Source: a virus. From it: DNA of 24,882 nt. The stretch lies in IMG/VR virus record IMGVR_UViG_3300044613_001699, positions 1-24,882 of that record. One strand, given 5' to 3'. Positions 1 through 24,882 of this stretch are shown piece after piece. The position numbers and the translations under genes are program-made. Each line of letters begins with the position of its first letter. The first letter of the stretch is position 1. Below the pieces are notes generated by a model, which saw only the letters and a program-made list of their open reading frames with translations, was not told where the DNA came from and did not search any database.

Positions 1-29
1 ATTCATGATTTTGACCAATTATATGTTAG

Positions 30-467
30 TTAATGTTGATCTTTTGCGTCATCCCAGCCCTGCAATAGGTTATCCATTCTGGTCGTCCTCATGCACGGCG
101 AAGGAGGATTGATAAACTTGTACATTTCATTTCCTGCTGTCTTCAGCTTGAGAATACGAAGCTCCAAATCCCTGATCTTTGCTGACTGTGCATCATTTGC
201 CCAAAGATCCTTAAGAATATTGAACATCTGCTTCGCAGCCTCATCTGGCTTCAGATCATCACCGATAGTCACACGACCATCATAGTGAAGTAAAACAAGA
301 GGTTTTATAGGGTTTTCGTCGAACCTGATTGATGTATTTGGTGTTGTGTAATGAGTCATGTGTTTTGTTGTTTTGTTTCTGCATTTGTGGAAGAATGGAA
401 ACATGAATCGTCCCATCCATCCAATAAAGTCTCCGCACTTCTGACAGCAATAGCTTGGATGTCTCAC
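30..467 (-). CDS. Zinc-knuckle-like small phage protein, possibly a fusion (145 aa)
   Basis: No function is known. The N-terminus carries a CxxCG...IGWxGR...HKC cysteine/histidine pattern in the first 30 residues, of a type I associate with very short phage zinc-knuckle proteins. It continues without a stop into a second part with HYDGRVTIGDDLKPDEAAKQ and a charged helix (residues about 70-110), which looks like a separate small phage protein. I chose the GTG at 467 because it overlaps the upstream stop as GTGA and has AGGGGAGG seven bases before it. A longer start at 497 lacks such a signal. It is the last gene of a chain of four that overlap by four bases. The coding call is good; the fusion idea is inference. 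Confidence 0.7.
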   Translation of the reverse strand: MRHPSYCCQKCGDFIGWMGRFMFPFFHKCRNKTTKHMTHYTTPNTSIRFDENPIKPLVLLHYDGRVTIGDDLKPDEAAKQMFNILKDLWANDAQSAKIRDLELRILKLKTAGNEMYKFINPPSPCMRTTRMDNLLQGWDDAKDQH

Positions 468-739
468 GGCTTGGCCTCCCCTCTGGCTTTGTTCCACAGA
501 TCAACGTCGTATCCAAAGCTTAGTTCGTTGGCCATCAAGTCACCTCCTGTTTCAAGCGCGGCAACGTAGTCGTATAGCTTTGAGATGCGCTCATTGGCCG
601 CGTTGAGTTCTCGTTCGAGTTGGCGGACAAAATCGGCATCACAAACACGATACTTAGAATCATGCGGAAGGAATGCTTCGGCATCCGTCCTCGGGGTGTC
701 GCTGATCATTTTCGTGGCGTCAGGAATATGATCGTTCAT
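464..739 (-). CDS. Conserved small phage protein with SDTPRTDA motif (91 aa)
   Basis: Function unknown. The N-terminal SDTPRTDAEAF stretch followed by a coiled-coil-like helix (FVRQLERELNAANERISKL) is a recognisable architecture of uncharacterised phage proteins. The start at 739 is preceded by CAAGGAGGCGAA, a strong ribosome binding site, whereas the longer possible start at 772 has none. Its ATG overlaps the stop of the upstream 51-residue gene (ATGA) and its stop overlaps the GTG of the next gene, so translation of the chain is probably coupled. The heptad-like helix suggests a dimer, which is inference. Confidence 0.75.
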   Translation of the reverse strand: MNDHIPDATKMISDTPRTDAEAFLPHDSKYRVCDADFVRQLERELNAANERISKLYDYVAALETGGDLMANELSFGYDVDLWNKARGEAKP

Positions 740-891
740 TTCGCCTCCTTGTTCTTGCGATTCCTTGTCCAATAACTGACAGCATAGTTTTTAACCTTCT
801 TAGCCGCCTTATGGATTTCTCCAGCCTCCTTCTTGGTGATGGTGTACACGCCGGTGCCGCCATCGATGATGCTCTTGATCCTATCGCTCAC
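736..891 (-). CDS. Small basic hypothetical protein (51 aa)
   Basis: This very short gene reads from GTG at 891 to TGA at 736. It has GAGGAGG seven bases before the GTG. It overlaps thyX by four bases upstream (GTGA) and the next gene by four bases downstream (ATGA). The product begins MSDRIKSIIDGGTG and has a lysine-rich second half (KKEAGEIHKAAKKVKNYA), so it is basic and largely helical. No family is recognised. The coupled overlaps and strong ribosome binding site make it a convincing gene despite its length. Confidence 0.72.
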   Translation of the reverse strand: MSDRIKSIIDGGTGVYTITKKEAGEIHKAAKKVKNYAVSYWTRNRKNKEAK

Positions 892-1538
892 TTGATGCCC
901 TCCTCAATTGCTGCGTGGATGTGTGGGAATTCAATCGCGAAGATCGTGTCGCGGATAGCTTCGGCGATCTGACGATGCTCTTTCTGCGTACCCTTCGCGC
1001 ACCGCTGCTCCAGATAATGAATCCATGATCGAATGTTGCCAGTCATGTAGAGTGTAGTCTGCGTACAGAGCGGCAAGACCATTCGCGCCGTCTCGCGGCT
1101 CACGCCTTCCCTAAGCAACGTCCGATAGGTTGTGAACGCAAGTTCAACAGACTTAGCAACCACATCCATGGCCCACTCCTGCGGATACATGTCGCCGCTT
1201 CCTTGACGATTCGCTCTGTCCTGAGTGCGAAGTTCAATCGGTTCAACCTCGTCGCACGGCGCATAGCGTTGTGAAAATTCTTGGAAGCAAAAGCTGCGAT
1301 GCCTGATAATCTGAGCGGATATGGCGCGGCTTGTCTGAATCTCGACCGTCATACTAGCCTGCTCAAAGATGCTCCAGTGGCCGTTCTTGATACAGTAGGC
1401 CAATAGCTTTGGAGCGGTCAGCAGACTCATCTGATTGCTCGGATTACTGACTCGCGCTGCGTAGGTGATGAAATCGGATGCGGTCAAAGCGCCGTCACCG
1501 ACAATTGGTTTCGTGATTGCTGCTAGTTTTACTCTCAT
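888..1538 (-). CDS. thyX: Flavin-dependent thymidylate synthase ThyX
   Basis: Converts dUMP to dTMP using methylenetetrahydrofolate, NADPH and FAD, supplying thymidylate for phage DNA synthesis in the cytoplasm. At 216 residues it has the usual ThyX length. The diagnostic RHRx7S motif is present at residues 79-89 (RHRSFCFQEFS). GHWSIFEQ (53-60), the SRETARMVLP region (147-156) and TGNIRSWIHYLEQRC (166-180) also match the family. It lies at the distal end of the recombination operon and overlaps the next small gene by four bases. The start context is TTTGTATCCATG with no Shine-Dalgarno; TAAAAT eight bases before the ATG could be a -10 box for a leaderless message. Identification is secure; the promoter is inference. 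Confidence 0.96.
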   Translation of the reverse strand: MRVKLAAITKPIVGDGALTASDFITYAARVSNPSNQMSLLTAPKLLAYCIKNGHWSIFEQASMTVEIQTSRAISAQIIRHRSFCFQEFSQRYAPCDEVEPIELRTQDRANRQGSGDMYPQEWAMDVVAKSVELAFTTYRTLLREGVSRETARMVLPLCTQTTLYMTGNIRSWIHYLEQRCAKGTQKEHRQIAEAIRDTIFAIEFPHIHAAIEEGIK

Positions 1539-1603
1539 GGATACAAATTTTAGGTCTTAGTTTCGAGCGTTATCGCGGAATGCGCTCCCCTCCGTGTTGA
1601 GGA

Positions 1604-2041
1604 TTAGAACGGCTTCGGATCAAGGTCGTCGGCATCGACTTGAGCAATCGGAACCTCGCGCATGTTTTTGATGCGGAGAGTCTTCTTCGTCTCACCGTTG
1701 ACTTGGTACTCCTCGGAGCGAGCGGTGATAAGCAGCTCCAATCCGATCATCGTTTTGAGGAACGCTGCGTAGCTGCCCTTGGTGCCAAGGAAGTCCACTT
1801 GAGTGCCATCGGGAACGTTGTGCTTCGTTGCAGCAACGAGCTGATTGACGCGGAACCAGACATTCTCCTGATTGATGTAGCGGTCCGTGATGCTCGCTCC
1901 GTCTTCAGTTTTGAACGTAACCTTGCAGACCTCGCGGCCCTTGGCATCGAGGGTTTCCTCGACCTTGGCGACAGTGACGGTGTAATCGCCTTCGGCATCG
2001 ATGTATCGGCCTCCGGCATCCTTGCGGTTTACTTGGAACAT
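1604..2041 (-). CDS. Phage single-stranded DNA binding-like protein (DUF669-like)
   Basis: Probably binds single-stranded DNA during replication and recombination. The 145-residue protein has a beta-rich body (DYTVTVAKVEET, VCKVTFKTEDG, RYINQENVWFRVNQL) and ends in an acidic tail finishing DADDLDPKPF. An acidic tail with a terminal aromatic residue is how SSB and T7 gp2.5-type proteins recruit partners. The overall pattern fits the DUF669 family, which is often found next to phage nuclease and annealase genes, exactly as here. The start follows the exonuclease stop by 13 bases without a clear ribosome binding site. The family match is from memory of the pattern; the SSB role is inferred from tail and context. 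Confidence 0.75.
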   Translation of the reverse strand: MFQVNRKDAGGRYIDAEGDYTVTVAKVEETLDAKGREVCKVTFKTEDGASITDRYINQENVWFRVNQLVAATKHNVPDGTQVDFLGTKGSYAAFLKTMIGLELLITARSEEYQVNGETKKTLRIKNMREVPIAQVDADDLDPKPF

Positions 2042-2054
2042 AATTTATTCGGTT

Positions 2055-2849
2055 TTAATTTTCGGATTTATTCAAGACCCACTTAGGGCATGAAAGGGTT
2101 TGTGTAGCGGTTGGATAGGCTGGCCAACTGTCCAGTGCGCGGCATTCGTGCAGCGTTGCGATTGCTTTGCAGCGAAGATTCTCGCCTGCCTGAAGCCATT
2201 CGGCGTCCAGCTTGTAAATGCCAATGGCGTACGGAGCTTTGCGCTCAACGGCAACGAAGATGAAGCTATCAGCGCCAGTCATCGCCATGTAGTGCGCGGC
2301 CTGAATATGGTAGCCGAACGATGCGATGGTTCGCAGGAAGGCTTCGGGCGATGCGTCGTCGGTCGTCTTGATGTCAACGAGCGTATGGCCTTCGATCCAC
2401 AGATCGGGACGTGCCTTAAGGGCGATGCCGGTTTCTTCGTCCTGAGCGAAGACACTCGCCTCGATCCGGTGGTCGAGATGAATGATGTCCCAGAACGGAT
2501 GGCGACGGACACTGTTGGCCACGCCTTGCACATCGATGTCTTCAGCGTGAGTCAGGTGGATGCGGCTCTTGTGCTGCTCCTTCCACTGCTTTCCTTCCTT
2601 CGTACGTCCGTCGATGTCCGGCGGAACAACAGCGACGACTTGCGAGTAGAGTTGCGGCTCCAGCACAGCGGTATGAATCGCCGTACCCATCTGCATCGAC
2701 TTCGTCGGCTCCTGATGCTCCTCTAGTGCGGCTTTGTAATGAGCCGGGGACTTGAGGATCTTGGACATCATCGACTTAGAGAGAGCATCAACGGCGTGAT
2801 ACTTCTCCGCTGGCATGTCGAGATTGACGTGTTGGTTGAGAATGCTCAT
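2055..2849 (-). CDS. PD-(D/E)XK exonuclease, RecE/DUF3799-like
   Basis: Likely 5'-3' double-strand DNA exonuclease that makes the 3' single strands used by the neighbouring annealase. Seen in the 264 residues: GTAIH at 55-59, KARPD at 145-149 (metal-binding D), VDIKT at 158-162 (the D/E-x-K lysine) and Y180 followed by QAAHY at 183-187. These occur in the order typical of RecE C-terminal and lambda-exonuclease-type nucleases. The N-terminal LSKSMMSKILKSPAHY segment is also typical of phage members of this group. The start overlaps the annealase stop as ATGA, so the pair is translationally coupled. This is confident for the superfamily and inferential for strand polarity. Confidence 0.88.
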   Translation of the reverse strand: MSILNQHVNLDMPAEKYHAVDALSKSMMSKILKSPAHYKAALEEHQEPTKSMQMGTAIHTAVLEPQLYSQVVAVVPPDIDGRTKEGKQWKEQHKSRIHLTHAEDIDVQGVANSVRRHPFWDIIHLDHRIEASVFAQDEETGIALKARPDLWIEGHTLVDIKTTDDASPEAFLRTIASFGYHIQAAHYMAMTGADSFIFVAVERKAPYAIGIYKLDAEWLQAGENLRCKAIATLHECRALDSWPAYPTATQTLSCPKWVLNKSEN

Positions 2850-3652
2850 TCGGTGGGCGGGTTAGCGAACGTCTTAGCCTTGGAGATGAAGCTGTCAGGA
2901 TCGGCGACGATCATGTTGGCCACCTTCGTGGATACATCGCGGAAGTTCTGGCCTTCCTTGATCAAGTTCTTGCTGACGAGGAACGCGTTGGCGATATCAG
3001 AATGTGGCTCAAGAATCTGCTCTAGCTTTTCAACGAGCGAGAAGGCTGGTTCCGGCGTCACATTGACCGTCTGGCGCGTCGTAGCGGTGATGGTGGGTGT
3101 TGACGGCGCAGCAAAATCAGCAGCCTCCTCCGGGGTATAGACGCCAGCAACAACTTCAGGTGCGAGCATTCGAATAGCCTTGGAGATGCAGCGCGCACGA
3201 AGCATAGCTGCCGGATCTTTCTGCCATCCAGAACCAGCCTTGGCAGGAAGCAATCCTGCGATTTTGGCGTCCTCGGTCGTAAATCCGATTTCGCATTCGT
3301 TGCCGTCGAATTTCCAGACTCCGATAGCAGCAGTCGAATCGAACTGCTTCCAAATGACCTTACCGCCCCGAGTCCGATATCCGGCGAGCATGGCGTCTGA
3401 GCGCATCGTCAACGAGCCGTTGACCAGATGAAACTCTCGCTTGAAGTCGAACGGAGTCTTGCGAGTGGCTAGGCATTCAAGGGCGATCATGTTGCCTTGC
3501 TCGTCCTTCTGACAGTTGAAGACTCCGCTTCGCGCAATCCACGATCCGAGTTCCTTGACCGCTTCAAGCGATGTTCCGATGCGGGAGTAAAACTCTCCGT
3601 CAGGACTGACTGGCGGTTGCGTTTGCGTTGTCGCTAATTGGTTGCTGCTCAT
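2846..3652 (-). CDS. RecT-like single-strand annealing protein
   Basis: Anneals complementary DNA strands in phage recombination, working with the exonuclease encoded next. The 268-residue protein has a RecT-type core with FKREFHLVNGSLTMRSDAML and WQKDPAAMLRARCISKAIRM followed by LAPEVVAGVYTPEE. That last region, an arginine-rich helix then APxVVxGxYTPEE, is characteristic of RecT-family annealases. A threonine/proline-rich linker (about 185-205) joins a C-terminal helical part. The first 53 bases overlap the 3' end of the HTH gene in another frame. The start has only a weak purine run (AAGAGA) before it. Confident. Confidence 0.85.
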   Translation of the reverse strand: MSSNQLATTQTQPPVSPDGEFYSRIGTSLEAVKELGSWIARSGVFNCQKDEQGNMIALECLATRKTPFDFKREFHLVNGSLTMRSDAMLAGYRTRGGKVIWKQFDSTAAIGVWKFDGNECEIGFTTEDAKIAGLLPAKAGSGWQKDPAAMLRARCISKAIRMLAPEVVAGVYTPEEAADFAAPSTPTITATTRQTVNVTPEPAFSLVEKLEQILEPHSDIANAFLVSKNLIKEGQNFRDVSTKVANMIVADPDSFISKAKTFANPPTE

Positions 3653-3869
3653 TTGTATTCTCTTGTTGTTTCTTTGTTTTTCTTGCGTATGGGTTCACAG
3701 CTCCGGTTGTCGCTCGACTCGTTAGAATCGCGGCGATGTCGGACTCGGTGAACAAGATTCGTCGGCCAATTCTCCTATGCTGGACGCCATCATGGCGCAC
3801 GATCCGCCGGAGCGTTTCGGTGCATATCTGGAGCATCTCTGCCGTGGCCTTTGCGGTAAAAACTTTCAC
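3600..3869 (-). CDS. Excisionase/MerR-type helix-turn-helix protein (89 aa)
   Basis: Small DNA-binding protein, likely a regulator of the recombination operon or an excisionase-like factor. The first 50 residues match the HTH_17/Xis pattern: AKATAEMLQICTETLRRIVR (helix-turn-helix) then RRIGRRILFTESDIAAIL (wing and anchoring helix). The tail (TKKQQENTNEQQPISDNANAT) is polar and probably disordered. It starts with GTG and has no visible Shine-Dalgarno. It directly follows a 220-base noncoding stretch with long inverted repeats, a plausible binding region. Its end overlaps the annealase start by 53 bases. No integrase is visible, so regulation is more likely than excision here. Confidence 0.75.
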   Translation of the reverse strand: MKVFTAKATAEMLQICTETLRRIVRHDGVQHRRIGRRILFTESDIAAILTSRATTGAVNPYARKTKKQQENTNEQQPISDNANATASQS

Positions 3870-3883
3870 TTGGAAAAAATCGA

Positions 3884-3961
3884 CAGCGTTCGGGTGTTAA
3901 CTTGGGGAACCAATGTGTAAACCCGTCGAAGCCTCTCGCTCCGCTCTATGCCCGAACGCTG
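3884..3961. other. Noncoding inverted-repeat element I upstream of recombination operon
   Basis: An 11-base perfect inverted repeat, CAGCGTTCGGG (3884-3894) and CCCGAACGCTG (3951-3961), encloses 56 bases. Inside, TTGG-GGAA-CCAA (3902-3913) forms a small stem with a GNRA-type loop on the plus strand. CGGGT of the left arm (3891-3895) can instead pair with ACCCG near 3920-3925, so two exclusive folds are possible. The gap between the gene at 4091 and the HTH gene holds no convincing gene. Role unknown: operator, replication origin or structured RNA. Confidence 0.45.
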
Positions 3962-3969
3962 AAAAGGGA

Positions 3970-4051
3970 CTGCAATCAGGTGTTCAGTCACGGGCGAAAA
4001 TCCACTAACGCCCTGTCGCGATTTCCCTTCGCGCTCTAAGTCTGATTGCAG
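3970..4051. other. Noncoding inverted-repeat element II, three-way-junction-like
   Basis: A 10-base perfect inverted repeat, CTGCAATCAG (3970-3979) and CTGATTGCAG (4042-4051), encloses two smaller hairpins. These are ACGGGCG (3990-3996) with CGCCCtGT (4009-4016) and CGCGA (4017-4021) with TCGCG (4029-4033). Outer stem plus two inner stems give a three-way junction of 82 bases, eight bases from element I. It does not match any tRNA or riboswitch that I recognise. It could be a structured RNA, a replication origin or a protein-binding site. Confidence 0.45.
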
Positions 4052-4090
4052 AAAATTGGTCATTGTTGCGGACGTAGCCTCGCAGTTGTC

Positions 4091-4513
4091 TCAAGTCGTT
4101 GCAAGAGGATATTGAAAAACTTTTCGACCGAGGCGTTCTTCGATCCTCTGAAGGTAGGCCACCTGCTCCGGCGTTCCGTTCTGGCCGCTGCCGTTGAGGA
4201 ACGTGATACGCTGATCCATCAGGTGGTCCTTGCGCCGCTGCCATTCCTTATCTGACTCGCCATCGTGGCGGTAGATCGTGTACGGGCCATGATGGAGTTC
4301 CAAAGTGTACTGCTCAGCGTTCGGATTGACGGGCGTTTTCTCTGGCTTCGGGCCAAAGCCTTCCCATGCGCTGTCGTCGCTGTCCGATTGGAACGAATCC
4401 TCGATTTCGCTGATCTTCTTGGTGGTGGATTTCATCATCGCCTCAATTGATCCGAGGCGTTTGTTCATCTTTTCGATGCTGGCGAATAGGATTTCTATCT
4501 TCTGGTCGGTCAT
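4091..4513 (-). CDS. Hypothetical coiled-coil protein (140 aa)
   Basis: Unrecognised. The first 40 residues (MTDQKIEILFASIEKMNKRLGSIEAMM) form a likely coiled coil. A serine/aspartate-rich linker (DSFQSDSDDSAW) and a C-terminal part with HHGPYTIYRHDGESDKEWQRRKDHLMDQR follow. The last region is charged and helical. It lies 12 bases downstream of the 157-residue gene and just upstream of the noncoding inverted-repeat region. Position before the HTH, annealase and exonuclease genes suggests an early replication or recombination accessory, which is only context. Confidence 0.7.
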   Translation of the reverse strand: MTDQKIEILFASIEKMNKRLGSIEAMMKSTTKKISEIEDSFQSDSDDSAWEGFGPKPEKTPVNPNAEQYTLELHHGPYTIYRHDGESDKEWQRRKDHLMDQRITFLNGSGQNGTPEQVAYLQRIEERLGRKVFQYPLATT

Positions 4514-4525
4514 AATTTTTCTGGG

Positions 4526-4999
4526 TTAGTTGCCGGTTGAACTGTCGGTTTCGGAAAGGCTGCGGTACTTGGCGAGAAGGTCGTCGATGGATGAGTCGGC
4601 CACAGGTTCCAGCTCCGGCTCGGCAGGCTTCTCGTCATCGACCTTCTGCTTCCTCTTACGCTGCTTCCCCTTGCGAAGCGCGTTGATAGCTTTCCAAAGC
4701 TGGGCGATTTCGCGACGCAGGTCCGAGAGCTTGCGCGACTCAAGATCCTTCTGAGCCTCCTCATCGGACGGCTTCCAATCGCAGCCATGCCAGACCCGAT
4801 GGGTTCGATCAAAAACCAAGACCTGACTCTTGACGTTCCGCATCGAGCCAAACGCCCGATTAGCCTCGACCAACCCACCGCCAATCGTCTCGACAATGTA
4901 GGCCAACAACTCGGACTTCTCCGAATTCAGATTGTGCCTCTTCGGCGGCATTTCTCGAAACGTGGACCGGAGCGTGGAGCCATTTGATAAGTAACTCAT
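4526..4999 (-). CDS. Hypothetical charged protein (157 aa)
   Basis: No family recognised. The N-terminal half contains SEKSELLAYIVETIGGGLVEANRAFG and a short beta-like segment (SQVLVFDRTHRVWHG). The middle is a highly basic run (LRKGKQRKRKQK, about residues 107-118), and the C-terminal 35 residues are acidic. A basic patch next to an acidic tail is compatible with nucleic acid binding, which is inference. It is the first gene of this minus-strand group; upstream is the 400-base region with palindromes. Start ATG is in a TTTTCCACCATG context without Shine-Dalgarno. Confidence 0.68.
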   Translation of the reverse strand: MSYLSNGSTLRSTFREMPPKRHNLNSEKSELLAYIVETIGGGLVEANRAFGSMRNVKSQVLVFDRTHRVWHGCDWKPSDEEAQKDLESRKLSDLRREIAQLWKAINALRKGKQRKRKQKVDDEKPAEPELEPVADSSIDDLLAKYRSLSETDSSTGN

Positions 5000-5085
5000 G
5001 GTGGAAAACAGATAAGTCTCTTTTGTCGTCTAGTCAACGTAAATCTACCAATGGCTCCTTCTAAGTTACCCTTGGTCTACCTAGC

Positions 5086-5352
5086 TCATCTAAAGATAAG
5101 CCTCCCCTTTCTAAAAAAGGGGAGAGGCTTATTCCGAAAACGGAATGCTTGCGCTCCGCCTTTGGGGGCGGTGCCGCTTCCGTTTCGGAAAAGGATATGT
5201 GAAGTGTTCTTGTCGCTTTGTCGGTCATGTAGGGCAGCGGGAATGCCTCGCAATCGATCAGAAATGCCCCGTAGAGCGTTCGTAAGCTGTTTTGCGGCTC
5301 TACGGACGGTTTCGCGTATGTCCGCGCTAGAATCGAATCGATGAAATGGCAT
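5086..5352 (-). CDS. Doubtful small ORF interrupted by palindromes (88 aa)
   Basis: This open frame may be a small gene: the first 50 residues (MPFHRFDSSADIRETVRRAAKQ then LTNALRGISDRLRGI) look like an amphipathic helical protein. Its C-terminal third (RNGSGTAPKGGAQAFRFRN and onward) is simply the translation of the palindrome cluster at 5098-5190. No Shine-Dalgarno is seen; the ATG sits in CACCATG, like the start at 4999. It could be a real gene whose tail was replaced by an inserted palindromic element, or noncoding. Otherwise nothing gene-like is seen between 5000 and 5399. Confidence 0.3.
   Translation of the reverse strand: MPFHRFDSSADIRETVRRAAKQLTNALRGISDRLRGIPAALHDRQSDKNTSHILFRNGSGTAPKGGAQAFRFRNKPLPFFRKGRLIFR
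5098..5190. repeat. Cluster of four palindromes, including a terminator-like hairpin
   Basis: Four stems follow one another. AAGCCT-CCCCTTT (5098-5110) pairs with AAAGGGG-AG-AGGCTT (5116-5130). ATTCCG-AAAA-CGGAAT spans 5131-5146. CCGCC (5156-5160) pairs with GGCGG (5167-5171). TTCCG-TTT-CGGAA spans 5178-5190. Read on the minus strand, the first stem is followed by TATCTTTAG and could terminate the transcript of the genes at 5400-10205. The compact multi-palindrome layout also resembles small dispersed repeat elements, but only this one copy is in the window. Confidence 0.55.
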
Positions 5353-5399
5353 GGTGCGAATGAGGTTTATTGGCCTACTTTTTATCCGGCGAAAAGTTA

Positions 5400-5645
5400 T
5401 CAGGATTGGATTCGCTCGACGACCGGATACACATCGTAGTCCTCGCTGAGTTCGACCGGCACGACGCGAATCCGCCCTTGCGTGTACTCGCCGGGATTTA
5501 ATTCACGAGCCGCTCGTTCCGCGTCCTTGCGCGAGGAGAATTCGACCGTCTGGTAGCTGACGACCTTCTCCTTCATGTCGGACCAGCCAATCGCGCCGCT
5601 TAGCTGGACCTTATAGACTGGCTTCGCGAACAGGTTGCGGCTCAT
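5400..5645 (-). CDS. Hypothetical protein (81 aa)
   Basis: Unrecognised small protein with an alternating beta/alpha pattern: VYKVQLSGAIGW, EKVVSYQTVEFSSRKDAERAARELNP and GRIRVVPVEL. The repeat of strand, helix (SSRKDAERAARELN) and strand suggests a small ferredoxin-like fold; that is inference. The ATG at 5645 overlaps the upstream stop (CTGTATCCATGA) and is preceded by GGGAGGA, so I prefer it to the longer start at 5744. It is the last gene of the run and is followed by the palindrome region. Confidence 0.72.
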   Translation of the reverse strand: MSRNLFAKPVYKVQLSGAIGWSDMKEKVVSYQTVEFSSRKDAERAARELNPGEYTQGRIRVVPVELSEDYDVYPVVERIQS

Positions 5646-5986
5646 GGATACAGTCCTCCCGTGCGGATGACGCTGATGATCGTCTCCGAATCGTCGATGA
5701 GTTGCTGCCGTCGTTTCTCGCCCTCGCCGGTCGTATCCGCGCACTGGTACATTCGGACGTAGAAAAGCGCGTCCTGGAGGCAGGTGAGCGCGGCGGCGAC
5801 GTGCGCGAGACGGGTTGATGCGGATGCGATGAAAGGATTCTGAAAATCAGCGGCCATCAGTTCGAGTTGTTTGGCCAACTCATCAAGCGGGATATTTCGC
5901 GCCTTCAAAGATTCGTCCTTATGTTTTTTTTCAACAAACTCTAAGATTTCGTATGCGTTGTACGGTCCGTTTGTTCCAGTTATCAT
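5642..5986 (-). CDS. Hypothetical helical protein (114 aa)
   Basis: No family recognised. It is predicted helical by eye: EILEFVEKKHKDESLKARN, LDELAKQLELMAADF and LAHVAAALTCLQDALFYVR. It ends GGLYP, whose codons form the CTGTATCCATGA start signal of the next gene. Its own ATG overlaps the preceding stop (CTATGA). Three successive genes here share four-base overlaps, so they are probably translated as a coupled unit. Function cannot be stated. Confidence 0.7.
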   Translation of the reverse strand: MITGTNGPYNAYEILEFVEKKHKDESLKARNIPLDELAKQLELMAADFQNPFIASASTRLAHVAAALTCLQDALFYVRMYQCADTTGEGEKRRQQLIDDSETIISVIRTGGLYP

Positions 5987-6216
5987 AGCGTCTCCAAATC
6001 AGGTGTACCGGGGCAGAGTTTGTCGCCTTCCTCGCGTTCGATGATGAGTTCAAGGATCTGAGTGCCATCCTTCGCGATGAGGGAGCAGATATGTTTGTTG
6101 TCGTCGTAAATGCTGAGCGGGGTTGCGCCGTGTTCTTGCTCCTCGCCGGTTAGGATGGCGTTGAACAGATCGACGATGGTCTGGGCGTTGTCGCGGGATT
6201 GAATGGTTAGTTTCAT
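5983..6216 (-). CDS. Hypothetical protein (77 aa)
   Basis: Small unrecognised protein, acidic in its second half (LIIEREEGDKL). It starts with beta-like MKLTIQSRDNAQTIVDLFNAI and has SIYDDNKHICSLIAKDGTQILEL. The ATG overlaps the lysozyme-like gene's stop by four bases and its own stop overlaps the next ATG. This places it in a coupled chain with its neighbours; no role can be assigned. Confidence 0.68.
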   Translation of the reverse strand: MKLTIQSRDNAQTIVDLFNAILTGEEQEHGATPLSIYDDNKHICSLIAKDGTQILELIIEREEGDKLCPGTPDLETL

Positions 6217-6569
6217 TTTCTTGCTGTTGTTTGACTGGTTTCGAGAGAGGAAAGTTTTCGCATGACACGACGGCCATAGGCGCGGGAGGAGGAACGATGG
6301 ATGGCTCGTGGCCCACCCTGCCAGATCCTTGCGAGCGATTCGTCGCTGAGATGTTTGCCGTAATGGCTTAGGTATGCGTGGGCAATGAACGTTGCGACGG
6401 CTCGATTCGTTACCTGAGTGTGCGCGTAATGCGTCCCCATGATGCGATTAACATCTCTTACCATAATCGGCTTAATCTGGAGCGCGCCAAGTTCGCCGTG
6501 TTTGCCGCGAGCGAGGTCATTTCCGTTCGATTCGATCTGAATCAGGGCCGAAAGAAGCAATGGATGCAT
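6213..6569 (-). CDS. Lysozyme-like lytic transglycosylase (SLT-type), candidate endolysin
   Basis: Likely cleaves the glycan strand of peptidoglycan. The 118-residue product matches phage lysozyme-like proteins: LLLSALIQIESNGND with the presumed catalytic Glu13, GELGALQIKP (25-34), MVRDVNRIMGTHY (36-48) and RIWQGGP (81-87). It is only the catalytic domain and lacks a signal peptide. I start at the ATG at 6569; a longer frame upstream lacks family-like sequence. It is encoded with early-looking genes, far from the holin and spanin genes near 15.8-16.4 kb, so it could be the endolysin or an entry enzyme. The fold is confident, the role less so. Confidence 0.8.
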   Translation of the reverse strand: MHPLLLSALIQIESNGNDLARGKHGELGALQIKPIMVRDVNRIMGTHYAHTQVTNRAVATFIAHAYLSHYGKHLSDESLARIWQGGPRAIHRSSSRAYGRRVMRKLSSLETSQTTARK

Positions 6570-6636
6570 GATTTTATTCTCGTTTACGCGTTGAACGGAT
6601 GCGCGCACCCCCGATTTACCGGATAAACGGAGCGGC

Positions 6637-6945
6637 TCAAAGCCCTTTCGCCTTCCTGATAACGGCGCGAGCAAAGTCCAAGTCGTCGTCGTCGGCCATT
6701 GGATGCGCGAGGCGTTCAAGCGCGGAGAGAAGATCGGGGGCGGAGGCGATTAAATGGGCGTTGGCAAGCGGTTCGTCCATGTGAGGCGCGAAGGCGCTTA
6801 CGTTGACTCGCGCAAGGACAAGCTCGCCTTGCGGATGATTCAATGACGCATCGCTTCCATCGATGACCTCAAGGACAGACAGTTTCGAGTCGAATCGATC
6901 TTCATCGAATCGGACAAGCCAAGGGCCGGGGGTATGGGATTTCAT
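6637..6945 (-). CDS. HTPGPW-family phage protein (102 aa)
   Basis: A widespread but functionally unknown phage protein type, recognised by the N-terminal HTPGPW (residues 4-9) and the ANAHLIASAPDLLSALERL signature near the C-terminus. Middle strands (LSVLEVIDGS, LVLARVNVSAF) suggest a small beta-containing fold. The start AACCAATG lies four bases after the stop of the upstream gene. Downstream are 67 bases without a gene before the lysozyme-like gene. The family call is good from the two motifs; its activity is not known to me. Confidence 0.85.
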   Translation of the reverse strand: MKSHTPGPWLVRFDEDRFDSKLSVLEVIDGSDASLNHPQGELVLARVNVSAFAPHMDEPLANAHLIASAPDLLSALERLAHPMADDDDLDFARAVIRKAKGL

Positions 6946-6949
6946 TGGT

Positions 6950-7549
6950 TCAGGCTTTGACGGTGAATGATTCTGCGAACCGCTCGCCTTCCTTGCGTCC
7001 TGATTCGGAGCCGCCTAGAACGACAGCCTCGCACGCGGAATCCGATAGCTGGCGCGCATAGGCGTTCCAGTGTTCGCGTGCGTCGCAATAGGGGATGCCG
7101 CAATCGCGGTTCAGGATATGCGCGAAGGATGAATAAAAGTCGGCGCGAACGGATTCGACCGCATCTTCCATGTCGATAGCGCGGAGAAGATCCGCGTCCA
7201 TGCGGGATAATTCCATGCGCGGGAGGAGGATTTCGACGGCAAAGTCGCGTGCGTCCGCCCATATGCTGCTGTACGCGTTTGTCCTAAGCCACAGGGAGCC
7301 GTCCTGAAATAGATGGTATTTGGATGCGTCCGACGATTCATCTTCGCGGAAAGAGTCTGCTATGTCGTCCGCGAATGGCGCGAGAGTTTCGATGAGGTCT
7401 TGCTCCTCGTCCGATAGGAACGAGTCCATGCGGTAATTTTGTCGGATGTAAGCAAGCGCGGATTGCGGGAGCCGGTCAGCGTGAAACGAAAGCAGGATCG
7501 TCTCGCGTGCAATGATGCGTTCGATGATGGGGAGCAATTTTGGATTCAT
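6950..7549 (-). CDS. Hypothetical protein (199 aa)
   Basis: Unrecognised soluble protein. It is acidic and mainly helical by eye: LLPIIERIIARETILLSF, FLSDEEQDLIETLAPFADDIADSF, and AIDMEDAVESVRADFYSSFAHIL. A stretch CDAREHWNAYARQLSDSACEA lies near the C-terminus. No catalytic motif is evident. The start is in the context AATCCAATCCAATG, one of several starts in this cluster that share ATCC-ATG sequences and lack a Shine-Dalgarno. The neighbours are small unknown phage proteins. Confidence 0.72.
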   Translation of the reverse strand: MNPKLLPIIERIIARETILLSFHADRLPQSALAYIRQNYRMDSFLSDEEQDLIETLAPFADDIADSFREDESSDASKYHLFQDGSLWLRTNAYSSIWADARDFAVEILLPRMELSRMDADLLRAIDMEDAVESVRADFYSSFAHILNRDCGIPYCDAREHWNAYARQLSDSACEAVVLGGSESGRKEGERFAESFTVKA

Positions 7550-7631
7550 TGGATTGGATTATTTGAGGAAGGACTTGTGGCCTACCCTGTCGCAGCACGC
7601 CTTGCGGCATGATGCGCGTAGGATGGGTCAT

Positions 7632-7835
7632 TTAGTCGAGACTTGACCAGAGGGCGGAGCCGCGTAGGCCGCTATAATGGACTTCGTATCGCGGAGGATT
7701 CGGGACGCCCACCTCGCGCCAAAGGTCAAGTTGCTGGCGCGCATAGGCGACGGCGTCCGATTCGGTTTTTGACCAGTGGACAAGTTGAGGCTTGGAGCCG
7801 CTAGAAAGCGATGTTTGCATGACGTAATAATTCAT
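7632..7835 (-). CDS. Hypothetical protein (67 aa)
   Basis: Small unrecognised protein: MNYYVMQTSLSSGSKPQLVHW, then a helix with ESDAVAYARQQLDLWREV and a tyrosine-rich end (RYEVHYSGLRGSALW). The start context CCCCGCGCATCCAATGAA is almost the same as at the next gene upstream (8136), suggesting a shared initiation signal or a duplicated leader. Downstream, the 80-base gap contains a small hairpin with GCAA loop (CATGCC-GCAA-GGCGTG). Function unknown. Confidence 0.62.
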   Translation of the reverse strand: MNYYVMQTSLSSGSKPQLVHWSKTESDAVAYARQQLDLWREVGVPNPPRYEVHYSGLRGSALWSSLD

Positions 7836-7854
7836 TGGATGCGCGGGGAATGGG

Positions 7855-8136
7855 TTAAATGTCGAAGGTAATCAGACGGTAGCCTTTGCGCGGCTCAATC
7901 TTGGCTGTCATTCGCTCCTTTCGCGTCGTATCGCGCATTGCCTGATTCCATTCTACTTTTTCGCGGAAAGAGCCGTTTCCGATTTTTACCGAGACATTGC
8001 GCGGCATTTCATGCGCGAGATGTTGTGCGCGTTCGAATTGCGCCAGTGGTGAAAGATTGGGAAAGGCCGGGATTGAATCTCCAAAGCCATTCCAGAATTG
8101 ATCCGATAAATCGCGGAAAATTGCTGTGATTTTCAT
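7855..8136 (-). CDS. Hypothetical protein (93 aa)
   Basis: Unrecognised. The first half has aromatic residues and proline (RDLSDQFWNGFGDSIPAFP) followed by a helix LAQFERAQHLAHEM. The C-terminal half is basic with VSVKIGNGSFREKVEWNQAM and ends in GYRLITFDI. The ATG is preceded by CCCCGCGCATCCA and sits 18 bases after the upstream stop. Being part of an unbroken run of similar-sized unknown genes, it is likely an accessory host-takeover gene; this is inference. Confidence 0.65.
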   Translation of the reverse strand: MKITAIFRDLSDQFWNGFGDSIPAFPNLSPLAQFERAQHLAHEMPRNVSVKIGNGSFREKVEWNQAMRDTTRKERMTAKIEPRKGYRLITFDI

Positions 8137-8154
8137 TGGATGCGCGGGGATAAA

Positions 8155-8463
8155 TTAGAATTGCTGAATGACGATTCCGCCGTCGAATGGGACGACTTGC
8201 GTGCGGTCCTGAAGCCAATCCAAAGCCTCGGATTCAGATTCGAAACTCTGGCCGTGTTCTTTGGACGCGACGATTGCGGAGGGGTGTTCCGCGAATTCAC
8301 AGCAAATGCCGATAGGATCGAGTTCCAACTCAAAACAGGTTGACTTTTCGTAGTCTTCCAAATACGCGAATAATGCGCGGCGTGCGGGGACGGTGAATTG
8401 AGTTTCGCGGCCGCATAGGCGGAATGCTTCGATGAATTGGAATTCTGTGACTATGGTTTTCAT
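8155..8463 (-). CDS. Hypothetical phage protein (102 aa)
   Basis: Unknown function. Features: TEFQFIEAFRLCGRETQF at the N-terminus, a central LELDPIGICCEFAEHPSA segment with paired cysteines, a helix ESESEALDWLQDRT and a final beta strand VVPFDGGIVIQQF. The helix followed by a VxxFDGGIxIxxF strand looks familiar from uncharacterised phage proteins, but I cannot name a family. It starts in the context CAAATCCAAATCCAATG, part of the recurring leader motif of this cluster. Confidence 0.7.
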   Translation of the reverse strand: MKTIVTEFQFIEAFRLCGRETQFTVPARRALFAYLEDYEKSTCFELELDPIGICCEFAEHPSAIVASKEHGQSFESESEALDWLQDRTQVVPFDGGIVIQQF

Positions 8464-8495
8464 TGGATTTGGATTTGTTGAACCGGGAATCGGGA

Positions 8496-8545
8496 TGATT
8501 CACCGCCGGAGGCTACCGTTGCCGATAGTCTCGCGCGGGAAATCA
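8496..8545 (-). repeat. Stop-codon hairpin A
   Basis: On the minus strand the transcript of the 122-residue gene ends in TTTGATTTCCCGC, whose TGA is the stop codon. This arm pairs with GCGGTGAATCA through TGATT/AATCA and CCGC/GCGG. An inner stem joins GAGACTA with TAGCCTC through one G-U pair. The loop side contains CGGCAACGGTAG, identical to hairpin B. There is no T-run after it, so it is not a typical terminator. Confidence 0.55.
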
Positions 8546-8911
8546 AAGCGAGCCGTTCGATTCGGCAATGTCGCCCCATGAAGCGATTCGATAGTGTCCA
8601 TTCATTCGGACAATTGTAGGCGCATAAGTGTCGCCAATGTTCAGGTACTCAACCCAAGTTCCGTTTCTAGTCTGAAAGGCTTCTATGCCGAAAGTTTCCA
8701 GTAATGCGTCAAGGCAATGAAGGCGCACGTCAGAGGTTGAGGGCGCATGATAGCACTCGCGCACTCGCGCATCACCGGCGGGGAGCGATTCAAGTTCGGA
8801 ACGGCGCATTCGGAAGATAGCTTTGGCTTCCTTTCCCTTGCCGGGGAAAGCCGATTCGATAGACGTAATGGACGGGGAGCGGAAACGGGGAGCGGATTTG
8901 GTTATGGTCAT
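8543..8911 (-). CDS. Hypothetical phage protein (122 aa)
   Basis: Unknown function. The N-terminal half is basic (KGKEAKAIFRMRRSELESLPAG). The C-terminal half, LLETFGIEAFQTRNG then EYLNIGDTYAPTIVRMNG and HYRIASWGDI, resembles a recurrent small protein of phages and mobile elements. The start at 8911 follows CAAATCCAAATCAAATCCC; the longer frame from 9067 overlaps the next gene and is not credible. Its TGA stop lies inside the left arm of hairpin A. Confidence 0.72.
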   Translation of the reverse strand: MTITKSAPRFRSPSITSIESAFPGKGKEAKAIFRMRRSELESLPAGDARVRECYHAPSTSDVRLHCLDALLETFGIEAFQTRNGTWVEYLNIGDTYAPTIVRMNGHYRIASWGDIAESNGSL

Positions 8912-8927
8912 GGGATTTGATTTGGAT

Positions 8928-9299
8928 TTATTCGGTGACAAGTGATTCCTCAGATTCAATGGCGCAGTGAAGTTCGAACCAAATGCTTTCGAGTTCTGAG
9001 GAAACTTGCGCGATTGCCTCGGTGACTGGCGCGGGGAATAAATCGGCGTTTTCCCCGTCCATTCCACGATATCGGAAAGACTCGGCGGCGGCGGTCATGA
9101 AGGACAATAGAGTCTCGAAAGCGGATTCCATCGAAGGATTCCCGCGCAGAGTCAAATCAGTGACTCGGTGTTCACCGAAAGGACCGTCAAGGATAAAGCC
9201 GGACGGGGACAGTGAGACGGTGATTTGCTCTTCTCCTTTGCCGATAGAAACGGCGGGGAGCAAGCGCGCTGAGATTAGGAACGGAGCGGATAGCTTCAT
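8928..9299 (-). CDS. Hypothetical protein (123 aa)
   Basis: Unrecognised acidic protein. The first 60 residues alternate strands (MKLSAPFLISARLLPAVSIG, EQITVSLSPSGFILDGPFG, VTDLTLRG). The rest is two helices (MESAFETLLSFMTAAAESFRY and VTEAIAQVSSELESIWFELH). The start at 9299 has the leader CAAATCCAAATCAAATCCCATG, nearly identical to the leader of the gene at 8911. It is followed by a 16-base gap and preceded by hairpin B. Confidence 0.7.
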   Translation of the reverse strand: MKLSAPFLISARLLPAVSIGKGEEQITVSLSPSGFILDGPFGEHRVTDLTLRGNPSMESAFETLLSFMTAAAESFRYRGMDGENADLFPAPVTEAIAQVSSELESIWFELHCAIESEESLVTE

Positions 9300-9323
9300 G
9301 GGATTTGATTTGGATTTGATCGG

Positions 9324-9379
9324 CTTTGATTCACCGCTATTCCCTACCGTTGCCCGAAGGGAAGCGCGGGGAATCAAAG
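9324..9379 (-). repeat. Stop-codon hairpin B
   Basis: Perfect nine-base outer stem CTTTGATTC (9324-9332) and GAATCAAAG (9371-9379), with inner GC and TTCCCT/AGGGAA (9340-9345 and 9358-9363) pairs. The TGA stop of the 111-residue gene (9374-9376) is within the arm. It shares CTACCGTTGCC (plus strand 9344-9354) with hairpin A at 8513-8523. No T-run follows on the minus strand. Confidence 0.6.
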
Positions 9380-9709
9380 GGAATTGACGCACTCGCGCAG
9401 GATTTGACGGAAAGCGTCAACCTTTCGCATAAGCTCCTTATCCGCAGCGTCAAAGCGCGCTTTGGATTGGGCGATTGAATCGCGTTCTAATTTCATGGCC
9501 GCATGTTTTGCTTCTGAAAGGATGACCTCAGCACGCTTTCCCGCTTCCCGAATTGAAGCGGAAGCATAAATTCCCGGATGAAAGTCGCTTCGGATATCGC
9601 ATTCGATGAAAGGGATTTGCTCACGGAGCCAATCGCCGCAGTAGGAACCGGAGCCTAATTTATCTGCGGCATCACTGAGGATTTGGATTTCTTCGGATTT
9701 GGATAACAT
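9374..9709 (-). CDS. Hypothetical phage protein (111 aa)
   Basis: Unknown function. The core AADKLGSGSYCGDWLREQIPF followed by IECDIRSDFHPG resembles a recurring phage motif (xGSYxGxWLxxxxxxxExDIRxDF). A long charged helix then follows (REAGKRAEVILSEAKHAAMKLERD and the C-terminus), so the protein is probably a helical oligomer. The start context is CCAAATAAAATCCCATG, without Shine-Dalgarno. The stop codon lies inside hairpin B. Confidence 0.7.
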   Translation of the reverse strand: MLSKSEEIQILSDAADKLGSGSYCGDWLREQIPFIECDIRSDFHPGIYASASIREAGKRAEVILSEAKHAAMKLERDSIAQSKARFDAADKELMRKVDAFRQILRECVNSL

Positions 9710-9730
9710 GGGATTTTATTTGGATTTGGA

Positions 9731-9785
9731 TTTGATTGCCGATTGCTGCCCATAGTTTCCTAGGGGCAGGATATCGGGAATCAAA
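9731..9785 (-). repeat. Stop-codon hairpin C
   Basis: Thirteen-base stem with one mismatch, TTTGATTGCCGAT (9731-9743) and ATCGGGAATCAAA (9773-9785), with an inner CTGCCC/GGGCAG stem (9746-9751 and 9764-9769). On the minus strand the left arm begins with the TGA of the 46-residue gene at 9781. The architecture is the same as hairpins A and B, but the loop sequence differs. Confidence 0.55.
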
Positions 9786-9921
9786 GCTTAGAAATCAGTC
9801 TCCAATTGCCCGAATACATCGAATAAGCGTAAAGTCTGAAATCAGAATCGGATTTGAAATCCATTCGAATAGTAAAGTTTCGGTTGAGAAGCTTTTCAAA
9901 TACTTCAAAAGTATAGGTCAT
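9781..9921 (-). CDS. Very small hypothetical protein (46 aa)
   Basis: Reads from ATG at 9921 to TGA at 9781. The product begins MTYTFEVFEKLLNRNFTIRM and continues with DSDFRLYAYSMYSGNWRLISKL, a compact strand-rich sequence that looks coding. Start context TTGAACCAATG matches the CC(A)ATG pattern of the cluster. It follows the 35-residue gene by four bases, and its stop is embedded in hairpin C, just as in the genes at 8543 and 9374. No family recognised. Confidence 0.55.
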   Translation of the reverse strand: MTYTFEVFEKLLNRNFTIRMDFKSDSDFRLYAYSMYSGNWRLISKL

Positions 9922-9925
9922 TGGT

Positions 9926-10033
9926 TCAATGGTTAGGAGTAAAACCGAGTGACGTTTCTAGATAGGCTTGGATTAGGATGATCGTGACAATTGCAGCTGC
10001 AATGGCGATGCGTTTGAGAGTGATGCGTTTCAT
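9926..10033 (-). CDS. Tiny single-span membrane protein (35 aa)
   Basis: Reads from ATG at 10033 to TGA at 9926. MKRITLKRIAIAAAIVTIIL is a basic N-terminus leading into one hydrophobic segment (about residues 9-23), then QAYLETSLGFTPNH. This is a plausible small inner-membrane peptide with the N-terminus in the cytoplasm by the positive-inside rule. Start context is TTTTGAACCCATG; the gap to each neighbouring gene is four bases, the regular spacing that supports it. Function unknown; membrane location is inference. Confidence 0.5.
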   Translation of the reverse strand: MKRITLKRIAIAAAIVTIILIQAYLETSLGFTPNH

Positions 10034-10037
10034 GGGT

Positions 10038-10205
10038 TCAAAAGTATTCGAAAGACAGGCCGATATCGGAAAGCTTAGGTAAACCGGCTTTGGAACGAAT
10101 CGAGTGAGCTTGCTTTAAGAGCTTCTCGACTTGCTTCAAGTCACCGGCTTTTGCCGCGCTTTCCGCTTGGATCAGGACTTGACGAACGGCTTGCTTTTCT
10201 TTCAT
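10038..10205 (-). CDS. Small basic helical protein (55 aa), first gene of minus-strand cluster
   Basis: Reads from ATG at 10205 to TGA at 10038. The product is strongly helical and basic: MKEKQAVRQVLIQAESAAK, then GDLKQVEKLLKQAHSIRSKAG, ending LPKLSDIGLSFEYF. No family recognised. It is the promoter-proximal gene of the leftward cluster; the start TCTGTACCCATGA is one of four copies of the TGTA(T/C)CCATGA motif. A -35/-10 pair ends seven bases before the ATG, so the message may be leaderless. Confidence 0.58.
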   Translation of the reverse strand: MKEKQAVRQVLIQAESAAKAGDLKQVEKLLKQAHSIRSKAGLPKLSDIGLSFEYF

Positions 10206-10211
10206 GGGTAC

Positions 10212-10240
10212 AGACTAGGGGAGAGAGGGGAGAGAGTCAA
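10212..10240 (-). promoter_or_regulatory. Candidate leftward promoter, TTGACT-17-TAGTCT
   Basis: On the minus strand TTGACT (10235-10240) and TAGTCT (10212-10217) are separated by 17 bases of C/T repeats. Transcription would begin at about 10205-10206, on the start codon of the 55-residue gene. The gap 10206-10399 between the divergent clusters is A/T-rich around 10240-10265 and is the natural place for both promoters; no clear plus-strand boxes were seen. Confidence 0.4.
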
Positions 10241-10399
10241 AGAAAAAAACAAATTAATTTTTAAAGCGGGGCGAAAGGGGCGGATTCATTGGGCGGAATG
10301 AGGGAAAATAAATTTGAGAATGGGCGATTGGCGAAAGGGAAAACGGACCGTCACAAGCCAAAGGTTGAAAGCCGCAGGCAAAGCCGCTATGCGTCATGC

Positions 10400-10858
10400 A
10401 TGGCGAAGCCAAGCGAAGTCTGGGACGAAGTTAAAGCCCGATACCTATCCGGTGAGGAACTATCGACGATTGCAGTCGATTTGAAGCTATGCGTTGAAAC
10501 GGTGCAAACCAAAGCAAGTCGAACGGGATTGACGAAGTTAAGGAGGCAAATGCAAACGGTTTGCATTGAAAAGAAAACCCAGAGCCTAGAAAGTCTATCG
10601 GCTTTGGTGCGTTCGAAGCTCGCCGCAGACGCCGCTTCTACGCTTGAGCGCGTTGACTCTTATGATCTAGATGGCATCAAGGACGAGGCAACTCGCGAGA
10701 CGATACTGAACAGCGTAGCTAAGCGTAGCGCGCTTGTGTTCGGATGGAGTGAAGCCGGAGAAGCGACCAGCGTGTCCATTAATCTGTTAGGATCGATGCC
10801 GGACCGGTTCACGGAGGTTGTAGTCCACGGAGACAGCGCCGGCGCTACAGTCCGATAA
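10400..10858 (+). CDS. Small-terminase-like DNA-binding protein (152 aa)
   Basis: Candidate small terminase subunit, which would bind phage DNA and start packaging. Residues 1-45 contain an HTH-like stretch: EVWDEVKARYLSGEELSTIA then VDLKLCVETVQTKASRTGL. A central helical region (SLESLSALVRSKLAADAAST) and a beta-like C-terminus follow. Small terminases are often about this size and stand first in the late operon, as here. The frame remains open to 10298 or 10289 with a Lys/Arg-rich extension, so the start is uncertain. A general HTH regulator is the alternative; no large terminase is beside it. Confidence 0.6.
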   Translation: MAKPSEVWDEVKARYLSGEELSTIAVDLKLCVETVQTKASRTGLTKLRRQMQTVCIEKKTQSLESLSALVRSKLAADAASTLERVDSYDLDGIKDEATRETILNSVAKRSALVFGWSEAGEATSVSINLLGSMPDRFTEVVVHGDSAGATVR

Positions 10859-10978
10859 TGCATATTATCAGACTATAGGCGGACATTCTATGTCCTAGGG
10901 ATAAAAGGATTGTTTTTCCTAGGATTGGCACGAAAGTTGACGTAAGACCTGGCACCCCCTTTGCGGGGTGGCTTCGTT
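10850..10978. other. Hairpin-rich noncoding gap after the first late gene
   Basis: Three inverted repeats occur before the nuclease gene. GTCcGATAAT-GCAT-ATTATCaGAC (10850-10873) contains the TAA of the preceding gene. TCCTAGG (10893-10899) pairs with CCTAGGA (10918-10924). CACCCC (10953-10958) pairs with GGGGTG (10965-10970) inside an outer CGTAA/TTACG. None is followed by a good T-run, so termination is doubtful. A perfect AGCGCCGGCGCT palindrome lies just upstream at 10836-10847. Confidence 0.4.
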
Positions 10979-11016
10979 TACGATACCCCCCTCAAAAATT
11001 TTCCGTCTTTTTGACC

Positions 11017-11553
11017 ATGTTAAGTAAAATTAAAATTGGTCAAGTTATTTCTCTCAATCAAGCTGAGAGGAAGTTGGCCCACTTCGTAGCCAAGAATCGC
11101 AACGGCAATAACCGTCATTTCAACACTACGAACTTAAAGATAAGCACGGATGACCCTGCGACGGTGGATCTGGAGGGCGTATGCGGCGAGATAGCCTTCT
11201 GTAAGCTATTTAATGTCTATCCCGACATCGACACGGATCGCGAACCTCCGCACCCGCTCTACGACGCGATTATCCCGCCTATCCCTCCGGGCATTCGCAT
11301 CGATGTGAAGACGACCAAATACGAGAATGGGAAGCTACTGGTCGATGCGCGCAAAGGCTCAAAGACCGACGGCGTGGATTTCTACGCTCTGATGACCGGT
11401 CAATTCCCCGGTCCGTATACGTTCAGGGGATTCATCGCGAAGGAGCATATCATCCAGCCGCACAGAATCGGAACGATCATCAAGGGATACAAAACGTACA
11501 TTGCCGAGCAAAGCGAACTCATCGACGGCATTCCCGATCAAGACTTATTCTGA
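11017..11553 (+). CDS. PD-(D/E)XK-like nuclease (178 aa)
   Basis: Probably a DNA endonuclease of the restriction-endonuclease-like fold. The 178 residues show the classical order: an acidic helix LEGVCGEIAF (E53, E58), LYDAII with D83, then RIDVKTTKY carrying D96-x-K98, then a beta strand KLLVDAR and a helix or strand region DFYALMTGQF. A later segment YTFRGFIAKEHIIQPHRI ends the fold. The first ATG of the frame (11017) is used. It stands between the terminase-like gene and the capsid gene, suggesting a packaging-linked nuclease, host DNA degradation or a resolvase role. The fold call is inferred from motif spacing. Confidence 0.65.
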   Translation: MLSKIKIGQVISLNQAERKLAHFVAKNRNGNNRHFNTTNLKISTDDPATVDLEGVCGEIAFCKLFNVYPDIDTDREPPHPLYDAIIPPIPPGIRIDVKTTKYENGKLLVDARKGSKTDGVDFYALMTGQFPGPYTFRGFIAKEHIIQPHRIGTIIKGYKTYIAEQSELIDGIPDQDLF

Positions 11554-11577
11554 TTGCTAAAGGCGCACCAGTGTGTC

Positions 11578-11688
11578 TCAGTCCGATTTATCGACCCTAA
11601 GCAAGGCGGAGGCTTGGTCAGCCATCGCAAAACTGTCTAAGCGGCAATGACGCTCCGCATCGGTCAGCGCGTAGGTCCGGTCCGCCAT
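11578..11688 (-). CDS. Possible 36-residue antisense ORF
   Basis: A short minus-strand frame inside the 200-base gap before the capsid gene encodes MADRTYALTDAERHCRLDSF and then AMADQASALLRVDKSD. The composition looks protein-like, with a helical, charged sequence, but there is no clear ribosome binding site. Its orientation is opposite to all its neighbours. It could be a degraded gene or chance. The rest of 11554-11752 shows only a T-rich stretch (TTTAATTTTTTC) before the capsid start. Confidence 0.22.
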   Translation of the reverse strand: MADRTYALTDAERHCRLDSFAMADQASALLRVDKSD

Positions 11689-11752
11689 CGTTTGATGGAT
11701 GGATAGAATGGCCTACCAAATGCAGATAACGTCGGTTTAATTTTTTCTCAAT

Positions 11753-12991
11753 ATGGCTTGTCCCAATGTCTTCAACGCCTTCGCCGTAGCGACTGAGTCG
11801 CTCGCGCAGGACGTTTATAAACGCGCCTCGTATCGCTCGATGTGGCTCAATATGATTGAGCGCGGAGAGTATCCTCAAGGTACTGGCTTGACCCAGACCT
11901 CGTTCACCACCACTTCCATCGAGCCGACTGCGGCTGAGGAGTGGTCGGCTATCACGCTCGCCAGTGGCGAGAACGGTGGCGCTTGCGATGTCACTTACAG
12001 CGAGGTTCCGGTCGGCTATAATGCCGTTACTTGGAGTCCTGAGCGTTTCGCCCTCAAAGGTCCGCTCCTGTGTAAGGACGATCTGACCTTCGACCATCGC
12101 GTCGAGGCGTTCTTGCGCGTGTACTTGGAGAAGCTCTCGATCCGCGCACAGCGTTCATGGGAGACTCGCTATCAGAACACCTTCGCCAAGTTCGCCATCA
12201 AGGCAGTGGCCGACTCGTCCTTTACTCAGGTCGAGACGATTCCCTCTGGCGTGAATGAGTTCCCGTGGATTCAGACCGGATCGGCTGGTCAGGCGCTCAA
12301 TCAGTCCACCTCTGAGTTGACTCAGGAGATGCTCGATGTCGCGGCTGCTACGCTGATTCGTAACGGTGCGACGAATCCTGATAGCTCTGGCTTCATCTCG
12401 TACAGCAGCGATGGTCCGGTATTTCCGCTATATATCGGCTTGGAGGCTTCGCAGCGTATCGCTCAAAACAACCCCGCGTTCCGCGATGACTTGCGCTTCG
12501 CTGATCAGGGCAGTGGCGCTGGTGCGGAGTTGCTCAAGCGGATCGGTGCGAACCGGGTGATTAAGAACTATCGCCATGTGCCGAATCTGTTTCCGCCCCG
12601 CTTCACCTATGCTGGCGGCAAGTACACGCTGGTGCAGCCGTTCACCAGTGCGAGCGGAACGAAGGGTACTGTGTTCAGCGTCAATTCGAGCTGGACGACT
12701 GCTCCGTACGAGGCTGCGTTCATCGTGACTCCGTATGTGTTCAAGAGCCACATCGTGCGGCCCGTGAATCGGGTTGGCGATCTTAGCTGGATGCCGACCA
12801 ACTACATGGGCGAGTGGCAGTGGGTGACGGGTGCCTACAAGCTCGATGTGGATTGCGCCGATCCGCTGGAGAAGAAGGGTCAGCATTATGCTGAGTTCGT
12901 TCACGCTTCGGAACCAATATTCACCAACCAAGGAATGACGATCATCTTCCGTCGTTGCACCGGCGCGCTGACTCAAATCATCTGCTCGTAA
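11753..12991 (+). CDS. Major capsid protein, HK97-type
   Basis: Main head subunit. The 412-residue protein has an N-terminal helical segment (VYKRASYRSMWLNMIERGEYP), a spine-like region (VEAFLRVYLEKLSIRAQRSWE) and a long C-terminal half: FISYSSDGPVFPLYIGLEAS, ELLKRIGANRVIKNYRHVPN, LFPPRFTYAGGKYTLVQPF, APYEAAFIVTPYVFKSHIV and MGEWQWVTGAYK. The pattern resembles major capsid proteins of uncultured phages. It has no protease domain. The start has CTCAATATG and no Shine-Dalgarno. Two strong terminators follow the gene, as expected for a highly expressed product. Its scaffold and portal lie on the other strand, 4-12 kb away. Confident of capsid role, less of subtype. Confidence 0.85.
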   Translation: MACPNVFNAFAVATESLAQDVYKRASYRSMWLNMIERGEYPQGTGLTQTSFTTTSIEPTAAEEWSAITLASGENGGACDVTYSEVPVGYNAVTWSPERFALKGPLLCKDDLTFDHRVEAFLRVYLEKLSIRAQRSWETRYQNTFAKFAIKAVADSSFTQVETIPSGVNEFPWIQTGSAGQALNQSTSELTQEMLDVAAATLIRNGATNPDSSGFISYSSDGPVFPLYIGLEASQRIAQNNPAFRDDLRFADQGSGAGAELLKRIGANRVIKNYRHVPNLFPPRFTYAGGKYTLVQPFTSASGTKGTVFSVNSSWTTAPYEAAFIVTPYVFKSHIVRPVNRVGDLSWMPTNYMGEWQWVTGAYKLDVDCADPLEKKGQHYAEFVHASEPIFTNQGMTIIFRRCTGALTQIICS

Positions 12992-13016
12992 TCGATCAGA
13001 GGTTCATGCGAAAGAT

Positions 13017-13053
13017 CCGCAGGCGTGAAAATGCTTGCGGGTTTTTTGTTTTG
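13017..13053 (+). terminator. Rho-independent terminator after capsid gene
   Basis: CCGCAGGC (13017-13024) pairs with GCTTGCGG (13033-13040), with one G-U pair and a loop of eight. GTTTTTTGTTTT follows. It is 26 bases after the capsid stop, so capsid transcripts mostly end here. Confidence 0.85.
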
Positions 13054-13118
13054 CGACATCGTTGCCTCGGTTGAATCAATAGGTTGAATGTCTTGTAAAT
13101 CGCCTCACAACGAGGCAC

Positions 13119-13156
13119 CCCGTCACTGGCCCGAAAAGTTAGTGGCGGGTTTTTTA
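13119..13156 (+). terminator. Second tandem terminator
   Basis: CCCGtCACT (13119-13127) pairs with AGTGgCGGG (13141-13149), one mismatch, followed by TTTTTTATT. It lies 100 bases after the first terminator. The intervening DNA (13054-13118) holds small GCCTC/GAGGC repeats, but no gene. Confidence 0.75.
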
Positions 13157-13177
13157 TTGCCCGTTATCGCTTAGACA

Positions 13178-13204
13178 TTGACATCCCAATGGGTCGCGTA
13201 ATGC
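13178..13204 (+). promoter_or_regulatory. Candidate promoter TTGACA-15-TAATGC
   Basis: A perfect TTGACA (13178-13183) and TAATGC (13199-13204) are separated by 15 bases, slightly short. It follows both terminators and would restart transcription for the genes from 13212. The predicted start is at or next to the ATG at 13212, implying a leaderless message. Confidence 0.4.
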
Positions 13205-13211
13205 TCCCCAT

Positions 13212-13496
13212 ATGCCGTCATTCACGATTCCAAAAGGCGTAGAAATCCCCGAGAACCTTGCGGAGGGCGAAGCGTTCCAGACTATGGCGACTATCGTTCT
13301 TGGTAAGGGCGGTAAGGCGGAGGTCATCGAGATTGATGGTGTGGCCATTCCCGGATACGAGAAGAAATCCAAGGGCAAGAAGCTGGCCGAGCGCGGTGAG
13401 GAGGAGGAGATGGAGGTAGAGGAGGGCGAGGCTCCCGGCGGCGGTGGTTTTATCGCCGAGGTGATGCAGCGCGGCGCTGGTCCGATGGCACGATAA
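13212..13496 (+). CDS. Small acidic virion-linked protein (94 aa)
   Basis: Unrecognised. Residues 1-50 (MPSFTIPKGVEIPENLAEGE then FQTMATIVLGKGGKAEVIEI and DGVAIPGYEKK) look like a small beta domain. A lysine cluster, an acidic run (RGEEEEMEVEEGEAPG) and a glycine-rich tail (GGGGFIAEVMQRGAG) follow. It is the first gene after the capsid terminators, in a position where head-completion or decoration proteins are common; this is only context. The acidic run could mimic DNA or bind basic partners. Confidence 0.65.
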   Translation: MPSFTIPKGVEIPENLAEGEAFQTMATIVLGKGGKAEVIEIDGVAIPGYEKKSKGKKLAERGEEEEMEVEEGEAPGGGGFIAEVMQRGAGPMAR

Positions 13497-13517
13497 CCGA
13501 TTTTCCAATAGAACGAT

Positions 13518-13955
13518 ATGCCAAACATCACATGCGACGAGGCGGCAACGCTCATCAACGAGGCGGCGTCGCTGGGATGTCGCTCACCGTGGGAGGTTGA
13601 GTTGGCCAAGCTGGCGCTGGAGAACCGCATTGCGACGTATCTTCAGGGCGGCGGCGCGACACGCGGTGCGTATCGGAGCGTGACGACCAGCGGCAGCGTG
13701 GTGAGCGGTGATTACTTCTTGATCTGCGATGCGACGGCTGGCGCGATTACGCTGACATTGCCCCCGGCGGCGTTGGCTGCTGGTCGTATCTACGTTTTCA
13801 AGCGCATCAATGCTGGCGCGAATACGGTGACGGTCGATGCGTACGCGTCCGAGACGATTGACGGAGCGGCCACACATGTGCTGTCCCCGCAATGGAATTC
13901 GATTACCATCATTTCGAACGGTACGGCTTGGTTCATCACTTCGCATCCGTTCTAA
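13518..13955 (+). CDS. Tail appendage-like protein with shared N-terminal domain (145 aa)
   Basis: Probably a structural or receptor-related component. Residues 1-38 (MPNITCDEAATLINEAASLG then CRSPWEVELAKLALENRIA) form a helical module also present in the next gene. Residues about 50-145 are a beta-rich module: GSVVSGDYFLICDATAGAIT, LTLPPA, GRIYVFKRINAGANTVTVDA and WNSITIISNGTAWFITS. The GDYFLICDATAGAITLTLPPA type of module recurs in phage tail-fibre and tail-spike proteins. The gene has no Shine-Dalgarno. The family resemblance is good; its precise location in the virion is unknown. Confidence 0.75.
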   Translation: MPNITCDEAATLINEAASLGCRSPWEVELAKLALENRIATYLQGGGATRGAYRSVTTSGSVVSGDYFLICDATAGAITLTLPPAALAAGRIYVFKRINAGANTVTVDAYASETIDGAATHVLSPQWNSITIISNGTAWFITSHPF

Positions 13956-13961
13956 AATATC

Positions 13962-14171
13962 ATGGCAAACATTTCTTGCGCCGATGCGGCCACACTAATT
14001 GCGGAGGCTCAGGGAGCTTCGTGCATGAGTCCGCGTGAACGCATTCTGCTGGAGATTGGCCTACTCTGGGAGGCGGCGACGCTTGGCGGAACGGCGGATA
14101 TCACGGCGGATAACACGGTGATAAGCGCGGACGTGACGATCATCACGGCGGACATGACCGAATTTCTGTAG
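13962..14171 (+). CDS. Paralogous short protein, N-terminal module plus TAD repeats (69 aa)
   Basis: The N-terminus (MANISCADAATLIAEAQGAS then CMSPRERILLEIGLLWEAA) matches that of the preceding protein at many positions, including the two cysteines and SPxE. The beta module is replaced by a short repeat tail: TADITADNTVISADVTIITA then DMTEFL, with a TAD unit every few residues. It begins six bases after its paralogue's stop. The shared module may anchor different appendages to one virion site, which is inference. Confidence 0.7.
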   Translation: MANISCADAATLIAEAQGASCMSPRERILLEIGLLWEAATLGGTADITADNTVISADVTIITADMTEFL

Positions 14172-14198
14172 GTCAACGAAACATTCATTTAGTCATAT

Positions 14199-15218
14199 AT
14201 GTCAAAGCAAACCATCAATATCGGCGCATCGCCGAACGACGGAACGGGGACGCCGCTGCGGACTTCGTTCGATTACACCAACCAGAACTTTACGGAGCTA
14301 TACACGGCTCTTGGAGGCGGCGTTGGTCTTCCCGGTGCGACGACTCAGGTCATCTTCAATGATGGCGGAACGAATCTGGCAGGCGATGCAGGTCTGGTTT
14401 ACAACAAGACAACCGATGCGCTGACCGTTGCCGGACTCGTTACCGCTGGCTCCGCAACGATCACTGGCGATCTGACGGTGGACACAAACGTGTTGAAGGT
14501 TGATTCGACGAACAATGCGGTGGGTATTGGTACAGTAGTCGCTCCAGTATACTCATCCAAGCTGCGAGTGGAGGGTGGTGTCGAGATTCACACATCCCAA
14601 GCGTTAAATATTCAACCCGGCAACACAAACCCTTACGAAATTGTCAACCGCAGCGCAGGTGGTTTTGCTTTTTACCCGACAGGTTCATCGTTGGGTCTGA
14701 CGCTGGCTCCGTCGGGGAACTTGTCTATTGCCAACGGTAACTTGGTAATGTCAACGTCCGGCAAAGGCATCGACTTCTCCGCTGTTACCGGCGGAACCGG
14801 AACGGCGACTGGGAACGTACTGAACGATTACGAGGAGGGTACGTGGACGATTGGACTGACGTTTGGTGGTGGAAACACAGGGCTAACTACAGCCTTAAAT
14901 ACTGGACGATACACAAAGATTGGAAGACAGGTTACTGTTTGCGGCCGTCTTGAACTTTCAAACAAAGGATCGTCTACTGGAGCAGCCGCTATAACCGGAC
15001 TTCCTTTTTCAATCGCAAGCGGAAACGATTCACAACAAGCAGCCAGTTTCAGGTTTAATGGAGTTTCCTACACTGGATCTTTTCAAGGGTACGGAGGAGT
15101 AAGCTCAACATCAATTAATTTGGAGCAAATATCAGAGGCTGGTTCACCTACAGATATAACTAATTCTAATTTTAGTAACGGAACCAGTATTCAGATTAGC
15201 TTCACCTACACCGTCTAA
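14199..15218 (+). CDS. Tail-fibre-like protein (339 aa)
   Basis: Likely trimeric fibre or receptor-binding protein. The N-terminus (INIGASPNDGTGTPLRTSFD then YTNQNFTELYTALGG) is a known phage fibre start. The middle has fibre-type beta repeats with LVYNKTTDALTVAGLVTAGS and ATITGDLTVDTNVLKVD. From residue about 210 (NVLNDYEEGTWTIGLTFGGG) a C-terminal knob-like domain common to phage fibre tips follows. Codon use and base composition shift to A/T-rich in about the last 340 bases (14880-15215), suggesting that the tip was acquired. There is no chaperone domain. Confident of the class. Confidence 0.82.
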   Translation: MSKQTINIGASPNDGTGTPLRTSFDYTNQNFTELYTALGGGVGLPGATTQVIFNDGGTNLAGDAGLVYNKTTDALTVAGLVTAGSATITGDLTVDTNVLKVDSTNNAVGIGTVVAPVYSSKLRVEGGVEIHTSQALNIQPGNTNPYEIVNRSAGGFAFYPTGSSLGLTLAPSGNLSIANGNLVMSTSGKGIDFSAVTGGTGTATGNVLNDYEEGTWTIGLTFGGGNTGLTTALNTGRYTKIGRQVTVCGRLELSNKGSSTGAAAITGLPFSIASGNDSQQAASFRFNGVSYTGSFQGYGGVSSTSINLEQISEAGSPTDITNSNFSNGTSIQISFTYTV

Positions 15219-15222
15219 TCCC

Positions 15223-15474
15223 ATGCTAACAGAACGCACCATTTTCTCGCTTTGCGAGGTTCTTCCTAACACGACGCTTCAGGTTCGGCTATCCGATCAG
15301 ATCGTCGATGGCGAAGCTGTCAAAGCCTCCACCTTCCGCCGCTACTGTCTCGCTCCCGGCTCTGACCTTACGGGTCAACCTGAGCAGGTTGTAGCGATTG
15401 CCAACGCCGTCTGGACTCCCGCCGCTGTCGCAGCCTACGCCGCAAGCAAAACCCCTAGCCCCACCATCCAATGA
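15223..15474 (+). CDS. Small fibre-cluster protein, paralogue of next gene (83 aa)
   Basis: Unrecognised, but clearly related to the next protein. Both have a beta-rich first half (TIFSLCEVLPNTTLQVRLSD) and end with PGSDLTGQPEQVVAIANAVW then TPAAVAAYAAS. It starts at CTAATCCCATG and its stop overlaps the next ATG (ATGA). Position directly after the fibre suggests a fibre-associated or tail-completion part. Function unknown. Confidence 0.68.
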   Translation: MLTERTIFSLCEVLPNTTLQVRLSDQIVDGEAVKASTFRRYCLAPGSDLTGQPEQVVAIANAVWTPAAVAAYAASKTPSPTIQ

Positions 15475-15755
15475 TCGTACCAGTTGATATTGTCGCAGTG
15501 CAGTGCAATCAGAACAACTCGCTGTTCGTTACGACCGGAATCGATTACGACAGCGACGGCGCGGTTGTGGGTTCTGAGATTGTCTCGCAGTACACGCTCA
15601 ACCCCGGTGACGACCTTACTGGTCAGCCGGTCGAAGTGGTGAATATTGCGAACGCTCTGTGGACCTCGGCGGTTGTCGCGGCTTACAAGCTGGCGAATCC
15701 GGTGCCGGTTGTTGCAACGGCTGATTCGCTTGCAGAGGCTCCGCTCGCTAACTAA
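15471..15755 (+). CDS. Small fibre-cluster protein, paralogue of previous gene (94 aa)
   Basis: Shares PGDDLTGQPVEVVNIANALW and SAVVAAYK with the previous gene, so the pair arose by tandem duplication. The N-terminus (MIVPVDIVAVQCNQNNSLFV then TTGIDYDSDGAVVGSEIVSQ) has diverged. Start context CCATCCAATGA with a four-base overlap suggests translational coupling. The conserved unit is about 35 residues and may be a protein-interaction module. Function unknown. Confidence 0.68.
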   Translation: MIVPVDIVAVQCNQNNSLFVTTGIDYDSDGAVVGSEIVSQYTLNPGDDLTGQPVEVVNIANALWTSAVVAAYKLANPVPVVATADSLAEAPLAN

Positions 15756-15763
15756 CCATCACG

Positions 15764-15958
15764 ATGACGGACCACCACGCTTTTATTAGAGACATCTCAA
15801 TCGGCGTCGGTGGTCCGATCATCGGTATTCTGGGGAACGCGGTATTTTCAGATCCTCATCTCAAGACTGCGTCGTTAGCTCTTGGCGCATTCGCCGCGCT
15901 TCTAACTTGCGCCGTCAAAGCACTCGAACTGTATCGCAAACTAAAAACAGAAAAATGA
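15764..15958 (+). CDS. Holin-like membrane protein (64 aa)
   Basis: Candidate holin. Two hydrophobic segments are visible: GVGGPIIGILGNAVF (about 14-28) and ASLALGAFAALLTCAVKAL (about 36-54), with a lysine-rich end (YRKLKTEK). Size and charge are as expected of small holins. Its stop overlaps the next gene's ATG (ATGA), and a spanin pair follows, giving a lysis cassette. The endolysin candidate is elsewhere (6213-6569). Holin identity is inferred from features and context; no specific family is assigned. Confidence 0.6.
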   Translation: MTDHHAFIRDISIGVGGPIIGILGNAVFSDPHLKTASLALGAFAALLTCAVKALELYRKLKTEK

Positions 15959-16152
15959 ATCCTAATCTCGCCTCTCTTGTCCGCCACATCTTGACCGCTG
16001 CCGGTGGTTTCCTCGTCGCCAAAGGATTGGCCAGTGCTGATCAACTCGCTGAACTCGTAGGCGCTGTCGTAAGCATCGCTGGCGTTGGCTGGTCTGTTTA
16101 CAACAACAAGAAGGCCGCGAAGGCTGCGCCCGACGTCGCCAAAACTGAATGA
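15955..16152 (+). CDS. Second small membrane protein, holin/antiholin-like (65 aa)
   Basis: A 65-residue protein with NLASLVRHILTAAGGFLVAKG then ADQLAELVGAVVSIAGVGWS and a lysine-rich tail. It has one or two hydrophobic segments (about 8-25 and 33-48) and resembles small phage membrane proteins annotated as holins. The ATG at 15955 overlaps the preceding stop by four bases, and its stop overlaps the following ATG in the same way. Pairing with the upstream gene would fit a holin/antiholin pair; this is inference. Confidence 0.62.
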   Translation: MNPNLASLVRHILTAAGGFLVAKGLASADQLAELVGAVVSIAGVGWSVYNNKKAAKAAPDVAKTE

Positions 16153-16328
16153 ACTTCTTGGCCGACTTGGTGATGAAGCTGGTTATCTGGCTTCACGCGC
16201 TGACGAAGCAGGATGTCACAAGCGAAGATGCGAAAAAACAACCCGATCTTAAGCGCGATCTGCTTGCTCGCATTGATGAGCATGAGCGTGAGCTGCGCGA
16301 GCCGGGTGATTTACGTCCCCCACGGTGA
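16149..16328 (+). CDS. Candidate i-spanin (Rz-like), 59 aa
   Basis: Begins ATG at 16149, overlapping the previous stop. MNFLADLVMKLVIWLHALTK is an N-terminal hydrophobic anchor, followed by a charged helix (EDAKKQPDLKRDLLARIDEH then ERELREPGD). A short membrane anchor plus a periplasmic helix, with a lipoprotein gene nested in another frame, is the Rz/Rz1 layout that fuses inner and outer membranes at lysis. It is shorter than lambda Rz, so the role is inferred from architecture, not similarity. Confidence 0.55.
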   Translation: MNFLADLVMKLVIWLHALTKQDVTSEDAKKQPDLKRDLLARIDEHERELREPGDLRPPR

Positions 16329-16455
16329 GCCTGTGCGCCTCGCACAGAGCGTTAAGGCTAAGGTTTGGGTGGTTGACGCCGAAGGCAAAACGGTGCGTAG
16401 TAATAACCGCATCATCATCCACGAAGGCTGGTATGCACTACCAAAGGACAAATGA
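16228..16455 (+). CDS. Candidate o-spanin lipoprotein (Rz1-like), 75 aa
   Basis: Overlaps the i-spanin candidate by about 100 bases in another frame. MRKNNPILSAICLLALMSM then SVSCAS looks like a type II signal peptide with Cys as the lipid-modified residue, although the lipobox is atypical (Ser at -3). The mature part, YVPHGEPVRLAQSVKAKVWV then DAEGKTV and IIIHEGWYALP, is a short beta-rich module rather than the proline-rich Rz1 tail. An ATG 15 bases upstream (16213) is an alternative start. If lipid-modified it would sit in the outer membrane. A membrane lipoprotein of other role is possible. Confidence 0.6.
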   Translation: MRKNNPILSAICLLALMSMSVSCASRVIYVPHGEPVRLAQSVKAKVWVVDAEGKTVRSNNRIIIHEGWYALPKDK

Positions 16456-16604
16456 GCAATAACGCACCGTACAAAGGTTCACCGTCTGTTAAGGGGAGTG
16501 GCAGCGGACCTTACAAGCAGTCTCCTCCGCCGAAGCCTCCGGTTAAGCCTGCTCCAAGTGGAAGCGGTCCTTATAAAGGTGGCAGTGGTCCGTATCGTAA
16601 ATGA
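16452..16604 (+). CDS. GSGPYK-repeat small protein (50 aa)
   Basis: The ATG overlaps the preceding stop. The product is almost only glycine, serine, proline, lysine and tyrosine: GSGSGPYK, then a proline-rich stretch (PPPKPPVKPAPSGSG), then GPYK and GGSGPYR. Three GSGPY(K/R) copies are visible. It is basic and surely disordered. It is the last gene of the plus-strand group. It could bind a membrane, peptidoglycan or RNA, or be a tether; no function is known. Confidence 0.55.
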   Translation: MSNNAPYKGSPSVKGSGSGPYKQSPPPKPPVKPAPSGSGPYKGGSGPYRK

Positions 16605-16615
16605 TTCAAAGCAAA

Positions 16616-16648
16616 ATCCCCCGCTGGTAATGAAACCAATCGGGGGAT
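16616..16648. terminator. Bidirectional terminator between converging operons
   Basis: ATCCCCCG (16616-16623) pairs exactly with CGGGGGAT (16641-16648), with an inner TGGT/ACCA. The plus strand continues AATTGTTTC, the minus strand TTTTGCTTTG, which is the better run. It separates the rightward genes, ending at 16604, from the leftward scaffold gene, ending at 16669. Confidence 0.78.
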
Positions 16649-16668
16649 AATTGTTTCTACGCGTAAGG

Positions 16669-17850
16669 TTAGCGTCCTAACGACTTCAGGACGTTCGTGA
16701 CGAAGTCCTCGCTCTTCGACCCATTCGCACTTGATGCACGGGAGCCGCCTGCTGTTGCTTTCGAGCTAACACCGGGTTCACTGCCTCGATACTTCGCTAG
16801 TTCGGCTTGTAGGCGCTTGTTTACTTCAACCTGAGAGTAGAGAAGCTCGCGGTATTTCGGCGCGGCAGCGGCCCATAGAGCGGCTTTGGCGAGGTCTTCT
16901 TCGCTGTTCTCGCCATTGAAGATCTGTTGGGCGAGGCTAAGTCGGCCAGTCAGTTCCGTGTTCCATTCGTCGTCGTTCTCACGCGGCTCAAAGATTTCCA
17001 GCGCACGCGCATTCTCGCTGACCTTTGTCCATGTTTTATTGGCCGACTCCAATGCAGCGCGAGTGCCTTCCTCGTTGTCCTGCTGGTACTTCGAAATGAT
17101 CGAGTCGTAGTCGGACTTCGCTTCGGACATCTCCGCAGACTTCTCGCCGTTAATCTCGTCGTACTTGACGATTAAAGCGCCAAGCTTCGCCTTCTTAGAG
17201 GGCGAAAGACCCTCAACGATGTCGTCGATCTGCGAGTTGCGATAATCGTTCTCAGGGGACTTGAGTAGGCCAACAAGCCTGTCGCCATCCGTGCCAACGA
17301 CAGATTTCATCGAGTCGAACACGCCGGTAATCTTGGCTTCGTACTTTTTGACGAAGTTGGGGTGGCGCTCAATGTCGAGGAGTCGAACACGTTCGGAAAG
17401 CGTGTCGCGCTCCTCCTGCAAAGTCTTGAGCTGAGCTTCTAAGTTCGGATTGGCAACCTTGCCAGACTTCATCTCCTCAAGCTGCTTGGCCAACTGCGCC
17501 TTCTCTTCCTTGATCTTGCGGAAAGCATCAGCGGCCTTCGTAGACTTGATCGACTCAGGGATGCCAGAGTCATCAGTAGCCGAGGAATCCTCGGTAGCTG
17601 GAGCCTTCTCCTTCGGACTGAACATCCGCTCGATATCCATCTCAGACTTGCTGAGCTTGGTATTCGCTTCGGACTTAGGCTGCGTTTGCTTCTTCTGCTT
17701 AGGCTCCTCGGTTACTTGCGAAGCTTTTGCACTAGCCTCTCCAGCGGCGGCATCCTCAAGAGTGTTAGCCTTGAAAGATTCGATGAAGGAGCTTTCGAAA
17801 TCAGGCGTTTGCGCGGAGTTAACGGTCGGTGAGTTCAGTGGTTCTTCCAT
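16669..17850 (-). CDS. Scaffold-like head assembly protein (393 aa)
   Basis: Probable scaffold that guides capsid assembly and leaves the head. The N-terminal 100 residues are low-complexity and disordered (Ser/Glu/Lys-rich). A coiled coil at about 108-160 follows (RKIKEEKAQLAKQLEEMKSG and LKTLQEERDTLSERVRLLDI), then a helical body (ERHPNFVKKYEAKITGVFDS). The C-terminus ends in a Gly/Ser-rich stretch and SEDFVTNVLKSLGR, a likely capsid-binding helix. Long disordered and coiled-coil layout with an ordered tail is typical of scaffolds. It is in the portal operon, although the capsid gene is on the other strand. Confidence 0.75.
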   Translation of the reverse strand: MEEPLNSPTVNSAQTPDFESSFIESFKANTLEDAAAGEASAKASQVTEEPKQKKQTQPKSEANTKLSKSEMDIERMFSPKEKAPATEDSSATDDSGIPESIKSTKAADAFRKIKEEKAQLAKQLEEMKSGKVANPNLEAQLKTLQEERDTLSERVRLLDIERHPNFVKKYEAKITGVFDSMKSVVGTDGDRLVGLLKSPENDYRNSQIDDIVEGLSPSKKAKLGALIVKYDEINGEKSAEMSEAKSDYDSIISKYQQDNEEGTRAALESANKTWTKVSENARALEIFEPRENDDEWNTELTGRLSLAQQIFNGENSEEDLAKAALWAAAAPKYRELLYSQVEVNKRLQAELAKYRGSEPGVSSKATAGGSRASSANGSKSEDFVTNVLKSLGR

Positions 17851-17856
17851 AAAATG

Positions 17857-18132
17857 TTAGTATTGTTTTTCAAATGTTGCTTCAGGTTCTCTCGTTGTGT
17901 CGGTTACTGCAAGTTTTCGAATGTTTTCAAGGCAATGCGCGTAGCCAGCGGTTACACCGGCAGCGAAAACAATGTCCGATTCCTTGCTTCCTTGGGAGGG
18001 CATAGGCACCGGCATCGACTCAGCCACGATGCGTAAAGCCATCCGAAGAATCGGATTTCGCAAAATAATCGCAAGTTCGCCCTGTTGGCCAGCCGTTGTC
18101 CATTCGAGAATGTCTACCTCAGGCAAGTCCAT
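17857..18132 (-). CDS. Small protein next to scaffold (91 aa)
   Basis: Unrecognised. The product contains LPEVDILEWTTAGQQGELAI, ILRNPILRMALRIVAESM and DIVFAAGVTAGYAHCLENIR, a helical protein common in size to head-associated phage proteins. The start is uncertain: ATGs at 18132, 18147 and 18189 are in frame. The first overlaps the upstream gene least (14 bases) and has AAGGAG 15 bases away. It lies six bases before the scaffold gene. A head-related role is inferred from position. Confidence 0.6.
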   Translation of the reverse strand: MDLPEVDILEWTTAGQQGELAIILRNPILRMALRIVAESMPVPMPSQGSKESDIVFAAGVTAGYAHCLENIRKLAVTDTTREPEATFEKQY

Positions 18133-19474
18133 CAGGCTTTTCGCCATCTCCTTGCGGTTCTTCGTCGAGCCTCTTAGCCAGTTCATCATACTTTGATTTC
18201 TTGTTTCGTTTTAGTTTATGTCTCTGCGGAATTGGATCGAGAACTTCGTCGAGTTTGATTGGGTTCTCTTTGTTGACGACGTCACGCTTGGGTCGAATCA
18301 CCTTCGTCACCTCAAGCAAGTCGGCCAACGGAATCTTGATGTAACCGCAGTCTATGTCGTTGATTCCGTACGAGACGACGAACTTATTCTTTGCGCTATC
18401 GAAGAATGCGCCGCATGGGAAGACGACCGCAGGCAATCCCGGCCACCAATCCTGCTGATTCGTTCCAGTCAGAAGCGGCAGCGTCGTCATTCGGACAATG
18501 CGGAAAGGCGGCTTCGCTTCAAAAGCGTAGGCACCCATGTAGTAACGGCGCTTCTTGTTGATCCACGGCAGCGAGCTATGGAAGAAGGTCCAGTACAAGC
18601 CGTCGCATAGGATCGGATTGGAGCCTCCGCGCACCTCGCCAAACTTCCAGAGCGGATTGAACTCGTCGGTGACGTACTCCTCCTCCTTCTCTAAACGCCC
18701 ATTAAGGCGTACAACGACGTGTGGATTGGCCGAATACACCATGTGTGGCGCGTTATCGTGGACGAAGTAGAGCCAGTTCTTCTCATGCCCATCGTTGATC
18801 ATGGCCTGCGCGTAGTTGTTGCCGTAGATCATGTCGAAACGGCCTACGTTCAGGAAATGCTTGTCCAGAAGGAACATTCCTTGGTGCGCGTAGCTCTTGA
18901 ACGGGACGAATGTGCAGCACGCAAGACCGTACTTGTCGCCGAATTTTAGGACGCGAGGGTCTTCGAACTGTTCGAGGGGATAATGGGAGATTAACTGGGT
19001 CAAAGACTTCTTTGTGGCGCGAAGATCCTGACTCAGCTCGAAGATGACGATGTCGTTCTTCTCGATGTAGACATCCTCGTCCTTCTCGCGCTTGTTACGG
19101 CAGCGACGGGCAAAAAGCATGATGCGACCATCTGGTTCGAGCATGATTGCCGGGTTGAAGTAGTACGTCCCCGTTTCCTGCGGCAGGACGATTTTGCCAG
19201 TCTCCCAATCGGTTTGTTCACTCAGCTTGGGGACGTCATTTTTTGCGTAGCTCATTAGAAACTCGGCAGCGAATTTGATTTCATCGTAGAGGGCGAGCCA
19301 ATGATCGCGCTCCTCGCGGACCTCGGTCAGATGCTCGTCATGTTCTTTGGTTCGAATCTCAAGCGTTTTGCGAAGGTCTTCGATTTCCTGAAGAAGATCC
19401 GCAGGACCATCGCCACCCGTTGCAAATCGTTTGAGAGCTTTAAGGGACAGGCTTCGGATTATGTCTTTCATCAT
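18119..19474 (-). CDS. GH130-like five-bladed beta-propeller protein (451 aa)
   Basis: Likely acts on oligosaccharides: GH130 enzymes are phosphorylases or hydrolases of mannosides and related sugars. Motifs in order: FNPAI (106-110), FEDPR (170-174), EKNW (231-234), RGGSNPIL (282-289), FFHS (297-300), YYMGAYAFEAKPP (311-323), FPCGA (352-356) and SYGINDIDCGYIKIPL (368-383). This is the repeating propeller signature of GH130-type proteins. An N-terminal 80-residue helical part includes a coiled coil (LLQEIEDLRKTLEIRTKEHD) that could mediate assembly or virion binding. The fold is sound; whether it cleaves, transfers or only binds sugar is unknown. The catalytic acid cannot be assigned. Confidence 0.75.
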   Translation of the reverse strand: MMKDIIRSLSLKALKRFATGGDGPADLLQEIEDLRKTLEIRTKEHDEHLTEVREERDHWLALYDEIKFAAEFLMSYAKNDVPKLSEQTDWETGKIVLPQETGTYYFNPAIMLEPDGRIMLFARRCRNKREKDEDVYIEKNDIVIFELSQDLRATKKSLTQLISHYPLEQFEDPRVLKFGDKYGLACCTFVPFKSYAHQGMFLLDKHFLNVGRFDMIYGNNYAQAMINDGHEKNWLYFVHDNAPHMVYSANPHVVVRLNGRLEKEEEYVTDEFNPLWKFGEVRGGSNPILCDGLYWTFFHSSLPWINKKRRYYMGAYAFEAKPPFRIVRMTTLPLLTGTNQQDWWPGLPAVVFPCGAFFDSAKNKFVVSYGINDIDCGYIKIPLADLLEVTKVIRPKRDVVNKENPIKLDEVLDPIPQRHKLKRNKKSKYDELAKRLDEEPQGDGEKPDGLA

Positions 19475-20100
19475 GGATACAAGTTTGTGTTCTCCTGCGT
19501 AGCTAACCTTGGAAGAACCCCGTAGAAGTTCATCCTTGGCATTGAATCGACCAGCATCTGGATGTCGATTGGTGCCCAGACCTTTTGATTCGTTTCGAGG
19601 AGCTTACAAACGCCCTCGTAATTTACAAGATATGCGTGGGTACACATGCCTCTCACCAGTTTGTAGAGGTTTGATGCGATGTAACCGTGGTCTTCGATGG
19701 GGTCGGTGCAGCAACTTCCGAGGTAGACGACGTGCCAATCATTCGGAAGGAACTGAAGGTTGTCATTGGCCTTTGCTTTCCAGTTCTCGTCAAGAAACTC
19801 AACGTCATCCTCGACGATCAAGAAGGTGCGATGATCGGTTACCTTCGATTCAACCATCCACTTGATGGCCGACCAGACGGAGAAGTGACTAAGTCCGGCG
19901 ACGATGGTCTTGCACTTCGCCTTCTCCTTCTCGCGAGTGTGATAGTAGTCGGTTGAAATGCCGCAGTTATGCGAACGAAAGCCGTAAATCGGAACCGCAT
20001 CGATTCCGAATGACTTCATGTATCTGATGCACCGCTTCTCTTTTTCGCCCTCAGGTTTTGAGACGATGAAGGTCGGTGTATTCTCGAAATCAACTTTCAT
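19471..20100 (-). CDS. Glycosyltransferase family 25 protein (209 aa)
   Basis: GT25 enzymes transfer sugars such as galactose in lipopolysaccharide cores or to collagen-like proteins. Seen here: LSHFSVWSAIKWMV (70-83), the metal or sugar-nucleotide motif FLIVEDDVEFL with EDD at 97-99, THAYLVN (154-160) and APIDIQM (176-182). These match the second GT25 in this operon. The ATG at 20100 overlaps the methyltransferase stop (ATGA); its own last codons (NLYP) form the TTGTATCCATGA start of the propeller gene. At 209 residues it is a single compact GT-A domain with no signal peptide, so it acts in the cytoplasm. Confidence 0.85.
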   Translation of the reverse strand: MKVDFENTPTFIVSKPEGEKEKRCIRYMKSFGIDAVPIYGFRSHNCGISTDYYHTREKEKAKCKTIVAGLSHFSVWSAIKWMVESKVTDHRTFLIVEDDVEFLDENWKAKANDNLQFLPNDWHVVYLGSCCTDPIEDHGYIASNLYKLVRGMCTHAYLVNYEGVCKLLETNQKVWAPIDIQMLVDSMPRMNFYGVLPRLATQENTNLYP

Positions 20101-20687
20101 CGGTTTGGAAGGATGTAGATGATGCCACGTCGCGCACCTGTGCATCGGCTCGGATGATTGTAGTAGTAGCTATAGCCATAACGCTGAGTTAAAGTTTTAG
20201 CCCTATAAATAGCGTCTAGCTTCTCTTTAACGTATCCAAAACATATTTCATGCTCTTTGTAAGCGTCGTACCCAAGTTGTCCAGTGGGTTCTTTGAAGTC
20301 GTGGATTGCGATGACTGGATGAATATCGAACCGATTGATTGCCTCAAGCTCTTCGAGAAGCGGTAGATAGTCGTTCCAATGCGCGTCGAGGAAGAAGATT
20401 GTGTCGTGTCCAACCCCGTGATGCGGGATGAACCAGTTCATGCAGGCATCGCTGCTGCCTTCGAACATCTCGACGTAGACATTCTCGCGCTTGAACCGTT
20501 CCTTCGCCTTCTCAACCCGATCATTGTCGAGTTCGCAGGAAACCGTCTTCAGGAAGTTCTTGGCCAACCAGATGGTCGTATCACCTTCGTGCGTTCCTGT
20601 TTCGACCGCAGTCGTCAGCTCGAAGCGTTCCTTGAGGTAAAGGAACTCCTGCTCAATGAATGTGTCTCCGTTGAATGGTGAACCCAT
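20097..20687 (-). CDS. SAM-dependent methyltransferase-like protein (196 aa)
   Basis: Probably methylates a sugar or a small molecule. The Rossmann-type motifs are AVETGTHEGDTTIWLAK (27-43) for AdoMet binding, VSCELD (49-54), FFLDAHWNDYLPLLEEL (98-114) and VIAIHDF (125-131). This pattern belongs to the class I methyltransferases found in O-antigen and capsule gene sets. It shares an operon with two GT25 genes and a second methyltransferase, so sugar O-methylation is a reasonable inference. The stop overlaps the following GT25 start. The C-terminal tyrosine-rich YGYSYYYNHPS is unusual. Confidence 0.75.
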   Translation of the reverse strand: MGSPFNGDTFIEQEFLYLKERFELTTAVETGTHEGDTTIWLAKNFLKTVSCELDNDRVEKAKERFKRENVYVEMFEGSSDACMNWFIPHHGVGHDTIFFLDAHWNDYLPLLEELEAINRFDIHPVIAIHDFKEPTGQLGYDAYKEHEICFGYVKEKLDAIYRAKTLTQRYGYSYYYNHPSRCTGARRGIIYILPNR

Positions 20688-20691
20688 AGTT

Positions 20692-21294
20692 TTAGTCGGC
20701 TAAATTCATTCCCTCTTGGTCGGCGACACGCGGGAAAATTGTGAAGCAGTTGAGGTGATGCTTGCTGTTGAAATACATCTGCAAATCAATCGGAGCGTAA
20801 ATTTTCTCGTTCGTCTCGATCAACGTCTTCAGCGCCTTCTTTCGGACAACGTAGCAGTGGGTGCAGAGCGGCATCCCCTCGAACAGATTGGAATCATACT
20901 CACGGCTAATCTTGCCGTGAACGCAGCATGAGCCGGGATAGAGCAAATCCCAGTTCTCAGGAAGCTTGGTTAGAGCGCGTTCAACCGTCTCGCGCCAGTT
21001 CGGCCTGAACAAGATGTCATCCTCAAGCACCATGACCATCTCAGGAGTGTTTGGATCAAACTCTAGGGCGTTCCAGAGCATCCAATGCGACATCGTGCAT
21101 CCGACATGCTTGTGGCAGATTGTGTATCCAGAGCCGGGGTTATCGACCTCGTACGGAATGCTGGCCTTTAGCCCAGACTTCTTCCCATCAAGACCATAGA
21201 AAATCCGATAGCTATTGATTCCAGCGGATTCAAGGTTTTCTTTTAAGCGCGGGATGCGAGAAGAACCTCGCACTGTGATAACGACCGTTTCCAC
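20692..21294 (-). CDS. Glycosyltransferase family 25 protein, second copy (200 aa)
   Basis: A GT25 protein with VVITVRGSSRIPRLKENLES (substrate side), GCTMSHWMLWNALEF (65-79), MVLEDDILF with EDD at 91-93, PGSCCVHG, THCYVV (145-150) and APIDLQM (167-173). The same stations occur in the other GT25, so the two are paralogues that diverged and may add successive sugars. It starts with GTG at 21294, five bases after the methyltransferase stop. Acceptor unknown: virion protein, host lipopolysaccharide or another glycan. Confidence 0.87.
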   Translation of the reverse strand: METVVITVRGSSRIPRLKENLESAGINSYRIFYGLDGKKSGLKASIPYEVDNPGSGYTICHKHVGCTMSHWMLWNALEFDPNTPEMVMVLEDDILFRPNWRETVERALTKLPENWDLLYPGSCCVHGKISREYDSNLFEGMPLCTHCYVVRKKALKTLIETNEKIYAPIDLQMYFNSKHHLNCFTIFPRVADQEGMNLAD

Positions 21295-21298
21295 GGGG

Positions 21299-21916
21299 TT
21301 ACTTTAACTTTCGATAGATGGCAAATACGCTCTCGTTAAGGTCAAATCGCGAAATAAATTCGCAACGCTTGAGGACGAACTTGAGGGCTGTCTGAGTTGA
21401 ATCCCAGTTCACATCGTCCATGACGAGATATCCGCCAACCTTTAGCTTTGGGAGCCAGTTAACGACATCGCTCGTAGACGGCCATTCGGCGTGATTGGCA
21501 TCGATGTGAACCATGTCCATTTCCGGCAGAAATCGTGAAGCGTCCCACGAAGACATACGGCAGAACTGAATGTTCTTCACGACTCCAGCGCGAACTGTGT
21601 GTCCAACAAAAGCCTCGTAGTGCCTGTCCAGATCAAGCGTAGCCCACCACTCTTGATTCGCAGTAGACTCGTCATCGATACAGTCCTCTTTCTTCCAAGA
21701 GTCGATGGCGTAAACGGTTCCGCTTCCGTTGAGCTTGCATGCGTAGGCCAGAGCAAGCGTTGACTTGCCTTCAAAAACGCCTACTTCAGCAATCCTTTGA
21801 GGCTTTGATTCGAGGACAAGCTTGGCAATTTCAAGCCCCTTTTTCGGATCGCACCATCCTCCCATTTTAGGGAACTGATCGGCGATGAATTGAGCGACAT
21901 TTTGTTCGTTTTCCAT
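21299..21916 (-). CDS. SAM-dependent methyltransferase, Methyltransf_24-like (205 aa)
   Basis: A class I methyltransferase with RIAEVGVFEGKSTLALAYAC (41-60) for AdoMet, VYAIDSW (68-74), VHIDANH (136-142) and GGYLVMDDVNW (161-171). The HIDANH motif and the GGxxxxDD motif resemble small-molecule or sugar methyltransferases such as cephalosporin hydroxylase-like or FkbM-neighbouring enzymes. It is the first gene of the sugar module, seven bases or less after the portal stop (GGATAAAATATG). The acceptor is unknown; association with GT25 genes makes glycan methylation likely. Confidence 0.82.
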   Translation of the reverse strand: MENEQNVAQFIADQFPKMGGWCDPKKGLEIAKLVLESKPQRIAEVGVFEGKSTLALAYACKLNGSGTVYAIDSWKKEDCIDDESTANQEWWATLDLDRHYEAFVGHTVRAGVVKNIQFCRMSSWDASRFLPEMDMVHIDANHAEWPSTSDVVNWLPKLKVGGYLVMDDVNWDSTQTALKFVLKRCEFISRFDLNESVFAIYRKLK

Positions 21917-21919
21917 ATT

Positions 21920-24169
21920 TTATCCCTGACGCGACAAGTTGGATTCCGCAGTTGCATTCGCACGTTGAATATCAGCGGTTGTCTTCGCATTCCGGCGCGA
22001 CAAATCTGCCATCGCCTTCGTGTTCTGACGCTGGATGTTGGCCATAGTCTCGGCGTTCTGGCGAGCGATTTTCGCCTGAACCTCCGCGTTCATCACAGCA
22101 GTACGAGGATCGGAGCCTTGCTGAATTGCCTGAGCTTGCTGCTGCTGAGCCATCGCTTGCTGCTGCTCTTGGAGCATCTGACCAAGCTGCTCAACGGTCT
22201 GCCCGAGCATTCCGAGCTGCTGGACGTACGCATCGACCTGCTGCTTGCGCGACGGATCGGTTGCGAGCCTCTGGATGTGCTGCTGAACATGCTGACCAAT
22301 ACCCTGCATGAAGAGCATGATTTCCTCTGGGTTTCCGCCACCTTGAAGCGATGACGCCGCTTCATTCGCCGCGCCAAGGTGAGTCTCGATGTGGATGATC
22401 TGATTCTGCGTATCGGTGACGAGCGGCATATTGCCCTGACGCAGCGAGGCGTGTTCGAGAACGGCCAGAGCGGCTTGATCCTGCGTACGAGACGACTGGA
22501 GCTGAGAGGGCAGATAACGATCCACCATCTGTTGGCCAACCTGTGCGGCAATATAGTCCTTGAGCAGGTTAATTTTGCCGCCCTCTGGAAGCGAACCGGA
22601 CAACTGTAGAAGCGAACCGAGGAGTTGTTGCTTAGCGAACTGTGAACCTTGGCCCACAGTCCTAGTCGCCTCAACGTAGTCGATGTCGATCATCGCCTGC
22701 ACGGGAACGCCACGTTCTTTGCATCGGCGCTGGAACTCGATGGCGTCCTTATCGGACTTCGTAATCGGGTTCAGATTAGGATTCGAAGCGCGGTTGTACC
22801 GTTCCTCAAAGAAGGAATCGAGCTGAGTGTAATACCGGCTCAACTGCGTCTTACCGATGGCGGACTGCTGCGAGACGATTGCTTGGACTTCCGTCGCTGT
22901 ACGGGGGTTGCCCTGCGGCTTGTTGAGCGATTGGCGATACTGAGAGAGATTGCCTTGAAGAACATTTTCAAGGTCCGCATTGACCGCCATTGGAGCATCC
23001 AGAACTCCAGCAATATTCTGCTGAACGACTTCGTAATCTGGCGGAAGAATGGCATACGGTCCTTGCTGTACGACGCTTGTCTTGCTTAGCGCATTGGCGT
23101 TCAGGGGTCGGAATAGAATCTGAGTCCTCGCAAACGCGCTATCTACCATTGAGCAGCGAAGACGATTCTTTAGCTCCATCGGCTGAAGCATCTTGATGCC
23201 CAAGCCCTTTACACCGTGATGTTCGCCGTCGCCACGGTCGTAGTACATCGGATGAATGACCTGCTCCCATCGGCTGAACCGGCGAAGCTTGCGATACATG
23301 AAGCTCTCGCTGTCGCGTTCGTCGATGATTACATGGCTGATCTGACCATCGAATTCCTTGTAGAAAACGTGGCACATCAACACGACCTCGGAACGAGCGG
23401 AAAACGTGATGTCGTTTGAGCGAAGCTGCTTCTGGAAGAACTCCCAGTCGTACTGCACACCGGAGCGATACGGCTCGGGCATCGCCGCACGAATGCGCTG
23501 GCGGACATAATCAACATCCCAACCGGAAGCTTTTGCCGCCTTTTCGTCTTGGATCTTCTCGAACAGATCATCCACGCCCATGCGCGTGCGGACGCAGGCC
23601 ACCTTCCAGTCGCTTACGTTTGACTTGGTGCCGTCTGGGACAAGCAGATCCGTCGCCATGATGGCTTTGCAGCGCCAGTTGGTATTGTCCTCGAAGATCA
23701 GCGGACCATCGCCAATGAGGACCATCTCACGCTGCGAGAGCTGCATGATGTAATCGAAGTCCTTGTCGAGCTTCTGGAGCCGATCAAACTCCTCGGTGAT
23801 GATCTTCGACCATTCCTCCCGCTTATCCATGTCATTACCGTACGCGGTACGAATGTTTGTGTAGGTCGGAACCTCGGCGAACACGTCGTAGAAGGCTGAC
23901 ATTGCCAGCGTGAGGAACGCTTCCGACTCACGGAAGTTGACGTTGGTGCGGAACGCTTGGTTGTTGCGGCGCAGTTCTGCTGGATTGTACGGAGGATTTC
24001 CATCGACCAGACCGCGCAGCTTGGCTCGCGTACTATTACGCAGCTCATCAGCCATGATAAGCTTCTGAAAGATTTCGCGAGCGGATGCCGCGTCGGCTAT
24101 GCGCGTTTCAGGCGCTTTGCCGTCTTCGTTGATAGTTTCAAGCGGCAGTTGGGCTAGGTTTCCGTACAT
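21920..24169 (-). CDS. Portal protein (749 aa)
   Basis: Forms the dodecameric channel at one head vertex for DNA entry and exit. Size and pattern match large portals of podovirus-like phages: an N-terminal helical part (FQKLIMADELRNSTRAKLRG), TDLLVPDGTKSNVSDWKVAC, a stem or clip region (RFSRWEQVIHPMYYDRGDGE), then LQPMELKNRLRCSMVDSAFA and helices near EEGGKIN-type sequences (SGSLPEGGKINLLKDYIAAQ). The C-terminus is glutamine-rich (QQQ runs) and then has about four 11-residue repeats ending at the last residue, a long helical barrel. It overlaps the Cys-rich gene by 16 bases and starts without a Shine-Dalgarno. Confident. Confidence 0.85.
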   Translation of the reverse strand: MYGNLAQLPLETINEDGKAPETRIADAASAREIFQKLIMADELRNSTRAKLRGLVDGNPPYNPAELRRNNQAFRTNVNFRESEAFLTLAMSAFYDVFAEVPTYTNIRTAYGNDMDKREEWSKIITEEFDRLQKLDKDFDYIMQLSQREMVLIGDGPLIFEDNTNWRCKAIMATDLLVPDGTKSNVSDWKVACVRTRMGVDDLFEKIQDEKAAKASGWDVDYVRQRIRAAMPEPYRSGVQYDWEFFQKQLRSNDITFSARSEVVLMCHVFYKEFDGQISHVIIDERDSESFMYRKLRRFSRWEQVIHPMYYDRGDGEHHGVKGLGIKMLQPMELKNRLRCSMVDSAFARTQILFRPLNANALSKTSVVQQGPYAILPPDYEVVQQNIAGVLDAPMAVNADLENVLQGNLSQYRQSLNKPQGNPRTATEVQAIVSQQSAIGKTQLSRYYTQLDSFFEERYNRASNPNLNPITKSDKDAIEFQRRCKERGVPVQAMIDIDYVEATRTVGQGSQFAKQQLLGSLLQLSGSLPEGGKINLLKDYIAAQVGQQMVDRYLPSQLQSSRTQDQAALAVLEHASLRQGNMPLVTDTQNQIIHIETHLGAANEAASSLQGGGNPEEIMLFMQGIGQHVQQHIQRLATDPSRKQQVDAYVQQLGMLGQTVEQLGQMLQEQQQAMAQQQQAQAIQQGSDPRTAVMNAEVQAKIARQNAETMANIQRQNTKAMADLSRRNAKTTADIQRANATAESNLSRQG

Positions 24170-24783
24170 GGTCGTTTTTTCCAGCAGTGAGCCGGAAGGT
24201 TTTCGTTCTCTGTAGCGTCCGAGAATTTATGAAGGGTTTCAATGGGAAACCAAACCATGCTTCTGATAAAGCAACCGCAAAACTCGCAGCTTTGCAGGTT
24301 TTCGTCTACTGGAGTACTGCCGTGTTGAGAGAAAGTTTTGACAGCATCCTTTAGCACACGGGCGTTGCATCCGGTGCATCCAAGTGGCTTTCGATTGTAA
24401 ACGCAGGTCGAGCAGATGCTTGCGCGTCGATTTGCTTCCGCCTGATCCACCTTACCGCCGCCAACCGTAAGTCCGTGGAGAAGACTCATGCTGAATCGGA
24501 TGACGTCCCCGATCTGAAGCGATTTACGTCCCTCTGGCTTGGGAACATTAACTTCGTTGTAAGAGCAATCGGCACCGTTACGACACGCATATTCGGTGAT
24601 TAAATCGTCAAGGTTGCTCGGGATTTGAATCGCGTTTGCCGTGTAGTGATTGCGAACAAACTCATGGAGCTGCGCCCATGATCCTCCGGGTACTTCAATC
24701 CCAGTCTCAGGAATGCGGTAATGCCATCCGCCGGGGATGACCATGTGTTCGTTCAAAACTTTGTAACCAGTGGTTTTGCTCAT
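24154..24783 (-). CDS. Cysteine-rich phage protein (209 aa), zinc-binding likely
   Basis: Unknown role. The N-terminal half has GGWHYRIPETGIEVPGGSWA and SNLDDLITEYACRNGADCSY. The C-terminal half carries cysteine pairs: CSTCVYNRKPLGCTGC, CEFCGC and HCW, eight or more cysteines spaced like two zinc sites. Presence directly upstream of the portal suggests a head or packaging-related factor. The ATG overlaps the preceding gene's stop (ATGA). It may be a zinc-ribbon DNA-binding protein; that is inference. Confidence 0.7.
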   Translation of the reverse strand: MSKTTGYKVLNEHMVIPGGWHYRIPETGIEVPGGSWAQLHEFVRNHYTANAIQIPSNLDDLITEYACRNGADCSYNEVNVPKPEGRKSLQIGDVIRFSMSLLHGLTVGGGKVDQAEANRRASICSTCVYNRKPLGCTGCNARVLKDAVKTFSQHGSTPVDENLQSCEFCGCFIRSMVWFPIETLHKFSDATENENLPAHCWKKRPCTET

Positions 24784-24882
24784 GCTTCAATCGTTTCGTC
24801 GTAGTAAATTGAATCTGCGTCCTTCACTAGCTTTTCCCACACCTTATCCATCTTCGTGAAGCGCGGCTCTAAAACAGCAGTT
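24780..24882 (-). CDS. C-terminal fragment of a gene cut by the window edge
   Basis: Only the last 34 codons are visible, ending RFTKMDKVWEKLVKDADSIY then YDETIEA before TGA, which overlaps the start of the Cys-rich gene. The fragment is charged and helical. It is too short to identify. The position upstream of the portal is where a large terminase gene is often found, so that is a testable guess. Confidence 0.5.
   Translation of the reverse strand, partial: TAVLEPRFTKMDKVWEKLVKDADSIYYDETIEA

Follow-up and report, generated by a model that had tools for sequence, protein, structure and literature searches.

Why should a phage carry, between a portal-like and a scaffold-like gene, a row of genes resembling glycosyltransferases and methyltransferases, and on what would their products act? 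The question is raised by a viral stretch of 24,882 nucleotides (positions 1 to 24,882 of IMG/VR record IMGVR_UViG_3300044613_001699; hereafter the window), for which a preliminary description had claimed a five-gene sugar and methyl module at 18119-21916. All five open reading frames are present there on the minus strand and in the order proposed, and together with their neighbours the locus reads, from the portal-like side, as follows:

24154-24783, minus strand: Cys-rich protein of 209 aa, upstream of the portal-like gene, conserved in relatives.
21920-24169, minus strand: portal-like protein of 749 aa (portal by inference), fixed border of the slot.
21299-21916, minus strand: MT1, SAM O-methyltransferase by family (Methyltransf_24; Pfam 8.5e-20).
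20692-21294, minus strand: GTa, glycosyltransferase of family GT25 with a GTG start (Pfam 5.6e-14).
20097-20687, minus strand: MT2, probable SAM methyltransferase (best Pfam match 0.0032, below cut-off).
19471-20145, minus strand: GTb, GT25-like glycosyltransferase (Pfam 1.9e-4, slightly below cut-off).
18119-19474, minus strand: GH130-like protein, the other fixed border of the slot (Pfam 4.6e-11).
17857-18189, minus strand: conserved protein of 110 aa, of no known family, kept across the GH130-like loci.
16669-17850, minus strand: scaffold-like protein, named by position alone.

Counted from the portal-like gene, the gaps portal/MT1, MT1/GTa and GTa/MT2 are of 3, 4 and 4 bases, and GTb overlaps the GH130-like gene by 4. 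The listed GTb start gives an overlap of 49 bases with MT2; an in-frame ATG at 20100, which may be the true start, would give an overlap of 4. Promoter-like and terminator-like sites in the region 16400-24882 (2 and 8, respectively) showed no excess over shuffled sequences (5.3 and 9.1), which neither shows nor excludes co-transcription. The 110-aa frame between the GH130-like and scaffold-like genes had been absent from the preliminary description.

The family assignments proposed for MT1 and GTa were confirmed by Pfam, with 72 bits for Methyltransf_24 (cut-off 26.3) and 52.9 bits for Glyco_transf_25 (cut-off 24). Those of the second methyltransferase and the second GT25 held in part: MT2 exceeded no Pfam cut-off and gave solely sub-threshold methyltransferase matches (best 18.6 bits against a cut-off of 27), leaving it a probable methyltransferase, and GTb, 29% identical to GTa, scored 21.8 bits, slightly below the cut-off of 24, and shares the invariant residues of GTa, so that we call it GT25-like. 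In the GT25 alignment E91 D92 D93, H146 and D170 (GTa numbering) were constant in 26 sequences, and GT25 scores in other cassettes of this group of phages were 54.7 for the type-B GTa, 84.7 for GTd and 26.4 bits for the type-C GTb (PF01755, cut-off 24 bits). The predicted GTa structure (pLDDT 91.9) has the fold of the solved GT25 proteins, namely Mimivirus R655, COLGALT1 and GT25 galactosyltransferases, with the acidic motif E91 D92 D93 kept; Foldseek placed R655 first (6.4e-14) and human COLGALT1 next (2.6e-13), and R655 was also the best match in a PDB sequence search (8.4e-7). A methyltransferase of other cassettes, MT4, likewise exceeded the Methyltransf_24 cut-off (63 bits) and matched TylF (2.5e-7). 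D139, D167 and D168, which we take to be the metal residues of Methyltransf_24 O-methyltransferases, were unchanged across 12 aligned MT1/MT4 sequences, and judged by sequence MT1 and MT4 resemble O-methyltransferases.

The GH130-like assignment was borne out too, by a Glyco_hydro_130 match of 42.7 bits (cut-off 26) over residues 86-391; NCBIfam mannobiose phosphorylase models matched at 1e-10 and 3.2e-8, both far below their own cut-offs. The protein aligns with solved GH130 mannoside phosphorylases and mannosidases at Glu-Asp-Pro-Arg and Tyr-Gly-x-x-Asp, but differs from them by His-Asp in place of their aligned His-Arg, by Ala or Tyr, according to the alignment chosen, in place of the NKD lysine, and by about 80 additional N-terminal residues, helical-looking from sequence. 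Three basic residues are reported to bind phosphate in a GH130 phosphorylase (PMC4599007); one aligned Arg of these enzymes is Asp in the phage protein, and the full basic triad could not be placed. An AlphaFold2 model built from 19 near-identical sequences was of very low confidence (mean pLDDT 38.0).

The portal and scaffold flanks that had been proposed stood as far as gene order goes, but neither the portal-like nor the scaffold-like protein matched a family above cut-off among Pfam, PHROG and NCBIfam profiles. The first is called a portal because of its size, a coiled-coil sequence at its C-terminus and a position downstream of TerL (phrog_2, 1.4e-23), which lies beyond the window and was found in all 12 fetched relatives. 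The 110-aa protein had no family, and the 209-aa protein no confident one, in Pfam and PHROG. A P-loop-like frame of the tail region (L164:1279-1824), considered as a sulfotransferase candidate, was set aside since no family supported it. The GH130-like gene was present in 120/120 sufficiently long portal loci and the 110-aa and scaffold-like genes in 124/124 sufficiently long GH130 loci, counts of loci in which some contigs enter twice.

Between these fixed borders the genes are exchanged. Among 72 distinct portal-to-GH130 intervals from relatives we found six recurrent cassette types (A-F) and four other combinations, with slot contents of 1.2-3.1 kb. The window is of type A, the set of five genes in question, which was found in 27 of the 72; the others hold other combinations of two to five cassette genes. 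The five genes, proposed as a single unit, are thus not one: members frequently differ among related phages, the outcome named beforehand as speaking against the unit, and the constant elements are the slot and its GH130-like gene. In all types the cassette genes are glycosyltransferases and methyltransferases only, and no interval lacks either a GT25 or a methyltransferase; some types add a Gly_transf_sug (GT32-like) or a GT7/GT2-like transferase. Throughout the 72 intervals MT2 and GTb co-occur wherever either is present, and MT1/GTa, MT4/GTd and MT3/GT32 are usually paired. At the portal stop codon, DNA identity between close relatives with unlike cassettes falls from about 94% to about 30%; it rises again at the GH130 start codon, and such sharp borders were seen over 195 pairs of unlike type. 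On a portal tree of 65 rows the type changes at least 26 times, fewer than in 200 label shuffles (mean 36.6, range 31-41), indicating inheritance of types in part, with frequent replacement. Two types occurred together in at least six metagenomes.

The exchange was observed within one close group of phages, the portal-like protein of the window being 85-100% identical to those of the relatives examined. In INPHARED, which covers cultured phages, the portal-like, GH130-like and capsid-like proteins had no match, GTa retrieved three records (28-29% identity) and MT2 two (36% identity over half of its length). Re-queries with more divergent members returned the same group alone among the best 80 matches of each list. 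The type-C transferase retrieved 12 loci and MT4 23, in scans that depend on exact short patterns and overlook remote relatives; all 35 carry the group's portal or GH130-like gene. A scan of bacterial contigs with the GH130-like protein gave one locus, L195, on a 4.8-kb contig in a Nitrosomonadales MAG; a GH130-like profile, made of near-identical sequences and hence blind to remote homologues, found that MAG only among 398 genomes of its phylum.

What would such a slot do? Our judgement leans towards an exchangeable glycan assembly that would make different methylated glycans, with the phage particle as their likeliest site. The methylated glycan of the preliminary description is retained here, without its single unit of five genes, since glycosyltransferases and methyltransferases tightly packed among packaging and head genes are consistent with it. 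Each phage would carry two to five small soluble enzymes that use host nucleotide sugars, attach one to three sugars and then methylate, each transferase seemingly bringing its own methylating partner. In favour of this reading, an epimerase family was found in 0/12 relatives (control 14/14) and the slot proteins had no membrane-like segment. Recombination in the conserved flanks would swap cassettes in whole or in part, so that near-identical phages would make different glycans. The GH130-like protein may be a constant partner (hydrolase, transferase or sugar binder) acting on something common to all types. Packing with TerL and the portal-like gene suggests late expression, which would make a virion protein the likeliest acceptor.

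The cassette could instead remodel the surface glycan (LOS/LPS) of the infected host, excluding other phages or freeing progeny, and be swapped to track host surface types. The Pfam GT25 model is labelled LPS biosynthesis, and glycosyltransferase islands of pelagimyophages have been interpreted as host LPS modifiers (PMC7029224). Furthermore, cassette type was not associated with the tail-fibre tip cluster in a small test (50 pairs; 88/500 shuffles reach the value) and capsid-like proteins from relatives carrying cassettes of types A, B and C share 99.5-100% identity, hence no virion acceptor co-varies with type. The same lack of tail-tip association also counts against tracking of the host surface, as does the place of the slot beside TerL and portal. 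Slot proteins had no membrane-like segment (top 19-residue hydropathy 1.49), hence no flippase or lipid-carrier enzyme was seen among them, and we regard a host target as unlikely, if worth keeping in view.

A narrower form of the particle reading takes as acceptor a fibre-like protein that contains collagen-type GXY repeats and whose gene lies next to TerL on the opposite strand. Such repeats occur in 12/12 fetched relatives and the GTa model lies near a collagen galactosyltransferase; the repeats, however, have no lysine and are similar in every type examined, and likeness of fold leaves the acceptor unfixed, making this acceptor improbable. Glycosylation or hypermodification of phage DNA against restriction is a far-fetched alternative, since, although the closest PHROGs that bear a name read 'DNA methyltransferase' in the case of MT1 and 'glucosyltransferase' in that of the transferases, MT1 and MT4 look like O-methyltransferases and thymidylate-synthase/hydroxymethylase (PF00303) was found in 0/12 relatives with a control positive in 9/14 (TET/JBP, PF12851, was also 0/12, its control being silent too).

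If the glycans are on virions, these phages would form a natural series of near-identical particles differing in one small enzyme cassette, whose exchange alone could test the purpose of particle glycans (shielding, adsorption, decoy); glycan-type polymorphism, long known on bacterial surfaces, would be shown for phages, and the paired transferases and methyltransferases would offer a set for biochemistry. If the host surface is the target, the slot would be a compact late-operon form of host glycan remodelling. More tentatively, and with more doubt than belief, we propose a combinatorial glycan-type locus like bacterial O-antigen loci: interchangeable transferase/methyltransferase pairs between two fixed genes, coexisting serotypes differing in particle glycan, and a GH130-like protein handling the common part.

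Gtr O-antigen seroconversion clusters carry a membrane flippase and a bactoprenol transferase beside the specific glycosyltransferase; our slots differ in holding glycosyltransferase and methyltransferase families only, none above the hydropathy given. The pelagimyophage host recognition cluster is likewise a variable glycosyltransferase-bearing island within the structural region, but averages 44.6 kb, includes tail fibres and has GT8 as its commonest transferase family (PMC7029224), against 1.2-3.1 kb of transferase and methyltransferase genes alone. Mimivirus R655, the best PDB match of GTa by sequence and structure, belongs to a giant virus and is 16% identical to GTa in structural alignment. 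The portions considered of the literature on known capsid glycosylation contain no sharp-bordered swapping next to a constant GH130-like partner, and the slot was not described in the open-licence PMC papers searched. Mycobacteriophages Che8 and Rita have glycosyltransferase genes, and their major capsid protein is reported to carry glycans; the genes of Maravista lie near the genome 3' end, and the part of that paper considered makes no mention of cassette exchange (PMC11256854). Chlorovirus PBCV-1 (A064R, A061L) encodes its own glycosyltransferase domains and methyltransferases, which assemble a glycan of the capsid and methylate it, mutants forming antigenic classes (PMC9614988). GTa weakly matches domain 1 of A064R (2p73, E 4.2e-6, TM about 0.5); PBCV-1 is a eukaryotic virus using other glycosyltransferase families, and a swappable slot next to a GH130-like gene is not described in the part considered of that paper. 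By analogy, the slot may work like the capsid glycosylation of chloroviruses and mycobacteriophages.

On the minus strand of the window, a 209-aa gene and a 749-aa portal-like gene are followed by MT1, GTa, MT2 and GTb (MT, methyltransferase families; GTa, GTb and the later GTd, GT25 or GT25-like glycosyltransferases), a GH130-like gene, a 110-aa gene and a scaffold-like gene. MT1 (Methyltransf_24), GTa (GT25) and the GH130-like domain exceed their Pfam cut-offs; GTb scores slightly below the GT25 cut-off and carries the residues invariant among 26 GT25-type sequences of the phage group, and MT2 falls below every methyltransferase cut-off. The five genes from MT1 to the GH130-like gene, each separated from or overlapping the next by a few bases, form a real, ordered row, as reported in the preliminary description; its reading of them as a single unit is not upheld, since cassette content varies across relatives, and this variation is a stronger finding than the row itself. 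Larger relatives are collinear with the window, a virus record of 24,882 bases; the identity to one record is 99.8% across positions 681-24882. In 12/12 fetched relatives TerL (phrog_2), encoded on the strand of the portal-like gene and upstream of it, lies directly beyond the window end. A protein carrying collagen-like repeats of the GPQGAAGTNGTNG type adjoins TerL on the opposite strand (L163:15876-17111 (+) and 11 other relatives).

IMG/VR was scanned with the GH130-like protein (best 80 of 137 confirmed candidates) and the portal-like protein (best 80 of 161) as queries. Both the portal-like end and the GH130-like start were present in 137 of the loci from these best-80 lists, yielding 72 distinct intervals of 1,235 to 3,056 bases, all of which were read as ordered gene-family sets by tblastn with reference proteins.

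Gene-family order in the 72 portal-to-GH130 intervals
Type A: MT1-GTa-MT2-GTb, 27 intervals
Type B: GT32-MT3-MT1-GTa, 17 intervals
Type C: GT2L-MT2-GTb, 8 intervals
Type D: GT32-MT3-GTd-MT4, 8 intervals
Type E: GT32-GTd-MT4, 4 intervals
Type F: MT1-GTa, 4 intervals
L053: GT2L-MT1-MT2-GTb, 1 interval, also in a second contig (L375)
L157: MT1-GTa-MT2-GTb-MT4, 1 interval
L101: GTa-MT2-GTb-MT4, 1 interval
L104: GT32-MT3-GTd, 1 interval

Each of the 72 contains at least one GT25 and at least one methyltransferase; MT2 and GTb always occur together, and the remaining pairs are split in some intervals. The portal-to-GH130 interval is a cassette, with a G+C content of 0.41-0.51 by type versus 0.55-0.58 in the 2 kb upstream. 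Its surroundings are constant: counting loci, so that one contig may count as two, the GH130-like gene is present in 120/120 listed portal loci that extend 4.5 kb or more downstream, and both the 110-aa and scaffold-like genes in 124/124 listed GH130 loci with 2.8 kb or more. Across 18 other sequences, identity to the window's GH130-like protein is 81-99%.

The borders were compared in 195 unlike-type pairs, drawn from 24 intervals in which the portal-like protein shares 96% identity or more with its counterpart in the window. Mean identity was 0.937 over the portal-like gene's final 300 bases, 0.395 over the cassette's first 100 bases, a mean that takes in pairs sharing a GT32-like first gene (0.86-0.90) together with pairs of unlike first genes (0.26-0.32), 0.345 over its last 100 bases and 0.921 over the first 300 bases of the GH130-like gene. 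In 15-base bins, a type A locus (L002) set against five others fell from 0.93 to 0.33 (four comparisons) or 0.60 (one) immediately past the stop codon of the portal-like gene; at the other border identity reached 1.0 at the GH130 start codon, before which it was 0.2-0.6 in four comparisons and 0.87 in the type C one, where GTb is common to both.

On a maximum-likelihood portal tree of 65 of the 72 rows (7 with incomplete portals were left out), cassette type changes at least 26 times, four changes being due to the single combinations L053, L157, L101 and L104; 200 label shuffles gave a mean of 36.6 (range 31-41), and 25 changes were counted on a 66-row GH130 tree. Type is therefore partly inherited and often replaced. 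Taking the number in the contig name as the metagenome's identity, two types occur in each of at least six metagenomes: 3300002835 (A, B), 3300043436 (B, D), 3300006802 (A with MT4, D), 3300031951 (A, D), 3300047557 (A, E) and 3300037042 (B, F). ThyX, exonuclease VIII-like and RecT-like genes stand in a row at window 888-3652 (-); the phage's own recombination genes could aid cassette exchange.

The further families matched Gly_transf_sug (GT32-like, 5.2e-13), Glyco_transf_7C (GT2L, 5.4e-5, scarcely above the cut-off), Methyltransf_11 (MT3, 3.7e-8), GT25 (GTd, 1e-23), and Methyltransf_24 (5.5e-17) and TylF (2.5e-7) (MT4). GTa, modelled with a mean pLDDT of 91.9 from 26 sequences of the group, matched Mimivirus R655 best in the PDB (6.4e-14), then human collagen galactosyltransferase COLGALT1 (2.6e-13), bacterial GT25 galactosyltransferases (2e-9) and, further down, PBCV-1 A064R (4.2e-6); among entries of a viral library, the best named matches were GT25s from phages and giant viruses. 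The closest solved relatives of MT1 are O-methyltransferases (3cbg, 4.7e-5). The GH130-like protein weakly matched Lin0857, TM1225 and a mannobiose phosphorylase (1.2e-5 to 0.005), and keeps a Glu-Asp-Pro-Arg stretch including the invariant Asp. Excerpts of PMC4599007 describe GH130 members without basic phosphate-binding residues as hydrolases; a hydrolase would fit the Asp found here in place of one aligned Arg, in an alignment where the three basic residues cannot all be placed.

From the position of the slot, we favour decoration of the virion by an exchangeable glycan-assembly system. An epimerase-family gene was found in 0/12 relatives (control 14/14), so the sugars would be host-derived. 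A 4.8-kb contig of the group (L195) lies within a Nitrosomonadales MAG, a weak hint of the host or a binning error. Two putative structural proteins were compared with cassette type, and the region encoding them contains:

11011-11553 (+), DUF5843 protein (1.4e-9), immediately upstream of the capsid-like gene
11753-12991 (+), 412-aa major-capsid-like protein, without any family match
~14300-15218 (+), highly variable C-terminal part of a tail-fibre-like protein

The capsid-like gene is on the strand opposite the TerL, portal-like and scaffold-like genes in 12/12 fetched relatives; its product is 99.5-100% identical across types A, B and C. Across 101 loci, the tail-fibre-like C-terminal part forms roughly 31 clusters at the 50% identity level, independent of cassette type, and its tip showed no association with type in 50 pairs (adjusted mutual information 0.04; 88/500 shuffles as high). 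Elsewhere in the tail region, an ORF with a P-loop-like start (L164:1279-1824 (+)) is without family support in profile searches. The tail-tip and capsid results do not help virion decoration; they would fit a variable outer glycan on a constant acceptor, and equally another target. A Gtr-type system is counted against by the slot proteins, none of which has a membrane-like segment. Modification of phage DNA by the slot enzymes is opposed by the finding of a hydroxymethylase in 0/12 relatives; a TET/JBP search in relatives gave no signal, and neither did its control.

For a slot in which glycosyltransferase and methyltransferase sets are exchanged next to a constant GH130-like gene, we found no description in the available excerpts of the open-licence PMC literature. 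Such excerpts report variable glycosyltransferase-rich islands amid structural genes in pelagimyophages (PMC7029224), capsid glycans in mycobacteriophages Che8 and Rita (PMC11256854) and, for chlorovirus A064R/A061L, viral glycosyltransferases and methyltransferases that together make a methylated capsid glycan, changes in these genes giving rise to antigenic classes (PMC9614988).
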